A DNA stretch of 64,000 nucleotides from Bacteroidota bacterium (GTDB lineage Bacteria; Bacteroidota; Bacteroidia; AKYH767-A; 2013-40CM-41-45). The stretch covers positions 139,421 to 203,420 of the forward strand of contig SHNE01000033.1 of assembly GCA_004295015.1 (NCBI GenBank). The letters run 5' to 3'. Made by a program: the position numbers and the translations under genes. The notes below the pieces were generated by a model. It saw only the letters and a program-made list of their open reading frames with translations. It was not told the DNA's origin and made no database searches. Shown one piece after another: positions 1 to 64,000 of this stretch (position 1 is its first letter; the number at the start of each line of letters is the position of its first letter).

Positions 1-1644
1 ATTGTTTTTCCAGCGGGGTTTGTATCGGAGAGAAATCCTTGGACTGATTACCAGTTGATCATTGAGATCCCAGTAGTTCGCCCTGACACCTGTGGTTAAT
101 ATTAATTCGTTGGTGTCGCTGATTTGCCACACGTTTTGAATATAGCCACTGATGCGGGAAGAAGAAAGATTTGTTCGGGTAATGACTACATCATTAAGTA
201 TAATTTGGGGATTGAGTGTATCTCTTTGTGAAGGAATAGAAAAACCTGCAGAATCATTGTAATTCCATTCATGAAGTCGGTCAGAAATTTTCTCCTGCTG
301 GTATTTTGCACCCCAAAGCCACACCGAACTTGATTTGATTATTTCTCCTTTATGTTCGATGGAATATACGTCAGCATCCAGCTTGTTTCTTGCATGATTC
401 AGAAAGGAACCCACGCCTAAATTGAAGGCTACATTTCCGAAATTATCTTTTCCGAAATCATTCTCAAGTTGATCAAGAAAATACTGACCGAGGATATCAA
501 AATTCTCTTCTTCTCTGGTATTGTATCCACTCGCAATGAGTTTCAATTTTACTTCTTCTGAAAGCTGATAGGTAGAAGAGATAGATCCGGTGATGGTTTG
601 ATATCTGTCGACTTCCTGTCCGTCAAAATAAACAGTGAATCGCTTGGCATCACTAATTGTTCCGAAGTTCGTTTCTCTGGTTTCAGGTACAAGGTTATAG
701 CGGTTACGGGCATAGTTTCCAAATACCTCCAAACTTAATTTTTTGCTCAGCTCATATCCTGAAAGAATCTGAATATCGGTGAAGGATGGTTTGTATTCAC
801 CTTTCGTATCAAAGGTATTCAACAAATACTGATTGGATTTTTGCCGGATTCCGGTCATCCAATACCATCTGTCGTTTTTGCTTCTGTTTTCTAATTCAAC
901 AGAAGCACCCAATAAACTGGCACTTACTGAGCCACCGAATTTTTTTGGTTTTCGATATTGTATGTCGAGAACTGAGGATAGTTTATCTCCATATTTTGCT
1001 TCGAACCCTCCTGCTGAAAAAGAAATCGATTCCACCATATCCGGATTTATCACACTTAATCCTTCCTGTTGTCCGGATCGTACCAGTAAAGGCCGGTAAA
1101 CTTCAAAGTCGTTAATGTAAACCAGGTTCTCATCGTAATTTCCACCTCGAACAGAGTAGGAGGAACTTAGTTCATTGGAAGAGGCAACACCCGGCAAGGT
1201 TTTTATCAGGTCTTCCACACTTTGGTTAGGAGTCGGAATGACGCTGACCACTTTTGGGTTAATCGGAACAATATTTATTCTCTTCAAAGATTTTTCTTCA
1301 ATGACGACGTCCTTGAATTCGACAACTTTCTTTTTCAGGAATTTATTGATTTCCCTTCGTTCACCCGGATTGAGGATTACAATGGCCGAATCATTTTGTA
1401 ATCCTGTGAAAGAGAAAAATATTTTTAGTGATTCGTTGGCAGGAACTTTCATGGAAAACCTTCCTTTGTTATCGGTCGTTGTTCCAATTGGTTTACCAAA
1501 AACAGCTACGCTTACACCAAAGGCAGCACGATTTTGATCATCTTTCACCTGGCCATAAACTTCCGAATCCTGTGAAAAAGAATCCAGGCTCAGCAGAAGG
1601 TAAAAAGGAATCAAAAGTTTGTACTGGAATCGTCGGAGAAACAT
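1..1644 (-). CDS. TonB-dependent receptor, partial (C-terminus beyond window)
   Basis: An open frame of 548 codons runs from an ATG at 1644 to the window edge without a stop, so the C-terminal barrel is missing. Residues 1-25 form a signal peptide ending near SFSQ. Residues about 29-110 look like a carboxypeptidase-regulatory-like domain (VYGQVKD...GKPIGTTTDNKGRFSM). Residues about 120-230 are a TonB plug, with SVEDLIKTLPGVASS, YSVRGGNYDENLVYIND and KYGDKLSSVLDIQYRKP. The rest is repetitive, aromatic-rich barrel strands. It should be an outer-membrane, TonB-energised importer of unknown substrate. The gene lies 31 nt downstream of the small secreted protein at 1676-2314 on the same strand, so the two are probably co-transcribed. 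No SusD-like gene is visible. Confidence 0.9.
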   Translation of the reverse strand, partial: MFLRRFQYKLLIPFYLLLSLDSFSQDSEVYGQVKDDQNRAAFGVSVAVFGKPIGTTTDNKGRFSMKVPANESLKIFFSFTGLQNDSAIVILNPGERREINKFLKKKVVEFKDVVIEEKSLKRINIVPINPKVVSVIPTPNQSVEDLIKTLPGVASSNELSSSYSVRGGNYDENLVYINDFEVYRPLLVRSGQQEGLSVINPDMVESISFSAGGFEAKYGDKLSSVLDIQYRKPKKFGGSVSASLLGASVELENRSKNDRWYWMTGIRQKSNQYLLNTFDTKGEYKPSFTDIQILSGYELSKKLSLEVFGNYARNRYNLVPETRETNFGTISDAKRFTVYFDGQEVDRYQTITGSISSTYQLSEEVKLKLIASGYNTREEENFDILGQYFLDQLENDFGKDNFGNVAFNLGVGSFLNHARNKLDADVYSIEHKGEIIKSSSVWLWGAKYQQEKISDRLHEWNYNDSAGFSIPSQRDTLNPQIILNDVVITRTNLSSSRISGYIQNVWQISDTNELILTTGVRANYWDLNDQLVISPRISLRYKPRWKNN

Positions 1645-1675
1645 AAGGCGAGATTGACTTTTGACCTGAATCCAA

Positions 1676-2314
1676 TTATTTTTTCTTGAATTCACCATTC
1701 TGCCACATTTGAATAAATTTTGACCAGGCAATCGGATTTAATAAATTGTTTGGTGGTAATTGTCCGGAATAATATAACCTGGAAGATTGCTGTTCCATTT
1801 GATATTTGAAATTCATGTTGCCATCCATTGGCATCATTGCACCCAGAATACCCAACTGATCAGAATCAAGATTTCTTTGAGCCCGTGCAATATCATCAGC
1901 AGGAATTCTCAGTTGCAGAAATGCTTCTTTAAACTGTTCTTTTGTCGGCCATGGAAAAATCACCACTTCTTTCAGAAGGACTGTATCTTTAGCAAGCATT
2001 TGAATAAGTGAACAGCGGTGATCCGATAGGGTGTCGGGAATTACAAAATTCATCCGTTTATAACCAAGGGCCGAAAACTCAATTGTATCTCCCATTCGTG
2101 CTACGAAGGAAAAGAATCCATAGTAGTCACTGATTGTACCCCGGTAAGAGTTTCGAATCATGATACTTGTAAAAGGAATTGGAAGAAGACTGTCGGTGGT
2201 GACGACAACACCGGAAAATTGAACCAGGTTCTGATTCATTTGAGAATTATCCTGACTAAACGCTTCAGCCTTGATTATCAGTAATAAGAATAGAAATAAG
2301 ACTAATTTTCGCAT
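1676..2314 (-). CDS. small secreted carboxypeptidase-regulatory-like protein
   Basis: A 212-residue protein with a clear signal peptide (MRKLVLFLFLLLIIKAEAFS, cleavage near SQ). Residues about 33-110 fit the CarboxypepD_reg-like beta-sandwich: FSGVVVTTDSLLPIPFTSI, then a YRGTISDYYGFFSF turn and an FSALGYKRMNFVIPD strand. These are the usual signatures of this domain at the front of Bacteroidota receptors. Here it stands alone, followed by about 95 residues with no recognised fold. It is the first gene of a pair with the TonB receptor that starts 31 nt downstream. A role as a periplasmic or surface accessory of that receptor is inference. No strong promoter was seen upstream. Confidence 0.75.
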   Translation of the reverse strand: MRKLVLFLFLLLIIKAEAFSQDNSQMNQNLVQFSGVVVTTDSLLPIPFTSIMIRNSYRGTISDYYGFFSFVARMGDTIEFSALGYKRMNFVIPDTLSDHRCSLIQMLAKDTVLLKEVVIFPWPTKEQFKEAFLQLRIPADDIARAQRNLDSDQLGILGAMMPMDGNMNFKYQMEQQSSRLYYSGQLPPNNLLNPIAWSKFIQMWQNGEFKKK

Positions 2315-2422
2315 TTTGACTGGATTTGGTTGCTAATGTACCAAAGAATTTTCAATGAATCGAACGAAATTATAGTGTGTAAATTGTTCAGTCCGGCTAA
2401 CACATGGAGCTTTCCTTTTCAG

Positions 2423-2430
2423 TAAATTTG
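2423..2430 (+). promoter_or_regulatory. -7 promoter element of the alkB operon
   Basis: TAAATTTG matches the Bacteroidota -7 consensus TAnnTTTG and lies 24 nt before the ATG at 2455. No convincing TTG -33 element was found at the usual 19-nt spacing. Confidence 0.5.
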
Positions 2431-2454
2431 TCATATAACATCTGCTGACAATAA

Positions 2455-3495
2455 ATGAGTTATAGCCGAAATAGCAAATATTTATGGAGCCTGACTCCTG
2501 GTATATTCACCATACTTGGTAATACGCTCGGTTCCTGGTGGGTGCTATCGAACTTGATTTACTCATTGGTTTTTCTGGCTATCCTTGAGTTTTTCATGCC
2601 TGAAGATAAGCGAAATGATCAGGAGGAAGATTCTGCTCTTCCAGATTTCATTCTGTTTACGCATGTTGTTTTTCAAATAATCGCCTTAAGCTGCTTCTTT
2701 ATTTCGATTTATCAAGGAAGAATTAGTGGCTACTTTCTGCTTTTTGCTTCCATTTCAACCGGTGTGCATACAGGTAGTTCGTCTATCATTGTTGCACATG
2801 AATTGATTCATAGAAAGGCACGGATCTGGCAAGTGCTCGGAAAGTTTCTGCTTTTTACGGCCGGAAATATTTATTTTTTTGTTGACCACCTGAGAGTGCA
2901 TCACAAGTGGGTCGGTACAGATAAAGATCCCGCAACAGCGAAGAAGGGAGAATCTGTCTATTCTTTTTTCGTTCGTTCAACCGTCGGGCAGATTATCTCT
3001 TCATGGAATGTGGAGAAGAGCAGATTAGCAGCAATGAACAAATCCGTTTGGTCTATAAGAAATTATGTCTTCCGGAGTTGTCTGATCCTTGCCTCTCTAT
3101 TTATCGCAATTTATCTTAGTATGGGTTCACTTACTTTAGCTGCATTTCTGCTTCAATGCCTCGTTGCAAATTTCCTTTTAGAGTATACCAATTATATTGA
3201 GCATTACGGACTGGTCAGGACTGATAACAGCAGGGTCAATGTAGAGTTGAGCTGGCAGAGCGACAAGGTGCTGAGCAGGTTTATTTTGATCGATTTGAGT
3301 CGCCATAGTGATCATCATTTTTATGCTTCAAAACCTTATCATACATTGTGTTCCCATGATGATAGTCCTGTTCTTCCGGCAGGTTATGCATCCTGTATTT
3401 ACCTGGCAATGATACCTCCATTGTGGTACAAGATGATTCATCCCAGGATAGAAAGCATGAAAAAAATTGAAATCAAACCGGGAACAATTGTTTAA
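2455..3495 (+). CDS. alkB: AlkB-type alkane 1-monooxygenase / membrane fatty acid desaturase family
   Basis: A 346-residue polytopic membrane protein of the di-iron hydroxylase family. All four AlkB histidine clusters can be read: HELIHRK (115-121), DHLRVHHKWVGT (144-155, followed by DPATAKKGE), NYIEHYGL (246-252) and LSRHSDHH (281-288). The NYxEHYGL and RHSDHH boxes are diagnostic of AlkB rather than of acyl-lipid desaturases. The expected reaction is rubredoxin-dependent terminal hydroxylation of alkanes or other hydrophobic chains at the cytoplasmic membrane. No rubredoxin or rubredoxin reductase gene is nearby, so electron donors must be encoded elsewhere. The length is slightly below the roughly 400 residues of proteobacterial AlkB. 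It heads a run with the lipoprotein at 3501 and the protease at 4233. The symbol here means the alkane hydroxylase, not the DNA-repair AlkB. Confidence 0.85.
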   Translation: MSYSRNSKYLWSLTPGIFTILGNTLGSWWVLSNLIYSLVFLAILEFFMPEDKRNDQEEDSALPDFILFTHVVFQIIALSCFFISIYQGRISGYFLLFASISTGVHTGSSSIIVAHELIHRKARIWQVLGKFLLFTAGNIYFFVDHLRVHHKWVGTDKDPATAKKGESVYSFFVRSTVGQIISSWNVEKSRLAAMNKSVWSIRNYVFRSCLILASLFIAIYLSMGSLTLAAFLLQCLVANFLLEYTNYIEHYGLVRTDNSRVNVELSWQSDKVLSRFILIDLSRHSDHHFYASKPYHTLCSHDDSPVLPAGYASCIYLAMIPPLWYKMIHPRIESMKKIEIKPGTIV

Positions 3496-3500
3496 ACCCT

Positions 3501-4229
3501 ATGAAACTTTTTAACAACAAGTTTATTATTTTTTTCTGTGCAGCTTTATTGCTTGTAATCAGCCAATTTTATTCGTGTAAGGATGATGCTATCGTTCCGG
3601 GGAACAGCCAATCTTATACAAGCTATTTTCCTTTAATACATGGCCATTGGGTTGAGTATAATGCGGATTCGATTGTTCATTTGGATATTGACGATGCCTA
3701 CAATCTTGACACGGCTATCCGCACGTACCATTTTCAACTGAGAGAAGAAATTGATTCTTCCTATACAGATGCAGGAGGGGAGATAGCATGGAGAGTCAGC
3801 CGATACAGACGAGCGGATAGCAACTCGCCATGGACTTTCATGAATTTATGGACTGCCAAAAGGAGTAATAATTCTGCGCAAAGAGTGGAGGATAATATCC
3901 GTTTCATTAAACTGGCTTTCCCATTCGATCCAAGAATTAGTTGGAATGGGAATGCCTATAATAATTATCCTCTGGAAGAGTATTCTTATGATGCCATTAA
4001 TGAAGAATATACCGTAAATTCAAGCATCTTTGATTCTACAGTAAGCGTTATTCAGAATAACTTTGTGTCAAATATAAACCGTATCGATAAACGGGAGATT
4101 TATGCCCAAAATGTTGGTATGATTTATAAAGTGCTCGATAGCCTGAATATTGTAAACCTTCCTAATGGTTCTACTGTTATATTGAATGGAACAGAATATA
4201 AGCTAGAAATCCGCGACTACAAACGATAA
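3501..4229 (+). CDS. hypothetical lipoprotein
   Basis: A 242-residue protein with a lipoprotein signal peptide: a hydrophobic stretch at residues 8-24 and lipobox FYSC, Cys about 26, followed by KDDAIVPG. The mature part is rich in Tyr, Asn and Asp and looks beta-rich. No known domain was recognised. The family may be one of the many secreted Bacteroidota lipoproteins carrying a peptidase-associated or cell-surface beta domain. It lies 5 nt after the AlkB gene and 3 nt before the T9SS protease gene, so it is very probably co-transcribed with both. No function is assigned. Confidence 0.7.
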   Translation: MKLFNNKFIIFFCAALLLVISQFYSCKDDAIVPGNSQSYTSYFPLIHGHWVEYNADSIVHLDIDDAYNLDTAIRTYHFQLREEIDSSYTDAGGEIAWRVSRYRRADSNSPWTFMNLWTAKRSNNSAQRVEDNIRFIKLAFPFDPRISWNGNAYNNYPLEEYSYDAINEEYTVNSSIFDSTVSVIQNNFVSNINRIDKREIYAQNVGMIYKVLDSLNIVNLPNGSTVILNGTEYKLEIRDYKR

Positions 4230-4232
4230 GCC

Positions 4233-5888
4233 ATGATAAAGAGATTGGTCATTTTACTGCTGATTACGGTATTTTCACAAAGTGAAATTTACGCTTCCAG
4301 ATATTTTATAAAGTTCAAGGATAAAAATAATAGCCCTTTTTCTATTTCTAACCCTTCGACCTATTTATCTGCGAAAGCAATCCAACGAAGAGCGAATCAA
4401 GGTATCCCCATTACTGATTCAGATTTACCGGTGAATCCAGCCTACCTTGATTCGATACAGATCATGGGTGCCACCATCTTAAATGCAAGCAAATGGCTCA
4501 ATGGAGTAACGGTAGATTGTGACTCACTCACTTACCAAAGTATCCAGACATTGTCTTTTGTAGAAATGGGAAGGCAGGTGATGAGATTATCTGCCCAAAC
4601 CGAAAAGAAATCAAAAAAATTTCCGGAAAATATTCCTCTGCTTTCGAATCAGGGAATGATGCGGGTATCAAATTTAGATTATGGAAATTCCTTCAATCAA
4701 ATTCATCTGATGAACGGAGAATACTTGCATAACAATGGTTTTACAGGGGAAGGGATAACTATTGCAGTATTGGATGCCGGTTTTTATTCAGTAGATATGC
4801 TTTCAGCTTTTGACAGCTTACGTGCAAAGAACAATATACTCGGCACATGGGATTTTGTTGCTAATGAGCAAGGCGTTTACGAAGATAATAGTCATGGTAT
4901 GCAGGTATTGTCTTGCATGGCAGGCAATGTCCCCGGACAATTGGTTGGTACATCACCCGATGCTTCCTTTTGGCTACTACGATCAGAAGATGTTGCCACG
5001 GAATATATTATTGAAGAATACAATTGGGTGAGTGCTGCAGAATTTGCTGATAGCGTTGGGGCCGATATTATTTCATCTTCTCTGGGTTATTCTACATTCG
5101 ATGATTCCTCCACAAGCCACACCTATGCAGACATGAATGGGAATACCGCACCTTCAAGTATCGGCGCCGATTTCGCGGCTTCGAAAGGGATGCTGGTAAT
5201 TTGCAGTGCCGGTAATAATGGAAACAGCTCCTGGTATTATATCAGTGCACCATCAGATGGAGACAGTGTGTTAAGTGTTGCAGCTGTTGATGAATTTGGA
5301 AATAAAGCCGGGTTTAGCAGTTGGGGACCATCCTCAGATGGAGATGTAAAACCAAATGTTGCTGCTAAAGGTCAACAGACCACATTGGCCACTTCTTTTG
5401 GCGGAGTGGGTACAGGAAATGGAACCTCTTTCGCCTGTCCGGTTCTTGCAGGCTCGGCTGCTTGTCTATGGCAGGCACATCCCTTAAAAAGCAATATGGA
5501 AATATTTAATGCGATACAACAGAGTGCCAACTATTATCAAACACCGGGAGATTCCCTTGGTTATGGGATTCCGAATTTTATCGTTGCAGACTTATTATTA
5601 GGAGGCTCAAGTTTGTCGCTTCCCGGGGATGATCATTTAGTAGGCTTATATCCAAACCCATTTCAAAGTGAAATTAAATTCCAGTTCTTTTCTGCTGCCT
5701 CACAAATGTTGGTAATAGAGATTATTGATGCTATCGGAAAAGTCGTCAGGAGTGAAAAACGAGCGATACAAAAAGGGATGATGAATACAGTGCAACTGAG
5801 TTCGCTTTCAGGAATTCAACAAGGTGTTTATTTCGTGTTGATCAAGGCAAGCGAAACAAGTTTTCTGAGAAAAGTAATCAAGTATTAG
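4233..5888 (+). CDS. T9SS-exported subtilisin-like serine protease (S8)
   Basis: A 551-residue secreted peptidase. The order is signal peptide 1-21, a propeptide-like region (about 25-120), S8 catalytic domain (about 165-455) and a C-terminal T9SS type A sorting domain (about 470-551; LYPNPFQSE ... GVYFVLIK ... FLRKVIKY). Catalytic residues are Asp181 (IAVLDAGF), His221 (NSHGMQV) and Ser399 (NGTSFACP), with the oxyanion Asn in CSAGNNGN (328). The triad looks intact, so the enzyme should be active outside the cell after T9SS export. It is the last gene of the run with AlkB and the lipoprotein, and its 3' end faces the pterin dehydratase gene with 5 nt between them. The stop codon is TAG, which matters for judging the in-frame TAG at 12318. 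Confidence 0.9.
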   Translation: MIKRLVILLLITVFSQSEIYASRYFIKFKDKNNSPFSISNPSTYLSAKAIQRRANQGIPITDSDLPVNPAYLDSIQIMGATILNASKWLNGVTVDCDSLTYQSIQTLSFVEMGRQVMRLSAQTEKKSKKFPENIPLLSNQGMMRVSNLDYGNSFNQIHLMNGEYLHNNGFTGEGITIAVLDAGFYSVDMLSAFDSLRAKNNILGTWDFVANEQGVYEDNSHGMQVLSCMAGNVPGQLVGTSPDASFWLLRSEDVATEYIIEEYNWVSAAEFADSVGADIISSSLGYSTFDDSSTSHTYADMNGNTAPSSIGADFAASKGMLVICSAGNNGNSSWYYISAPSDGDSVLSVAAVDEFGNKAGFSSWGPSSDGDVKPNVAAKGQQTTLATSFGGVGTGNGTSFACPVLAGSAACLWQAHPLKSNMEIFNAIQQSANYYQTPGDSLGYGIPNFIVADLLLGGSSLSLPGDDHLVGLYPNPFQSEIKFQFFSAASQMLVIEIIDAIGKVVRSEKRAIQKGMMNTVQLSSLSGIQQGVYFVLIKASETSFLRKVIKY

Positions 5889-5893
5889 AAGAA

Positions 5894-6139
5894 TCAGTTT
5901 ACAAATTCAGAATAGATTTTATCGATAGCATCAGCCAGTTTTCTGTCTTTTTCTGTAACAACATCGCCTGCATCATGTGTGGAAAGTGAAATGGAGACTT
6001 TGTTCCACACATTGCTCCATTCCGGATGATGATTCATCTTTTCAGCAGCAAAGGCAACTCTTGTCATGAAGCTAAATGCCCGGGTAAAATCTTTAAACTC
6101 AAAATTTTTCTGTAGCTTGTTGTTTTTCTCTTCCCACAT
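5894..6139 (-). CDS. phhB: pterin-4a-carbinolamine dehydratase
   Basis: An 81-residue protein matching the pterin carbinolamine dehydratase family. The active-site signature [16 protein letters not shown] is followed by [14 protein letters not shown], giving the E-x3-HHP-x-W ... THDAGG/D-x-T-x-D pattern. The enzyme dehydrates 4a-hydroxytetrahydrobiopterin-type adducts formed by aromatic amino acid hydroxylases. It is shorter than the classic form of roughly 95-110 residues, but the motif block is complete and the [15 protein letters not shown] start looks natural for the compact bacterial form. It lies 46 nt downstream of trxB on the same strand. No phenylalanine hydroxylase gene is in the window. 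Confidence 0.88.
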
Positions 6140-6185
6140 AGCTCTTCTTTTAGGTTATTAATTCAGCGAAGAATGTATTGTAACA

Positions 6186-7130
6186 TCAATGAATTCCTTT
6201 AGCACTTAAATACCTTTCAGCATCTAGTGCCGCCATGCATCCGGTTCCTGCAGCAGTTACAGCCTGTCGGTAAATTTTATCTGCCACATCACCTGAAGCA
6301 AATACTCCTTCCACATTGGTTTTAGAAGTTCCAGGAATGGTTTTGATGTAACCGGTTTCATCCATGTCAAGCCAACCTTTGAAGATATCTGAATTCGGTT
6401 TATGTCCGATGGCTACAAAGAAACCGGTAACCTTTAAGGTTCGTTCTTCTCCCGTTTTCACATTTACAACCTGAACGCCTTCAACCGTTTTTGTTCCCAG
6501 GATTTCTTTTGTTTCGTGGCTCCAGAGAATCTCAATGTTGGCCGTATTTTCCACCCTGTGTTGCATAGCTTTACTTGCACGCATCTCGTCACGTCGTACA
6601 ATCATGTACACCTTCTTACAAAGTTTCGCAAGGTAGGTAGCTTCTTCGGCGGCTGTGTCACCGGCACCTACTATGGCAACATCTTGTCCTTTAAAAAAGA
6701 AACCGTCACACACGGCACATGCAGAAACTCCGTAGCCGTTAAGCTTTTGTTCTGATTCCAATCCAAGCCATTTGGCTGATGCACCTGTGGCTATAATTAC
6801 GGTGTCGGCCGTGAGTGTTTTGTTTTCGTCAACAACAACTTTGTGTGGAAGCGAAGAGAAGTCAACAGAAGTTGCATAACCATACCGAACATCTGTTCCG
6901 AAGCGTTCTGCCTGAGCTTTGAAATCTTCCATCATCTCAGGACCTTGTGTGCCTTTTGGATAGCCCGGATAATTCTCTACTTCAGTTGTTATCGTTAATT
7001 GTCCGCCCGGTTGGAGTCCCTGATAAAGTACCGGTTTCATGTCGGCGCGGGCTGCATAAATGGCTGCAGTGTAACCGGCAGGACCTGATCCTATAATAAG
7101 ACATTTAACATGTTCAATTTCATTTAACAT
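6186..7130 (-). CDS. trxB: thioredoxin-disulfide reductase
   Basis: A 314-residue cytoplasmic flavoprotein that uses NADPH to reduce thioredoxin. The FAD-binding GSGPAG (14-19) is followed by PGGQLTITTEVENYPG (41-56). The redox-active CAVC pair (Cys138, Cys141) sits in SACAVCDGFFFKG. The NADPH-binding GAGDTAAEEA starts near 155, and the C-terminal FAD motif is VFASGDVADK. Length and motif order are those of the low-molecular-weight bacterial enzyme. The gene stands apart from its upstream neighbour by about 120 nt. The pterin dehydratase gene follows it and may share its transcript. Confidence 0.96.
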   Translation of the reverse strand: MLNEIEHVKCLIIGSGPAGYTAAIYAARADMKPVLYQGLQPGGQLTITTEVENYPGYPKGTQGPEMMEDFKAQAERFGTDVRYGYATSVDFSSLPHKVVVDENKTLTADTVIIATGASAKWLGLESEQKLNGYGVSACAVCDGFFFKGQDVAIVGAGDTAAEEATYLAKLCKKVYMIVRRDEMRASKAMQHRVENTANIEILWSHETKEILGTKTVEGVQVVNVKTGEERTLKVTGFFVAIGHKPNSDIFKGWLDMDETGYIKTIPGTSKTNVEGVFASGDVADKIYRQAVTAAGTGCMAALDAERYLSAKGIH

Positions 7131-7249
7131 AAGAATATTTATCTAAGATTTGTTTTTTCTTTAATCAATGAGAAGAGGAGATGCACAATGCGCTGCTCTC
7201 ATTTTATTTACTTGTTGTTGTGATTGATATTGACTTGTTTTATAATTAT

Positions 7250-8167
7250 TTATCTGGCAATAATTGTATCGAATGTACATGCATATCCACCCCAAATTCC
7301 TAATCCGCCTGTTATGTTCCCAAGTACCGGTGCAGGTGAAGCGAATGGATTTCCATTATTCTGAACCTGTGTTTCTTCCGTTCGCCAGAATTCGAAATGT
7401 TGGCGATCAAGTGTGCAGAATTTTACAACAATCGTATCTCCGACCTTATAAAAGTATTTCTCATCATTGATATCATCAATTTTCTGAGAATTCCGAATCG
7501 TTCCTCTCTGGTAACCAAGATCAAAACTTTTTCCGTTAATAAATTTATCTTCAAAGACTGAGCCGCTTGGCGCTATGAGAATAGAGTCTTTCATCCTTCC
7601 AATTTGTGCACCAAACGTGTATCGGTTGATTCTTTGAGCAAACCAACGATAATGATTTCCGAGTGTGTCAGGGTCTGTGAGATGTGCCCAGGCAAATCCC
7701 AATGAGTCTCTTGTTCCGTTTACTTTGAACCACACACTATCAAGACTAATTGCCTCCGGAATATAAGTCGTAGCACTAAGCACTTTTCCTTCTACTTCAA
7801 CCCGTAGCGAGTAAGATGTTCGTTCCTGGCCTGTCATCCTGGGACTTGTATATACACCTATGCCGGGAATTTGATCAAGTGTGTCAATCATGCTTCCGTT
7901 GTCAATAATTACTCTTGCGCCTTGAATGGTTTGTTGAAATACTGTGGAGGTATTTATTGTTCCGAAGAAAGGCAGAGTTTTAGACAGAACAAGAATAGGG
8001 TTTTTTCCGGTTTCGATATATCCCTCTATGACTACCAATGGTTCTGCGTCCGGAACATCAACGGTTACGTTTTTTTCACAAGCAGTAAGACCGAGGATAA
8101 GGCCACAAAATATTATTGCACCCAAAAAATGCTGCTTAAAATTTAACAAGAGTTTATTGAAGTTCAT
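7250..8167 (-). CDS. DUF4249 lipoprotein, partner of TonB receptor
   Basis: A 305-residue lipoprotein. The signal peptide has a hydrophobic core at residues 15-27 and lipobox LTAC (Cys 30), followed by EKNVTVDVPDAEPLVVIEGYIETGKNPILVLSKT, which is the typical opening of DUF4249 proteins. These are Bacteroidota-specific surface lipoproteins found next to TonB receptors with a carboxypeptidase-like domain, and that is the arrangement here. The start lies 4 nt after the stop of the receptor gene. A role in substrate capture for the receptor is inferred from gene pairing only. Confidence 0.85.
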   Translation of the reverse strand: MNFNKLLLNFKQHFLGAIIFCGLILGLTACEKNVTVDVPDAEPLVVIEGYIETGKNPILVLSKTLPFFGTINTSTVFQQTIQGARVIIDNGSMIDTLDQIPGIGVYTSPRMTGQERTSYSLRVEVEGKVLSATTYIPEAISLDSVWFKVNGTRDSLGFAWAHLTDPDTLGNHYRWFAQRINRYTFGAQIGRMKDSILIAPSGSVFEDKFINGKSFDLGYQRGTIRNSQKIDDINDEKYFYKVGDTIVVKFCTLDRQHFEFWRTEETQVQNNGNPFASPAPVLGNITGGLGIWGGYACTFDTIIAR

Positions 8168-8171
8168 TCAA

Positions 8172-10547
8172 TCAGAATTTGAAATTATAGGTGATACTTG
8201 GAATGAATGGAAAGAGGGAAATTTGCTTGGCTTGAATGCTGATTTTATCTTCATTGTATTCTGTATCAAAATAGATGACATAAGGATTGTATCTATTGTA
8301 GACATTAAAGAAACTGAAGTTCCAACTGGATTCGAATTTCTTACCGGGCTTGTTTTTAAGAGTTGCACTAAAATCCAAACGATGATAAGGTGCAAGCCTG
8401 TAATTATTACGTTGCTCTCCGTAATCCTGAACAATGTCGCCATTCGAGAGTACATACAATCTTTCGGGGAAAGTGTTGAGATTTCCTGTTGCATATACCC
8501 AGGTAGCTCCAAATGTCCATCGTTTTGTCAGTTCATAAATGAGAACAATGGATACATCGTGACGACGATCATATTTGGGGGAGAAGGTGAGCCCGCGGTT
8601 CAAGTCAGGAAACTTTCTCTTTGTCCAGGCTAATGTATAACCAATCCATCCATTGAATTTTCCCTTAGCCTTCTTGATAAAAAATTCAGCGCCATAACTC
8701 CATCCATCTCCATAAACGAAATTATTGTCGACATTATCATTGATAGAATTTTCAGGCAAAAATCCTTCTTCATATTCCACTTGATTTTTCATCTCTTTAT
8801 AATAGAGCTCGACACTTGATTCGTAAGTGTTATTCTTGAAATTCTTAAAATAGCCTAATGCGTACTGAGTTGCAAATTGAGGTTTGACCTTATCTGAACT
8901 TGGAATCCATACATCAGTAGGCAGCGAGACACCGGATAGCGAGGCCAAATGAATGTATTGGTAATTCTGGGTATAAGCTGCTTTAACCGAAGAAGCGTTA
9001 TTTATGGCATAACGAACGGTGAGTCTCGGTTCCAAATTTCTGTATGTCTGCACTTTTTCTCCTGACCCATAATGAACGGTATCTATAACCGTTTTTTTAA
9101 TCGGATCTCTGATGAAACGATCGAAAGGCCCTACTTGCTGGAAGAAAGTGCCTCTCAGCCCGCCATTTATTTTCCATTTATCAGAAAGATCAAATTCATC
9201 GTTTACATAGATAGCAACATCATGTGCATATTCCCGTAGAATTTTTCCTAAATCAAATTCAACTTCCCCTGATTTCGCTGAGGCATTGCTGGGAACAAAC
9301 ACGTGAAAAATATACTGTCCTCCAAACTTTACTGTATGCCTTAATTCAGGCAGCCAGGTAAAATCACTTTTCAGATTGTAGTCAGTAATCCCTGAAAATA
9401 ATTTAAAGCTGAAGCCCTCCTGACCTCCTTCAAAGGAAAAATCATAGTTGGTATAAATCAGCGAGGTGTTCATAAACAAACGGTTATTGAACAAGTGATT
9501 CCAGCGTAGGGTAGTGGTTGCATTGCCCCAAGGAACTTTAATGAAGAAATCAGATTCCGGGCTTCTGAAATTAAACACATCTCTCCCAAAATATCCGCTT
9601 AAAAACAAACGGTCTTTGTCGCTCAGCCTGTAATTTGCCTTCAGGTTCAAATCATAGAAATAATATTTATTTCCTTGAATGTCTGACCCTTCAGGTATAA
9701 ATGGTTTTTGGAGAAACAAATCAATAAAAGTCCTTCTCCCCGAAATGATAAAAGAGCCGGTATCTTTTTTTATCGGACCTTCGATTGTCAGACGGGAAGA
9801 AACAAATCCAAGTCCTCCTTCAGCACCAAATTTTTGATTATTTCCTTCCTTCATTTGGATGTCGAGAACTGATGAAAGTCGACCTCCGTAATTTGCAGGC
9901 ATACCACCCTTGGTAAGCGTAACATTTTGTACGGCATCTGCATTAAACACAGAGAAAAATCCAAAGAGATGAGAGGCGTTATATACATTCGCTTCGTCCA
10001 ACAAAATTAAATTCTGATCCGGACCTCCACCTCTGACATAATAGCCTGTATTACCTTCGCCTGCCGATTGAACACCGGGAAGCAATTGAATGGTTTTTAA
10101 TATGTCCACCTCACCCATGAATGCAGGAAGTGTTTTAATTTTTTCTATTTCGATTTTCTCTCTACCCATCTCTGTGCTCTGTACATTACGATCAGCTTTT
10201 TCAGCAGTGATGGTCACTTCCTGAGTCTCAATGGCTATTCCGCTCAGCTTTACATTTTGTCTGATATCTGTATTAAGATTGAGCGGATACTCCTGTGTAA
10301 TGAAACCCAGGTATGAAATTACCAATGTATATTGGCCTTCTGACAGTGTCAGGGAATAAAATCCATAACTGTTTGTGACTGTTCCTTTGAGAGTTTCCTT
10401 CACATAAACGTTGGCTCCAAGAAGCGACTCTCCGGTCTCAGCTTCTTTGACATAACCACTAATGGTATAATTTTTCTGAGCGACAGCCTGGTAAACAATG
10501 GTAGAAAGGAAGAAAAGGGTAAGCAGTAGTAATTTTCCGGAATTCAT
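8172..10547 (-). CDS. TonB-dependent receptor with carboxypeptidase-regulatory-like domain
   Basis: A complete 791-residue outer-membrane receptor. Residues 1-23 are a signal peptide. Residues 26-110 are the CarboxypepD_reg-like domain (YTISGYVKEAETGESLLGANVYV). Residues about 120-235 are the plug (MGEVDILKTIQLLPGVQS, GYYVRGGGPDQNLILLDEANVY, NYGGRLSSVLDIQMKEG). A 22-strand-type barrel follows and ends in the aromatic FIPSITYNFKF. It should import an unknown ligand with energy from TonB-ExbBD. It is transcribed ahead of the DUF4249 lipoprotein gene with 4 nt between them, and the promoter candidate is at 10608-10615. No regulator, SusD gene or sigma/anti-sigma pair is adjacent. Confidence 0.93.
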   Translation of the reverse strand: MNSGKLLLLTLFFLSTIVYQAVAQKNYTISGYVKEAETGESLLGANVYVKETLKGTVTNSYGFYSLTLSEGQYTLVISYLGFITQEYPLNLNTDIRQNVKLSGIAIETQEVTITAEKADRNVQSTEMGREKIEIEKIKTLPAFMGEVDILKTIQLLPGVQSAGEGNTGYYVRGGGPDQNLILLDEANVYNASHLFGFFSVFNADAVQNVTLTKGGMPANYGGRLSSVLDIQMKEGNNQKFGAEGGLGFVSSRLTIEGPIKKDTGSFIISGRRTFIDLFLQKPFIPEGSDIQGNKYYFYDLNLKANYRLSDKDRLFLSGYFGRDVFNFRSPESDFFIKVPWGNATTTLRWNHLFNNRLFMNTSLIYTNYDFSFEGGQEGFSFKLFSGITDYNLKSDFTWLPELRHTVKFGGQYIFHVFVPSNASAKSGEVEFDLGKILREYAHDVAIYVNDEFDLSDKWKINGGLRGTFFQQVGPFDRFIRDPIKKTVIDTVHYGSGEKVQTYRNLEPRLTVRYAINNASSVKAAYTQNYQYIHLASLSGVSLPTDVWIPSSDKVKPQFATQYALGYFKNFKNNTYESSVELYYKEMKNQVEYEEGFLPENSINDNVDNNFVYGDGWSYGAEFFIKKAKGKFNGWIGYTLAWTKRKFPDLNRGLTFSPKYDRRHDVSIVLIYELTKRWTFGATWVYATGNLNTFPERLYVLSNGDIVQDYGEQRNNYRLAPYHRLDFSATLKNKPGKKFESSWNFSFFNVYNRYNPYVIYFDTEYNEDKISIQAKQISLFPFIPSITYNFKF

Positions 10548-10607
10548 ATTTTAAATGGAGAAACCTGTCTTCAATGGTAACAGACAGATCTGTTATTAAT
10601 ATTTTTG

Positions 10608-10615
10608 CAAATGTA
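10608..10615 (-). promoter_or_regulatory. -7 promoter element of the TonB receptor/DUF4249 pair
   Basis: On the minus strand this reads TACATTTG, a full match to TAnnTTTG, 60 nt upstream of the receptor ATG. A -33 TTG at 19-nt spacing was not evident. Confidence 0.5.
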
Positions 10616-10812
10616 CCAATTTCAGTTCTTCTGAGAGGAAATTCTCTAAGCTAATTTGCGGCAAAACGGACCGAATGAGTTAAATTCTGTAGAGATGAAC
10701 AGCAAGTTCCGCATTTTGTTTAGGACCTCTTAAATTTCATTGATTATTGAGTATGGTTCGGATTTTTAAATTATTAAATGTATTGAAGGTGCTTAATTTC
10801 GATTGAATTTCG

Positions 10813-10820
10813 TACTTTTG
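10813..10820 (+). promoter_or_regulatory. -7 promoter element of RNase P RNA
   Basis: TACTTTTG followed by C is a full match to the Bacteroidota -7 element, ending 18 nt before the first base of the predicted P1 helix. Confidence 0.6.
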
Positions 10821-10838
10821 CATGATTAGAATATTAAA

Positions 10839-11243
10839 CACCGTTGATGTTCTATCGCCTTCAAAGCTTGCTTTGGTGGAGGAAAGTCCGGGCAGCGCAG
10901 AGCATCCTGCTTCCTAACGGGAAGGGGCAAAACCGGTAACGGTTTGGTCACAGAAAGTGCCGCAGAAAATTACCGTCCGGCCTTGGCCGGATAAGGGTGA
11001 AAACGTGAGGTAAGAGCTCACGGTGTGTTTCCGTAAGGTGCATTCGGGTAAACCTCAGGAGTTGAAAAACCAAATAAGTCATGGTTTGTCTCCGGACAAA
11101 AAGAACGGCTCGTTCAAATTCCCTTCAACAGGAATACCATGGCGGGTAGGTTGATTGAGGTGTTGTGTGAACAACATCCCAGATAAATGATAGAGCTTCC
11201 GGTGAATAACCGGAATACAGAACCCGGCTTACAATCAACGGTG
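10839..11243 (+). ncRNA. rnpB: RNase P RNA (bacterial type A)
   Basis: This is the catalytic RNA of RNase P, which removes 5' leaders from tRNA precursors. The universally conserved core is visible: GAGGAAAGTCCGGGC near 10879 (P4/J3-4 side), the CACAGAAAGTGCCGC segment near 10949, and ACAGAACCCGGCTTA near 11217-11231 (3' P4 side). The ends form a perfect 10-bp P1 helix, with 10839-10848 (CACCGTTGAT) pairing with 11234-11243 (ATCAACGGTG), which fixes both boundaries to within a few bases. The length of about 405 nt is normal for type A. A -7 box precedes it and an intrinsic terminator follows one nucleotide after P1. Confidence 0.97.
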
Positions 11244-11282
11244 AACAAAACATCCTTCTTGATGAGGGATGTTTTGTTTTTT
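11244..11282 (+). terminator. intrinsic terminator of rnpB
   Basis: A perfect 12-bp stem, with 11244-11255 (AACAAAACATCC) pairing with 11267-11278, an 11-nt loop, and a U-run continuing to 11282. It follows the P1 helix of RNase P RNA directly. Confidence 0.9.
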
Positions 11283-11334
11283 AATCAACAGATTTGGGAT
11301 GGATAAATATCGTGTTCATTGCCGTTACAATCTT

Positions 11335-11342
11335 TATCTTTG
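11335..11342 (+). promoter_or_regulatory. -7 promoter element of the vWA gene
   Basis: TATCTTTG followed by G matches TAnnTTTG and ends 9 nt before the ATG at 11352. It lies inside the longer open frame that begins with TTG at 11319, which argues for the ATG as true start and for a very short leader. Confidence 0.5.
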
Positions 11343-11351
11343 GCAGCATTT

Positions 11352-12320
11352 ATGAACTTTCAGCTTCTTACACAATTCTCTGCCTGGTGGATACTTCTTT
11401 GTCTGCTCATCGGATTCTTATATGCCTGGATTCTATACAGGCACTTTCCAACACAGGATGAACAAAGCCCGTGGTTTAATAGGATTTTATTTTTTCTTCG
11501 CTTCACAGTAGTTTCGATTCTTGCTTTTCTGCTTCTTTCTCCAATGATTCGTACTCTTTCAAGAGAGACGGAGAAACCTCTGTTGCTTTTTGCCCAGGAT
11601 GTATCATCGAGTATTTTGTTAAATGCAGATTCAGCTTATTACAAAGGGGAATACAAGCAGGCAGTGAGTGATTTTTTAAACAATCTGCAGGATAAATATG
11701 AGGTCACTGGTTTATCATGGGGCGATGGAGTTCGGGAAGGTGTTGATTACAATTATTCCGATAAACAAACTGATTTCGATGCACTGTTTGAACAAATGAA
11801 TATACGCCTTGGAAATCGAAATGTCGGAGCTGTAGTCATTGCTTCCGACGGATTATATAATAAAGGCAGTAATCCGCTTTACCTAAGTGGGCCTAAGGTC
11901 CCGATGTATACAGTGGCCCTTGGCGACACAAACATTCGTAAAGACCTTCTGATTTCAGATCTGAATTATAACCGTGTCGTTTATCTTGGGAACTCTTTTC
12001 CGATTGAAATAAGTATAGATGCACGACAATGCAATGCATCACAGGCAACCTTGACTGTCAAATTAGATTCGGCAACTGTTTTCAGTCGGTCGTTCCCTAT
12101 TAGCGGTAATCGGTTTAGTCAGATGATCCCTGTGATATTTGATGCCTCTTCCAAAGGAATGAAGCATTACCGCATTGAACTCACCAAACTAAATGATGAA
12201 GTAACGTATTCGAATAATGTTAGGGATGTATACATCGAAGTAAAGGAGAGTAAACAAAAAGTTCTTCTCGTTGCGAATGCTCCTCATCCTGATCTTGCTG
12301 CTATTAAGCAAGCTATCTAG
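11352..12320 (+). CDS. vWA-type membrane protein, N-terminal half (interrupted by in-frame TAG)
   Basis: A 322-residue N-terminal fragment. It has two transmembrane segments (about residues 9-30 and 47-67; WWILLCLLIGFLYAWILY and ILFFLRFTVVSILAFLLLSP). A von Willebrand A-like region follows, with a MIDAS-like FAQDVSSSIL and VVIASDGLYNKGSNP. The frame ends at TAG 12318-12320 inside what reads as a continuous domain (PHPDLAAIKQAI, stop, SNGNYTMKVA), and the same frame resumes directly into the gene at 12339. Without the stop, the protein would span 11352-13439 (about 695 residues) and end in a C-terminal membrane anchor. I therefore regard this as half of a broken gene or a sequencing error. The ATG at 11352 is preferred to a TTG at 11319 because the -7 box overlaps the extra codons. 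Confidence 0.75.
   Translation: MNFQLLTQFSAWWILLCLLIGFLYAWILYRHFPTQDEQSPWFNRILFFLRFTVVSILAFLLLSPMIRTLSRETEKPLLLFAQDVSSSILLNADSAYYKGEYKQAVSDFLNNLQDKYEVTGLSWGDGVREGVDYNYSDKQTDFDALFEQMNIRLGNRNVGAVVIASDGLYNKGSNPLYLSGPKVPMYTVALGDTNIRKDLLISDLNYNRVVYLGNSFPIEISIDARQCNASQATLTVKLDSATVFSRSFPISGNRFSQMIPVIFDASSKGMKHYRIELTKLNDEVTYSNNVRDVYIEVKESKQKVLLVANAPHPDLAAIKQAI
12318..12320 (+). other. in-frame TAG splitting the vWA protein
   Basis: The reading frame is identical on both sides of this codon. Six sense codons (SNGNYT) separate it from the next ATG. A single base change (for example GAG to TAG) would explain it. Confidence 0.85.
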
Positions 12321-12338
12321 AGCAATGGAAATTATACA

Positions 12339-13439
12339 ATGAAAGTTGCCATGGCCAACAACCTTCAGGTTTCTTTGAGAGAATACAATTTGCTTATACT
12401 CCATAATCTTCCTTCCCGGGAAAATAACTTGACTTCGCTGGTCCCTCAGGCAATTAAGGATGGAATTCCGATCTGGTACATACTCGGTACTCAAACCAGT
12501 TCTGCCCAGTTTAATAACCTGAAGACTTTGCTTAGCATAAGCAGCGCATTGGATAAGTCAAACCCCGTACAAGCCGCTGTAAATCCCGGGTTTTCATTGT
12601 TCACTTTATCAGATGAAGCGCGCTCAGTAATACCTTCTTTTCCACCTTTACTTACTCCATTTGGGAAATATTCATTTACCACAGAGCACTATGAGTTGCT
12701 GACTCAGCAAATCGGATCAGTTACAACACGTGATCCCTTATTGGTTTTTAGTGGGAATGCAACTGACAAAACCGGAATACTTTGTGGAGAAGGCTTATGG
12801 AGGTGGAGACTTGATGATTTTTCCCGCAATGGAAATTTTAACGTCTTTAATGAAATTGTTGTCAAAACTGTTCAGAATCTCGTAGTGAAAGAAACGAAGA
12901 GCAGATTCAGGATTGTAGGCCGGAATGACTACGCTGAAAATGAGCCGGTAACTTTTGATGCCGAAGTGTATAATAACAGCTACGAATTAATTAATGAACC
13001 GGATGTTAAGCTTACCATTCTCAACCAGGAAAACAAGAGTTTCCCTTATGTGTTTTCAAAATCGGACAGGGCTTATAGTTTGAATGCAGGTTATTTGCCT
13101 TCCGGAGATTATCGCTACAAAGCAAGTGTTAATGCAGGTGATCAGGTCTTTAGTAAGGAGGGTAGTTTTAGTGTGAGCAGTTTGCATGCTGAACAAAGTG
13201 AAACTGTAGCGGATCATCAACTGCTGAATACATTGTCTGCCTCTTCAGGCGGAGGTATGTTTTCTCCTAAAGAGCTCAAAGCACTGGAAAAGGAACTTTT
13301 AGACAGAGACGACCTTAAAACAGTTTCGTATTCACATTACAAAATGCAGGATCTTGTAAACATGAAATTGGTTTTCTTTATTCTTCTATTCCTTCTTAGT
13401 CTGGAATGGTATCTGCGCAAGCGGTCCGGAAATTATTAA
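12339..13439 (+). CDS. vWA-type membrane protein, C-terminal half
   Basis: A 366-residue continuation of the frame that begins at 11352. It starts with MKVAMANNLQVSLREYNLLILHNLPS, a Rossmann-like or glutamine-amidotransferase-like segment in family members. Beta-rich domains follow, and the end is a transmembrane helix (about residues 341-358, MKLVFFILLFLLSLEWYL) with a short basic tail. It has no signal peptide of its own, so if translated alone its periplasmic domains would lack the N-terminal anchors. The ATG at 12339 may be only an internal methionine of the intact protein. The intact family occurs in Bacteroidota as a membrane-anchored vWA protein of unknown role. The M48 protease gene follows 12 nt after the stop and is probably co-transcribed. 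Confidence 0.7.
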   Translation: MKVAMANNLQVSLREYNLLILHNLPSRENNLTSLVPQAIKDGIPIWYILGTQTSSAQFNNLKTLLSISSALDKSNPVQAAVNPGFSLFTLSDEARSVIPSFPPLLTPFGKYSFTTEHYELLTQQIGSVTTRDPLLVFSGNATDKTGILCGEGLWRWRLDDFSRNGNFNVFNEIVVKTVQNLVVKETKSRFRIVGRNDYAENEPVTFDAEVYNNSYELINEPDVKLTILNQENKSFPYVFSKSDRAYSLNAGYLPSGDYRYKASVNAGDQVFSKEGSFSVSSLHAEQSETVADHQLLNTLSASSGGGMFSPKELKALEKELLDRDDLKTVSYSHYKMQDLVNMKLVFFILLFLLSLEWYLRKRSGNY

Positions 13440-13451
13440 TTGCATGCCTGG

Positions 13452-14675
13452 ATGTTGATCTTACTCATCGTATTAGTAGTCCTCAATTTTATTTTTGATC
13501 GGGTTCTCGAGTCATTAAATGCATCAAGGATTTCTATAAAATTGCCTGAGGCAGCTAAAGGCATTTATGATGCAGAGAAGTACAGGAAGTCACAGGAATA
13601 TTTCAGGGCCAACCAACGCTTCTCTCAGTTAGCTTCTGCTTTTAGTTTTGTTCTGCTTATATCCATGTTGATTTTCGGAGGATTTGGGTATCTTGATACT
13701 TACCTAAGGCAATACACGCAAGATCCGGTTTGGATTAGCCTGCTATTCTTTGCGGTGATTGGATTTGGTTCAGACATACTTTCCCTTCCCTTCAGTATTT
13801 ACAAGACTTTTGTAATCGAAGAAAAATTCGGGTTCAATAAGACAAGTGTCAGGTTATTTATTCTTGATAAACTAAAGGGGTATCTTCTTTCACTACTACT
13901 TGGAGGGGCATTCATTGCAGCATTGGTAAACATATACCTTGATACCGGAGAATATTTTTGGATTCTCGCATGGTTGGTTATGACTGTGATTTTAATTTTT
14001 GCAAGCATGTTTTACACCAGTCTCTTTCTTCCCTTGTTTAACAAGCTCAGTCCACTTCAAGATGGTGAGTTACGAGATGCAATCCGTGATTATTGCGAAA
14101 GTGCAGGATTCCAACTGACGAATATCTTTGTAATGGACGGATCAAAGCGCTCCTCTAAAGCCAATGCTTTTTTCTCAGGACTAGGTAAGAAGAAAAAGAT
14201 TGTTCTATATGATACATTGATCGAGAAACATAGCACCGACGAGCTTGTAGCTATTCTGGCACACGAGACCGGACACTATAAATTAAAACATACGCGTACC
14301 GGGCTGCTCATGGGAGTCGTACAGACAGGATTGATGTTGTTTATTCTTTCAAAGTTTTTAGGAAACAATGCCTCGGCCAATGCGTTAGGAGCTGAATTGT
14401 CTTCTTTTCATTTAGACATAATTGCATTTAGTTTGCTCTACAGTCCAATCTCAACTGTACTTGGGATATTCTCTAATTTTTTAAGCAGAAAACACGAGTA
14501 TGAAGCCGATGCATTTGCGAGGATTAGCTACAAAGCAGATCCTTTGGTCACTGCACTGAAAAAATTATCGTCTGATAACCTGAGTAATCTGGTACCTCAT
14601 CCGGCTTACGTTTTTGTCCATTATTCTCACCCACCTTTACTCAAGAGACTTGAAGCACTGTTAAAAGCAGAGTAA
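13452..14675 (+). CDS. CAAX-type membrane metalloprotease, M48 (Ste24-like)
   Basis: A 407-residue integral membrane zinc peptidase of the M48A/Ste24 type. Numbering from the ATG at 13452, the zinc-binding motif is HETGH (His271, Glu272, His275) in LVAILAHETGHYKLKH. The third ligand is Glu349 in KHEYEADAFA. There are about seven hydrophobic segments. The N-terminal region has the YDAEKYRKSQEYFRANQRF block typical of bacterial CAAX protease 1 homologs, which cleave membrane-associated or misfolded substrates since most bacteria lack prenylated CAAX proteins. A TTG at 13440, directly after the upstream stop, would add four residues; the ATG is preferred. The 3' end overlaps the convergent FAD oxidoreductase gene by 49 nt. 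Confidence 0.9.
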   Translation: MLILLIVLVVLNFIFDRVLESLNASRISIKLPEAAKGIYDAEKYRKSQEYFRANQRFSQLASAFSFVLLISMLIFGGFGYLDTYLRQYTQDPVWISLLFFAVIGFGSDILSLPFSIYKTFVIEEKFGFNKTSVRLFILDKLKGYLLSLLLGGAFIAALVNIYLDTGEYFWILAWLVMTVILIFASMFYTSLFLPLFNKLSPLQDGELRDAIRDYCESAGFQLTNIFVMDGSKRSSKANAFFSGLGKKKKIVLYDTLIEKHSTDELVAILAHETGHYKLKHTRTGLLMGVVQTGLMLFILSKFLGNNASANALGAELSSFHLDIIAFSLLYSPISTVLGIFSNFLSRKHEYEADAFARISYKADPLVTALKKLSSDNLSNLVPHPAYVFVHYSHPPLLKRLEALLKAE

Positions 14676-15727
14676 AACCGTTCGATTCGAACTTCCTGAT
14701 TTAGTTCTTTTCCGGAAATTAAATAATTGGCGAATTCATTGGCAAAGTAAGGAGCTAATAATACTCCCTTTGTTCCAAGTCCATTGAAGATGAAATGGTT
14801 TTTCCTTAGCGGGTGCTCTCCAATTAGGGGTCTGCGATCTTTTGTAGTAGGCCTGATAGCTGCTTTGTGTTCAATTATTTCAAAGGGAACAGCTATTATT
14901 TCTTCCAGCTTCGATACTAATTCAAGTTTGGCTGATTCTGTTGGAAGTTCATCCGTAAATTTCCAGCTATAAGTTGAACCAACACGGAATCGATTTTTTC
15001 CCAATGGTATAAGAAAAAGGCCCTTCATGAGAATATATTCTTCAGGAAGTGTATTTGCTTGTATCGTTAATATTTCACCTTTTGATTGGAGGAAAGGTAT
15101 CCAACTCCACAAAGGATTTTGTAATGCATCTGAGCCTTCACAAAAAATTATCTTATCTGCTCTGATATGTTTGTAGTTAAAGCCGGTCTCGCAAACCTCC
15201 AAATCTTGACCTGAAAATTTTCCTGAATGGAGAAGGCCGGCTTTTGAAAAAGCCTTTAGTGATACGTCCAGGTATTTTGCAATATCCATCCAGCCTGCAC
15301 CGGACAATGCAATAAGCTTTAAAAACCTGATCAGTTTATCATCATAAATTTCCCGGCGGACGTCTGTGGCCAGGTACCGGGCAATCCCAGGATCATCGAG
15401 TCTTTCCGACCAAACATTGTATTCATGGGCAGAGGAGATTATCTCGATGAGATTTCCGGGGAAGAAAAATTTGCTTTCCAAAAGTTTTTCCAGACCGGGA
15501 TAAAAATTATTGGCGAATGAAAAAAGCTCATCTACCATCCAGCTTTTGACAATCCGACGTCCTGTTACGGGATGAAATAAGCCTGCAGCCACACGAGAAG
15601 AAGTAGAATCCCTATACTCATCCAAAATGAAAATAGATTTTCCTTTTGAAAGCAGGGTATGAGCCAAGACAGTACCTGCTAAGCCTTGGCCTATGATTAA
15701 GTAATCACAGCTCAACTGGTCACTCAT
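14627..15727 (-). CDS. FAD-dependent oxidoreductase (DAO family)
   Basis: A 366-residue flavoprotein of the D-amino-acid/glycine oxidase fold. The dinucleotide-binding motif is at residues 9-37 (DYLIIGQGLAGTVLAHTLLSKGKSIFILDE). A substrate-domain RVAAGLFHPVTGRR follows, and the C-terminal FAD-contact motif is FNGLGTKGVLLAPYFANE. FHPVTGRR and GTKG are typical of a Bacteroidota group related to the MnmC oxidase domain and glycine oxidase, but the substrate cannot be read from sequence. The start overlaps the stop of the beta-propeller gene by four bases (ATGA), so the two are translationally coupled. The 3' end overlaps the M48 protease gene on the other strand. Confidence 0.8.
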   Translation of the reverse strand: MSDQLSCDYLIIGQGLAGTVLAHTLLSKGKSIFILDEYRDSTSSRVAAGLFHPVTGRRIVKSWMVDELFSFANNFYPGLEKLLESKFFFPGNLIEIISSAHEYNVWSERLDDPGIARYLATDVRREIYDDKLIRFLKLIALSGAGWMDIAKYLDVSLKAFSKAGLLHSGKFSGQDLEVCETGFNYKHIRADKIIFCEGSDALQNPLWSWIPFLQSKGEILTIQANTLPEEYILMKGLFLIPLGKNRFRVGSTYSWKFTDELPTESAKLELVSKLEEIIAVPFEIIEHKAAIRPTTKDRRPLIGEHPLRKNHFIFNGLGTKGVLLAPYFANEFANYLISGKELNQEVRIERFYSAFNSASSLLSKGG

Positions 15728-16617
15728 GGTTTTTTTCCTGCATAGGCGACAAAGGCAATTCGGGTTGCGTTCTCGTTCACAGTGATTCTATAGAATGGAC
15801 CAATGCTGGTACTATAATCCTTCACAAGATTCCAAGTATCTCCCGAGCCTTCATTCCATAGAAATAATTTCCCTGCCGAGCCCATAAGCAAAGAGCCATC
15901 GTTAAGAGGACAAAAATCCTCATTCCCGTCTATAGCTCTAACGATTGGAGTAGTTTTATAATCCGGAAACTGCAAACTCGATATCATCCATTGTGTTGAA
16001 TCCGATTTGTCGAGAAAGAGGAGAGCTTTTTTATCAGAAGATAATTTTAAGCAACGTCCAATATTGTACGCAATAAAATGTCGCTGATTAGTTTTTGTAT
16101 TTAAAATTTGTAAGGAAAATTTTTCTCCAACAAGAAACATCACAAGTAAGCTGTCGTTAAGCCAGCAATAGTAACCAATGGAGTCTGTTCCCGGGATGAA
16201 CACGGCATTTGATGGAGATTCAGGCTCAAAGACATAAAAGCGTTGTGCTGAATCTTTATCGACCCGAACAACAGATAATTTCGAGTGATCAAACGTGTAG
16301 TTCGGAGAATATTCGCTCTCAGGGCTTGAAGTTATTCTTGTGGTTAATTTTTCTTCAATGGAATAACTGTATACGTCAGATTGAATAGAATCAACCACTT
16401 GTACAAAAAACATTGTATTTCCGTCAGCACTAAAATGTGGTTGATTATCATAGCCAACCCGATTCGTGACATTGTCAGCTTCTGAAAACTTCCAGGTCTC
16501 AGCTTCTTTACTTAATGAAGCAATATAAATTTCGGTATCAGGCAACTGACCGGATACTTCTAAGGAGCACATGAATAAAAGTAAGAAGAGCCATGCCGGC
16601 CATGATTTAGACACCAT
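15724..16617 (-). CDS. secreted TolB-like beta-propeller protein
   Basis: A 297-residue protein with a signal peptide (residues 1-23, WLFLLLFMCSLEVSG). PD40/TolB-type propeller repeats can be seen: NQPHFSADGNTMFFVQV, SEYSPNYTFDHSKLSVVRV, CLKLSSDKKALLFLDKS and YRITVNENATRIAFVAY. These repeats usually form a periplasmic protein-binding platform. No catalytic residues were recognised. It lies 5 nt after the membrane protein gene and overlaps the oxidoreductase gene by 4 nt. This places it in the putative five-gene unit that begins with the histidine kinase at 19710. Confidence 0.72.
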   Translation of the reverse strand: MVSKSWPAWLFLLLFMCSLEVSGQLPDTEIYIASLSKEAETWKFSEADNVTNRVGYDNQPHFSADGNTMFFVQVVDSIQSDVYSYSIEEKLTTRITSSPESEYSPNYTFDHSKLSVVRVDKDSAQRFYVFEPESPSNAVFIPGTDSIGYYCWLNDSLLVMFLVGEKFSLQILNTKTNQRHFIAYNIGRCLKLSSDKKALLFLDKSDSTQWMISSLQFPDYKTTPIVRAIDGNEDFCPLNDGSLLMGSAGKLFLWNEGSGDTWNLVKDYSTSIGPFYRITVNENATRIAFVAYAGKKP

Positions 16618-16622
16618 TTTTA

Positions 16623-17288
16623 CTACAATTTATATTCAACATCACCATACTTTTGTTTTCGCAAGGAGACTTCTACATCAGCACTGTCAACTTCAGCAGT
16701 TACAAATGTTGTGCTGCTACTGTAACCGCGTATTCGCATTGAATAATTTCCGTTTTGCTCGAGTACCTTCACTGAATCGAGTCTGCCGGCGAATTCAATA
16801 TCCCGTTCGATCGTTTGCTTGTACATTCCCCGTTTCAACATGATTTTATAGAGTGGCTTGCTGTCATTTTCTTTTATAACATTTTGCGATTCCAAATAGT
16901 ATTTTCCTGTTAATGGGAACTTAGGTCCGAATGAATCAGAATAACTCATAGTAAGGAGGAAATTCACCAGCATCGATGGAGAGAAGATAAACAGGGGAAG
17001 GCAAAGAGCAAACAAACCAAAATAGACTTTGACCGGAGTGAAAAAATCAGACCGGAGGAATAATCCGCTGAGTAAAATACCGGAACAAATGTAGGTTAGG
17101 AAGAAATAGTTTGGAGATTTTCCTCCTGCGCTAAGAACCAGCGAAGCTAAAAAGGCAAAAAGGATCATTAAATGCATTAGGCCGAAGAAAGTAAGGTTTT
17201 TCTTACTAACATTCCTTGCAGCAGAAAGAAGCATCAATGCGATACTTACAGACACCAGAAAACTGATAATGGCAATATAGAAGGACAT
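16623..17288 (-). CDS. hypothetical membrane protein
   Basis: A 221-residue protein with about four transmembrane helices in the first 125 residues (3-23, 35-54, 60-79 and 86-116). A soluble C-terminal domain of about 95 residues follows (KYYLESQNVIKENDSKPLYK to KYGDVEYKL) and looks beta-rich. The family was not recognised. It lies 71 nt downstream of the response regulator and 5 nt upstream of the propeller gene, and has its own -7 box candidate at 17323-17330. A link to envelope sensing is only inferred from gene order. Confidence 0.6.
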   Translation of the reverse strand: MSFYIAIISFLVSVSIALMLLSAARNVSKKNLTFFGLMHLMILFAFLASLVLSAGGKSPNYFFLTYICSGILLSGLFLRSDFFTPVKVYFGLFALCLPLFIFSPSMLVNFLLTMSYSDSFGPKFPLTGKYYLESQNVIKENDSKPLYKIMLKRGMYKQTIERDIEFAGRLDSVKVLEQNGNYSMRIRGYSSSTTFVTAEVDSADVEVSLRKQKYGDVEYKL

Positions 17289-17322
17289 AATTTCTGAAAA
17301 AGAGATTCTTCGTATGAAGTGG

Positions 17323-17330
17323 CAAATCTA
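17323..17330 (-). promoter_or_regulatory. -7 promoter element upstream of the membrane protein gene
   Basis: Minus-strand TAGATTTG followed by C matches TAnnTTTG, 34 nt before the ATG at 17288. A TTG at 17354-17352 lies 21 nt further upstream, slightly long for the usual 19-nt spacing. Confidence 0.45.
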
Positions 17331-17359
17331 CGGAAGAAAAGCAGAAAATGTCAATAAAA

Positions 17360-18055
17360 TTATGCTCCGGCATTGTCGATGAGCCTGAAACCCTTACCAT
17401 GGATGTTTATTATATCGATGGAAGGATCCTGCTTGAGGTATTTTCGGAGTTTAGTGATGAAAACGTCCATGCTTCTTGCATTGAAGTAATTATCATCACC
17501 CCATATTTCCTTTAAAGCTTTTTGCCTTGGTAGCAGTTCGTTTTTGTAGATGCAAAGCAGCTTTAAGAGATCTGCTTCCTTCGGGGAAAGCTTTTGGCTA
17601 TCGTCATTGGTCTTAATAGTTCTGTGGTCATGATTAAAGTGAAATTGCCCGATGTTAAATTCTTTTTGACTTGTATCATGGCTTTTGTCAACACTTCTTT
17701 TAATGATAGCTTTTAGTTTGTAAAGTAAAACTTCCGAGTCAAAAGGTTTTGTGATATAATCATCTGCTCCGGACTGGAAACCGGCTAACATATCTTCCTT
17801 CATTGTTTTTGCGGTGAGAAAAATAATAGGAACCTGCTGATCTTTTTCACGTATTTCTTTTGCTAGAGTGAAGCCATCCTTTCTCGGCATCATAACATCC
17901 AGAATGCAAATGTCGTATTTGCCGGTTATAAAGCGCTCATATCCTGCAAAGCCATCGGTACTTAAACTCACATTATATTCATTGAGCTCAAGGTAATTTT
18001 TTAGTACCGAGCCAAAATTGGGATCATCTTCAACGAGTAAAATATTGTTTTTCAT
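17360..18055 (-). CDS. OmpR-family response regulator
   Basis: A 231-residue two-domain regulator. The receiver domain (residues 1-120) has the acidic pair Glu9/Asp10-Asp11, phospho-acceptor Asp53 (CILDVMMPRKDG), Thr81 and Lys103 (ITKPF). A winged-helix DNA-binding domain (about 132-229) has the LSPKEADLLKLLC and SMDVFITKLRKYL helices and the GKGFRLI wing. It lies 20 nt after the stop of the adjacent histidine kinase, so the two form a cognate pair resembling RprX/RprY of Bacteroides. Target genes are unknown. The three downstream genes are candidates because they are on the same strand with short gaps. Confidence 0.93.
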   Translation of the reverse strand: MKNNILLVEDDPNFGSVLKNYLELNEYNVSLSTDGFAGYERFITGKYDICILDVMMPRKDGFTLAKEIREKDQQVPIIFLTAKTMKEDMLAGFQSGADDYITKPFDSEVLLYKLKAIIKRSVDKSHDTSQKEFNIGQFHFNHDHRTIKTNDDSQKLSPKEADLLKLLCIYKNELLPRQKALKEIWGDDNYFNARSMDVFITKLRKYLKQDPSIDIINIHGKGFRLIDNAGA

Positions 18056-18075
18056 TTTATATCTTATTTGTTTAT

Positions 18076-19710
18076 TTATTTAAATGGCAGGAAGATTTCA
18101 AATGTACTTCCAAGACCGGGTTCACTTTCAACAATTACATAACCTCCGTGTTGATCTACGACTGCTTTGACATAACTAAGTCCAAGTCCGAAGCCTTTTA
18201 TATCGTGGATGTTCCCGGTGCTGACCCGATAAAATTTTTCAAATATTCTTTTCTGTGTTTCAGCGGTCATTCCAATTCCTTCATCGCGAACTCTAACGAT
18301 TATACCCTTGGTATTATTCTCAGAAGAAATAGAAATATTGGGATGATTAGGTGAATATTTATTGGCATTATCTACCAAATTGAAGATAACATTCGTAATA
18401 TGAATAGGATCGGCTTCAATTACCGGAAGCGAGGCATCGAGTTCAAGATGAATTTTACCTTCCCGGCTTTCTACCTGCAGTAAAATGAGTTCTACAACTT
18501 TTTGAATCAACTGATGAATGTTAACAGTGTCTTTGTGAATACTAAACTCACCTTTATCAATCTGAGCCATTTGCAATACATTCTCCACCTGGGAATTCAT
18601 GCGCTTGTTCTCTTCCTTAATAATCCTGCTAAAATAATTTAGCTTCTCCTGATTGGATGATACGCGAGGGTCTCTGATCGAATCAACAGCTAATGAAATG
18701 GTTGCTATAGGTGTTTTAAATTCATGTGTCATGTTATTGATAAAGTCACTCTTTATATCGGATAACTTTTTCTGTCTTATTATAACATGGATTGTGTAGG
18801 CAAAAGAAAAGACAATTATCAGTGTAAAAATAAATGATCCTGCCAACATCAGCCATATAGAGGCCAAAACGTATTTAATGCTTCCCGGAAAATTCAGTAG
18901 AAGGAAGTCTGGTTTGGAAACTATATCATTGGGAAACAAAAGAATCTTAAACTTGGAAAGAAGAATTTCCTGAGGATTTAAGGATGCATTCGAGAATATC
19001 AAACTGCTACTATCACCTTTCCAAACGCCAAACTGATAATCAAGATCAATACCTCTTTTTGTGAGTTCTTCTCTAATAATGGTATCTAATTTTTGTGCAT
19101 CAATTCTCTTGCGTACATTATCTTCAGGTTTAGCAAATTCGATGGCCATTCGTTGCATGACATCGTTCAGCTTGTCCATTCTGGCTTTTATTTTTTCCTG
19201 ATTTTGCTTAATAATAACTTCAGCAGAATCACCATAGAATCGTGTAATTTGAGACGAACGAATGGTATGAGTAGATAATGAATCCTGATGAAAATAATTT
19301 CTTCTTTGAACTCTTAAGAATGACTGTTTGCTGCCGGGCGTGTGAAATTCAATATTAATATCTGCATTATCCAGGTCTGACCAAAAGGGGGAAGGTGGTA
19401 AAAAGGTGATAGAGGGTACTTCATAAATCGTATCTGAAATATAATGTGGTTCCGGTGGAGTGGTATCCATCATCATCATCCGGCTAATTTGAGCAGGATC
19501 AATATCAAAAATCCGCTCGTGAAGCATGTTCATTGCCTCGTTTGTCTCAATTCTGTCTACAATGGCATTCATTGCCTGATTGACAGTTTGTTCAAATTGC
19601 TGTTCCCGCACTTGTATGTCGTGCATGATCCAATAAACCTGAAGGCTTATCACTCCCAACAGGGCCAGGGTCATTAATCCAATGATCCAGCGAAAATTTC
19701 TTTTATTCAT
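18076..19710 (-). CDS. sensor histidine kinase
   Basis: A 544-residue membrane kinase. Transmembrane helix 1 spans about residues 9-29 and helix 2 about 281-309, enclosing a periplasmic sensor of about 250 residues with no recognised fold. The dimerisation/phosphoacceptor motif is FINNMTHEFKTPIATI with His329. The ATP-binding domain has the N box (NLVDNANKYSP), G1 box (VRDEGIGM), F box (KRIFEKFYRV) and G2 box (GFGLGLSYVKAVV). All catalytic boxes look intact. It is the first gene of a kinase-regulator pair. The leader contains TACATTTA, a near match to a -7 element, just upstream of the ATG. Confidence 0.93.
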   Translation of the reverse strand: MNKRNFRWIIGLMTLALLGVISLQVYWIMHDIQVREQQFEQTVNQAMNAIVDRIETNEAMNMLHERIFDIDPAQISRMMMMDTTPPEPHYISDTIYEVPSITFLPPSPFWSDLDNADINIEFHTPGSKQSFLRVQRRNYFHQDSLSTHTIRSSQITRFYGDSAEVIIKQNQEKIKARMDKLNDVMQRMAIEFAKPEDNVRKRIDAQKLDTIIREELTKRGIDLDYQFGVWKGDSSSLIFSNASLNPQEILLSKFKILLFPNDIVSKPDFLLLNFPGSIKYVLASIWLMLAGSFIFTLIIVFSFAYTIHVIIRQKKLSDIKSDFINNMTHEFKTPIATISLAVDSIRDPRVSSNQEKLNYFSRIIKEENKRMNSQVENVLQMAQIDKGEFSIHKDTVNIHQLIQKVVELILLQVESREGKIHLELDASLPVIEADPIHITNVIFNLVDNANKYSPNHPNISISSENNTKGIIVRVRDEGIGMTAETQKRIFEKFYRVSTGNIHDIKGFGLGLSYVKAVVDQHGGYVIVESEPGLGSTFEIFLPFK

Positions 19711-19810
19711 TCCTCGTAAATGTACACAGCCTTAACATTTGAATTTCGATTTTAACCAAACATTAACAGAGATTAACGGGAGTTTAACCATGATGAAGCT
19801 AGGTCTGATG

Positions 19811-19818
19811 TAAGTTTG
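19811..19818 (+). promoter_or_regulatory. -7 promoter element of a candidate small RNA
   Basis: TAAGTTTG followed by A is a full match to TAnnTTTG on the plus strand. No plus-strand open frame of useful length begins downstream before the terminator at 19961-19990. Confidence 0.4.
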
Positions 19819-19824
19819 ACTCAA

Positions 19825-19990
19825 TCTAAGGACAAGCAAAGCACCGGGGGGGATTAATTAAATATAGATTTAAACCGGCTGCCGGCTTGACTTATGTCTG
19901 CTTGATTGGAGTCAAAATACACTATTTTTTTCAGTGCAATAACGGTTCTTGGTTGGATCAAATCCTCTGAATATTCAGAGGATTTTTTTT
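19825..19990 (+). ncRNA. candidate small RNA between histidine kinase and DinB-like genes
   Basis: This 294-nt gap between two minus-strand genes contains a plus-strand -7 box (19811) and a strong plus-strand intrinsic terminator (19961-19990), with no plausible coding frame between them. The segment can fold: TTGACTC plus AATC at 19816-19826 pairs with GATT-g-GAGTCAA at 19904-19915, and AAGCA near 19835 pairs with TGCTT near 19899. This encloses GC-rich ccggc/gccgg repeats near 19875. The 5' arm partly overlaps the -7 box, so either the start site or the fold is imperfectly placed. A 6S-like RNA is one possibility. I could not recognise a family, and the call rests on promoter plus terminator plus non-coding character. 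Confidence 0.35.
19961..19990 (+). terminator. intrinsic terminator, plus strand
   Basis: A perfect 10-bp stem (19961-19970, AATCCTCTGA, with 19975-19984), ATAT loop and a run of eight T. In the minus direction only three T follow, so it acts mainly on the plus strand, where the only candidate upstream transcript is the small RNA. Confidence 0.8.
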
Positions 19991-20004
19991 GATCTGCTAA
20001 AACT

Positions 20005-20571
20005 TTAGTTCACAATAACCTGATCAGGCTCTTTGGAAATAATTAGATTCAAAACACTCATTGCCTGATTAAAGTGTCTCTCCTCATGTCCTGTCAACAC
20101 TTCCAGGCAATCTGTTAATGGCAAGGTGATCAATGGCGATACAGGTGAGCTGATAATAACTTTTTTCCCTTCCAAATGACGGAGTTTTTCCATCTTTTCA
20201 ATCAAATGATCCTGATGTCCACAGAAGGAGCTTACTATATTCTCAGGGAATTTAATTTTCTTTGGAAGGAATAGTTTGGGAGATTTAAACTTCTTCTTCA
20301 CAACTACTCCGAGTGAATCAACCATGTTTTTTCCGATTGAACGACTAAATGGATTATTTTTTTCCCAGAAGGTTGGAATGTATCCAATGGCTAATTTGTC
20401 CAGAACGGGAAAATAAGTTTCATTGGAAGTGATCAGGTGTTGGAGGCATTCAGCAATGCTCCATTTTTCCGGAGATGGTTTCTTGCTGAGCTGCTGAATA
20501 CTGAGTTTCCCGAAGCTTTCCTCCACTAGTGACTTAATATTTTGGAGCCTTTTAATTTTGTCATTTAGCAT
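20005..20571 (-). CDS. DinB-family four-helix protein
   Basis: A 188-residue protein of the DinB/YfiT metalloenzyme superfamily. The first helix pair ends in EKWSIAECLQHLITSNETY (His45 as first metal ligand). A central GHQDHLIEKM and the C-terminal GHEERHFNQAMSVL supply the other histidines, giving the three-histidine site of the family. Family members are metal-dependent thiol S-transferases (for example bacillithiol-related) or hydrolases, and the substrate here is unknown. It is not the DNA polymerase IV also named DinB. It lies 25 nt downstream of the LEA-like lipoprotein gene on the same strand. Confidence 0.8.
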   Translation of the reverse strand: MLNDKIKRLQNIKSLVEESFGKLSIQQLSKKPSPEKWSIAECLQHLITSNETYFPVLDKLAIGYIPTFWEKNNPFSRSIGKNMVDSLGVVVKKKFKSPKLFLPKKIKFPENIVSSFCGHQDHLIEKMEKLRHLEGKKVIISSPVSPLITLPLTDCLEVLTGHEERHFNQAMSVLNLIISKEPDQVIVN

Positions 20572-20596
20572 ACAGTCTGTTCTTTGAATTTCAAAA

Positions 20597-21082
20597 TTAC
20601 AATTTTAGTGATTTGATAAAATTCAAATCGATTTTTTGATTGATCGTAAAATTAAAACGTTTATACCATAAAAATTTCCTGATCCGGATGTATCCGGATA
20701 CCTGTAATTGTTTGGAAGCATTTCCAAAAAGTATATCAATTCCGGCGGGGATAAGATCAGGTAAGTTTTCTTTTTCAAGGCTTAGATTAAATGGTATCAG
20801 TATCTCTGCATTAGCGGGAATCAGCATTGATTTTTTTAAAGATGCTTCTCCGAGTGATTTGTCAAGAAACATGAACCTTGCTTTAGCCGCTCTCAACTTT
20901 AGCCCTGCGGAATTAGGATTATGTATACGCAATGAAAACCCTGATTCAGAATTTTTTTCATCAATGGAAAAATGTACATCTTCAACTTTTTTAAATTGAA
21001 TCGCCTTATAACTTGTGCAGCCATTTAGAAGGAGGAAGACAGAAATAAAAAATATATTTTTAATTACAGAGAAGAATTTCAT
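20597..21082 (-). CDS. LEA14-like lipoprotein
   Basis: A 161-residue protein from the ATG at 21082, with a lipoprotein signal peptide (MKFFSVIKNIFFISVFLLLNGC, lipobox LNGC, Cys 22). The mature domain has the pattern FSLRIHNPNSAGLKLRAAKARFMFLDKSLGEASL, like the beta-sandwich of LEA type 2 (WHy) proteins, which carry a conserved HNPN/NPN turn. The open frame extends upstream to a GTG at 21202, but those 40 residues are polar and would bury the signal peptide, so the internal ATG is preferred. The function is unknown; the fold is associated with desiccation or envelope stress in other organisms. Confidence 0.65.
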   Translation of the reverse strand: MKFFSVIKNIFFISVFLLLNGCTSYKAIQFKKVEDVHFSIDEKNSESGFSLRIHNPNSAGLKLRAAKARFMFLDKSLGEASLKKSMLIPANAEILIPFNLSLEKENLPDLIPAGIDILFGNASKQLQVSGYIRIRKFLWYKRFNFTINQKIDLNFIKSLKL

Positions 21083-21331
21083 TTCAAGGGTGCTTAGTGT
21101 TGCTTTTTCAGATCGGCCATGACTCCCCGAGACCAGACGGGTTCTGTTTAATTTCGAAAGGCAAAAGGAAGAATTTCTGTGTGTTGAATGGTTTGCAGAC
21201 ACTTTAATGACAATTCCCTGGATCGATACCTGATTTCTTGTGCAAAAATAGGGAAAGTAATATGGCTATTCTTTTTCTTTTGAAAATCAGTCCTTTTTAG
21301 GTTTATTTGTTAAAATATTAACGAAAATCAC

Positions 21332-24244
21332 ATGAAATTTATGAATCTGCTGTTGGTCATTTCAGTAATGATCATTGGGCAAGCGCAAGCAACGGACGTC
21401 TCCGGTGGGAAAGATCCTTTTGAGAAAAGATACATTCATGACTCGAAAAAACTACCTGATTTGAAAATCCAGAATGCACTAAAAGAAAATTCTGCATGGA
21501 AAAATTTTCAGGTCAGTAATTCCGGGTGGTATGTTTCATTTGATGAACGCAGTGGTATGCCGCATCGTGCTACCGGTAAACCTATACATACAAATGCAGC
21601 TAATCCTACTGCGGCTGCCAATGCATTTATGCGTGATAAGCTTTCCGGTTTCAATATTCCTTTCCAGGATTTGAAATTTCAAACTGAGAATTTCTCAGGA
21701 AAATACTACAATGTATTTTACACCCAAAAATACCAGGGCATTGATGTATTAAACAGCAGGGTCTTTATCAAGATTATGCCTGACATGAGCGTCTCAACTT
21801 TCGGTTTGGATATATTCTCCATATCGGGACTTTCTACTGCTCCGGCTATTCCTGTCTCTGCCATCGGATCTTTTGCCGTACGAGACATGAATCTGCAGAT
21901 TGAAAAAATTAGTCCGGCCTTAACAAAAATTCTTCCTTTACCAATTAGCGGTACCTATGAATATCGACTTGTCTATGAATTGACGGTTGCCACCAGGGAT
22001 GAGAACAATATTCCCGGACTGTATTATTCACTACTGGATGCTAATACCGGTGAATTGCTTTATCGCCAAAACAGAGTTCGCTTTAGCCAACCTTTGAGTT
22101 CCGATGTGAACGTGATCGGTACTGTTTCCCTTTATTCTCCTTATCAACCCACTGTTACGGTCCCACTTCCCAATTTGAAAGTGAATAATGGCGTGACGAT
22201 AGTGTATACCGACACTGCAGGTTTAGTGAATCTACCAGGAACAAGTCCTGTGACAGGCACTTTTACACTTGCCGGTAAATGGAGTAAAATTTATACTGAT
22301 GGTGGCTCTGTTTCGCCATCCAGTGTTTCATCATTTAATTCAGGAACAGGAGTGATAAGTTTCGATTCATTAACGACTCTTTCACATGTATCAGGATATT
22401 ATCATGTAAATGTTGTACATGATTTTATGAAGAAGTTTTTTCCCATTTTCACCAGCATGGATAACCCACTGGAAACACAGATCGATCTTACCTCGGGTAC
22501 TTGTAATGCATTTTACAGTGGTAACAGCATCAATTTCTTTTCAACCGGTGGCGGTTGTCATAGCATGGCGCAAGTGGGTGACATCGTTTATCACGAGTAT
22601 GGTCATGGAATAAATGACAAGTTTTATCAATGGCAAGGTGCAAGTTGGGATAATGGTGGAATGGGTGAGGGATATGCAGATGTTTGGGGATTATCAATTA
22701 CTCAAAATCCGATTTTAGGAAGTGGTTATCGCACAAGTGGAGCAAATACTTTTATACGTCGCTATGATGTTTTGAGAAAGGTCTATCCTCAGAATTTGAC
22801 GGGTGAAGTGCATGACGATGGTGAGATTATAGCCGGAGCCTGGTACGATGTTGCCTTGAATTTGGGATCTTGGGCAGACATGACCGCACTTTTCGCATCG
22901 ACTTACTATGATTTGGTTACAGGTCCCGATGGATCAGAAGGACAAGTTTATACCGATATTTTAATTTCGGCATTGAATCATGACGACAACGATGGAGATC
23001 TCAGTAATGGTACTCCAAATGATCAGGCGATCATTTCAGCTTTTGAGCTCCATGGAATCACACTACTAAATAGTGTAAATATTGTACATCAGGAAGTTTT
23101 GACATCTGCAAAACTAAGCCCAATTACGATTGATGCTTCAATGCAAATTCAATACCCTTGGTATCCTATAACAGTAAAGCTAAACTATCGCACATCACCA
23201 ACTGATCCATGGACGACTATTCCAATGACCGGAACAGGAGGGAATTTTACTACTTCGATTCCGGGCCAGCCATCGGGGACTTTAATTGCATATTATGTAG
23301 AGGCATTTGATATTTCAGGGACAAGTCTTAGCACTAATCCTAAAGAGGCTGTCGGAACCGATGTTAATATTCCATATTTCATCTTGGTAGACTATGAGAG
23401 GCAGATTATCGAAGACTTTGATTCCAATCAAACAGCGGGCTGGTTGACTTCTCAGGCAAGTGATAATGCTTCGTCCGGTTTTTGGGTTATCGAGCAACCT
23501 GTTGCAAGTTATACAAGTGGTGGCGAGTTATGCCAGACTGATTCCCAGCATACAGCAGTTGGACTGAAGTGTGCCTTGACAGGTAATATGGCAAATACAT
23601 CTTTTTCTGTTGGTGCTAATGATGTGGATGGAGGAAAAACAACCTTACAATCGCCGATGTTAGATATATCATCTTACACAATGCCTGTGATTTCTTACTG
23701 GAGATGGTACACCAATGATCAGGGAAGTGCGCCAAAAACAGATTTTTGGAGAACTTATATTTCTGATGATGGGGTGAATTTTACTTTCGTAGAGCAGTTA
23801 TTAGTTCCGGATCACCAATGGAGAAGGTTCGCTTTAAAAGTCGAAGATTATTTTCCGGCAGCTACGCAGATCATGTTGCGGTTTGTTGCTGATGATGCAG
23901 GTAACGGAAGTATTGTAGAAGCAGCCGTAGATGATATAGAGATTCTCGACATTGTAAATCAGGTTTCAGTTAATGAAATAACAAAGGTTAATTCGGTCAA
24001 ACTGTATCCTAATCCGGCAAATTCAGAATTTTCAATTGCGTTTAACTCATCCTATACCGGAAGTGGAAATCTTGAAATTGTCAACGCCATTGGTCAGATT
24101 GTATACTCAGAGAATATCAAATGGCTAACAGGCATGAATCGTCATATGGTTGACGCCGGGTCAATTGCAAATGGAGTTTATCGGGTTCTGTTAAGAGCGG
24201 AAACTAATACTTTCGTTCTTCCTCTTTCAATCTTGCGCGATTGA
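21332..24244 (+). CDS. T9SS-exported zinc metalloprotease (fungalysin/thermolysin-like)
   Basis: A 970-residue secreted peptidase. The signal peptide is at residues 1-20. An FTP/PepSY-like propeptide covers about 60-250. The gluzincin catalytic domain has HEYGH (His421, Glu422, His425) and the downstream ligand Glu446 in GGMGEGYADVWG, as in M36 fungalysins. A conserved GEVHDDGEIIAGAWYD follows. Beyond about 580 there are beta domains (a NYRTSPTDPW segment and a jelly-roll-like region at about 690-860). The C-terminal T9SS type A sorting signal begins near 885 (LYPNPANSEF ... GVYRVLL). It should act outside the cell on proteins. It is a single-gene unit closed by the terminator at 24267-24300. 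Confidence 0.88.
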   Translation: MKFMNLLLVISVMIIGQAQATDVSGGKDPFEKRYIHDSKKLPDLKIQNALKENSAWKNFQVSNSGWYVSFDERSGMPHRATGKPIHTNAANPTAAANAFMRDKLSGFNIPFQDLKFQTENFSGKYYNVFYTQKYQGIDVLNSRVFIKIMPDMSVSTFGLDIFSISGLSTAPAIPVSAIGSFAVRDMNLQIEKISPALTKILPLPISGTYEYRLVYELTVATRDENNIPGLYYSLLDANTGELLYRQNRVRFSQPLSSDVNVIGTVSLYSPYQPTVTVPLPNLKVNNGVTIVYTDTAGLVNLPGTSPVTGTFTLAGKWSKIYTDGGSVSPSSVSSFNSGTGVISFDSLTTLSHVSGYYHVNVVHDFMKKFFPIFTSMDNPLETQIDLTSGTCNAFYSGNSINFFSTGGGCHSMAQVGDIVYHEYGHGINDKFYQWQGASWDNGGMGEGYADVWGLSITQNPILGSGYRTSGANTFIRRYDVLRKVYPQNLTGEVHDDGEIIAGAWYDVALNLGSWADMTALFASTYYDLVTGPDGSEGQVYTDILISALNHDDNDGDLSNGTPNDQAIISAFELHGITLLNSVNIVHQEVLTSAKLSPITIDASMQIQYPWYPITVKLNYRTSPTDPWTTIPMTGTGGNFTTSIPGQPSGTLIAYYVEAFDISGTSLSTNPKEAVGTDVNIPYFILVDYERQIIEDFDSNQTAGWLTSQASDNASSGFWVIEQPVASYTSGGELCQTDSQHTAVGLKCALTGNMANTSFSVGANDVDGGKTTLQSPMLDISSYTMPVISYWRWYTNDQGSAPKTDFWRTYISDDGVNFTFVEQLLVPDHQWRRFALKVEDYFPAATQIMLRFVADDAGNGSIVEAAVDDIEILDIVNQVSVNEITKVNSVKLYPNPANSEFSIAFNSSYTGSGNLEIVNAIGQIVYSENIKWLTGMNRHMVDAGSIANGVYRVLLRAETNTFVLPLSILRD

Positions 24245-24266
24245 TGATACCAACCTTCGTAAAGAA

Positions 24267-24300
24267 AAATCCTCTACTGAATTTCGGTAGAGGATTTTTT
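24267..24300 (+). terminator. intrinsic terminator after the metalloprotease
   Basis: A stem of 11 bp (24267-24277, AAATCCTCTAC, with 24287-24297), extendable by three pairs including one G-U, followed by a T-run. An A-run on the left side allows bidirectional use for the convergent ComA-like gene. Confidence 0.85.
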
Positions 24301-24332
24301 TTTATCTGATGAGTTTTTAAGGATGCGTAAAT

Positions 24333-25091
24333 TTATTTCAGGTGTTGAAAGAAGGTATCACTCCTTAGACCAAGTCGAAGCGACTCTACCGCAATCACTT
24401 CAGTAGGAGAAATGTTACCAAGGTTAACGTTGGCACCTAAAAGTTTGATGAAGTATGTTTGTCCACCTTTGTTTGGCGCCTCCCAAATGATTTTCTCCGA
24501 CGGTACCTTGGCGACTATTTTATTGATAAGAACTACATGTGCTTTTCCGCTTGGTCTGAAAATCCCGACTGTTCCGCTTTCTCTTGCTTCAGCAATTACT
24601 TTCCATGCACCGGCTTCAAGCTCACTATTGATCATTTCAATCCATTTGTTGGGATGAATGATGATACCTTCTTCCTTTGAGCCAACCTCGGTAATTACTG
24701 TAACATGCTTTGCAAGCTTTCTGATATATTCAAGTTTCTCATCATGCGGCAGTGTGATACTGCCATCACTGATTTCCGCATGAGTCATTTTATATTTATC
24801 GAGATATTTTATGTAATCGTTGAATTTTTTACGTGCTACAAAAGCTTCCCATAATGTGCCTCCGAAGTAGACGGGTATTCCGGCTGATCGGTAAACTTTT
24901 ATTTTCTTATCAAGATCAGGCGTGATCAGAGAGCTTCCAAAACCAAGTTTTACTATATCGACCATAGGACCTGATCCGTCCACCAGATCTTCAGCCTGTC
25001 TTATGCTGAGACCTTTGTCCATCACCATTGTTAATCCATTGTCACGCGGTTTACTCGTCCGCTTTGGTATTTTATCAAGAGGAAAATTCAT
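24333..25091 (-). CDS. ComA-like phosphosulfolactate synthase
   Basis: A 252-residue TIM-barrel protein of the phosphosulfolactate synthase (ComA) family. The opening TSKPRDNGLTMVMDKGLSIRQAEDLVD is the family signature. It is followed by VDIVKLGFGSSLI, VYFGGTLWEAF, HAEISDGSITLPHDEK and VITEVGSKEEG. In methanogens ComA adds sulfite to phosphoenolpyruvate in coenzyme M synthesis. Bacterial and plant (HSA32) homologs keep the active-site lysines, but their role is not settled. In Bacteroidota a link to sulfonate metabolism is conceivable but unsupported here, since no other coenzyme M or sulfolactate gene is present. Its start overlaps the stop of the TPR gene by 4 nt, so the pair is coupled. 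Confidence 0.85.
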   Translation of the reverse strand: MNFPLDKIPKRTSKPRDNGLTMVMDKGLSIRQAEDLVDGSGPMVDIVKLGFGSSLITPDLDKKIKVYRSAGIPVYFGGTLWEAFVARKKFNDYIKYLDKYKMTHAEISDGSITLPHDEKLEYIRKLAKHVTVITEVGSKEEGIIIHPNKWIEMINSELEAGAWKVIAEARESGTVGIFRPSGKAHVVLINKIVAKVPSEKIIWEAPNKGGQTYFIKLLGANVNLGNISPTEVIAVESLRLGLRSDTFFQHLK

Positions 25092-26506
25092 ATACGATTT
25101 TTATAAATATCAATAAGATGAAGCACATTGGAGTCGTTTTCCATGACCGGAGCATATTCAAAAATGCTGTGACAAAGATCAGGGTTTTTATCTAAAGCAG
25201 CTTCAAGCACCTGGTAAGCTTCATTTACATGATTTGTATTGTAGTGGTAACAGGCAAGTCGGTACAGCAACTCAGCATCGTTGGGATGGAAAACCAAACC
25301 GTTATTAATCAGTGCCAGCGCTTCATCTGATCGGTTGTCGACCATAAGCAGATGAGAGTACTCAAGCCAGATTTCATGGTTATCGGGCTCCATCTGAACT
25401 ACTTTTTGGTAAGCAGCTTCTGCCGTTGCAAAATTATTGAGATGGTATTCAGCATCACCTAAAGCAAACCAATATTCCGCATTTTCATCGTCTAACTCAA
25501 TTGCTTTCCTCAGATAATGGGTGGCTTCAAACCATCGTTCTTCAGATTGGAGAGTAATTCCTATACCAAGCCAGGCTTCTGCAAAATTAGGATCCAGTTT
25601 AGTGGCTCGTTTATAATAGTCACGAGCTCTGTGATAATCATCTTGCTGTTCATAACATTCTGCAATGTTATAATAGGTCAGTGCATCAGGGGCCTCATAC
25701 TCAAAAGTCTTTTTATAGCATTCAATTGCTTCATTGTACTTCAGCAAATTTGCCAGCGTATTTCCTTTGTTGAAATAGGCTGAAGAGAAATCATCTTTGA
25801 TAACTATACAATAGTCATATGCATCAAGCGCTTCTTCGTGACGATTCAACCTGTTGTATACATTGCCAAGATTATACCACGCCGCATAGGAGTAGGGTTG
25901 CTTGTCAATGAACTTTTTATAAAAGTCTATGCTGTCGTCAAACCTTTCGGTGAATTCAAAACAAAAGGCCAGTTCGTAAAGACCAATTTCATTTTCCGGA
26001 TTTGCATCAAGACTAAGTGAAAGGTATTCGATCGCTTTGTTGTAATCACCCCAACTCTCGTAAACATAAGCCAGGTTCAGGTATAACATATCCAACTCAT
26101 CCGCCAGAGGGATGGCCTTGTTGAAATTCACAATCGCCAGTTCAAACTTTTGTAGTTGTGAATAAATGCTCCCGCGAATCATGAAAATATCCGCATCCCT
26201 TGGTGTAATCTCTTCTGCTATGTCGAGAATATGTAAAGCTTCCTGGAACCGGTCTACCATGGCCAGAAGCTGAGCCTCACGCAGCAGAAACTCAACGGAT
26301 CCCGGGTGCTGTGATTGTCCGAATTCGACAACCTGTAATGCTTTCACAGGGTCGTTTTTTTCTATATAATAATCGATAATATTCAAAAAGGCATCCACAT
26401 CAAAGAAGTAGGCATCTTTGTTGCGGATCATTTCTTCGTACCGTTCAATGGAATGACGAATTTGGTTATTCTCGTCTCTCGCGCTTGGGAATTCTTCTTC
26501 TTCCAT
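25088..26506 (-). CDS. tetratricopeptide repeat protein
   Basis: A 472-residue protein made almost entirely of TPR helices, about eleven repeats from residue 40 to 460. Canonical units include AAWYNLGNVYNRLNRHEEALDAYDYCI, ALTYYNIAECYEQQDDYHRARDYYKRA and EIWLEYSHLLMVDNRSDEALALI (quoted in parts). There is no signal peptide, so it is probably cytoplasmic and a protein-interaction scaffold. It is conserved next to ComA-like genes in related bacteria as far as I recall, and here the two overlap by 4 nt. The -7 box at 26542-26549 probably starts this unit. Confidence 0.85.
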   Translation of the reverse strand: MEEEEFPSARDENNQIRHSIERYEEMIRNKDAYFFDVDAFLNIIDYYIEKNDPVKALQVVEFGQSQHPGSVEFLLREAQLLAMVDRFQEALHILDIAEEITPRDADIFMIRGSIYSQLQKFELAIVNFNKAIPLADELDMLYLNLAYVYESWGDYNKAIEYLSLSLDANPENEIGLYELAFCFEFTERFDDSIDFYKKFIDKQPYSYAAWYNLGNVYNRLNRHEEALDAYDYCIVIKDDFSSAYFNKGNTLANLLKYNEAIECYKKTFEYEAPDALTYYNIAECYEQQDDYHRARDYYKRATKLDPNFAEAWLGIGITLQSEERWFEATHYLRKAIELDDENAEYWFALGDAEYHLNNFATAEAAYQKVVQMEPDNHEIWLEYSHLLMVDNRSDEALALINNGLVFHPNDAELLYRLACYHYNTNHVNEAYQVLEAALDKNPDLCHSIFEYAPVMENDSNVLHLIDIYKNRI

Positions 26507-26541
26507 ACTTGGATTAGGTTCTCGAAAAAGGATTGCTTTCT

Positions 26542-26549
26542 CAAAGATA
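26542..26549 (-). promoter_or_regulatory. -7 promoter element of the TPR/ComA-like unit
   Basis: Minus-strand TATCTTTG, a full match to TAnnTTTG, 35 nt upstream of the ATG at 26506. Confidence 0.45.
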
Positions 26550-26687
26550 GTGATTGGCTATGGATTTTGCCCTGTCAAATCCTGAGTTATTCACAGAATA
26601 TGGTTAATTGGCTCAAATTCTTTCCCATAATTTAATCCTTCTAATCTGAGGGGAATTGGTCAAGCATGCGTAACTTCGCATTATCGT

Positions 26688-27824
26688 ATGTTTTTAAAGA
26701 AAATCAACCTCCTGAATTTCAAGAATTACCCTGAGGCAAGCCTGGAGCTTGAGCCGGGGGTTAACGCCTTGGTTGGAGCTAATGGTGAAGGCAAGACAAA
26801 TCTTTTGGACGCCATACACTATTTATCCCTTTGTAAGAGTTATTTCAATCCGGTTGACGCACACAATATTCGATTTGGTGAAGATTTTTTTATGGTACAA
26901 GGTGTTTTTGAAATTGATGAAGTTTCTGAGACGATCTCTTGTGGACTTAAACGAAATCAGAAGAAAGTATTCAAACGAAATCAAAAGGAATACGACAGAC
27001 TTGCCGATCACATAGGACTTGTGCCTGTAGTCATGATATCTCCAACAGATACAATTCTTATCACTGAAGGGAGTGAGGAGAGGCGTAAATTTCTGGACAG
27101 TATCATTTCTCAGTTCGACAAAAATTACCTGGATGATTTGATAAATTACAGCCGGGTGCTTTCACAGCGTAATGCATACCTGAAATACGCTGCCCTTCAC
27201 CGCAATTTTGATGCTGATTCATTGCTGATATGGGATGAGCAAATGATTCCTCTTGCCGAAAGAATATATAAAGTACGTTCCAAATTCATCAGTGAATTGG
27301 TGCCGATATTTAAAGATTTTTATAAAGCTATATCGGGAAATAAAGAGGTGATTGATATCAGTTACGAATCGCATTTGTCAAAAGGAAATTTAAGAGATCA
27401 GTTGGATGCTGGACGGGAGAAGGATCGTGCTTTACAATACTCAACCGTCGGAATTCATAAAGATGATTTGACTTTCCTGATAAGTGATGTCCCTGTGAAA
27501 AGATATGCATCTCAGGGACAGCAAAAATCATTTTTGATAGCTTTGAAGTTGGCTCAGTTTAATTTTGTTGCTACGGAGAAAGGCCAGCCGCCGATATTAT
27601 TGTTGGACGATATTTTTGATAAGCTGGATGATAGTCGTGTTACCCGATTGATGGAGCTTGTTTGTCAGGAGAATTTCGGACAGCTTATTATCACGGATTC
27701 ACACGCAGGCAGGCTGAAAGAAATTTTTAAAGGTTTGGGTATAACATTGCCTGTGTTCCAAGTACAACAGCAGGAAATAAAAAGAAATAGCTTGTCAGGA
27801 CAAGCCGAATCACAGCACGCATAA
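26688..27824 (+). CDS. recF: DNA replication and repair protein RecF
   Basis: A 378-residue SMC-like ATPase that loads RecA at gaps through the RecFOR pathway. The Walker A motif is GANGEGKT (30-37). The ABC signature is YASQGQQKSFLIALKLAQF. Walker B is PPILLLDDIFDKLD, and the D-loop region follows. Length and order are normal. The next gene is a DciA-like (DUF721) protein 32 nt downstream, a common bacterial pairing. A TAACTTCG element at 26671-26678 is a possible variant -7 box. Confidence 0.96.
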   Translation: MFLKKINLLNFKNYPEASLELEPGVNALVGANGEGKTNLLDAIHYLSLCKSYFNPVDAHNIRFGEDFFMVQGVFEIDEVSETISCGLKRNQKKVFKRNQKEYDRLADHIGLVPVVMISPTDTILITEGSEERRKFLDSIISQFDKNYLDDLINYSRVLSQRNAYLKYAALHRNFDADSLLIWDEQMIPLAERIYKVRSKFISELVPIFKDFYKAISGNKEVIDISYESHLSKGNLRDQLDAGREKDRALQYSTVGIHKDDLTFLISDVPVKRYASQGQQKSFLIALKLAQFNFVATEKGQPPILLLDDIFDKLDDSRVTRLMELVCQENFGQLIITDSHAGRLKEIFKGLGITLPVFQVQQQEIKRNSLSGQAESQHA

Positions 27825-27856
27825 ATTTGTCCAGATTACATCGAATTGCAATTCAC

Positions 27857-28147
27857 ATGAAACGAAACAACGACCGACCAATTAAAGCAGCGCTTGAGGA
27901 GCTCTTAAGCAGCTATCATCTGAATGAGAAAATGGGTCAGGTAAAACTTGTGAACTCTTGGGAAGAAATAATGGGAAAAGCTGTGGCCCATCGGACGACA
28001 GAACTTATAATCCGGGACAAGAAATTATTTGTAAGTCTGAGTTCGGCCTCCCTGAGGCAAGAACTTTTTCAGGCCAGGGATAAAATTCTGCTTTTGTTAA
28101 ACGAAGCTGCCGGTGCGAAAGTAATTGATGAAGTAGTTTTCAGGTAA
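27857..28147 (+). CDS. DUF721/DciA-like protein
   Basis: A 96-residue protein from the ATG at 27857 (a TTG at 27827 would add ten residues and is less likely). The DUF721 pattern is visible: PIKAALEELLSSYHLNEKMGQVKLVNSWEEIMGKAVAHRT, then a LSSASLRQELFQARDKILLLLNE segment in which hydrophobic and basic positions alternate. The family includes DciA, the ancestral loader of the replicative helicase DnaB, which fits its position directly after recF. The classic DciA DNA-binding region is reduced in this short version, so the loader role is likely but not certain. Confidence 0.8.
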   Translation: MKRNNDRPIKAALEELLSSYHLNEKMGQVKLVNSWEEIMGKAVAHRTTELIIRDKKLFVSLSSASLRQELFQARDKILLLLNEAAGAKVIDEVVFR

Positions 28148-28179
28148 AAAAAAATCCACCTGCACTGAGCAGATGGATT
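28146..28179 (-). terminator. intrinsic terminator of ndk
   Basis: On the minus strand, an 11-bp stem with one C-A mismatch (28153-28163 with 28169-28179), a 5-nt loop and a nine-base U-run. It lies between the convergent dciA-like and ndk genes. Confidence 0.7.
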
Positions 28180-28205
28180 CGGTGTTGTTTTAATCATTTC
28201 GTGGA

Positions 28206-28622
28206 TTAAAATCTTTCCAGTTGAGAGAAGAAGAACCCACCTTCAATAGAAGCATTTTCATCGCTGTCACTTCCGTGAACGGCATTAGCTTCGATAGATT
28301 TAGCAAATAAATTCCGAATAGTTCCCGGGGCAGCTTTTGAAGGATCCGTAGCACCTATAAGCGTTCTGAAATCTTCCACTGCATTATTTTTCTCAAGAAT
28401 AGCAGCAACGATAGGACCTGATGACATGTATGATACGAGGTCTTTGTAAAATGGACGCTCTTTATGCACGGCATAAAAATTCCCGGCTTGTTCCTGACTG
28501 AGACGTGTGTATTTCATTGCTACGATACGAAAGCCTGCTTCATTAATTTTGGCAAGTATTGGTCCGATGTAGTTGTTACTCACAGCATCAGGCTTGAGCA
28601 TCGTAAAAGTTCTGTTTGACAT
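28206..28622 (-). CDS. ndk: nucleoside diphosphate kinase
   Basis: A 138-residue enzyme that transfers the gamma phosphate of ATP to nucleoside diphosphates. The active-site histidine is His116 in the signature [12 protein letters not shown]. The N-terminal TMLKPDAV and the RPFY motif (56-59) are also present. Length is typical of the hexameric or tetrameric bacterial enzyme. It is a single-gene unit with the promoter at 28647-28676 and the terminator at 28146-28179. Confidence 0.97.
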
Positions 28623-28646
28623 AGTGTTTGTTTATTTTAACGGCCG

Positions 28647-28676
28647 CGAAGGTATAAATTAATAAGTGTTGAACAA
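28647..28676 (-). promoter_or_regulatory. ndk promoter (TTG-N19-TACCTTCG)
   Basis: On the minus strand, a TTG (28676-28674) is followed after exactly 19 nt by TACCTTCG (28654-28647), a -7 box with one change from TAnnTTTG. It lies 25 nt before the ATG. Confidence 0.55.
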
Positions 28677-28705
28677 TGCAGATTAAGAGTTATGGCTGAA
28701 ATAAA

Positions 28706-30112
28706 TTACATCGTCTTTAACTCCGCAACCAATTTAGTAAGAGCATCTTTCGCATCACCAAATAACATACTGGTTTTTGGATCGTAGAAAAGCATGTTTT
28801 CTATTCCTGCGTAACCGGCATTCATGCTTCGCTTATTTACAATGATGTGTTTGGCATTTTCAACATCAAGAATTGGCATTCCATAAATAGGAGAGGAAGG
28901 ATCAGTTTTAGCTGCCGGATTTACAACATCATTTGCGCCAACTACAAGAACCACATCAGTGCTTGCAAACTCAGGATTTATTTCATCCATCTCTGCCAGT
29001 TTTCCGTAGTCTACGTTGCTTTCAGCAAGTAATACGTTCATGTGCCCGGGCATTCGTCCGGCAACAGGATGGATGGCATATTTAACTTCAACACCCCGCT
29101 CTTCGAGAAGCTCTTCTAACTCATGAATGACGTGTTGCGCCTGTGCAACCGCTAAGCCATAACCGGGCACGATGACCACTTTTTTTGAATAGTTCATCAG
29201 CACTGCTGTGTCTGAGATGCTGATATCTTTTATGCTGCCGCCGGTAGAAGAAACACCAGATGCAGCAGCAGAGGATTCTCCAAATGCACCAAAGATTACA
29301 CTATAAAGTGGTCGGTTCATTGCACGGCACATGGCAACAGTCAGCAAGGTTCCGGCTGATCCGACCAGAATTCCTCCGGTCAGCATAACCTGATTTCCAT
29401 AGAGAAAACCACCAAAAGCTGCGGCCAGACCTGTGAACGAATTCAATAATGAAATTACAACAGGCATATCTGCTCCTCCAATAGGGACAACAAAGGAAAC
29501 CCCATAAAGAATTGATAGTCCGAACACCAATAAGAGCATGGACATACTGTCTGATCCACTGACCGTCAACCAAACCCCGGCTCCGATAGTAACAATCATC
29601 AGAAGTGTATTGATGATATTGTAGTTTGGCAAACGGTATGATTTGTTGAGTGTACCGTTTAACTTCATGAATGCGATGATAGAACCTGAAAATGAAACAC
29701 TACCAATGATCATTCCGGCCATAATAACTGAAATCCTTTCCGGATGTCCAACATTGTGATGGAATTCAAGTAAAGAGATTAATGCCGCACAGGCACCACC
29801 CATCCCATTGAACAAAGAAACAAGTTCAGGCATTGCCGTCATCTTGACTTTCTTGGCAGTTGCCCATCCAATAATAGTTCCTAAACCAATGCCGGCAAAA
29901 ATAAATGCAAGTTTGATTGTCTCCCTTGAAGTTTGTGTATTCGGATCCTTAGACTGGTAAAGAAAGATTGTTCCAACGATGGCGATCGTCATTCCAAATG
30001 CAGCCCAAAGGTTTCCACGGCGTGCACTTTGCGGTTCACTCAACATTTTTAATCCGACAACGAATGTAACGGATGCAATGAGGTATATAATTTCTAAGAT
30101 GTATTGATTCAT
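28706..30112 (-). CDS. pntB: NAD(P) transhydrogenase subunit beta
   Basis: A 468-residue subunit of proton-translocating transhydrogenase. It has about nine membrane helices (residues 5-280) and then the NADP(H)-binding domain III with VVIVPGYGLAVAQAQH, AGRMPGHMNVLLAE, VVLVVGANDVVNPAAKTDPSSPIYGMPI and IIVNKRSMNAGYAG. With the alpha subunits it couples proton entry to hydride transfer from NADH to NADP+. The genes are in the order alpha-1 (30880), a small unrelated gene (30489), alpha-2 (30155) and beta on one strand, with 42 nt before pntB. Confidence 0.96.
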   Translation of the reverse strand: MNQYILEIIYLIASVTFVVGLKMLSEPQSARRGNLWAAFGMTIAIVGTIFLYQSKDPNTQTSRETIKLAFIFAGIGLGTIIGWATAKKVKMTAMPELVSLFNGMGGACAALISLLEFHHNVGHPERISVIMAGMIIGSVSFSGSIIAFMKLNGTLNKSYRLPNYNIINTLLMIVTIGAGVWLTVSGSDSMSMLLLVFGLSILYGVSFVVPIGGADMPVVISLLNSFTGLAAAFGGFLYGNQVMLTGGILVGSAGTLLTVAMCRAMNRPLYSVIFGAFGESSAAASGVSSTGGSIKDISISDTAVLMNYSKKVVIVPGYGLAVAQAQHVIHELEELLEERGVEVKYAIHPVAGRMPGHMNVLLAESNVDYGKLAEMDEINPEFASTDVVLVVGANDVVNPAAKTDPSSPIYGMPILDVENAKHIIVNKRSMNAGYAGIENMLFYDPKTSMLFGDAKDALTKLVAELKTM

Positions 30113-30154
30113 TTTGAAGTCTGAAAGGATAAGTGAAAAGCAGATTATGCTTAT

Positions 30155-30469
30155 TTATTTCTTGGGTTTTTTCTTGAACATTTCCAACATGCGATCGGTT
30201 ACGACAAATCCTCCAACCACATTTAATGTTCCTAAGACAACGGCAACAAACCCCAGACTGAGCAATAGTATATTGTCAGCCTCCGTATTCAACATTACGA
30301 TGATAGATCCGATAATAACGACACCGTGAATAGCATTGGCTCCTGACATGAGTGGAGTATGTAGCACTGATGGAACTTTTCCAATCACTTCCACGCCCAC
30401 AAAAATGGAAAGGATGACAATGTAAATCATCGACATGTTTTCACCGATGAATGTAATTAGATTTTGCAT
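30155..30469 (-). CDS. pntAB: NAD(P) transhydrogenase subunit alpha part 2
   Basis: A 104-residue membrane subunit with three to four helices (MSMIYIVILSIFVGVEVIGKV, HGVVIIGSIIVMLN, ILLLSLGFVAVVLGTLNVVGGFVVTDRM). The family signature VPSVLHTPLMSGANAIHGVV is present at about 32-51. It corresponds to the C-terminal membrane part of the Escherichia coli PntA. This split alpha organisation is usual in many bacteria. Confidence 0.94.
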   Translation of the reverse strand: MQNLITFIGENMSMIYIVILSIFVGVEVIGKVPSVLHTPLMSGANAIHGVVIIGSIIVMLNTEADNILLLSLGFVAVVLGTLNVVGGFVVTDRMLEMFKKKPKK

Positions 30470-30488
30470 GCTGTATGTTTAAGTTTGA

Positions 30489-30839
30489 TTATTGGTATTT
30501 AATTACTCGCAAAGTAGCTTCAAGAATTTCTACCATGCTTTTCCCCTGAGATAATATTAACTGAGAATTACTTAAATTCACTATTTCGTAGTCGAGGCTT
30601 CGTTCATACCAGTACAGGCAATTTTTAGCTTCCTGTATGTATACACATAGATGAGTGTAAAAAGTTGTAGCATCTTCTGCAGATTGAATTTTCACACATA
30701 TTCGATTAAGGGCATTCACAGAAGACTCGAGTTTGGACCGAAGAAATTTTTCTTCATGATTTTCGCCTTTTGTCATTGTGGATGACACAATATTGGCGGT
30801 GAAGTTTTCTGTCCAATTTGTTAAGTGTGGATTTTTCAT
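30489..30839 (-). CDS. small four-helix-bundle-like protein inside the pnt operon
   Basis: A 116-residue, mostly helical, soluble protein from the ATG at 30839 (a TTG at 30872 is the alternative start). The segment TTFYTHLCVYIQEAKNCLYWYERSL resembles the third helix of the S23/intervening-sequence four-helix-bundle family, which typically reads FI-x-KL-x-IA-KEARET-x-YWL-x-L. The preceding KLESSVNALNRICVKIQSAED and the final KSMVEILEATLRVIK fit the other helices. The match is divergent, and the N-terminal helix is not clearly of the family. It sits between pntAA and pntAB (40 and 19 nt gaps), where no such gene is expected. Its function is unknown. Confidence 0.6.
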   Translation of the reverse strand: MKNPHLTNWTENFTANIVSSTMTKGENHEEKFLRSKLESSVNALNRICVKIQSAEDATTFYTHLCVYIQEAKNCLYWYERSLDYEIVNLSNSQLILSQGKSMVEILEATLRVIKYQ

Positions 30840-30879
30840 GGGGGCGCTATATAAAAAAATTTTATTGTCCAATTTGAGC

Positions 30880-31986
30880 CTATGTGTTCAGTATTGATCC
30901 TTGATGGACAATTAATGAACCTTTAGTAATTTCTTCATCCATTTCCCATTTGAAACCGTCTTTATCGGCAAGGTGCAGGAGGAAGGTTGAGATGTTCTTT
31001 GCGTATAATTCACTGGCATTTAAAGGAAGTAAGCTGGGCAGATTTGATTCTCCAATAATAGTTACCCCGTGCTTGACAACTGTTTTATTGTTTTCACTCA
31101 AGACACAATTTCCACCTTGTTCTACAGCCATATCGACGATCACGGAGCCCATTCGCATATTCTTCACCATGTCTTCGGTTACCAGCGTGGGAGCCTTTCT
31201 TCCCGGAATTAAAGCTGTGGTGATCACGAGGTCAGCTTCTCTGATATGCTTTCCTACAAGCTCTTGTTGTGCTTTTAAAAATTCTTCAGAAACATTTTTT
31301 ACATAACCGCCTTCGAGCTTTACAGAGTCATCGCTTTTCAATTCTATGAATCGTCCACCCAGAGATTCTACTTGTTCCTTGGTTTCCGGACGAATATCTG
31401 AAACTTCAACAATGGCACCAAGACGTTTTGCGGTGGCTATAGCCTGGAGTCCGGCAACTCCGGCTCCCATTATAACAACTTTTGAAGGTTTAATTGTTCC
31501 CGCTGCTGTCATCAACATAGGGAAAATTTTTCCCAGGGCTGCAGCACCTATGATCACTGCTTTATAACCCGCAAGATTTGCCTGCGAACTCAAGACATCC
31601 ATTTTCTGTGCTCTTGATATTCGGGGAATAGCATCCATAGAGAATGCAGATATTCCTTGATTTGCACAAGCCTTTACTAATTCAGGATTCATACCTGCAT
31701 GCATGAAAGAAATCAAGACTGCATCTTTTCTCATAAAGGCAATTTCGTCAGCAGTAGGAGCATTCACTTTTAAAATGACATCTGCTTGCGAATAAAGGTC
31801 TTTACTGTCGGCAACAATTTTGGCACCTGCCTTGATGTATTTCTCGTCTTCAAAGTATGAAAGAAGTCCGGCATCTTTTTGAACCAGGCATTCAAAGCCT
31901 TGTTTGCTAAGACTTTCGACGATATCCGGCGTGACTGCAACACGACATTCTTTTTCTTTTGTTTCTTTAGGTACTGCGACTTTCAC
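30880..31986 (-). CDS. pntAA: NAD(P) transhydrogenase subunit alpha part 1
   Basis: A 368-residue NAD(H)-binding subunit related to alanine dehydrogenase. The N-terminus MKVAVPKETKEKECRVAVTPD is characteristic. The Rossmann motif is VVIMGAGVAGLQAIATAKRLGA (about 169-190), followed by VEVSDIRPETKEQVESLGG. Later come VITTALIPGRKAPTLV and IVDMAVEQGGNC. The start codon is GTG at 31986, with no in-frame ATG nearby. It is the first gene of the pnt cluster. The catalytic residues needed by alanine dehydrogenase are not fully evident, and gene context favours transhydrogenase. Confidence 0.94.
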   Translation of the reverse strand: MKVAVPKETKEKECRVAVTPDIVESLSKQGFECLVQKDAGLLSYFEDEKYIKAGAKIVADSKDLYSQADVILKVNAPTADEIAFMRKDAVLISFMHAGMNPELVKACANQGISAFSMDAIPRISRAQKMDVLSSQANLAGYKAVIIGAAALGKIFPMLMTAAGTIKPSKVVIMGAGVAGLQAIATAKRLGAIVEVSDIRPETKEQVESLGGRFIELKSDDSVKLEGGYVKNVSEEFLKAQQELVGKHIREADLVITTALIPGRKAPTLVTEDMVKNMRMGSVIVDMAVEQGGNCVLSENNKTVVKHGVTIIGESNLPSLLPLNASELYAKNISTFLLHLADKDGFKWEMDEEITKGSLIVHQGSILNT

Positions 31987-32089
31987 GTGTTTTGGTTTTC
32001 AATAGGTACAAAGAATCGCAAAGGAAACAATTAATTTCGTTTTTGTGAATGAAAACATCCTGAATTCGTCATAAAAAGACAGGAATAAG

Positions 32090-32097
32090 TATATTTG
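32090..32097 (+). promoter_or_regulatory. -7 promoter element of the 94-residue gene
   Basis: TATATTTG followed by C is a full match to TAnnTTTG, ending 7 nt before the ATG at 32105, which implies a very short or absent leader. Confidence 0.5.
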
Positions 32098-32104
32098 CAA
32101 AACT

Positions 32105-32389
32105 ATGATTAAACTCACCCAAAGTACACTCGATAAATTGGAAGAGCTTCTCATTCTGGGAGGTTATAAGGTTCGCACGGAAAAAGGAAATTTTAAATCC
32201 GGAAGTTGCATAGTAGAAACTTCGAAGCTGATTGTGCTAAATAAATTTTCACCTGTAGAAACTAAGGTTGGTTTTCTTATTGAAGCGGTCCAACAGCTTG
32301 ACTTGGATCAATCTATGATGGATGAACGTTTTCTCAAATTTCTGCAAGAAGTTCGGTCTACGGTTCTGACAAAATCGGAGGTTTCATAA
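32105..32389 (+). CDS. conserved hypothetical protein
   Basis: A 94-residue cytoplasmic protein with no signal peptide. The central FKSGSCIVETSKLIVLNKFSPVETKV matches a short Bacteroidota family I recall as conserved but unnamed (G-S-C-x-V ... K-x-I-V-x-N-K-F). The single cysteine in GSC is the most distinctive position. The N-terminal half is helical (TLDKLEELLILGGYKVRTEKG) and the C-terminus is helical and acidic. It precedes the PhnP-like hydrolase gene by 19 nt and is probably co-transcribed. No function is assigned. Confidence 0.65.
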   Translation: MIKLTQSTLDKLEELLILGGYKVRTEKGNFKSGSCIVETSKLIVLNKFSPVETKVGFLIEAVQQLDLDQSMMDERFLKFLQEVRSTVLTKSEVS

Positions 32390-32408
32390 GAGCCTGCCCT
32401 CAAATTAT

Positions 32409-33170
32409 ATGCTTATCACTTTTCTTGGTACCGGTACTTCTCAGGGTGTGCCTATGATCGGATGCGAATGTGCCGTATGCACTTCGGGTGATCCTAAGGA
32501 TAAGCGCCTTCGAAGCAGTATACTCGTACAAAGCGGACAAACTAACGTTGTTGTAGATGCAGGACCTGATTTCCGGCAACAGATGTTGAGACAGGCACTG
32601 AAGAAACTGGATGCGGTTCTGTTTACGCATGAGCATAAAGACCACATAGCAGGTCTTGATGATGTAAGGGCCTTTAATTACCTAAGTGGCAGTGGAATGG
32701 ATGTTTTTGCCACAGTGAAAGTTCAGGAAGCTCTCAGGAGAGAATTCTTCTATGTTTTTTCGAATCATACATATCCCGGCATTCCAAAACTAAATCTTAA
32801 AACGATTGATAATAAGCCCTTTTCCATCGGAGATATTCCGGTTTTGCCAATCGAAGTAAAGCATATGCAACTGCCTGTTCTGGGCTTCAGGTTCAATGAA
32901 TTCACCTATATCACTGATGCAAATTATATTGACGAGGCGGAAAAGGAAAAAATAAAAGGGACACGCTATTTGGTTTTAAATGCATTAAGAAAAGAAAAAC
33001 ATCCATCGCATTTTACCCTAAATGAAGCTTTGGCTTTGATTGAAGAAATTAGACCTGAAAAGACCTGGCTGACACATCTGAGTCATCAAATGGGGAAGCA
33101 TGCCGATGTTAACAGTCAATTGCCAAAGGGTGTAGAATGTGCTTTTGATGGACTGCAAATTGAGTTCTAA
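32409..33170 (+). CDS. PhnP-like metallo-beta-lactamase-fold hydrolase
   Basis: A 253-residue metal hydrolase. The metal-binding signature is THEHKDHIAGLDD (His74, His76, Asp78, His79). Further ligands are suggested by VKHMQ and ITDANY, with the C-terminal LTHLSHQM. The N-terminal LGTGTSQGVPMIGCECAVC carries three cysteines (19, 21, 24), as in the structural zinc site of PhnP. PhnP is a cyclic phosphodiesterase of phosphonate breakdown, but no other phosphonate gene is nearby, so the natural substrate may be another cyclic or diester phosphate. It lies 94 nt upstream of ffh. Confidence 0.88.
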   Translation: MLITFLGTGTSQGVPMIGCECAVCTSGDPKDKRLRSSILVQSGQTNVVVDAGPDFRQQMLRQALKKLDAVLFTHEHKDHIAGLDDVRAFNYLSGSGMDVFATVKVQEALRREFFYVFSNHTYPGIPKLNLKTIDNKPFSIGDIPVLPIEVKHMQLPVLGFRFNEFTYITDANYIDEAEKEKIKGTRYLVLNALRKEKHPSHFTLNEALALIEEIRPEKTWLTHLSHQMGKHADVNSQLPKGVECAFDGLQIEF

Positions 33171-33193
33171 GCCTGATTTTTCGAAGATTTTAC

Positions 33194-33201
33194 TAATTTT
33201 G
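33194..33201 (+). promoter_or_regulatory. -7 promoter element of ffh-folD-queE
   Basis: TAATTTTG followed by C matches TAnnTTTG, 63 nt upstream of the ffh ATG at 33265. Confidence 0.5.
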
Positions 33202-33264
33202 CAATGTCCTGAAAAGAAGCTATTTCATTGATTTTTCGGGAAATTAAATAACAACGATCAGCAC

Positions 33265-34599
33265 ATGTTTGAAAATCTGAGTGATAAACTCGAACGGGCC
33301 TTTAAAGTTCTTAAAGGAGAAGGTAAAATTACCGAGATTAACGTTGCCGAAACCTTAAAGGAAGTTCGGAAGGCATTATTGGATGCCGACGTAAATTATA
33401 AAGTTGCCAAGCAATTCACCGACGAAGTAAAGGCGAAAGCATTTGGTCAGAATGTATTGACTGCCGTTTCACCAGAACAGTTTATGATCAAAATTGCACA
33501 CGCACAATTGACAGAGTTGATGGGCGGAGATAAGGTGGAAATTGATCTTAGCTCTAATCCATCTGTGATATTGATGTCCGGTTTACAAGGTTCCGGAAAA
33601 ACTACCCTTAGTGGAAAGCTGGCAGGATTTTTAAAATCAAAAAAGCAAAAACATCCATTGCTTGTTGCTTGTGACGTTTACCGTCCTGCCGCGATTGACC
33701 AGCTGAAGGTATTGGGGGAGCAGCTCAGTATTCCTGTATTCGCTGAGCCCGGAAATACAAATCCGGTAGATATCGCAAAAAAGGGTATCGCTTTCGCAAA
33801 GGCAAACAATCACAATGTCGTTATCATTGATACTGCAGGTCGCCTGGCGATTGACGAGGAAATGATGAATGAAATTGCTGAGATCAAATCAGCTATCAAG
33901 CCAAACGAAATATTATTCGTGGTTGATGCCATGACAGGGCAGGATGCAGTGAACACAGCGAAAGCATTCAATGACAGACTGGATTTTGACGGAGTTGTTT
34001 TAACGAAGCTTGACGGCGACACCAGAGGTGGAGCTGCACTTTCAATTAAATCAGTTGTAAACAAACCAATAAAATTTGTTGGTACCGGTGAGAAACTTGA
34101 TGCCCTGGATATTTTCTATCCGAGCAGGATGGCAGACAGAATTCTTGGCATGGGTGACATCGTTTCCCTTGTTGAGAAGGCTCAGGAACAATTTGACGAA
34201 GCTGAAGCAGCAAAACTTCATAAAAAGATTGCTAAGAATCAGTTTGGTTTTGATGATTTTCTCAACCAGATTCAACAGATCAAGAAGATGGGTAATATGA
34301 AGGATCTTCTTGGTATGATTCCCGGGATGGGAAAGGCCGTCCGGGATGTAGACATCAGCAATGATTCTTTTAAGCATATCGAAGCCATTATCCGCGCCAT
34401 GACCATGGGAGAGAGGGATAATCCTGCTATCATAAGCGGAAGCAGAAGGCAAAGAATTGCCAACGGAAGTGGAACAAGCATTCAGGAAGTAAATAAATTA
34501 TTAAAGCAGTTTGATGAAATGAAAAAGATGATGCGGATGATGTCAAACAAAGACCAGGCTGCTAAGATGATGCGCAACATGCCCGGAATGCGTCGATAA
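33265..34599 (+). CDS. ffh: signal recognition particle protein Ffh
   Basis: A 444-residue SRP54 GTPase that binds signal sequences and 4.5S RNA and targets nascent membrane proteins to FtsY. The N domain is at residues 1-95. The G domain has the G1 motif GLQGSGKTT (107-115), [14 protein letters not shown], the DTAGR motif ([14 protein letters not shown]) and [13 protein letters not shown]. The methionine-rich M domain lies at about 300-444 and ends in [20 protein letters not shown]. It heads a three-gene run: the stop overlaps the folD start by one base and folD overlaps queE by 8 nt. Confidence 0.98.
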
Positions 34600-35495
34600 T
34601 GAAAGAGCAATTGACACAAAACACGATTCTCCTCGACGGAAAAGTTACTTCTGCCGCGATCAAACTTGAACTGGCTACGGAGGTTGCTACACTTATTTCC
34701 CAAGGAAAACGTGCGCCTCATCTTTGTGCTATCCTTGTCGGAAACAATGGCGCTTCTGAAACCTATGTTGCCAGCAAAGTGAAAAACTGCGCTGAAGTTG
34801 GTTTTAAATCTTCGCTCATTCGTTATGATCTTTCTGTTTCTGAGGAAGAACTTCTCGGGAAAATTCAGGAGATCAATGATGATAGTGGCATTGACGGCCT
34901 GATTGTTCAATTACCATTACCAGATCATTTTAATGTTCAACGAATCACAGAGGCCATTTCACCTCTGAAAGATGTCGATGGTTTTCACCCATTGAACCTT
35001 GGTAGAATGGTGCAAAACCTCCCGGCTTTTTTACCTGCAACACCATACGGAATATTGCTGATGATAGAGCACTACAAGATTGAGACTTCCGGTAAACATT
35101 GCGTTGTTTTAGGAAGGAGCAATATCGTTGGTATGCCAATGAGTATTTTATTATCAAGAAATGCTTATCCTGGAAATTGTACGGTTACCCTTTGTCATAG
35201 TAAGACAAAAGATTTAGAGGAGATTCTCAAATCAGCAGATATCATCATTGCCGCTTTAGGCAAAGCGGAATTTCTCAGAGCCAATATGGTGAAAGAAGGT
35301 GCGGTTGTAATCGATGTCGGTATCACACGCGTGAAATCTGATAAAACGAAAAGTGGCTTTAAAATTGTTGGCGATGTAAATTTTGAGGAGGTTGCCCCAC
35401 ATTGCTCCTATATAAGTCCGGTTCCGGGTGGTGTAGGACTTATGACTATCGTAGGTTTATTGAAGAACACCCTTACTGCTTATCATCATGAGTAA
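34599..35495 (+). CDS. folD: methylenetetrahydrofolate dehydrogenase/cyclohydrolase
   Basis: A 298-residue bifunctional enzyme converting 5,10-methylene-THF to 10-formyl-THF. The catalytic Tyr56 and Lys60 lie in [11 protein letters not shown]. The signature [12 protein letters not shown], the [16 protein letters not shown] segment and the NADP site [12 protein letters not shown] are present, as is the C-terminal [12 protein letters not shown]. The ATG overlaps the last base of the ffh stop (TAATG), so translation is coupled. Confidence 0.97.
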
Positions 35496-36105
35496 ACAAA
35501 ACTCAGAGGCTCGGTACCCTTTGATGGAGCATTATTATACCATCCAGGGTGAGGGTTACAATACAGGCAAGGCAGCTTACTTTATTCGTTTAGGTGGATG
35601 CGATGTTGGTTGTGTCTGGTGTGATGTAAAAGATTCCTGGGATGCTTCTAAACATCCAAAGCATAGTGTCAACTCCTTGCTATCAATGGTCGAGGATGCG
35701 GGAGCAAAACGGGTAGTAGTTACAGGTGGCGAACCCGCAATGTATGATCTTGAGCCAATCACCACATTGTTTAGCACTAAAGGCAAAGAATTATTTATTG
35801 AAACTTCCGGAGCCTATCCAATTTCCGGTGCCTGGGATTGGATCTGTGTTTCACCGAAAAAATTCAAAGCTCCTCTTACATCTGAATTGAAGAAAGCGAA
35901 TGAATTAAAAGTCATCGTTTTCAACCAAAGTGATTTTGACTGGGCACTTGAACATGCGAAGTCAGTTGGACCGGATTGTAAACTTTTTCTTCAACCTGAG
36001 TATTCTGTCCAACATCGTGTTTTACCCGGAATAATAGATTTTGTAAAACTGAATCCCGACTGGCAAATTTCCTTGCAGACACATAAAGTGATGCAAATTC
36101 CTTAA
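35488..36105 (+). CDS. queE: 7-carboxy-7-deazaguanine synthase
   Basis: A 205-residue radical SAM enzyme of queuosine synthesis, turning 6-carboxytetrahydropterin into 7-carboxy-7-deazaguanine. The cluster-binding motif is Cys38, Cys42 and Cys45 in [14 protein letters not shown]. The SAM-binding GGEP motif is in [12 protein letters not shown]. The N-terminal [25 protein letters not shown] is typical. It overlaps folD by 8 nt. QueC, QueD and QueF are not in the window. Confidence 0.94.
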
Positions 36106-36206
36106 CAGGATTCGCTTCGAAGGAAGAATCAATTTTCTTCTCATTTCTTCGTTGAAAACTCTTTGTATTTCATTACAAGATCAGATCCATTCTCAAACGA
36201 TGGCCT

Positions 36207-36214
36207 TATATTTG
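36207..36214 (+). promoter_or_regulatory. -7 promoter element of the PorE-like gene
   Basis: TATATTTG matches TAnnTTTG and ends 20 nt before the ATG at 36235. It lies within the longer open frame starting at 36163, which supports the internal ATG as start. Confidence 0.55.
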
Positions 36215-36234
36215 TAATTCATCCTATCGAAACC

Positions 36235-38199
36235 ATGAAATTTTCCACTATTCGTATTTTTCTTTTATTTCTGTTTCTGTGTATTTCAGCATCAGCAATT
36301 GCACAAAAGAAGTATACAAGTACGGTACCTAAGGCAGTTCGTTCTTTTGATCTTGCAGTTCGTATGTATGATGAACGGCTGGAAGATAAAGCACTGGAAT
36401 ATATAGAAGCATCCCTGGAAGCAGATCCTAAATTTATAGAAGCTTATATGCTTCGGGCCAACATCTATACCGATAAAAAAGATTATGCCAAAGCGATTCC
36501 GGCTTATCAGGAAGCCATCAGCATTGATCCCGATTTTTTTCCTAATAATTATTATTCCCTGGCTACGGCACAATTCAAGAGTGGGGACTATGCAGCTTCA
36601 AAAAAGAATTATGAAAAGTTTCTCACCTATCCAAAACTCAATGCCGGATTAGCCGCAAATTCAAAACGAATGATTCAGAATGCCATCTTCGCTGAACAAG
36701 CCGTGAATAATCCTGTTCCGTTTAGTCCGGTGAATATGGGTGCCAGTATTAATTCCTCCTTCGAAGAATATTTTCCTGCAATCACCGCCGACGGAAAGAC
36801 TTTTCTGTTTACGCGAAGAGGAAAAGGATTAAATCCGGAAAGGTTGAATATGCAGGAAGATTTTTATGTAAGTACGATGGCAGGAAAGGAGTGGGGAGCA
36901 GCACAACCACTGGAAGAAATTAATACCAACGGTAATGAAGGCGCCCCTTCTCTTTCTGCCGATGGACAATATTTGTTTTTTACGGCATGCCAGGAGATGC
37001 TTGAAAGCTTGGGAGCAAGAAAGACTAATGGCAGTTGCGACATTTTTCTTGCCAAGAAGATTGGAAATAAATTTAACACTGCACGCAACCTGGAGATTCC
37101 GATTAATACAGGTGTGTGGGAAAGTCAGCCTTCATTTTCATCGGATGGCAGAACACTTTATTTTGTAAGGGCGGTAAAAGGACCGGATGGACGTACTCAA
37201 AGAGATATACTCATCAGCAGCATCGGAGATCGTTCTGACTGGTCGGAGCCTGTATCCGTTTCATCGAAAATTAATACGAGTTCTGATGAAATGTCTGTCT
37301 TCATTCACCCGGATGATCAAACCTTATATTTTTCTTCAGATGGACATCCGGGTCTTGGCGGACTTGATATATTTATGTCGAAGAGAATGCCTGATGGCGA
37401 ATGGGGAGATCCTGTGAACCTTGGCTATCCGATTAACACAGGTGGTGATGAAAACTCTTTGCTGGTAAGTCCCTCCGGCGATATCGCCTATTTTGCCTCA
37501 AACAGACCTGAAGGTTTTGGTGGATTGGATCTGTATCAATTCTCTTTGCCTGAAGCGATGCGGCCGCAACCGGTCTCTTACATGAAAGGAAAGGTCTACG
37601 ACATAGAAACAAAGAAACCATTGTCTGCTTCGTTTGAACTAATCGATCTTGAAACCAATAAAACGGTAGTGAGTTCCACTTCAAATGTAGGTAATGGAGA
37701 ATTTTTAGTTTGTCTTCCAATCGGTAAAAGTTATGCCTTAAATGTGAGCAAAGACGCTTATCTTTTTTACAGTGAGAATTTTGAATTGAAAAATGCAAAA
37801 AGCTCCAAAGATCCCTACCTGAAGGACGTCGCAATGAAACCAATTAAAATAGGTGAGAGCGTTGTGTTGAATAATATCTTTTTTGAGTTCGATAAATTTG
37901 ATTTGAAAAAAGAAAGCCGAACTGAGATGGGAAAACTTATTTCATTTCTGCAGAAAAATCCTAAAATGAAAATTGAGATATCAGGACATACAGATAATAT
38001 TGGCAGCAAATTATATAATCAGCAACTTAGTGAAAAGAGAGCCAATGCTGTGAAAGAATACCTTGTTCAAAATGGAGTATCTTCTGATAGACTGCAGTCA
38101 AAAGGATTCGGAGATGCCAAACCTATAGCTGATAATTCAACTGAAGATGGCCGTACAAAAAACAGGAGGACAGAATTTAGTATTGTTTCGGTAAATTGA
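36235..38199 (+). CDS. PorE-like OmpA-family protein (TPR, propeller, CRD, OmpA_C)
   Basis: A 654-residue envelope protein from the ATG at 36235, with signal peptide MKFSTIRIFLLFLFLCISAS up to about residue 24. TPR-like helices cover about 28-150. A PD40/WD40-type propeller covers about 165-435, with repeats such as EYFPAITADGKTFLFTR, APSLSADGQYLFFTA, QPSFSSDGRTLYFVR and SVFIHPDDQTLYFSSDG. A carboxypeptidase-regulatory-like domain lies at about 445-535. The C-terminal OmpA peptidoglycan-binding domain lies at about 545-654 (FFEFDKFDLKKES, ISGHTDNIGSKLYNQQLSEKRA). This order is that of PorE, the T9SS component that ties the machine to peptidoglycan. PorE is a lipoprotein and no lipobox is seen here, so a paralog is equally possible. 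Confidence 0.85.
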   Translation: MKFSTIRIFLLFLFLCISASAIAQKKYTSTVPKAVRSFDLAVRMYDERLEDKALEYIEASLEADPKFIEAYMLRANIYTDKKDYAKAIPAYQEAISIDPDFFPNNYYSLATAQFKSGDYAASKKNYEKFLTYPKLNAGLAANSKRMIQNAIFAEQAVNNPVPFSPVNMGASINSSFEEYFPAITADGKTFLFTRRGKGLNPERLNMQEDFYVSTMAGKEWGAAQPLEEINTNGNEGAPSLSADGQYLFFTACQEMLESLGARKTNGSCDIFLAKKIGNKFNTARNLEIPINTGVWESQPSFSSDGRTLYFVRAVKGPDGRTQRDILISSIGDRSDWSEPVSVSSKINTSSDEMSVFIHPDDQTLYFSSDGHPGLGGLDIFMSKRMPDGEWGDPVNLGYPINTGGDENSLLVSPSGDIAYFASNRPEGFGGLDLYQFSLPEAMRPQPVSYMKGKVYDIETKKPLSASFELIDLETNKTVVSSTSNVGNGEFLVCLPIGKSYALNVSKDAYLFYSENFELKNAKSSKDPYLKDVAMKPIKIGESVVLNNIFFEFDKFDLKKESRTEMGKLISFLQKNPKMKIEISGHTDNIGSKLYNQQLSEKRANAVKEYLVQNGVSSDRLQSKGFGDAKPIADNSTEDGRTKNRRTEFSIVSVN

Positions 38200-38221
38200 A
38201 GTATCACTGTTACATAACGGC

Positions 38222-38261
38222 AAAAAAGGAGATCGATGCCTCATCAATCTCCTTTTTTTTT
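38222..38261. terminator. bidirectional intrinsic terminator
   Basis: A 14-bp stem with one mismatch (38225-38238 with 38242-38255), CCT loop, nine T on the right and six A on the left. It serves both the OmpA-family gene and the convergent VOC gene. Confidence 0.85.
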
Positions 38262-38274
38262 AGCAGAAGCTTAA

Positions 38275-38661
38275 CTACTCCTGAGCATGCAAAGCCATTT
38301 TGTTTCCTTCACTGTCAATGAAGAAGGCCATGTAGCCGATGTCTTTACTGATTTCGGTTCTAGGCATTACAACTTTTCCGCCTGATTTCTCAATTCTGTC
38401 AATGACATTTTGAATTTTTGGATTAGCATTCAAGTAAATAACTGATCCATCAGTAGAAGGCTTATGCATATCACTTTGAACTAATGCGCCATTCACTTTT
38501 CCGTTTCCCATTTCCCAGGGAAAGCTAACCATTTTCATACCCATCATTTCCTGCATGGGCTGCATTTCCATTTTGAATACATTTTCATAAAACTTTTTAG
38601 CCCGATTTACATCCTTTGCAGGAATTTCAAACCAGTTGAGAGAATTTGAGTTGTTGTCCAT
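38275..38661 (-). CDS. VOC-superfamily (glyoxalase-like) protein
   Basis: A 128-residue protein of the vicinal oxygen chelate fold, with paired beta-alpha-beta-beta-beta modules: NWFEIPAKDVNRAKKFYENVFKMEM (5-29), then the second half IDRIEKSGGKVVMPRTEISKDIGYMAFFIDSEGNKMALHAQ. The second-module pattern DSEGNKMALH ends in the usual glutamate/histidine metal-ligand zone. The closest known type is the small PhnB/glyoxalase-like group. The substrate is unknown. It is a single-gene unit ending at the bidirectional terminator. Confidence 0.85.
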   Translation of the reverse strand: MDNNSNSLNWFEIPAKDVNRAKKFYENVFKMEMQPMQEMMGMKMVSFPWEMGNGKVNGALVQSDMHKPSTDGSVIYLNANPKIQNVIDRIEKSGGKVVMPRTEISKDIGYMAFFIDSEGNKMALHAQE

Positions 38662-38798
38662 GATTTCTTTTTTATAGGAGGTTTCTAAATAAGTTTGATT
38701 GCTAAAATTAATTCATGCCAAATTTAAATGCTACACTTTAAGAAACATTAACAAACCTTCGTGGTTTTTTTGAAATAAATCAATTCACTCTCAAATAC

Positions 38799-39653
38799 CT
38801 ATGCTTGTTTTGATCCTGAAAAAATAAAAACAGAGTAATCAAGAGAAATAGGACCTGATCCCGGTTGTCGTTTTTTAAAACCTTCATAAGCGTCTTGTTT
38901 AATTTTCGCCCTGGTTTTTTCATCGGCTTTACTCAGTGCAGAAACTACCGGTGCAGCTACGTCATTCATATATTCCCAGTAGCTTTCAAAAGATTCAGCT
39001 TCGCCCTGATCAATCTTTTCTTTGGTCATCACATTTTTAAAACCGGCTGTTTCAAATATATTTTTCATTTGATCAGGATTGGCGCATCTGAACATTCCGG
39101 GAGCACCCGGAACAGGAGGAGGGAGTTCGAGATTTTTTGAAATGGGACCCATTATTGATATGATCCAAAAATTTTTCTCTGCCGGTCCCCATACCGCTGT
39201 GGCGAATCGTCCGCCCGTGTTAGGGACACGATAAATTTCCTGTGTTGCTTTAAGCATATCCGGAAAAAACATATAACCCATGCGGCAACTTACGGCGTCA
39301 AAGCTATTATCTGGAAATGGCAATTCGCTTATGTCGCAATTTCTTGTTTCGTAATTTTTAATGCCTCTTGATTCAGCATGTGCCCGTGCAAGAGCTAACA
39401 TTTTATCAGAAAGATCTTGGCCAATTACTTTTCCGTTTTTTACTATACCTGCAATGCTGAGTCCGGGTTCTCCGGTTCCGGTAGCTACATCCAGCACAAC
39501 ATCATTGTTTTTGAGTTGCAGTTGATGAATGATTTCATCACCCGATTTTTTTAGGAAGTTCATTACCCACGTATCCCATTTACCCCAACCTGGGGCAAAT
39601 TTGTTCCATGTTTCTTTTTGTTGATCGCGGATTTGTTCGAGTTGGTTTTCCAT
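38799..39653 (-). CDS. class I SAM-dependent methyltransferase (UbiE-like)
   Basis: A 284-residue methyltransferase. Motif I is VVLDVATGTGEPGLSIA (52-68). Motif II/III follow as VIGQDLSDKMLALARAHAESRG and CDISELPFPDNSFDAVSCRMGYMFFPD. The fold and motif wording are those of the UbiE/Coq5-type branch, though the motif order beyond residue 130 does not match a specific menaquinone methyltransferase. Family members often methylate quinones, lipids or small metabolites; the substrate is not readable. It is a single gene on the minus strand with about 150 nt of AT-rich non-coding DNA on either side. Confidence 0.82.
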   Translation of the reverse strand: MENQLEQIRDQQKETWNKFAPGWGKWDTWVMNFLKKSGDEIIHQLQLKNNDVVLDVATGTGEPGLSIAGIVKNGKVIGQDLSDKMLALARAHAESRGIKNYETRNCDISELPFPDNSFDAVSCRMGYMFFPDMLKATQEIYRVPNTGGRFATAVWGPAEKNFWIISIMGPISKNLELPPPVPGAPGMFRCANPDQMKNIFETAGFKNVMTKEKIDQGEAESFESYWEYMNDVAAPVVSALSKADEKTRAKIKQDAYEGFKKRQPGSGPISLDYSVFIFSGSKQA

Positions 39654-39810
39654 GTCAAATGTTTTTTAAGAAGGTTGAAAAAATAAATACTGACATTGAA
39701 TTGGCAAGAATGCACAAATGTATTAGCATTAGATTATTAGCATATAGCTTTAATCAAAACACAATTAAAGGTAATAAAATCTGAAAATTAAATTAAAAAA
39801 AACGCTTTCT

Positions 39811-40623
39811 TTAGTAGATTGCTGATCTAACTTTTAGAAGTTTTACCAACAATGCTTCCAATTTATCCAATTGCAGCATATTCGCACCGTCTGATAAGGC
39901 ATTTTTCGGATCAGGGTGGGTTTCAATAAAAATACCGTCAACTCCGGATACTATACCGGCTTTTGCTATCAGTTCTATTAACTCAGGACGACCGCCGGTA
40001 ACACCTGAACTTTGATTGGGTTGTTGGAGCGAGTGGGTAATGTCTAAAATAACAGGCACATTGAATGATTTCATCACAGGAATACCACGAAAATCAACTA
40101 CTAGATCCTGATATCCTAACATTGTGCCGCGTTCGGTAAGCATAACGTGAGGGTTACCCGCATTTTTGATTTTGTCTGCAGCAAATTTCATGGATTCAGC
40201 ATTGAGAAACTGCCCCTTTTTTACATTGACAGTTTTACCTGTAGCTGCTGCAGCAAGTAATAGTTCAGTTTGTCTGCATAAGAAGGCAGGTATTTGTAAA
40301 ACGTCTACATATTTCGCTGCAATTTCTGCTTCATAACTCTCATGAATATCCGTTACGATGGGCAAACTCAATTCATCGCGTACTTTTTTTAAAATCATCA
40401 ATGCTTTTTCATCACCTATTCCGGTAAAGGAGTCAGATCGGGTACGATTTGCTTTACGGTAACTAGCCTTAAAGATGAAAGGTATTTTTAAACGATCCGT
40501 TATTTCCTTAATTCTTTTTGCAATCCCCATCGTCATCTCTTCGCTTTCTACCACACATGGTCCGGCGAGAAGAAAGTAGTTATTGTGTTCTATGTTTTTT
40601 ATATGTGGGATGTGATTTATCAT
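39811..40623 (-). CDS. kdsA: 3-deoxy-8-phosphooctulonate synthase (KDO-8-P synthase)
   Basis: A 270-residue TIM-barrel enzyme that condenses phosphoenolpyruvate and arabinose-5-phosphate for the lipopolysaccharide inner core. The N-terminal LLAGPCVVESEEM, then PFIFKASYRKANRTRSDSFTG, VTDIHE, LQIPAFLCRQTELLLAAA, VNVKKGQFL, TERGTMLGY and the C-terminal FIETHPDPKNALSDG are diagnostic. It shows the organism builds an LPS outer membrane. It lies 42 nt downstream of the DUF5723 gene and may be the third gene of that run. Confidence 0.97.
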   Translation of the reverse strand: MINHIPHIKNIEHNNYFLLAGPCVVESEEMTMGIAKRIKEITDRLKIPFIFKASYRKANRTRSDSFTGIGDEKALMILKKVRDELSLPIVTDIHESYEAEIAAKYVDVLQIPAFLCRQTELLLAAAATGKTVNVKKGQFLNAESMKFAADKIKNAGNPHVMLTERGTMLGYQDLVVDFRGIPVMKSFNVPVILDITHSLQQPNQSSGVTGGRPELIELIAKAGIVSGVDGIFIETHPDPKNALSDGANMLQLDKLEALLVKLLKVRSAIY

Positions 40624-40665
40624 GTATGTTGTAATTGATATGAAAATTTGTTTTTGTAATTTGAA

Positions 40666-41934
40666 TTAAAAGTATTTTTCCAAAGATACAAAAGCTCCCT
40701 GAGATAGTCCTTTGCCATTGTTGAGCATAGAACTCAAATAATCTGTTCCAAGACAGAATACCCACGATTTTCCCGCTTGTCCTTTATATCCTAATCCAAG
40801 ATTCCAGAAGGTATAAGCACCATAGCTAAGATTCAGCGCAAGTTGATGCCGTCGTTTGAAGTTGTATTTTAACTCGGTGAAGCCTCTCAATCTCGCCTCT
40901 GCAAAAAAGATTTGTTCTGCACCAATGTCTAAAATTAATTTGCCGGGATTTAACTGGGCTGAGTAAGACGCTTTCAGGTGAAATGGTACCATGTCACTAA
41001 AGGCTTTTTTTCTTCGGTCAGTAAGAAAGGACTGAACATAGGCACTGTCAGTGGTGATTTCCTTCCTAATGGTGTCGCTAAAATCAAAAATATCCGTCAC
41101 ATCTATTCCTTCAAACCTAAAACTACTATCAATCGGTACTTCTGCACTTTCTTTTGTCCATTGAATGTATCCGAGATTAGAAGCTGAAATGGACCAGGCA
41201 TTTTGTTTTTCATCACGGATAATCACCATTCCGTCGATGGAAAATCCGTAACCGTTAAAACTTCCCGGTTTGCTTTGTGATGAATCACTGCTTCTTAAGC
41301 GGAGATCAAGATTTACATCCAGAAATGATCCGTCAGGTGCGGTATACAAGGATGAGGATTGAGAATCGTAGCCGGAATATTTTTGACCAATATTTAATGA
41401 GACTGCAGTGGACCAAATTATATGTTTATTCTTCCGTTCAGAGCTTCTTTCAATCCCATATGTTAATTGCTGGTAAGTATAAGATTTCAACTTGAATGGG
41501 CCGAGTTCAGCTTTTTTTCCTGCGTAATTTTTATTGCCCCGGAAATACATCTCAAATAAATCATTTTCAAATTTTGCATGTATATGGGCTTTGTTACTGA
41601 TTCTGATAAATGATATACCGCTAAAGGAACCAAACAAGGTGTCAAGTTTTTGGGCAATAGTGATACTGGCATTAAATTCTGCTCCTAAAGTGTTTCTGTG
41701 AAACAGATTCTTACTTACCTCGTCCTTCATCTCATTTGTTATAAACCCTGAACGAAAGTATTCGTTTGCAAATTGATTCGTAACAGTTCCTGAAGCGAAA
41801 GAATAATCTGTATAAAGGGAATAAACCTGATTGTAACCGGGACCAATATTGAAAAGTTCTGTTCCCGGCGTGCCGGCTTCTACAGTCAGAATTGAAGCAA
41901 TGAATATGGAATAACAAAGAAATAATTTTCTCAC
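40666..41934 (-). CDS. DUF5723-type outer-membrane beta-barrel protein
   Basis: A 422-residue protein with a signal peptide (residues 1-20, LFLCYSIFIASILTVEA) starting at a GTG. The rest is alternating beta strands with aromatic ends, closing in FVSLEKYF, a typical outer-membrane barrel C-terminus. Wording such as NIGPGYNQVYSLYTDYSFASGTVTNQFANEYF and GAEFNASITIAQKLD fits DUF5723 as I remember it, a Bacteroidota barrel family of unknown role. It starts 3 nt after the stop of the large lipoprotein gene, which indicates a functional pair in the outer membrane. Confidence 0.68.
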   Translation of the reverse strand: MRKLFLCYSIFIASILTVEAGTPGTELFNIGPGYNQVYSLYTDYSFASGTVTNQFANEYFRSGFITNEMKDEVSKNLFHRNTLGAEFNASITIAQKLDTLFGSFSGISFIRISNKAHIHAKFENDLFEMYFRGNKNYAGKKAELGPFKLKSYTYQQLTYGIERSSERKNKHIIWSTAVSLNIGQKYSGYDSQSSSLYTAPDGSFLDVNLDLRLRSSDSSQSKPGSFNGYGFSIDGMVIIRDEKQNAWSISASNLGYIQWTKESAEVPIDSSFRFEGIDVTDIFDFSDTIRKEITTDSAYVQSFLTDRRKKAFSDMVPFHLKASYSAQLNPGKLILDIGAEQIFFAEARLRGFTELKYNFKRRHQLALNLSYGAYTFWNLGLGYKGQAGKSWVFCLGTDYLSSMLNNGKGLSQGAFVSLEKYF

Positions 41935-41937
41935 AAA

Positions 41938-43536
41938 TCAGCGGATATAATAGGTACCGTTAGCAATCAGTTTCAAATCAAGTTTATAATGCGAATACAG
42001 CTGGATCAATTGGGCATAGTCAGGAGTATTGAACTTTGTGCGTATTCCCATAAACTTGCTGTTACGGATATGATCTTTGCGGGCTTCATCAACCGGAATT
42101 TCTATCCGTGTAATAACAGGTGATGTTACTTTGTATTGTGCATCGACATTTGCCCTGCTGATATTTCCGGGAATCAAAATAGAATCAGTCACATTTTTAT
42201 TTTCATCAAGAGTAAATAGTTGCAGATCGAAATCAACCGGAAAGCCATTACTGGCAACCAGTGTTAATGTTAAGGGACCAATTGGATCAAGATTTGTTAA
42301 TTCATTGAGTGAAATATCCTGCGTGTCTACCAAGAGTAAATTATCGGCAGCAAAGCGGAATGGCATTTTTAAAATAAGTTTTCCCTTCACCAGAAAATCC
42401 CTATACAAGAAATCCGTGTAAAGTGAAAAATTATTTCCTAAAGGGTTCATGTTAAGATTAACATCGTAGTGAATTCTTTCCGGAAGATTTTCAACAAATG
42501 CTTGTAGGTTGCTGTTAGAATTGTCTAGATGAAAATTATGCAAAGAAGGAATCACAGGTGACAGTGGTGGTCCGCTTTCTTGCGCCCTGTTGATGTTGAG
42601 AGGGCGTTGAAGAAGAGAAGGAGCCGTCAACGTAACCGTACTGCCTGTACGTGAATTTACCGAGGAAAGGGAATTAAAATAAATTTGCGCATCTGCTCCT
42701 ATGTAGTTTTCTATGTTTAGGTCCAGACTCACGCTGTCCAATTGAATATATCCACCGCGCACAAAAGATGCCAGACCCGTAGTGTTTGAGGAGCTTTCCG
42801 AAACAGAATTTTGTCCGAGATATCCCTTCACATAACTTGCTTCCATGTCCCTCAAAGTTGATTTTAGATTAATGACAATGTCATTAAAATTGATTGTGAA
42901 ATTGTTTCCACCGGGATCTGAAATGGCGCTTAGAGTATAAGCTATTGTGTTAAACTGTGTTCCGTTTACTCCGGTTAGATCTATTGTATAACCTTCAAGA
43001 CTGAAGTTTCCCTGATAAATTCCCGGACCATTAATGTCGGCAGCGTTCACCTCTTTAACGATTGTAAAGGCTAATCCGTTCTTTTTTGCTTTTGGAATCG
43101 AGTAGGTATAAATAAGTTTCTCCGGCAAGCTGTTCTTCAACTCAATTTCAATTGATCCCTTGCTTACAATAGCTTTCGTAAGTTGGACGGATCCCAATCC
43201 AAGAGAAATTTTATTATCCTGATTAGGAAATGCAAAGCCGGGAAATATGTTTGCTGAAAAAATTGGCCACACCGCAATATTAGTGATCGTTGTATCAGGG
43301 ATTTTGTAGATGGAATCAGGTTCGAGATTATAAAACTCTTGCTCAACAATCAAACTGACGGATCCATCTGAATTACTCTGAATAATGCTATCAGCTAAAA
43401 GCTCATTTATAGACAATGAAGCATACAAAACAGGGCCAAGAACTTCGACATCCCACTGAGTTCTGTCATTCTCCTTTTTGCAGGCGAATAACAAAATTGA
43501 AGAAAGAAAAATCGAAAATACTGCTTTAAATTTCAT
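41938..43536 (-). CDS. large hypothetical lipoprotein paired with the DUF5723 barrel
   Basis: A 532-residue protein with a lipoprotein signal peptide (MKFKAVFSIFLSSILLFAC, lipobox LFAC, Cys 19, followed by KKENDRTQWDVEVLGPVLYASLS). The mature chain is beta-rich with many Asn/Ser/Thr repeats and no known domain. The RTQWDVEVLGPVL opening occurs in a conserved Bacteroidota lipoprotein family. It lies just ahead of the DUF5723 gene (3 nt) and has a -7 box at 43563-43570. A surface or periplasmic complex with the barrel is inferred from spacing only. Confidence 0.68.
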   Translation of the reverse strand: MKFKAVFSIFLSSILLFACKKENDRTQWDVEVLGPVLYASLSINELLADSIIQSNSDGSVSLIVEQEFYNLEPDSIYKIPDTTITNIAVWPIFSANIFPGFAFPNQDNKISLGLGSVQLTKAIVSKGSIEIELKNSLPEKLIYTYSIPKAKKNGLAFTIVKEVNAADINGPGIYQGNFSLEGYTIDLTGVNGTQFNTIAYTLSAISDPGGNNFTINFNDIVINLKSTLRDMEASYVKGYLGQNSVSESSSNTTGLASFVRGGYIQLDSVSLDLNIENYIGADAQIYFNSLSSVNSRTGSTVTLTAPSLLQRPLNINRAQESGPPLSPVIPSLHNFHLDNSNSNLQAFVENLPERIHYDVNLNMNPLGNNFSLYTDFLYRDFLVKGKLILKMPFRFAADNLLLVDTQDISLNELTNLDPIGPLTLTLVASNGFPVDFDLQLFTLDENKNVTDSILIPGNISRANVDAQYKVTSPVITRIEIPVDEARKDHIRNSKFMGIRTKFNTPDYAQLIQLYSHYKLDLKLIANGTYYIR

Positions 43537-43562
43537 GATTGATTTGAATACCCGTAAAGGTG

Positions 43563-43570
43563 CAAAATTA
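43563..43570 (-). promoter_or_regulatory. -7 promoter element of the lipoprotein/DUF5723/kdsA run
   Basis: Minus-strand TAATTTTG followed by C matches TAnnTTTG, 26 nt upstream of the ATG at 43536. Confidence 0.5.
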
Positions 43571-43606
43571 ATGGAAGATTTGATTTGGTTGGTATAAAAT
43601 CAGCGT

Positions 43607-44890
43607 TCAGTAGCGATACTTATCCTTCCACAATTGTTGAAGATAATCACGAATCTCTGATTCCCTGGCATTTTTTCCCGGCTCATAAAGAAGGCTACCC
43701 TTGATATCAGCAGGCAGAAAGTCCTGGCCCGAAAAATTTCCCTCATTAGAGTGATCGTAATTATAGTTGTCTCCATAACCTAATTCTTTCATAAGCTTTG
43801 TGGGAGCATTTCGAAGGTGCAATGGAACTGATAAATCACCGGTTTTGTCAACGAGAGCAAGTGCATTATCTATTGCCATATAACTCGCATTGCTCTTCAC
43901 CGAGCAGGCAAGGTAAATGGCAGTCTGTGAGAGAATAATCCTACACTCAGGATAACCGGTTTTTTGACATGCTTCAAAACATGCGTTAGCAATAACAAGC
44001 GCAGTTGGATTTGAATTTCCAATGTCTTCTGATGCAAGAATAAGCATGCGTCTTGCAATAAAGATGGGATCTTCACCACCTCTGATCATTCTGGCAAGCC
44101 AGTAGACGGCAGCATTTGGATCAGAACCACGCATGGATTTGATGAAGGCGCTTATGATATCATAATGTTGTTCACCGCCTTTATCATAAAGTGCAGTTTT
44201 TTCCTGGGCTATTTCCTGAACGTTTTGATTGGTGATGACTATTTCAGCAGAATTTGTACTTGCGTTTACAACCAACTCAAAGAGGTTTAATAATTTTCTG
44301 GCATCGCCTCCCGACAATCTTAGCAGAGCATCCGTTTCTGAAAGGGTGATTTTTTTTCGCTTCAAAACTTCATCGTGTTTCATTGCAAGCTCAAGAAGTT
44401 TTAGCAAATCGACTTTCGATAATTCTTTCAGTACATATACCTGACAGCGTGAAAGCAATGGCGAGATAACTTCGAACGAAGGATTCTCGGTCGTAGCTCC
44501 AATCAGGGTAACAATTCCGCGTTCCACAGCAGCCAGTAAAGAGTCCTGCTGACTTTTGCTAAACCGATGTATCTCATCGATGAATAAAATCGGGCTGCCG
44601 GGTACTTCCTTCAGTTCACCTGCATATTGTTTAGCGCGTTCTATTACTTCACGAACATCTTTTACCCCTGAACTCACCGCACTCAATACATAAAACGGTC
44701 TCTTCAAAGATTTTGCAATGATCCCTGCAAGTGTGGTTTTTCCTACACCGGGTGGACCCCAAAAGATTATAGACGGAATAGAATTTTGCTCAATCCCACG
44801 GCGAAGTATGGCTCCTGGTCCAACAAGGTGCTCCTGACCGATATAATGATCTAAATTTGTTGGGCGTAATCGTTCGGCAAGGGGAATCAT
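43607..44890 (-). CDS. rarA: replication-associated recombination protein A (RarA/MgsA)
   Basis: A 427-residue AAA+ ATPase of the clamp-loader group acting at stalled replication forks. From the ATG at 44890 it begins MIPLAERLRPTNLDHYIGQEHLVG, the standard family opening. Walker A is GPPGVGKT (45-52). Walker B is ILFIDEIHRFSKSQQD, and sensor 1 is LIGATTENPSFE. The C-terminal AIYLACSVKSNASYMAIDNA and DFLPADIKGSLLYEPG block is conserved in RarA. An upstream ATG at 44917 would place the -7 box (44896-44903) inside the gene, so the internal start is chosen. Confidence 0.94.
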   Translation of the reverse strand: MIPLAERLRPTNLDHYIGQEHLVGPGAILRRGIEQNSIPSIIFWGPPGVGKTTLAGIIAKSLKRPFYVLSAVSSGVKDVREVIERAKQYAGELKEVPGSPILFIDEIHRFSKSQQDSLLAAVERGIVTLIGATTENPSFEVISPLLSRCQVYVLKELSKVDLLKLLELAMKHDEVLKRKKITLSETDALLRLSGGDARKLLNLFELVVNASTNSAEIVITNQNVQEIAQEKTALYDKGGEQHYDIISAFIKSMRGSDPNAAVYWLARMIRGGEDPIFIARRMLILASEDIGNSNPTALVIANACFEACQKTGYPECRIILSQTAIYLACSVKSNASYMAIDNALALVDKTGDLSVPLHLRNAPTKLMKELGYGDNYNYDHSNEGNFSGQDFLPADIKGSLLYEPGKNARESEIRDYLQQLWKDKYRY

Positions 44891-44895
44891 GGATG

Positions 44896-44903
44896 CAAAG
44901 ATA
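44896..44903 (-). promoter_or_regulatory. -7 promoter element of rarA
   Basis: Minus-strand TATCTTTG followed by C matches TAnnTTTG and ends 5 nt before the ATG at 44890, implying a leaderless or nearly leaderless transcript. Confidence 0.55.
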
Positions 44904-45067
44904 AGTTTTGATAGCATTAATCATCATTCCTATTCAAAGCCCAATTTTATGACCTCTCGAATAAACTTTCCTTCATCAAAATTGTCTAATTAAGCCGAAC
45001 CCATTTCGTATTTTGCGGAATCATTTCTGTCCGGAAATTCCCGGAGTTAATATCATCCCATTGCTTT

Positions 45068-47566
45068 ATGAAAAAGTTGAATATAGTATTGATTGTAAGT
45101 CTTTTAGTTGCCAGTATTTCGCATGGCCAGGATGGTTCGAGTGGAAGGATGAAGAATATTCCGGATTCAGTCCGTAAGAATATGCCAAAGATTGGGACTG
45201 TATCCGGCATTTTGTTGGATGCCGATGGAGGCAAAGCAGTAAGTTATGCTTCCATAGCTGTTATTTCCGTGCGAGATTCAGCCATTGTAGGAGGAGCACT
45301 TTCCGATGAGAATGGAAGATTTAGCATAGATGAGCTTCCTATGGGAAGACTCAGCCTGAGGATTACATTCATAGGTTATGCTACTTTAAATTTGGATCCT
45401 TTTATATTAAATCCCATGCAGCCTGAGTACGATGCAGGCTCAATTCGTCTGAATGCATCTCTTGCCAGGCTAAAAGAAGTTGAAGTGTCAGCAGAAAAAC
45501 TGGATCTTATTAACAGCCTCGATAAAAAGGTTTATAATCTTGATAAAAATATAGTGAACACGGGAGGCACGATAACAGAGGCGATGCAAAATATCCCTTC
45601 CGTTACAGTTGATATCGATGGAAATGTAGCACTTCGTGGAAGTGAGAATGTAACAATCCTTATTGATGGCAAACCATCAGGTATGTTAGGAGCGGATCGT
45701 AAGGCTGTCCTGAATCAAATTCCGGCCAGCGCGGTTGAACAAATTGAAGTTATCACCAATCCATCAGCAAAGTATGATGCAAGTGGTATGGCCGGGATTA
45801 TCAACATTAAAACAAAGAAGGAAAAGATGCAGGGGATGAACGGAACTGTTTCTGCAGGAATTGGAACTAATGATAAATATAATTTTTCACTCGGCTTGAA
45901 TAACCGAAGCAGCAAAGTAAATCTTTATACAAATTATTCCTTTCGTCATGAAAAGCGTAGTTCTACAGGTGATTCCTATCAGCTAAATTTTTATCCCGGT
46001 CGCGAAACTTACAGCTTTACGAATATATCAAGTGGAAATCGTAAATCTGATTTTCACACCGGAAAGCTCGGAGCTGATTTTTATCTGAATAAAAATAACA
46101 CCCTCGGAATAAATGCTTCTCTCACCACCCGATCAGGAACTGATCCTGATCAGAATGACTATGTATTCAGAGATTCTGAAGGAAATATTTACGAGCAATA
46201 CCAAAGTACAGCAATGGGTAATGAAAAGAATGATGGTGCTGATGTAAATTTAGATTACCGAAGAACCTGGACCGGATCAAAGCGTGAATTAAGTGCAACA
46301 GCAGGATACTCCAGCAACCAACGATCAGATAAGAATGAAAATTGGAGTTCGACTTATGCGATCGGAGATATTCCTTACCAAAAAAGTGACAATGAGAACG
46401 ATTATTCATCACTGATTTTGCAGGCAGACTTTATGCAACCGATAGCCGGTATTGGAAAACTTGAAGCCGGATTAAAGAGTACCTTGAGGGATATTGACAA
46501 TAATCAAAAGTTATACTCCTATGACCAGGCTTCCCGGGTTTATTTATTAAATATATTAAAGAGTGATCAGTTCATATACACCGAACAAGTTTTCGGGGCA
46601 TATTTAATGTATACCGGCAATTGGAAAAAGCTCGATTACAATGCCGGTTTGCGCGCTGAACAAACATTGGCGGAAGGCGATTCGAAATCTGCTATGACAA
46701 CATTTAGCAATGATTACCTTTCATTTTTTCCCAGCGCATTTGTTAAATACAACTTTAGTGATCAAAGAGAGCTTCAGCTAGGTTACAGCCGAAGAGTAAA
46801 CAGGCCCGAAACAAGATCTCTGAATCCATATACAGATTATTCTGACTCCTTGTTCCTTAGAACAGGTAACCCTTATATCAAACCTGAATTCATTCAAAGC
46901 TATGAATTAGCTTACTCAACACCACTTGGTCCTGTAGATATGACTGCCACAATCTATTATCGTTATACCGATAATATGATTTCAAGATTCAGAACACTCG
47001 ATACTGCCACTACGGTGTCGACATTAAGTTATGTTAATTTTAATTCTTCAGAGAATATTGGAGCCGAACTTGTTCTGCGTTATGAGTACAAGCGGATTGG
47101 AAGTGTGATGGGGACAGCAAATTTTTATCAGAATAAGATTAAAGCCGGTAATATTGAATCAGATCTGCAAAGCGATTCAAAGCAATGGAATGGACGTTTG
47201 AATTTTAATATCAAAGCAGGTAAATCAACCTCACTTCAAATTACAGCCAACTATATGTCGCCCAGGGTATCACCGACTAGTAAGTTCAAAGGGATGAGTG
47301 GGGTGGATGCAGGAATTAAGCAGGACTTGTGGAAGGGAAAAGGTTCTATCAGTTTAAATGTTTCTGATATATTTAATACCCGCAATTTTAGAATTTCTCA
47401 CTTTGATGATTTTTACCTTTCTGAATATACACGAACAAGGGAATCCCGGGTGGCTACTGTATCACTTAGCTATCGTTTCGGAAAACAGGATACCAACTTA
47501 TTTCAACGTAAAAAAAATCAACGAAGCCAACAACAAAGTGATGGAATGGATTTAATCGACTATTGA
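45068..47566 (+). CDS. TonB-dependent receptor-like outer-membrane beta-barrel protein
   Basis: A complete 832-residue outer-membrane protein. The signal peptide is at residues 1-20. A CarboxypepD_reg-like domain lies at about 43-130 (GTVSGILLDADGGKAVSYASIAV). The plug at about 145-260 has ITEAMQNIPSVTVDIDGNVALRGSENVTILIDGKPSGML and QIEVITNPSAKYDASGMAGIINIKTKK. A long barrel belongs to the OMP_b-brl_3 type and contains SRRVNRPETRSLNPYTDYSDSLFLRTGNPYIKPEFIQSYELAY-like wording. Such proteins can act as importers or as barrels without known TonB substrates. It is a single gene on the plus strand, divergent from rarA. Confidence 0.9.
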   Translation: MKKLNIVLIVSLLVASISHGQDGSSGRMKNIPDSVRKNMPKIGTVSGILLDADGGKAVSYASIAVISVRDSAIVGGALSDENGRFSIDELPMGRLSLRITFIGYATLNLDPFILNPMQPEYDAGSIRLNASLARLKEVEVSAEKLDLINSLDKKVYNLDKNIVNTGGTITEAMQNIPSVTVDIDGNVALRGSENVTILIDGKPSGMLGADRKAVLNQIPASAVEQIEVITNPSAKYDASGMAGIINIKTKKEKMQGMNGTVSAGIGTNDKYNFSLGLNNRSSKVNLYTNYSFRHEKRSSTGDSYQLNFYPGRETYSFTNISSGNRKSDFHTGKLGADFYLNKNNTLGINASLTTRSGTDPDQNDYVFRDSEGNIYEQYQSTAMGNEKNDGADVNLDYRRTWTGSKRELSATAGYSSNQRSDKNENWSSTYAIGDIPYQKSDNENDYSSLILQADFMQPIAGIGKLEAGLKSTLRDIDNNQKLYSYDQASRVYLLNILKSDQFIYTEQVFGAYLMYTGNWKKLDYNAGLRAEQTLAEGDSKSAMTTFSNDYLSFFPSAFVKYNFSDQRELQLGYSRRVNRPETRSLNPYTDYSDSLFLRTGNPYIKPEFIQSYELAYSTPLGPVDMTATIYYRYTDNMISRFRTLDTATTVSTLSYVNFNSSENIGAELVLRYEYKRIGSVMGTANFYQNKIKAGNIESDLQSDSKQWNGRLNFNIKAGKSTSLQITANYMSPRVSPTSKFKGMSGVDAGIKQDLWKGKGSISLNVSDIFNTRNFRISHFDDFYLSEYTRTRESRVATVSLSYRFGKQDTNLFQRKKNQRSQQQSDGMDLIDY

Positions 47567-47591
47567 AATAAATGTGAGCTGAAAGGAAGGA

Positions 47592-48884
47592 CTAATTAAA
47601 GTTTAGCCACCGTTTCTTCGCTTGTTCCTCCAGCATTTCCCGGTCATCGGGATGCGCAATTGAAATTAAGGCTTTGGCTCTTTGCTGAAGATTTTTCCCA
47701 AACAGATTTACGATGCCGTATTCTGTTACTACATAATGCACGTGCGCTCTTGTACAGACTACACCGGCACCTTCCTTCAAAAAATTAACAATTCTTGAGC
47801 CCCCCTGTTTTGTACGGGAAGGCAGACCGATGATGGCTTTACCGCCATCAGAAAGGGCAGCACCCCTCATAAAATCCATTTGACCACCAACTCCTGAATA
47901 TTGAAAAGTTCCGATAGAGTCGGAGCACACCTGACCGGTTAGGTCTATTTCAATGCAACTATTAATAGCATGCATCTTCGGATTTTTTCGAATGACAGAA
48001 ATTTCGTTCACATAATCAATATCCAGAAAAGCAAACGCAGGGTTGTCGTTCACAAAATCATAAAGTTTTTTCGAGCCCAGACAAAATCCGGTAACAGATC
48101 TTCCGGGATGTTTCTTCTTGTATTTATTTGTGATGACGCCATTTTCAATAAGCGGGAGGATTCCATCAGAAAACATTTCAGTATGAACACCGAGATCCTT
48201 ATGGTTTCCCAGAAAGCTCAACACTGCGTCAGGGATGCTTCCAATTCCCATTTGTATCGTGCTACGATCGTCAATTAATCCGGCAATAAGTTTTCCTATA
48301 GTCTTATCAGCTTCACTGATTTTTTTGGTATAGGCAATTTCATGCAATGGTTCATTCACTTCAACCATTGCATTAAATGCACTCACATGAATCATCCCGT
48401 CGCCGTGAGTTCTGGGCATATTGGGGTTGACCTGAGCGATCACGTGCTTTGCATTATTCACTGCTGCTCTGGCAATATCGACTGATACTCCAAGAGAACA
48501 ATAGCCATGTGAATCAGGCATAGAGACTTGCACGATTGCAGCATCTAATTCCAGAATATTATTCCTGAAAAGATCCGGTATTTCACTTAGAAAAACCGGA
48601 ACGTAATCGGCCAAACCCTGTCGCACGGCTTCTCGGATTGGTTGTGAAACGAATAAACTGTTGATGAAAAAGGAAGAAGCATATTCAGGATTTGCTGGCG
48701 GAAAATCACCCAGTACACTGATGCAAACTAACTCCACATTTTTGAGCCTTGATGCTTGCTCTGCTAACTTTTCTACCAGAAAGCTGGGAGTAGCCGCACT
48801 TCCATGGATAAAAACACGTTGATGGCTTTGAATTAATTTCAGCGCTTCTTCTGCAGAAGAATAATTTATCCCGGATTTTTCCAT
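47592..48884 (-). CDS. acetyl-CoA hydrolase/4-hydroxybutyrate-type CoA-transferase
   Basis: A 430-residue member of the class I CoA-transferase/hydrolase family, counted from the ATG at 48884 (a TTG three codons earlier opens the longest frame). It has the N-terminal RVFIHGSAATPSFLVEKL and the central QMGIGSIPDAVLSFL. The catalytic glutamate is in LGVHTEMFSDGIL (about Glu236). Later come NSCIEIDLTGQV, SGVGGQMDFMRGA and VVTEYGIVNLFGKN. Members move CoA between acetyl-CoA and a carboxylate such as 4-hydroxybutyrate or succinate; the acceptor cannot be fixed from sequence. The gene lies convergent to the barrel gene at 45068 with 25 nt between them. Confidence 0.9.
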   Translation of the reverse strand: MEKSGINYSSAEEALKLIQSHQRVFIHGSAATPSFLVEKLAEQASRLKNVELVCISVLGDFPPANPEYASSFFINSLFVSQPIREAVRQGLADYVPVFLSEIPDLFRNNILELDAAIVQVSMPDSHGYCSLGVSVDIARAAVNNAKHVIAQVNPNMPRTHGDGMIHVSAFNAMVEVNEPLHEIAYTKKISEADKTIGKLIAGLIDDRSTIQMGIGSIPDAVLSFLGNHKDLGVHTEMFSDGILPLIENGVITNKYKKKHPGRSVTGFCLGSKKLYDFVNDNPAFAFLDIDYVNEISVIRKNPKMHAINSCIEIDLTGQVCSDSIGTFQYSGVGGQMDFMRGAALSDGGKAIIGLPSRTKQGGSRIVNFLKEGAGVVCTRAHVHYVVTEYGIVNLFGKNLQQRAKALISIAHPDDREMLEEQAKKRWLNFN

Positions 48885-48936
48885 ACTATACAAATGCGCC
48901 TGATAAATTTAAATTCATTTCTGCTGTTTTTCATTC

Positions 48937-49452
48937 TCAGCCTTCAACAAAGGCCTTGAAATTATTCAGATAAGTCTGATCAATAGTCTGAAACTGACTT
49001 TTGAATAAACTAAACAATGATTTGTAAAACAGATTTGATCCTTCACATACGTAACTGCCTTGAATGATCGTACCTTCGCCGGAAGAAATAAACTGCACAT
49101 GATCCTTCTTATGCATAGAGCCGGCATCAAAGCTTAGCCCAATGAGTTTATTCTCTTCGAAAGCTATTACTTCTTCAAAAAGTTCCATTGTTTGCCCCTG
49201 GCTCTCTATGGTCATTTTCATTTTCGTTCCGACCATACCCGGTTTGATTTCAAGAATTTCCAGTTTCTTCATTTCAGGAATCCATTTATTCAATGTGCCG
49301 GGATCATTATACTTTCGGAAAACTTCAACAAGCGGTTTATTGACGGTAATTTCTGCCGTATAAGTTACTTGTGGAAAAATGAATCCCAATGAGAAGAATA
49401 CCACTGCCAAAAGGAGGATGATGATTCCGGTGATTTTTAAAAATTTTTTCAT
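48937..49452 (-). CDS. membrane-anchored SRPBCC-family protein
   Basis: A 171-residue protein from the ATG at 49452, with an N-terminal transmembrane helix (MKKFLKITGIIILLLAVVFFSLGFIFP) and an SRPBCC/polyketide-cyclase-like domain. The domain reads YTAEITVNKPLVEVFRKYNDPGTLNKWIPEMKKLEILE, then a TMELFEEVIAFEENKLIGLSFD core and a final helix QTIDQTYLNNFKAFVEG. The fold binds hydrophobic ligands, and no ligand is indicated. The longest open frame begins at 49518, but those residues look non-native. It lies downstream of a response regulator on the same strand (106 nt). Confidence 0.75.
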   Translation of the reverse strand: MKKFLKITGIIILLLAVVFFSLGFIFPQVTYTAEITVNKPLVEVFRKYNDPGTLNKWIPEMKKLEILEIKPGMVGTKMKMTIESQGQTMELFEEVIAFEENKLIGLSFDAGSMHKKDHVQFISSGEGTIIQGSYVCEGSNLFYKSLFSLFKSQFQTIDQTYLNNFKAFVEG

Positions 49453-49558
49453 AAAAGATATTGCTTTTTTAGGCTCGATGCCGGAATTTAAAGGCGGCTC
49501 CAAATATATACAAAGCATTGGAATCGATTCCTATATTCCTGAGAATTGCTGCGAATAT

Positions 49559-50251
49559 TTAGCTTACCATAAAATGATAGCCCTTGCCCTTAAGCGTAAT
49601 GATTTGAATCCCATTATCTGAAGAAAAATACTCTCTTAGCTTTCGAATATATACATCCAATGTCCGGGAGTTAAAGAATGAGTCATCGCCCCAGACAGCA
49701 ATAAGCAAATCCTTCCGTTCAATCACTTCATTTTTATGAAGACAAAATTGGTGCAATAGTTGTGCTTCTCTGTGAGACAACCTGATCTTTCGCGTTGCAT
49801 GGTTTAACAGGTATTGATCGGGATGAAAGGTAAATTTCCCTATTTCTATGGTATCTGCTTTTTCAGCTCCCTGCTTAAGCAATTTCTGAGCCAGCTGTAA
49901 TTGATTTTTTATCCTGACGTTCAACTCCTCCAGGCTGAAAGGCTTTCTGATATAATCTGTTCCGCCTGAATCAAAACCCTTTATTAAGTCTTCGGTTTGT
50001 GATTTTGCAGTAAGAAAAATGATAGGCATAGTGGCTTCAATTGAGCGTATACTTTTCCCTAACGAAAATCCGTCAACATGCGGAAGCATTACATCTAACA
50101 CACATAGGTCTGGTTTGAATGAATTAAAGGCATCAATAACCTTTGCCCCATCGCTCTCATGGTACACTGAAAAGCCTTGTTGCTCGAGTGTTTCTTTTAC
50201 AATCTTTCCCAGATTTGGTTCATCTTCTACATACAGGATTCTGATGCTCAT
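49559..50251 (-). CDS. OmpR-family response regulator (second system)
   Basis: A 230-residue regulator from the ATG at 50251. The receiver has acidic residues ED at 9-10 (YVEDEPN), phospho-acceptor Asp53 (CVLDVMLPHVDG), the FLTAK threonine and the RKPF lysine. The winged-helix domain has LSHREAQLLHQFCLHKNEV and FNSRTLDVYIRKLREYF, ending in LKGKGYHFMV. Its start overlaps the kinase stop by 4 nt (ATGA), so translation is coupled; this decides against the longer frame to 50281. It is a close paralog in layout of the pair at 17360-19710. Confidence 0.93.
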   Translation of the reverse strand: MSIRILYVEDEPNLGKIVKETLEQQGFSVYHESDGAKVIDAFNSFKPDLCVLDVMLPHVDGFSLGKSIRSIEATMPIIFLTAKSQTEDLIKGFDSGGTDYIRKPFSLEELNVRIKNQLQLAQKLLKQGAEKADTIEIGKFTFHPDQYLLNHATRKIRLSHREAQLLHQFCLHKNEVIERKDLLIAVWGDDSFFNSRTLDVYIRKLREYFSSDNGIQIITLKGKGYHFMVS

Positions 50252-51684
50252 GCCACAGGAAATTTCATTGTAAAAATACATCCTCCCTCTTTATTATTCT
50301 TAACCTTGATGCTGCCATTGTGTTGCTGCATTACCAGAAAAGCATAGCTTAATCCTAATCCTGATCCTTTTACATTATGGACGTCTTTATTGGGTATCCT
50401 GAAAAATTTTTCGAATACCTTGTCAATATATTCTTCAGGAATACCGGGACCATTATCTGATAGATAGATTAGAAAACTTTCAGCTTTTCTTTCGAATTCA
50501 ATTTTAATATGAATGTTTTCCTTTCCATATTTAATACTATTATCAATGAGATTGATGAGAATACCCTGAACATGCAGTTTGTCCAGAAATGCTGTTACAT
50601 GTTCGTGCTGATTAAGGATGGTAATCGTAGAATTTCCGGCTTCTAATCTGTGCCTGAAGGATTGGATTACTTCATTTGTCAGCTCATTCATGTCTACTAT
50701 TTCCTGTTGGATAAGCTCTTTTCTTCCTTCAAGTGTAGACGTATCTAATACTTTATTAATTAATTCTTCGAGACGGATAATCTCCAGGGAGGCGATCCCT
50801 AAATACTCGTCAATTTTTTCAGGCTTGCTTCTTCGGCTTGGATCCTCTAAAGCTTCGATTGCAACTTTCACAGTGCTAAGCGGTGTTTTTAGTTCATGCG
50901 ATATATTACTGATAAAATCATTTTTTAAAGTGCTCAGCCGCATTTGATTTTTTAAACCACTATAGGATAAGTAAAAAGCCAGGGCAGTAAGTAAAAGCAG
51001 AATGGTGGCAAAACTAATTTGGGGTGAAATCAATTTCAATAAATACATTCTGTATGATTCCAGCTCTGCACCATATGGAAAGTTGAATAAGCGACTTTCA
51101 AAATAAAGAGTTTTTTGCTTTGGATTTATCAGGTCAGAACTATCCTTGATAACCCAATTTATGTTCAAGCCCAAATTGGACTCCTTTAGCTTTGCTGAAA
51201 AAAGTTCTTTAAGAAGATTGGTGTCAGACTTTGACAGTGTTTGATAATCTTCTATGTCTTCCTGGTTGAATGAAGATTTTACTTCATCATAGATAAGCTT
51301 GACACCTTTTACCAGTAAATTATTGGCAGAGTCATTTTGTTCCTTGAATTCAATTTTTCTTTCGATGGTCTCTTTTAATAGTCCTGACGGAATAGCTGAA
51401 TCGGGAGCCTGAATGAAGGAGATCGCACGGATATTTTTATTCTCTGTCAGGCCTTCTTTCACCGAAGGATTATCGTCTGTAATCGCCATGTGAATTTTAA
51501 ACCCCTTCTCATTATTCAGAATTGGATTTATAAGATGCTTGACCAGCATTGAATCCATTACCTGGAGTTTAGCATCGCTCAATTGTCTTTCTATATCTGA
51601 TTTCAGTTTTTGTTTTTCCTGATCATATTGAGAATAGAGCCAATGTCCGGTAAATAACAAGAGTAATGCCTGACTGAGTATCAT
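50248..51684 (-). CDS. sensor histidine kinase (second system)
   Basis: A 478-residue membrane kinase from the ATG at 51684 (the longest frame uses a TTG at 51762). Helix 1 is at about residues 2-20 (ILSQALLLLFTGHWLYSQY) and helix 2 at about 219-241, enclosing a sensor region of about 200 residues without a known fold. The phosphoacceptor is His263 in FISNISHELKTPLSTV. ATP-binding boxes are LIDNSIKYGKENI, YLSDNGPGIPEEY, KVFEKFFRI and GSGLGLSYAFLVM. All boxes look intact. A near-match -7 element (TATCTTTA) lies about 50 nt upstream. It forms a coupled pair with the regulator at 49559. Confidence 0.9.
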   Translation of the reverse strand: MILSQALLLLFTGHWLYSQYDQEKQKLKSDIERQLSDAKLQVMDSMLVKHLINPILNNEKGFKIHMAITDDNPSVKEGLTENKNIRAISFIQAPDSAIPSGLLKETIERKIEFKEQNDSANNLLVKGVKLIYDEVKSSFNQEDIEDYQTLSKSDTNLLKELFSAKLKESNLGLNINWVIKDSSDLINPKQKTLYFESRLFNFPYGAELESYRMYLLKLISPQISFATILLLLTALAFYLSYSGLKNQMRLSTLKNDFISNISHELKTPLSTVKVAIEALEDPSRRSKPEKIDEYLGIASLEIIRLEELINKVLDTSTLEGRKELIQQEIVDMNELTNEVIQSFRHRLEAGNSTITILNQHEHVTAFLDKLHVQGILINLIDNSIKYGKENIHIKIEFERKAESFLIYLSDNGPGIPEEYIDKVFEKFFRIPNKDVHNVKGSGLGLSYAFLVMQQHNGSIKVKNNKEGGCIFTMKFPVA

Positions 51685-51824
51685 CAGCGCTCCAATTCGG
51701 CGGATATTTTTTCCCTGGTTTTTCAATTGTCTAAAGATACAATACCCTAGCACCCTGATCAACGGATTAACCTTAATTAACCTTTTTTATTCCTTGTTTA
51801 ACCGTTTTCATCGATAGTTGTGAA

Positions 51825-51832
51825 TAGATTTG
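51825..51832 (+). promoter_or_regulatory. -7 promoter element of the CBM9-like/GLPGLI/TonB cluster
   Basis: TAGATTTG followed by C is a full match to TAnnTTTG and overlaps the longest frame's TTG start at 51830. It supports the ATG at 51851 (18 nt downstream) as start. Confidence 0.5.
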
Positions 51833-51850
51833 CAGTATAAATTCAAGGAT

Positions 51851-52753
51851 ATGAGAAATACCTATTTGTGCCGGCTAGTCGGAGCTTCTGTTTTTTATTT
51901 AATAATTAGTACGCATGGCAATGCTCAGCCGATTATTATTAAAGAAGCCTCTTCGGTGAATGTAGATGGAATCATTAGCGCCGGTGAATGGGCTGATGCT
52001 GATTCAATCCAAATTGATATATCAGCTTCTGCAAAGGTGACGATACTATTTAAACACGACGGAACAAATTTCAATTTCGCTTTCTTAAATAATCTGGAAT
52101 CATCCAATATTCGTTTCCCTGAAATTTTACTGGATGTGAATAATGATAAATCTGCAAGCTGGATGAGTGATGATTGGTGGTTTCACGTTTCAGCCACTGA
52201 TTGCGAATCGAATACAGCTCCAAATGATTATTCTAATTGTCTCTTAGTTCAACCAGGTTGGCTTGGGGTGAATAATTTTAATTCGGGTCCACCATTGACA
52301 GACACCGTCGAAATCCAAATCCCTTTCACAAAGATTGATTTCCTTTCTCAGTCAACGGATACAATTGGCATTAGCTTTGATGTAACGAATACTTTCAATG
52401 CATGGAACTTTTGGCCATCTTCCGGAGTTAATAGTTCGAATCCATCTACCTGGGGTACAGCAATTGTAGAATTTATTGCAAGTTCTACGATGGAGATTCA
52501 ATCAACCACAGTCGTATTAAAGATCTCTCCAAATCCGGTCGTCGATGAGTTAGCACTGGATTTATCCGATTCCGGGGATAGGATACAGTCGATTTCCCTG
52601 ACTGACCTTAATGGTAGAGTTATATATCATTCTTCCCCGGTTGGAGAACCTTCATTTATTACAATTCCTGTTAAGGATTTTGCCCGAGGTGTATATATAT
52701 TGGCTTGTACCGGATTTAATTCATTTGTAAAAAAGAGAATCATAAAACAATAA
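51851..52753 (+). CDS. secreted CBM9-like protein with T9SS sorting domain
   Basis: A 300-residue protein from the ATG at 51851. A signal peptide (RNTYLCRLVGASVFYLIIST up to NAQ) is followed by a domain resembling DOMON/CBM9 folds: VNVDGIISAGEWADADSIQIDIS, VTILFKHDGTNFNFAF, ILLDVNNDKSASWMSDDWWFHVS and a final WGTAIVEFI. This pattern is that of CBM9-like domains, often tied to carbohydrate or haem-cytochrome binding. Residues about 220-300 are a T9SS type A sorting domain (LKISPNPVVDELALDLS, SISLTDLNGRVIYHS, GVYILACT ... SFVKKRIIKQ). The protein is therefore probably surface-anchored or secreted. It is the first of three tightly spaced genes. Confidence 0.75.
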   Translation: MRNTYLCRLVGASVFYLIISTHGNAQPIIIKEASSVNVDGIISAGEWADADSIQIDISASAKVTILFKHDGTNFNFAFLNNLESSNIRFPEILLDVNNDKSASWMSDDWWFHVSATDCESNTAPNDYSNCLLVQPGWLGVNNFNSGPPLTDTVEIQIPFTKIDFLSQSTDTIGISFDVTNTFNAWNFWPSSGVNSSNPSTWGTAIVEFIASSTMEIQSTTVVLKISPNPVVDELALDLSDSGDRIQSISLTDLNGRVIYHSSPVGEPSFITIPVKDFARGVYILACTGFNSFVKKRIIKQ

Positions 52754-52758
52754 TCGTC

Positions 52759-53526
52759 ATGATAAAAAAATCTGTTTATTTATCAATACTATTTCTGAGT
52801 TTGTATTTAGCTGCAGAATCTCAAACTAGTGGAACTATTCAGTTTGAAGAAAAAATGAAAATGCTCATGGTGACTGAAGATAGCAAGCAAATGGGCGATC
52901 TTGCTGAACAGTTACCGAAGGAATTGAAGTTCTACAAGCTTTTGTTTTTCTCACCTGAGACATCGCTCTATACTACCGATAAGTCAATGAAGCAGGATAC
53001 GAGAAATGTGGAAGTGGAAAATGACAATGATGGACCTAGAATTATTATGAAGATGGACGAACCGGATGAACAAGTCTACTGTGATATTTTAACCGGTAAA
53101 AAAATAGAGAAACGCGATCTGTTTGATCGACCTTTTATTATTGAGTCGGATTTGTCGAAGATGGAGTGGAAACTGACAGGAAATCAAAAAACCATTTTAG
53201 GCTATCCTTGCCAGGAAGCAGTTTTAAGAGATTCGCTGATCAAGCTTACTGCATGGTTTACTGTGTCGCTCCCCGTTTCTACAGGACCGAATGGGATTGG
53301 CAATCTACCCGGAATGATACTCGAGATAAACCGTGATGATGGTAAGCAGGTGATTACTGCAGTTAAGATTACGCTTGCTGAAGTCGACAAAAAAATTTTT
53401 GTTAAGCCAAGTGGCGGAAAGAAAATGACTAAGGAGGAATTTAACAAACTTGCTGAGGAAAAGCGAAAAGAAATGCAGGAAGAGAATGGAGGAGATGGTA
53501 ATATTATTATTAAAATCAGAAATTAA
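52759..53526 (+). CDS. GLPGLI family protein
   Basis: A 255-residue secreted protein with a signal peptide (1-21, SVYLSILFLSLYLAAESQ). It belongs to the GLPGLI family: the eponymous motif appears as GNLPGMILEI near residue 185, preceded by KTILGYPCQEAVLRD and AWFTVSLPVSTGP. This Bacteroidota family of unknown role is usually encoded next to a TonB-type barrel, as here, where the receptor gene starts 3 nt downstream. The C-terminus is charged (KMTKEEFNKLAEEKRKEMQEE). Confidence 0.9.
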   Translation: MIKKSVYLSILFLSLYLAAESQTSGTIQFEEKMKMLMVTEDSKQMGDLAEQLPKELKFYKLLFFSPETSLYTTDKSMKQDTRNVEVENDNDGPRIIMKMDEPDEQVYCDILTGKKIEKRDLFDRPFIIESDLSKMEWKLTGNQKTILGYPCQEAVLRDSLIKLTAWFTVSLPVSTGPNGIGNLPGMILEINRDDGKQVITAVKITLAEVDKKIFVKPSGGKKMTKEEFNKLAEEKRKEMQEENGGDGNIIIKIRN

Positions 53527-53529
53527 ACT

Positions 53530-56295
53530 GTGAATAAAAAGATTGCTCTTGTTTCATTATTCATATTGATTTCCGGAGCCTTTTCGGGTCATGCCCAATC
53601 CTATTCACTAAGCGGTATTATTGTTGATTCCGAAATTGTTCCATTGCAATTTGCTACAGTAGCCTTGCTCGTTCCCGGGGATTCTACACTTGCTTATTAT
53701 AGTATTAGCAGTGCAAAGGGTAAGTTTGAAATTAAGAATATTAAGCCGGGCGCTTACCTGTTGCAAGCCGTCTTTATGGGTTATGAGACTTTTTATAAGA
53801 CGATCAGTTTTCCCGGGCAAGAGACAGATTTTGGGTCTGTCATACTCAAAGCAAAAGCTCTTCAATTGAATGAAACTGTAATAAGTGCCGAGCGCATTCC
53901 ACTCTTAATAAAGAAAGATACGATTGAGTATGATGCGGGAGCATTCAAAACAAAGCCTGATGCTGTTGTTGAAGACCTTTTGAAAAAGTTACCCGGTGTT
54001 GAAGTGGACCGTGCCGGCAATGTAAAGGCACAAGGGGAGGATGTACAAAAAGTTTTAGTGGATGGTAAGGAGTTTTTCGGAAATGACCCAAAGATTGCGA
54101 CAAAAAATCTTCCGGCAGATGCAGTTGATAAGGTCCAGGTCTACGATAAAAAATCTGAAGAAGCAGAGTTGACCGGTGTTGATGATGGGATTCGCAGTAA
54201 AACGGTCAATCTTCTTCTGAAAAGTAATAAAAAAAGTGCATGGCTTGGTGAAATGAATGCAGGACTTGGCACCGATGATCACTATCAATTAGCTGCAAAG
54301 GCTTATCGGTTCACAAGAAAAAACCAATTTGCTGTACTAGGAATGCTCAATAATATCAATCAGTTTGGATTTTCATTTCAGGACTATATTAATTTCAGCG
54401 GTGGTTTTGAAGGTTTTGCCGGTACAGGATCTGATGTAACTTTTCAAATCAATGATGATTCCAATTTTTCAATAAATTTTGGTCAGGCTGAATATGGCCT
54501 AATCAGTTCCGGTGCCGGTGGACTTAATTATTCCTATGAAAATAATCCGGAAGACAGAATTTCTTTATCATACATTGCTAATGGTACAGATAGGAAATTG
54601 AAACAAAATACCTTTACCAGAAATTATGTCGAAAGCGGTTCCTTTATTTCAAGCGAAAATTTAAGTGAACGAAATAAGAATTATAAACATCGGTTAAATG
54701 TAAGTGGAAGGAAGAAGGTAGCAGCACGTCAGAATTTATTTTTCAGTGCTAACGGATCCTTGTCGGATGCGAATTTACAAGGCGACCTGTTTTCAGGCTC
54801 CTTGATAAACGACACTTTGATTAATGAATTTTCAAGTATTAAAGAAAATCAGGCTAATGGATATAATGTTAATTTATCAGGAACTTACTTATTAAAGGGT
54901 GAAGGACTGTGGAAGCTTTTAAAAGTATCCGGAGAGATAAAGGCATCGCAGAAAGATCAGTTTTCAGATTGGCGGAATATCACGAGTTATGTTCAACCCG
55001 TTTCAGTAAGTTTGGAAAATCGATATTTGGATGAAACGGAAAAAGGACTTAACTATTCGGGAGCCTTGTCGGTCACCAGAAGTATTGGGAAGCTCGCTTA
55101 TCTGATTCCTGCAATTAGAATAGGAATTAATTCCGAGAAGCTTAACAAAGAGCAGGGTATTCCTATGGCGGAGAATGTGTTAATTGACTCTTTAAGTTCA
55201 AATCTAAATACGAATTATGTTTGGTATCGTCCTGCATTAACTTATAAGATAAATACACAGAAGACACAGTTTTCTATTTCAGCGCAGATTGAATCAGGAC
55301 TGCGTTCAAGTTCTGTCAGTTCTGTACAGCAGACAGATGAAAGAATTTTTTATTTTATACCTCAGATCTCCTGGGATAGAGAGTATAGAAAAGGCCGCAG
55401 ACTAAGTGCCGGCTACGATGCAGAAGTGATTAACCCACAAGCCAGACAATTGTACCCTATTCCATTTAATAGCAATTCAACGCAGCGTATTCTGGGGAAT
55501 CGAGATTTATTTGCTGAATACAGCCACGGAATACATTTTCATTCAATGGTTTTTGATCAGTTTTCGTTCACTTCACTTTTTACAGGATTGAGTGCGCAGT
55601 ACACACGAAATAAAATTAACTGGAGCAGACAAGTGGATGATCAATTGAATCAGGTTCTGACACCGGTCAATGTCAGGGATGACTATCGTCTTCGTTCAAA
55701 TGTAGAGTTCGGAACGCCCATACGTAAACTGAAAGTAAATATTTCAATAGATTGGATGGAACGATGGAATCAGGGAATTAACATAGTAAACAAGACCGAA
55801 AATAGTATCACAAACTTTAACCACTCATTATCGTTTAAGCTCGATAACAGAAAAAAGGAGAAATGGGATGTATCAATTGGAGCAGGTGTCAGCTATAATC
55901 AGGTAAGGTATTCGATAGGGAAGGAGCTAAATAATAATTATCTATCCTTGAACTACTTTACAGATGTAAGCTACACTCCTAATGATAATTGGCATATAGG
56001 TCTCAGTGCGGATGTAACACAATACAAAGCAGAAAGTTTTCAGAATGAGCTAACGATTCCTTTGTTGAAAGCATCACTAAGCCGGTATCTGCTCAGGAAT
56101 GGCCGGATTGTCTTGTCTATTGAAGCGTATGACATACTGGATAAAAATTCGGGAATAGAAAGACTAGCTGAATTAAACTATTTACAAGAGAAACAAAGTA
56201 ACATCATCGGCCGCTACTTTATGCTGAATGTAAAATTTCGATTGAACAAATTTTCTAAAAAAGATTCAGGAAATGTTGAAATAGATATTAAGTGA
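53530..56295 (+). CDS. TonB-dependent receptor-like barrel, GLPGLI partner
   Basis: A 921-residue outer-membrane protein starting at a GTG directly after the GLPGLI stop. The signal peptide is at 1-22. A CarboxypepD_reg-like domain lies at about 24-105 (YSLSGIIVDSEIVPLQFATVALL). The plug lies at about 115-230 (IKKDTIEYDAGAFKTKPDAVVEDLLKKLPGVEVDRAGNVKAQGEDVQKVLVDGKEFFG is the typical block for this group). A long barrel rich in Asn and Tyr follows. The C-terminal LNVKFRLNKFSKK lies near the end. Its 3' end meets the convergent membrane-protein gene with only 2 nt between them. The substrate is unknown. Confidence 0.92.
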   Translation: MNKKIALVSLFILISGAFSGHAQSYSLSGIIVDSEIVPLQFATVALLVPGDSTLAYYSISSAKGKFEIKNIKPGAYLLQAVFMGYETFYKTISFPGQETDFGSVILKAKALQLNETVISAERIPLLIKKDTIEYDAGAFKTKPDAVVEDLLKKLPGVEVDRAGNVKAQGEDVQKVLVDGKEFFGNDPKIATKNLPADAVDKVQVYDKKSEEAELTGVDDGIRSKTVNLLLKSNKKSAWLGEMNAGLGTDDHYQLAAKAYRFTRKNQFAVLGMLNNINQFGFSFQDYINFSGGFEGFAGTGSDVTFQINDDSNFSINFGQAEYGLISSGAGGLNYSYENNPEDRISLSYIANGTDRKLKQNTFTRNYVESGSFISSENLSERNKNYKHRLNVSGRKKVAARQNLFFSANGSLSDANLQGDLFSGSLINDTLINEFSSIKENQANGYNVNLSGTYLLKGEGLWKLLKVSGEIKASQKDQFSDWRNITSYVQPVSVSLENRYLDETEKGLNYSGALSVTRSIGKLAYLIPAIRIGINSEKLNKEQGIPMAENVLIDSLSSNLNTNYVWYRPALTYKINTQKTQFSISAQIESGLRSSSVSSVQQTDERIFYFIPQISWDREYRKGRRLSAGYDAEVINPQARQLYPIPFNSNSTQRILGNRDLFAEYSHGIHFHSMVFDQFSFTSLFTGLSAQYTRNKINWSRQVDDQLNQVLTPVNVRDDYRLRSNVEFGTPIRKLKVNISIDWMERWNQGINIVNKTENSITNFNHSLSFKLDNRKKEKWDVSIGAGVSYNQVRYSIGKELNNNYLSLNYFTDVSYTPNDNWHIGLSADVTQYKAESFQNELTIPLLKASLSRYLLRNGRIVLSIEAYDILDKNSGIERLAELNYLQEKQSNIIGRYFMLNVKFRLNKFSKKDSGNVEIDIK

Positions 56296-56297
56296 TC

Positions 56298-57365
56298 CTA
56301 CTTTTTGGTCTTTACCTCAACAGGTATTTTTTTTATAAAGGGGTTTATTGGAGCTGTAACTTCTTTAAGAGATAGCATGTTCAGTGGAAACTCAAGAATG
56401 ACATGCAATGCGCTCAATACAAACAGAGCGACTGCTCCAACACGAAAGTTCACGGTGTATAGAATAATGGCTATAATCCAAACAGCAATAGCAGCAATGA
56501 GTTTCTTCTTTTCTATTTTATGCCATTGAATGATGGAAGTTTTAGAGAACCAGTTTAAATAATGATAGGTATAGGCGAAGGCAAGAAATATTTGAGCCTT
56601 CCATACATATGGTGCATAGAAATTCATTTTGTGATCTTTTACAAGTCCGAACATTTCATTGATGGTATAATTTACAGCGTGAAAATTGCTGGCAATGGTC
56701 ATGTCAAGAATGAATGGATTGATCGAATTTGCTATAGGACGGATATCTGCACCAACAATTAAAAACAAAACAAGAAACATCGAAAAAATATTTGCTTTAC
56801 CCCATCCGGAACCCGATTTTTTCGTGCCGAACCACATGAAAAGAAGAGTGAATAAGTACACATGTATGATGGTTGGCAGGAAAACACCAACCCATATGAG
56901 TACGGATGGATTTTTAAAATAGAAAAAGGAAAGAAAGAAGCAAATACTCACCAGGACAATTCTGTTTTTCCAGGATGAGGTGAGGTGATAGATGAAGGTA
57001 AAGAATACTGCAACAAATAATACAGTACTGCTCCATTCAATATATTGTGTTATTCCTTCCTCTGAACTGAATTGAAGAAGTGAGTTATACAAGTTTTTTG
57101 TAATATCCCATCTGCCTAATTCATTTACAAAGTACCCGGCAACCAAAATCAACAATACAACTCCGGCAATAACTAAGAACCCTGTTTTGTCGGATTGCCG
57201 GTTTAAAAAGTAATTCTTTTTGTCAAGCCAGTTAATTTCGGTCATGTAGTGTAGAGGGCCGAGAACGATATAAGAGAAGAGAAATAGCTCAAATGGAAAA
57301 TTAAAAGCAAGAATGAGTGAAATCCAGATCAGAAAAAAATTTAGCAAATCTATTTTTTGGCTCAT
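56298..57365 (-). CDS. polytopic membrane protein with conserved-looking intramembrane histidines
   Basis: A 355-residue integral membrane protein with about nine to ten helices (for example 8-36, 61-81, 112-128, 135-150, 155-179, 193-206, 255-273, 289-305 and 309-328). Histidines lie in or at the ends of helices: His39 and Glu43 (GPLHYMTEINW), His127, His168, His268 (AYTYHYLNW) and His321 (SALHVILEFP). Such a pattern recalls membrane enzymes that bind metal or haem, such as the Brp/Blh beta-carotene oxygenase group, but no family match is certain. It is transcribed divergently from the porin/Rieske/imelysin operon, sharing the 205-nt region with the palindromic operator. Confidence 0.6.
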   Translation of the reverse strand: MSQKIDLLNFFLIWISLILAFNFPFELFLFSYIVLGPLHYMTEINWLDKKNYFLNRQSDKTGFLVIAGVVLLILVAGYFVNELGRWDITKNLYNSLLQFSSEEGITQYIEWSSTVLFVAVFFTFIYHLTSSWKNRIVLVSICFFLSFFYFKNPSVLIWVGVFLPTIIHVYLFTLLFMWFGTKKSGSGWGKANIFSMFLVLFLIVGADIRPIANSINPFILDMTIASNFHAVNYTINEMFGLVKDHKMNFYAPYVWKAQIFLAFAYTYHYLNWFSKTSIIQWHKIEKKKLIAAIAVWIIAIILYTVNFRVGAVALFVLSALHVILEFPLNMLSLKEVTAPINPFIKKIPVEVKTKK

Positions 57366-57507
57366 TTCAAGGTAGCTTGCCTATAAAAGTACTATTTCTT
57401 TGAAAATGAAAATAAACGGGGTTTTCAACAATTCGATAAAGTGTAATGATGCCATTTTCTTCATTTTGATGAAATTAATGCTTGAATTGTTAATTATTTG
57501 AGCATTT

Positions 57508-57523
57508 TACCCTTTTAAGGGTA
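57508..57523. promoter_or_regulatory. inverted repeat abutting the -33 element
   Basis: TACCCTT-TT-AAGGGTA, perfect 7-bp arms with a 2-nt centre, ending at the base before the -33 TTTG. It could be a second regulator site. Confidence 0.4.
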
Positions 57524-57554
57524 TTTGTTTAGAATGATTCTAAATATAGCTTTG
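57524..57554 (+). promoter_or_regulatory. promoter of the porin/Rieske/imelysin/di-haem operon
   Basis: TTTG (57524-57527), a 19-nt spacer, then TAGCTTTG (57547-57554) followed by C: a complete Bacteroidota promoter, 16 nt before the ATG at 57571. Confidence 0.75.
57528..57544. promoter_or_regulatory. 17-bp perfect palindrome, likely operator of a Fur-superfamily regulator
   Basis: TTTAGAATGATTCTAAA is symmetric around one central G and fills the spacer between the -33 and -7 elements, so a bound repressor would block RNA polymerase. It fits the pattern TTTAGAA-N3-TTCTAAA that I recall as the iron-control element bound by Irr, a Fur-superfamily protein. The regulator itself is not in the window. 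Confidence 0.6.
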
Positions 57555-57570
57555 CAGTCAAATTCAGATT

Positions 57571-58779
57571 ATGAAAAAGTTCATCCTATTATCCCTTATT
57601 ATTTTGTCAGGCTATGCGGGCCAAGCCCAGTTCCTGAATCGCGAAGACTCAATGATTGCCGGTTTGAATCCGGGTTCAAGTAATGTTATTCTTTCCGGAT
57701 ACGGTGAGGCAAAGTATTCATACAACTCGAATCTGGAAACAGCCTCCATCAACCTCACCCGTGCCGTCGTATTTGTTGGATACCGATTCAATAATAAAAT
57801 CAGTTTACTAACAGAGATTGAAATTGAAGATGCTAAAGTTGATGGTGATGGAGGTGAGTTGGCCTTTGAACAATGCCTTCTCAAATTCGACTTGAATAAA
57901 AACAATTACCTGTTGGCAGGATTGTTTATTCCACGTATTGGAATTATCAATGAGAATCACCTGCCTAACACATTCAACGGAAACGACCGTCATGTTGTTG
58001 AACGAATGGTCATTCCAAGCACCTGGCGTGAATTAGGAATCGGATATTACGGTAATACAAACAAGATTCCCGGATTGAATTGGAGCCTCGCTTTGATGAA
58101 TGGTCTTAATGCCGAAGGCATAACAGGTGGGCGAGGCCTACGTGATGCACGTTTTGAAGGACGTGATGCTTCTGCTTCCAATTTGGCTCTAAGTGCCGCA
58201 TTACTCTATTATAATTCCGGCTTGAGAATTCAAGCATCAACCTATTATGGTGGAACGGTAGGATTAACACCTCGTGCTGCAGATAGTTTGGGATTGGATT
58301 CAGGCCCATTTGGAACTCCGGTTTCTTTAAACGAAATCAATGCACAATATTCGAAGAAAGGATTTACTTTAAAAGCGCTTGCTGCAGTTTGTGCTATCCC
58401 GGATGCAGATAAATTAAACGTTGCCTTTGCCTCGAATGCTCCCGAGTCAATGTTTGGCTACATGGCCGAACTGGGATATAATGTATTGGAGACAAGTAAG
58501 TGGAAGGAGAAGCAATTAATTCTTTTTGCCCGATATGAAAGTATGGATTTGATGAACAAAGTTCCGTCCAACGGAATCAAGGATGAGCTCTATAAGCAGG
58601 AGTATATTATTGCCGGCTTAACCTATCTCCCGATACGAAATGTAGCTATTAAGTTGGACTGGAAACACGTAAAGACAGGTGATCCTAATCCGGCATTGAT
58701 ATTCGCACCAAATCCGAATGAACCTGCTTATGAGCCTGTCAATAATTTCTATCAGCTTGGTTTTGCTTATAGCTTCTAA
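57571..58779 (+). CDS. outer-membrane porin of the iron-type operon
   Basis: A 402-residue beta-barrel with a signal peptide (1-19, FILLSLIILSGYAGQAQ). Strands alternate, with features of phosphate-selective-porin/Gram-negative porin families: VILSGYGEAKYSYNSN, INLTRAVVFVGYRFNNKISLLTEIEIEDA, LLAGLFIPRIGIINENHLP, WRELGIGYYG and the terminal NNFYQLGFAYSF ending in phenylalanine. It is not a TonB receptor (no plug). It is the first gene of a run of four whose other members are envelope redox or iron-linked lipoproteins, and its ligand could therefore be an iron or metal complex (inference). The next gene starts at the base after its stop. Confidence 0.8.
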   Translation: MKKFILLSLIILSGYAGQAQFLNREDSMIAGLNPGSSNVILSGYGEAKYSYNSNLETASINLTRAVVFVGYRFNNKISLLTEIEIEDAKVDGDGGELAFEQCLLKFDLNKNNYLLAGLFIPRIGIINENHLPNTFNGNDRHVVERMVIPSTWRELGIGYYGNTNKIPGLNWSLALMNGLNAEGITGGRGLRDARFEGRDASASNLALSAALLYYNSGLRIQASTYYGGTVGLTPRAADSLGLDSGPFGTPVSLNEINAQYSKKGFTLKALAAVCAIPDADKLNVAFASNAPESMFGYMAELGYNVLETSKWKEKQLILFARYESMDLMNKVPSNGIKDELYKQEYIIAGLTYLPIRNVAIKLDWKHVKTGDPNPALIFAPNPNEPAYEPVNNFYQLGFAYSF

Positions 58780-59211
58780 ATGTCAGATCGAAGAAAGTTT
58801 ATTAAAGATTCCTGTACTGCATGTGTCGGACTGCTAGCATTCACTTCGCTCTCATCATTGCTGAGCAGTTGTGTTTCTTTGCCGGTGCATTCTGCAACAG
58901 TGACAAATAATTTAATTCAGGTGCCACTTGAAAGTATTCTTCCCGATGAGCAGATGAAAATAATTCGGTCTAAAAGCCTTGCCTATGATATTTTGCTTGT
59001 CTTGAAAAAGGATAAAAAGCATCTTTCTTTTCTGATGAAATGTACTCATCAGGATAATATTCTTGTTGCCACGAAACAGGGCATGGTTTGCAATCTGCAT
59101 GGAAGTCATTTTGACCTGAACGGTGACGTAAAAAATGGTCCTGCTTCCAAGCCACTTCAAAGATTGAAAACAATTGAAGAAAATAATTATATTAATATTT
59201 ATACAGCATAA
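58780..59211 (+). CDS. Rieske [2Fe-2S] lipoprotein with Tat-like signal
   Basis: A 143-residue protein. The N-terminus has a twin-arginine-like motif (DRRKFIKD), a hydrophobic stretch (residues 14-28) and a lipobox-like LSSC (Cys 31), so it is probably exported folded and lipid-anchored. The Rieske cluster ligands are present as CTH (Cys88, His90) and CNLH (Cys104, His107), in KCTHQDN and VCNLHGSHFDLNGDVKNGPASKPL. A small solo Rieske protein could pass electrons in the periplasm or at the cell surface. It lies between the porin gene (0 nt) and the imelysin gene (12 nt). Confidence 0.85.
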   Translation: MSDRRKFIKDSCTACVGLLAFTSLSSLLSSCVSLPVHSATVTNNLIQVPLESILPDEQMKIIRSKSLAYDILLVLKKDKKHLSFLMKCTHQDNILVATKQGMVCNLHGSHFDLNGDVKNGPASKPLQRLKTIEENNYINIYTA

Positions 59212-59223
59212 AAACTAAATAGA

Positions 59224-60306
59224 ATGAAAAGAATCTCCTCCTTCATCTTAGGTACCTTTATCATTGTGGCTACGTCCTGTAAAAAAGATAGTGAAACTGC
59301 ACCTGTTGTACCGGTTTTAACGAATCAGGAAATCCAAACGAATATTCTTGAAGATTTCAGTCGTAAGTTAGTTCTTTCAACTTATCAGGACATGGAGAAT
59401 AAAATGAATACATTTTATAATGCTTGCCTGGACTTTGATGCTTCTCAGACGCAATCGGATTTGGAAAATAGCCGCATCGCATGGAAGACTGTCCGAGCAG
59501 TGTGGGAGCAGAGTGAAGCTTTTCTTTTCGGGCCTGTATCTACGGAGAATATTGATCCAAGCACAGACACCTGGCCTGTCGATTATAATTCACTGGATTC
59601 GCTTTTGAATACTTCAAATGCTTTTACTCAAGCATACATGAACAGTTTGGGAGACGAGCTGAAAGGTTATCACCCGGCAGAGTTTATTTTGTGGGGCGCA
59701 ACAGGAAATAAAATGCCTGTAGATTTTACACCCAGGGAAAGAGAATATTTAATTGCCCTTGCTGCCGATTTGCAGATTAAATCAACACAGCTTCGTGCGA
59801 GCTGGGATCCTTCTGTAGCTGATAATTATTTACTGCATATTGTAAATGCCGGACAAGCCGGCAGTATTTATCCATCTCAACGGGCCGTGTTCGAAGAAAT
59901 TATAAATGCCATGATTGGTATTTGTGATGAAGTAGCAAATGGAAAGATTTACGAACCTTTTGCAAGTTCTGATCCTTCATTGGAAGAGTCTCCATTCAGC
60001 CAAAACTCATTGACCGATTTTAAAAACAATATACGAGGCGTAAAAAATGTTTACTTTGGAGATTATCTGGTCGACGGATATGGTTTAAATGAATTCATGG
60101 TAAAAAACAACTTGTCTTTACACTCGTCAGTTTCATCTCAGATTGATAATGCGCTCAACTCATTCAATGGAATAACTGTACCTTTCGGGCAAGCTATATT
60201 TTCTGAGCGTACACAGGTTCAACACGTAATGACACAAATTAATTCCTTAAAGGCGACGTTGGAAAATCAGCTATTGCCTTTCATTCAACAATCGATTACA
60301 GAGTAA
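59224..60306 (+). CDS. imelysin family lipoprotein (M75 / iron-regulated protein)
   Basis: A 360-residue lipoprotein (signal peptide with lipobox ATSC, Cys 19). It carries the imelysin GxHxxE motif GYHPAE (148-153) in ELKGYHPAEFILWG. A WPVDYNSLDSLL segment precedes it and a second helical repeat follows (IRGVKNVYFGDYLVDGYGLNEFM). The family includes IrpA and EfeO-like iron-linked proteins and is not a true peptidase in most members. In Bacteroidota it is often next to a di-haem oxidoreductase, as here (0 nt to the next gene). A role in iron uptake or sensing is the accepted association, not proved for this gene. Confidence 0.9.
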   Translation: MKRISSFILGTFIIVATSCKKDSETAPVVPVLTNQEIQTNILEDFSRKLVLSTYQDMENKMNTFYNACLDFDASQTQSDLENSRIAWKTVRAVWEQSEAFLFGPVSTENIDPSTDTWPVDYNSLDSLLNTSNAFTQAYMNSLGDELKGYHPAEFILWGATGNKMPVDFTPREREYLIALAADLQIKSTQLRASWDPSVADNYLLHIVNAGQAGSIYPSQRAVFEEIINAMIGICDEVANGKIYEPFASSDPSLEESPFSQNSLTDFKNNIRGVKNVYFGDYLVDGYGLNEFMVKNNLSLHSSVSSQIDNALNSFNGITVPFGQAIFSERTQVQHVMTQINSLKATLENQLLPFIQQSITE

Positions 60307-61695
60307 ATGAAATTTCCGGGCAAAATATTATTGGTGCTAAGCTGCTTTTTAATACTGGCGGTATTGCTTCATTCATGTCGAAAGGCGGAAGAATGGGATG
60401 AGGAACAATCGGATGAACGTTTGAGTGGTGGTTCACAAACAGTATTCTCAGAAGGCGTAGGTGCCTTCTCTGAAGCATTTCCGACCTTAACCGGGACTCG
60501 TCTCGAAATGCACGACTTAGGCGATGCACATTTTGAAGCAACCTTTGTAAGTTCTCCCGCACCGTTGTTTCAGGGACTGGGAACAATATTCAATAGCAAC
60601 TCGTGTTTCAATTGTCACATCAATGATGGCCGCGGAAAACCTATTCTCAACACGGAACCTCTTGCGAGTATGTTGTTCCGCGTAAGCATTCCCGGTTCCG
60701 GCGTTCATGGCGAACCACTTTCTGCTCCCGGTTACGGTGGGCAATTACAAGATAAGGCGACCTTTGGTTATTCACCGGAAGCAGGTGTCACAGTAAATTG
60801 GATAGAAAGCACTGCATTTTTTACAGATGGGGATTCTATCAAACTCCGTGAGCCTGTATGGAATTTTGTAAACCACTATACATCGGTTCCTGCAGGCATG
60901 ATGTATTCGGCAAGAGTTGCTCCTCCATTGCATGGAATGGGATTGCTTGAACAAATTGATGAATACAAGATCAGAGAGTTGGCTGATGTAAATGATCTTG
61001 ATGGTGACGGAATTTCAGGTAAGCCGAATAGTGTGTGGGATGAGAAGAATCAGCGCAAGATGCTTGGACGGTTCGGATGGAAGAGCGAGGCTGCTACTCT
61101 CGATCAGCAGGTTGCGGGTGCATACAATGAAGATATGGGAGTAACGAGTTATATTTTCAGAACAGAAAGTAGCTTCGGACAAGTTCAGTATGATAATATT
61201 CGTGATGAGCCGGAGGTTCCGGATAGTATTTTCAACTCAGTGGTGTTTTATGTTAAAACTCTTGCCGTGCCCGCCAGGAGAAAGGTGACCGACCCGGTCG
61301 TTAAAAGAGGGAAGGAAATTTTTTCTCAAGCGTCTTGCAATAAGTGTCACATCCCGACTATCAGGACAAAGACAGATGTTACTTTTCCTGAGGCTTCCAA
61401 TCAATTGATTCATCCTTATACTGATCTTTTATTACATGACATGGGTCCGGGCTTGGCGGACCAGCGTCCGGCATACGAGGCAAGTGGACAGGAATGGCGG
61501 ACACCACCTTTATGGGGAATTGGCCTGACGCAATTGGTAAATGGCCATAATAATTATCTCCATGATGGAAGGGCGAGAAGTTTGATGGAAGCAGTGATGT
61601 GGCATGGAGGAGAGGCTGAAGCTTCAGTAAATTTTGTGAAAGCACTTCCTAAGGCGGATAGAGACGCACTTCTAAGCTTTCTGAGAAGTCTCTAA
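60307..61695 (+). CDS. di-haem oxidoreductase lipoprotein (DHOR, putative peroxidase)
   Basis: A 462-residue c-type cytochrome of the di-haem oxidoreductase family (DUF1111, sometimes named thiol oxidoreductase). A lipobox LHSC (Cys 24) suggests lipid anchoring. Haem sites are CFNCH (100-104) and CNKCH (344-348). Between them is an EF-hand-like DVNDLDGDGISGKPN (about 228-241), and later GMGEGLADQRP-like wording (HDMGPGLADQRPAY) and the conserved WRTPPLWGIGL and LHDGRARSLMEAVMWHGGEA. It is the last gene of the operon with imelysin, and the pair is recurrent in genomes. The electron acceptor and substrate are unknown. Confidence 0.92.
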   Translation: MKFPGKILLVLSCFLILAVLLHSCRKAEEWDEEQSDERLSGGSQTVFSEGVGAFSEAFPTLTGTRLEMHDLGDAHFEATFVSSPAPLFQGLGTIFNSNSCFNCHINDGRGKPILNTEPLASMLFRVSIPGSGVHGEPLSAPGYGGQLQDKATFGYSPEAGVTVNWIESTAFFTDGDSIKLREPVWNFVNHYTSVPAGMMYSARVAPPLHGMGLLEQIDEYKIRELADVNDLDGDGISGKPNSVWDEKNQRKMLGRFGWKSEAATLDQQVAGAYNEDMGVTSYIFRTESSFGQVQYDNIRDEPEVPDSIFNSVVFYVKTLAVPARRKVTDPVVKRGKEIFSQASCNKCHIPTIRTKTDVTFPEASNQLIHPYTDLLLHDMGPGLADQRPAYEASGQEWRTPPLWGIGLTQLVNGHNNYLHDGRARSLMEAVMWHGGEAEASVNFVKALPKADRDALLSFLRSL

Positions 61696-61764
61696 GTCAT
61701 TATTTCAGTATACAGACGATAAAAAGGCATAGCTTTCGTTCAAGGAATGATAAAAGTCATTCAT

Positions 61765-61795
61765 TTTGACGGGAATTTTTCTAATTTTACTATTG
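61765..61795 (+). promoter_or_regulatory. candidate promoter of the 83-residue gene
   Basis: TTTG (61765-61768), 19-nt spacer, TACTATTG (61788-61795), one base off TAnnTTTG. Just upstream is an inverted repeat GAATGA-N6-TCATTC (61745-61762), which may be an operator or a weak terminator of the preceding operon. Confidence 0.45.
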
Positions 61796-61846
61796 CTACA
61801 TATTCGAGCAGGTTAATTCTTTTTTAACTAATAAAAATTTTAAGCC

Positions 61847-62098
61847 ATGGATGAATCACGAAAATCTACACCTGTAGAAAGAAAAATCATTGATTACATT
61901 AGAAATGATTTTAAGGAAGGATTTCTAATGGAAATAAAACGGATATCTGAGTCTGGTGGACAAAATGTTTATCATGTCGAAGTAAGTCAGGATAATAATT
62001 TATACAATCTTGACTTCAATGCCAACGGGGTTCTGATTAAAAGTGAAATCGAACCAACCTACCTCGCGAGCAATCATGATGATTATCCTGAACTATAA
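61847..62098 (+). CDS. small acidic hypothetical protein (PepSY-like fold possible)
   Basis: An 83-residue protein with no signal peptide. The centre GQNVYHVEVSQDNNLYNLDFNANGVLIKSEIEP has the strand-turn-strand character of PepSY-like or YpeB-like small domains, in which the DFNANGVLIKSE turn is typical. The N-terminus is a basic amphipathic helix (STPVERKIIDYIRNDFKEGF). It has its own promoter candidate. It is not part of the di-haem operon on spacing (151 nt), although it lies next to it. The function is unknown. Confidence 0.6.
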   Translation: MDESRKSTPVERKIIDYIRNDFKEGFLMEIKRISESGGQNVYHVEVSQDNNLYNLDFNANGVLIKSEIEPTYLASNHDDYPEL

Positions 62099-62197
62099 TT
62101 TCAGATGCTAACTCATTCAAACATTCGCAATCATTTTATTAACTGAGCAACTAAATTCTTCTCGCTTTTATTTGCATTCGTGGCAAATCCAATCAAC

Positions 62198-62932
62198 TCA
62201 TTTCCTGTATTGCCTGAAACTAAATTCCTTGAAAATTCTCATAGGCAGAATTTTCTTTTCAGGAGTCAATTCAAATTGACTAATGCTTTTTTCACGAATA
62301 ATTTGCATAGCATCTTCAACAGAATCGGTGAGGTGAAATAAGTCAAAATCGGCTTCCGAAATAGTTTGGTTGATTTGCATACTATTGAGCTGATCAATCA
62401 AACTCGAATAAAATTCCTTTCCAACCAGAATAATAGGGAAAGCCTCGATCTTTTTCGTCTGAATTAAAGTAATTGCCTCAAAAAATTCGTCCATAGTTCC
62501 GAAGCCACCCGGTAATACAATGAAGGCGTAGGAATACTTTATCAGCAAGGTTTTTCTGACAAAGAAGTATCTGATATTTACCCAGTGATCGAGGTAAGGA
62601 TTTGGATGTTGCTCATGAGGAAGCACAATATTACAACCAACTGATCGACCTCCAACATCTTTAGCACCACGGTTAGCAGCTTCCATTAATCCGGGACCAC
62701 CGCCTGTCATCACCGTAAAACCGAGTTTAGCAACTTCCGCACCCAATTTGCGGGACAGGTCATAATATTCATGTCCTTCCTGATACCTCGCTGAGCCAAA
62801 AATTGTCACACAAGGACCTACGAAATGCAGGGATCTAAAGCCACGAATAAATTCAATGAATGTTTTAAATGCAAACCATAATTCTTTGCGACGGGATTGA
62901 GGGCCTTCGAGGAATCTTATTTCTTCTTTCAT
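62198..62932 (-). CDS. LOG-family (TIGR00730) Rossmann protein
   Basis: A 244-residue protein from the ATG at 62932 (a GTG at 62977 would add 15 residues). The family motifs are GGGPGLMEAANRGA (nucleotide phosphate binding) and PGGFGTMDEFFEAI, with CVTIFGSARYQEGHEYYDLSRKLG at the start of the Rossmann fold. Such proteins hydrolyse nucleoside monophosphates to base plus ribose-5-phosphate (LONELY GUY type). The N-terminal MKEEIRFLEGPQSRRKELWFAFKTFIEFIRGFRSLHFVGP is the usual bacterial extension of about 40 residues. The exact nucleotide is unknown. Confidence 0.9.
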   Translation of the reverse strand: MKEEIRFLEGPQSRRKELWFAFKTFIEFIRGFRSLHFVGPCVTIFGSARYQEGHEYYDLSRKLGAEVAKLGFTVMTGGGPGLMEAANRGAKDVGGRSVGCNIVLPHEQHPNPYLDHWVNIRYFFVRKTLLIKYSYAFIVLPGGFGTMDEFFEAITLIQTKKIEAFPIILVGKEFYSSLIDQLNSMQINQTISEADFDLFHLTDSVEDAMQIIREKSISQFELTPEKKILPMRIFKEFSFRQYRK

Positions 62933-63072
62933 AAATAATTTTGATAGAAAACCAGAATGGCTTTTTGATAAAACCACCGATGAGGCAATTTACTGAAAAG
63001 TTTCATTCGTTCATCGTTTTGTTGAAATGCTACTCGGCTGCAGAGAACACTTCCGGAATTATATTACACTCA

Positions 63073-63921
63073 TTATCCTTTCTTCTTCTTTTTCTTCCCT
63101 GCCTTCAATACAGTTTTTTCATCACCCTTTAACCTTCTTTCAACTTTTTTCAAATCCTCATCGGCCGGCAGTTGTTCCGGTTTGACTCCCCGGTCTTTTA
63201 GCATTTTACGCACAGCCAGATTATTATCAATATGTTCCTTTGAAATATGTTTTTCTCCTTTTAAATCTTTTTCAACTACGTTGTGGCTGCTAATTTCTGT
63301 TGCGAAATCTTTTGCTTTGATTATTAGTGTCGGTAAAAAATCTGCTAAAGGTTTTGAAGATGGAACTTTTAATTTTCGTTTCATATCATTTGTTCCGTAG
63401 CCACCGAATAAAGCCTGATCACCTTTGCTCCTGATAACGGCAAAGCCGGTCTCATCAACTCCGCGTTCATAAATAATTGTAGAAAACTTTTTCTCGGATT
63501 TGGAGAGTTTTTCTCTTGCGGTGACTCGCGCAATATCCAGCAGTCTTTGTTCAATAATTTCCTGTTTTCTTGTTTGAACTGCAAAATAGGTTTGAGCAAA
63601 TGCGATTTCAGGTTTTGAAGCATCTCCATTCTGTGCTACCAGGTAACATGCATATCTTGTGAGTGCGATGTCCTCGATTTCTCTTTGTGCTCCTTTCGCC
63701 ATTTCGATCAATTTGTTGACGTCAACAAATTGATCGATAATTTCATTTCCGCTGTTCTCACAAGCCTCTTTGGCTTTATCAATTACCTTTAAAAAGTTCC
63801 TCCATTCACTGTAATCAAAAATTGCTTGTAGTTCTCTTGCGCTCCACCATTCCACTTCATTGTAAACATGGCATGCATTTTCAAATTGCTGGAAGAGTAT
63901 TTTGATCTGTTCTTTTTTCAT
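63073..63921 (-). CDS. dinD: DNA damage-inducible protein D (DinD)
   Basis: A 282-residue protein matching DinD. The N-terminal VYNEVEWWSARELQAIFDYSEWRNFLKVIDKAKEAC, then LTRYACYLVAQNGDASKPEIAFAQTYFAVQTRKQE and YERGVDETGFAVIRSKGDQALFGGYGTNDMKRKL, are the conserved family blocks. The N-terminal segment resembles a BRO-N-like domain. In E. coli DinD is SOS-induced and reported to inhibit RecA strand exchange, but it is patchily distributed and often horizontally exchanged. The C-terminus is a lysine-rich tail. A promoter candidate lies at 63926-63954. I saw no LexA box consensus in the 79 nt available upstream. Confidence 0.92.
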   Translation of the reverse strand: MKKEQIKILFQQFENACHVYNEVEWWSARELQAIFDYSEWRNFLKVIDKAKEACENSGNEIIDQFVDVNKLIEMAKGAQREIEDIALTRYACYLVAQNGDASKPEIAFAQTYFAVQTRKQEIIEQRLLDIARVTAREKLSKSEKKFSTIIYERGVDETGFAVIRSKGDQALFGGYGTNDMKRKLKVPSSKPLADFLPTLIIKAKDFATEISSHNVVEKDLKGEKHISKEHIDNNLAVRKMLKDRGVKPEQLPADEDLKKVERRLKGDEKTVLKAGKKKKKKG

Positions 63922-63925
63922 TTTT

Positions 63926-63954
63926 CAAATTTATGTATTTGTTTCAACTTTCAA
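63926..63954 (-). promoter_or_regulatory. dinD promoter candidate
   Basis: On the minus strand, TTG (63954-63952), 18-nt spacer and TAAATTTG (63933-63926), a full -7 match ending 4 nt before the ATG. Confidence 0.5.
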
Positions 63955-64000
63955 CTTTGCAGGATGCAATTGCTTGAATAAAGTCGCTTTTATTAAGTAT

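Follow-up and report, generated by a model that had tools for sequence, protein, structure and literature searches.

A predicted Fur-controlled porin, Rieske, imelysin and di-haem oxidoreductase operon as a probable iron-acquisition module of the Bacteroidota envelope

Four genes lie close together on the plus strand of the window, the whole 64-kb stretch of DNA that was analysed. The first (57571-58779) encodes a 402-aa porin with a signal peptide and, in the structural model, a 16-stranded beta-barrel, and it is followed by genes for a 143-aa Rieske [2Fe-2S] lipoprotein with a twin-arginine signal (58780-59211), a 360-aa imelysin (M75) lipoprotein with a GxHxxE motif (59224-60306) and a 462-aa di-haem oxidoreductase (DHOR) lipoprotein (60307-61695), with intergenic gaps of 0, 12 and 0 nt. 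Open reading frames together with Pfam matches and models bear out the gene set, coordinates and gaps given in a first-pass annotation, and the lipid anchoring that it suggested for all but the porin agrees with an invariant lipobox cysteine in the Rieske protein (C31), the imelysin (C19) and the DHOR (C24). No gene for an EfeU (Ftr1) permease is present in the operon or among the neighbouring ORFs, and a scan for sigma-70 promoters and terminators was uninformative.

A match to the Bacteroidota-type promoter pattern, TTTG-N19-TAGCTTTG, was found at 57524-57554 on the plus strand. Because about four chance matches to this pattern are expected per 64 kb, what speaks for a promoter is its position just 5' of the operon and around a perfect 17-bp palindrome, TTTAGAATGATTCTAAA (57528-57544, no strand assigned; half-sites TTTAGAAT-N-ATTCTAAA), a predicted Fur box that lies inside the promoter spacer. 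The palindrome is the sole match in the window even when up to three mismatches are allowed. Genome-wide there are two exact copies and one copy with a single mismatch, the latter 5' of feoA-feoB, which includes the only real FeoB gene of the genome; one Fur protein is encoded. The Riemerella Fur box equals the window palindrome except for the centre base, and promoter fragments carrying it were bound by purified Fur in EMSA (PMC5609570).

With at most one mismatch, the palindrome also occurs 5' of the orthologues in 8 of 12 near relatives, and a site with at most three mismatches precedes the module in 39 of 78 among the 80 named loci, against 2.6% of random windows. Matches as loose as this (up to three mismatches) are not enriched over the genome as a whole (67, against 76 for a control pattern), so the loose scan was dropped as genome-wide evidence and only exact or one-mismatch sites were counted. 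The genome has 23 TonB plug domains, and no site with up to two mismatches lies beside any of them. The window palindrome is missing from roughly half of the distant orthologues, those of Chitinophagaceae in particular, and a search for a palindrome common to the Chitinophagaceae operons found none. As for a response to metals, on which the first-pass annotation had made its proposal depend and which was looked at by sequence only, the exact palindrome in the promoter and its recurrence 5' of orthologues are both in favour, and we postulate that Fur binds the predicted box and represses the operon.

The porin has merely a sub-threshold beta-barrel match in Pfam, and a sequence search for a solved relative gave no convincing full-length match. 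Its AF2 model (pLDDT 86.5, 16 strands) is nearest to OprO (Z 26.7) and OprP (Z 26.4), with 301-304 residues aligned at 3.1-3.2 A; identity to these porins is just 13-14%, although they are the best structural match and share the 16-strand architecture. The window porin has no match to PF07396 (Porin_O_P) at E <= 0.1, and weak matches were seen in 10 of 44 relatives (best E 2.4e-5). Such a resemblance to phosphate and pyrophosphate porins would suit a channel of general or anion type whose only tie to the known imelysin-DHOR pair is a shared iron-responsive promoter, a reading which we regard as improbable given the invariant row of glutamates in the porin. Where OprP has an arginine ladder, this protein carries Glu82-x-Glu84-x-Glu86 in strand 3 (57814-57828, plus strand), 98-100% conserved in 44 homologues and predicted from alternating hydropathy to face the lumen. 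The lumen charge is mildly acidic overall (11.7 acidic against 8.4 basic residues per sequence), and the porin is predicted to be iron-regulated, unlike the phosphate-selective OprP and OprO. From the conservation profile and the strand assignment, the long loop that joins strands 5 and 6 (57928-58029, plus strand), with conserved N127, N129, H130 and R140, may be an L3-type constriction loop.

The Rieske protein (PF00355, E 1.9e-8) has a twin-arginine signal just over the TIGR01409 cut-off, and its four cluster ligands, C88-x-H90 ... C104-xx-H107 (59041-59100, plus strand), are invariant in both module types. Domain and ligands are shared with the Rieske subunit of bc1/b6f complexes, but this 143-aa lipoprotein is encoded outside a bc operon, with porin and imelysin genes as its neighbours, and scores 24-25 bits against NCBIfam bc1/b6f equivalogs whose cut-offs are 97-250. 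The imelysin (PF09375, E 3.5e-54) carries its GxHxxE motif as GYHPAE at residues 148-153, with G148, H150 and E153 invariant, and its nearest solved chains are 4ecg (iron-regulated protein A) and 3n8u (imelysin); it reached 19.1 bits against the EfeO model NF041757, for which the cut-off is 270. After the lipid cysteine, 50 of 54 imelysins have Lys or Arg at +2 to +4; since at least two acidic residues occur in only 14 of 54, surface exposure is not claimed.

The last protein (PF06537, E 3.1e-94) belongs to the DUF1111/DHOR di-haem proteins and is annotated as a 'putative peroxidase'. Its two CXXCH motifs, C100-xx-C103-H104 for haem 1 (60604-60618) and C344-xx-C347-H348 for haem 2 (61336-61350), both on the plus strand, are invariant in 51 DHORs. 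A sequence search for a solved relative gave no convincing full-length match, and the AF2 model (pLDDT 93.0) has a CCP/MauG fold with two c-type haem domains and Z of about 15 to CCPs, MauG and 6e1c, the last, a MauG-like protein associated with copper homeostasis, being among the top matches. His433 (61603-61605, plus strand), 14 residues past the histidine of an HDG motif and invariant in 51 of 51 sequences, is the predicted distal ligand of the C-terminal haem; by motif spacing, not coordinates, we place it where CCP/MauG proteins have their known Met/Tyr ligand. In the DHOR tree, which contains no proteobacterial DHOR, the window protein falls in clade A (SH-aLRT 99), and type C, the imelysin-DHOR operons of Bacteroidota that lack a porin, forms a clade of its own (SH-aLRT 99), apart from module types A and B.

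This fold, with 6e1c among its matches, raises the question of protein maturation, in which a MauG/MbnH-like DHOR would build a metal site by oxidative modification of the imelysin or the porin, just as MbnH modifies MbnP in copper homeostasis, and the Rieske protein would feed electrons to the DHOR. The DHOR does adjoin a metal-binding-type protein within the operon, and its Gln148 and Glu158, conserved in A and B types, have a spacing that we presume to be that of the catalytic Gln103 and Glu113 of MauG. An invariant histidine nevertheless stands at the motif position of MauG Tyr294 in the C-terminal haem domain, and the Y294H form of MauG reportedly loses bis-Fe(IV) chemistry; type B, moreover, has a DHOR and no imelysin, and we judge such maturation to be quite unlikely. 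The peroxidase annotation and di-haem peroxidase fold could instead indicate that Rieske protein and DHOR form a small envelope peroxidase chain that clears H2O2 and keeps imported Fe2+ unoxidised, with no direct part in transport. The DHOR is encoded beside genes for uptake, a setting in which Fenton chemistry is a hazard, but two haems and a 2Fe-2S cluster are costly to express under iron starvation, classical CCP does not have the bis-His ligation predicted here for the electron-entry haem, and peroxide needs no dedicated porin; a purely protective role is thus unlikely.

Gene neighbourhoods were surveyed in relatives, as the first-pass annotation had proposed. Of 80 loci anchored on the porin, 54 show the four genes in the identical order (median gaps 5, 5.5 and 11 nt), so that the arrangement is far beyond chance and accidental adjacency of the four genes is ruled out. 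Porin and Rieske genes adjoin almost without exception (72 of 75 testable loci) and are linked more tightly than porin and imelysin genes, and the porin is tied to DHOR and Rieske genes in two inverted arrangements, as well as to FeoB or NRAMP, all of which argues further against a general or anion channel. The survey thus does not show the pattern that the first-pass annotation had named as refuting, in which relatives would carry the porin or Rieske gene elsewhere with no co-occurrence. The earlier remark that a porin and a Rieske gene in front are unusual stands relative to the literature, but not within Bacteroidota, where the arrangement is common. The four proteins are not obligatory partners, because some loci have porin and Rieske genes without a DHOR (in 10 of the 12 genomes concerned, most of them MAGs, no DHOR is encoded anywhere else) and others have porin, imelysin and DHOR without a Rieske gene. 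In six loci (L050, L150, L159, L160, L165 and L173) the absence of a Rieske gene was an ORF-calling artefact, the gene being recovered by a six-frame HMM search.

A paralogous version, DHOR-Rieske-porin, accounts for 29 of the 50 DHOR loci that were sampled across the phylum. Of these 29, 11 are near a DtxR-family repressor, six near FeoB and one near NRAMP, against none of 11 plain imelysin-DHOR loci near any of the three. Intergenic regions between divergent DtxR and DHOR genes contain TTAG-N6-CTAA in 7 of 7 cases, compared with 1.2% of random windows. Some loci of type B, the type without imelysin, have genes for heavy-metal efflux, not iron genes, in their vicinity. In one relative (L084) a single strand reads DtxR-FeoA/DtxR-FeoB_N-FeoB_C-porin-Rieske-imelysin-DHOR, and an apparent operon with FeoB is seen there and in L162-L164, L173 and L179. 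A barrel, a cytochrome and an Fe-S protein in one operon, three of the products being lipoproteins, might also suggest a porin-cytochrome conduit through the outer membrane for respiratory or extracellular electron transfer or Fe(II) oxidation rather than uptake. In MtrCAB-type conduits the barrel has to house a chain of some ten haems, and the sole cytochrome of this unit has only two (two CXXCH); the nearest barrel folds are the 16-strand solute porins OprO and OprP, and the Fur/DtxR-type sites and FeoB linkage fit uptake, so that a conduit is highly improbable.

Apparent iron regulation and the apparent operon with FeoB in some relatives suggest that the module probably constitutes the section of an iron-uptake route that lies in the outer membrane and periplasm. 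We put at roughly 60% the probability that it is a Fur-controlled iron-acquisition module of the cell envelope that supplies Fe2+ to FeoB with the help of envelope redox chemistry. The iron-redox or uptake path proposed by the first-pass annotation gains support by association, from the Fur-box palindrome, its one-mismatch counterpart at feoAB and the DtxR/FeoB/NRAMP linkage of the paralogous version; on these grounds an uptake role is well supported, and the redox mechanism is an inference. The operon would be expressed when iron is short, through Fur derepression. The OprO/P-like 16-strand porin with its glutamate row would provide entry, passing iron, most likely as Fe2+ or small iron complexes, over the outer membrane; the lipid-anchored imelysin, as metal binder, would bind it or hand it over; DHOR and Rieske protein, as a redox pair, would carry electrons so that iron is kept in, or brought to, the ferrous state; and FeoB, encoded separately but co-regulated, would pump Fe2+ into the cytoplasm. 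This scheme likewise presumes what the channel carries, which way electrons flow, that the Rieske protein and the DHOR are partners and which membrane face each lipoprotein occupies. More tentatively, and as a possibility that we hold to be somewhat less than even, the Feo pathway of Bacteroidota may include a dedicated leg in the outer membrane and periplasm, in which a metal-conducting porin and a Rieske/di-haem pair that reduces ferric iron feed Fe2+ to FeoB, in a Fur-type version with imelysin and a DtxR-type version without it, replacing TonB-dependent iron uptake in some species.

Passage of ferrous iron across the outer membrane before FeoB is usually left to porin diffusion (PMC9478572), and a conserved porin preceded by regulatory sites of the iron type, encoded with redox proteins and sometimes with FeoB, would turn this step into a defined, testable system. 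In a Bizionia iron-regulator mutant, genes labelled 'Rieske' and 'cytochrome c', whose locus tags are neighbours, were down-regulated and read as respiratory (PMC9478572); they may instead belong to a porin-Rieske-imelysin-DHOR module. For imelysin and DHOR proteins, too, the module would provide a context.

That imelysin and DHOR form a known pair, as the first-pass annotation held, is borne out, with the correction that Fur regulation of the pair was already known: P. aeruginosa PA4370-PA4373 and V. cholerae VC1264-VC1266 are Fur-regulated iron operons (Xu et al. 2011, PMC3143127). These operons likewise have a GxHxxE imelysin beside a DUF1111/DHOR protein, a lipoprotein, Fur control (here a predicted Fur box) and an implied role in iron uptake, whereas no porin or Rieske protein is described in them and they have two imelysins, like type C of the Bacteroidota set. 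With the pair already known, the core of the novelty is the porin and Rieske protein; no paper was found on this core or its FeoB link. The MbnP/MbnH and MauG systems are similar in that a MauG-like di-haem enzyme is encoded beside a metal-handling protein, as the 6e1c match recalls, but here the partner is an imelysin and not MbnP, the predicted distal residue is His and not Tyr, and the sites are of Fur/DtxR type. EfeUOB resembles the module in that the imelysin-domain EfeO and the haem peroxidase EfeB work with an Fe permease, EfeU. The module differs in having a di-haem c-type DHOR as its haem enzyme and in adding a Rieske protein and a porin of the outer membrane, and the permease to which it is linked in relatives is FeoB or NRAMP instead of EfeU. 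The Feo system (FeoA, FeoB) shares a Fur-type site with the module in the window genome and appears to share an operon with it in some relatives. To our knowledge Feo has no outer-membrane or envelope redox component, and the module, if our reading is true, would provide one.

The four genes of the unit are packed on the forward strand with gaps of 0, 12 and 0 nt, as the first-pass annotation had described, and ORF calls assign them to a porin (signal-peptide beta-barrel protein, 57571-58779), a twin-arginine Rieske lipoprotein (58780-59211), an imelysin lipoprotein (59224-60306) and a di-haem oxidoreductase (DHOR) lipoprotein (60307-61695). Its view that all products but the porin are lipid-anchored also holds, these three being predicted lipoproteins. 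The unit is flanked by a divergent gene for a multi-spanning membrane protein of 355 aa (56298-57365, reverse strand), which has no Pfam or NCBIfam match, and by an 83-aa ORF, and no evidence was found tying either to the four genes. A Bro-N domain protein of 282 aa (63073-63921, reverse strand; PF02498, E 6e-9) likewise shows no link to the operon.

A pattern match places a Bacteroidota-type promoter, TTTG-N19-TAGCTTTG, at 57524-57554 on the forward strand, and its spacer contains a perfect palindrome, TTTAGAATGATTCTAAA (57528-57544), a predicted Fur box. This 17-mer differs only at the centre base from the Fur box of Riemerella anatipestifer (Flavobacteriales), ATTTAGAATTATTCTAAAT, whose promoter fragments were gel-shifted by purified Fur (PMC5609570). 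The 3.86-Mb genome (56 contigs) encodes one Fur protein and carries two exact copies of the 17-mer, with about 0.01 expected from a rough base-composition estimate; the second (contig C4, 14318-14334) lies just upstream of a gene for a LuxR-type response regulator, possibly an iron-responsive one. The sole copy with one mismatch is found upstream of feoA-feoB, which includes the only true FeoB, the ferrous-iron pump, of the genome. The genome has 23 TonB plug domains, and not one is beside a site with at most two mismatches; matches at three mismatches occur genome-wide at control level and are uninformative. Sites and gene linkage are read directly from sequence; Fur binding is inferred.

Among relatives of the porin, the palindrome was present with at most one mismatch in 8 of 12 upstream regions read, and with at most three near the porin start in 39/78, among 80 named loci, versus 2.6% of random windows. 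Chitinophagaceae operons mostly are devoid of it, and three operons of Mucilaginibacter and Chryseolinea present the variant TTTGGATTAAATCTAAA upstream of the porin, with Fur-type spacing and half-sites nearer the DtxR-type motif.

The gene grouping of the first-pass annotation recurs in other Bacteroidota. An alignment-based porin scan of the genome_contigs collection gave 80 loci, every one Bacteroidota by title, of which 54 have the order porin-Rieske-imelysin-DHOR (type A) and 12 porin-Rieske alone; porin and Rieske genes are adjacent in 72 of the 75 loci with a visible next gene. A second sample (296 genomes of the phylum, 50 readable loci), porin-blind because it was anchored on DHOR, comprised 29 loci of type B (DHOR-Rieske, the porin mostly next), 11 of type C (imelysin-DHOR with one imelysin or two, an arrangement described before), five porin-imelysin-DHOR, three type A and two solo DHOR loci. 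In the DHOR tree the window falls in clade A (support 99), and all type B and all type C sequences form one clade each (support 100 and 99, respectively). Both module versions are represented in each of two genomes (G020 and G052).

Type B loci are also linked to metal genes: a gene of the DtxR family of iron-dependent repressors occurs within six genes in 11/29, a same-strand FeoB in 6/29 and an NRAMP transporter in 1/29, and none of the three was found in the 11 type C loci. The motif TTAG-N6-CTAA is present in all seven divergent DtxR/DHOR intergenic regions examined, versus 1.2% of random windows. Locus L162, from one relative, runs from DtxR through a FeoA/DtxR fusion, the FeoB G-domain and the FeoB membrane domain to DHOR, Rieske and porin; at another, L084 (WGMZ01000033.1; locus positions 3931-12071), the same first four genes precede porin, Rieske, imelysin and DHOR on a single strand throughout, with small gaps or overlaps. 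Both module versions are therefore found joined to FeoB. In these loci (L162, 3669-6949; L084, 4596-7870) and in L164, L173 and L179, FeoB is split into G-domain and membrane-domain ORFs. In front of these lie a separate DtxR repressor and a fusion protein that joins a FeoA domain to the metal-binding domain of DtxR. Genes for CusA/CzcA-like RND efflux or other heavy-metal resistance-like functions adjoin several type B loci (L045, L140, L144, L153, L155, L157 and others), and some type B versions may therefore serve metals other than iron.

Among solved structures, the porin model (AF2, pLDDT 86.5, 16 strands) is closest to OprO (Z 26.7) and OprP (Z 26.4), with 301-304 residues aligned at 3.1-3.2 A, and 10 of 44 porin relatives give a weak Porin_O_P match. 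A general porin is one rival to iron uptake, and the lumen is overall only mildly acidic. OprP, however, handles phosphate with an arginine ladder (title of 2o4v), where the window porin has glutamates: Glu82, Glu84 and Glu86 (98-100% conserved) should face the lumen, since hydrophobic residues are interleaved with them on strand 3. In the long loop that follows strand 5, Asn127, Asn129, His130 and Arg140 are conserved.

The DHOR model (pLDDT 93) shares its fold (Z 15-16) with di-haem cytochrome c peroxidases, with MauG and the MauG-like 6e1c, and with hydrazine synthase gamma. Protein maturation and peroxide defence are two further rivals. Gln148 and Glu158, conserved in types A and B, are spaced like Gln103 and Glu113 of MauG. 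His433 is invariant (51/51 sequences) and, by motif spacing, is the predicted distal ligand of the C-terminal haem, where it would take the place of Met275 in the peroxidase and Tyr294 in MauG; this haem would therefore be a low-potential bis-His one, unlike the His/Met haem of peroxidases. The Rieske ligands C88, H90, C104 and H107 are also invariant. An electron conduit made of the porin and the redox proteins is the remaining rival. RR is found in 64/72 type A Rieske homologues, and 0/70 have an acidic residue after the lipid Cys; imelysin has Lys/Arg there in 50/54. Because these residues differ between Rieske and imelysin, the lipoproteins may differ in location.

Taken against these rivals, Fur-controlled iron uptake feeding FeoB is the most likely working. 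Iron starvation would lift Fur, so that the operon and feoAB would be produced together; the porin would let iron pass, imelysin would hold it or hand it on, Rieske and DHOR would keep it ferrous or make it so, and FeoB would take it in.

A full-text search for imelysin with Rieske returned a single paper, which deals with MliR, an iron regulator in Bizionia. In the mutant of this regulator BZARG_RS03005 (Rieske) and BZARG_RS03000 (cytochrome c) fall strongly alongside iron-uptake genes; these two genes, whose locus tags are neighbours, were read by the authors as respiratory (PMC9478572). We suspect that they are a type B DHOR-Rieske pair instead of part of bc1 respiration. No description of the porin-Rieske core or of the FeoB link was found in the open-licence literature, a weak negative given that scope; imelysin-DHOR under Fur control is the part already known (PMC3143127).
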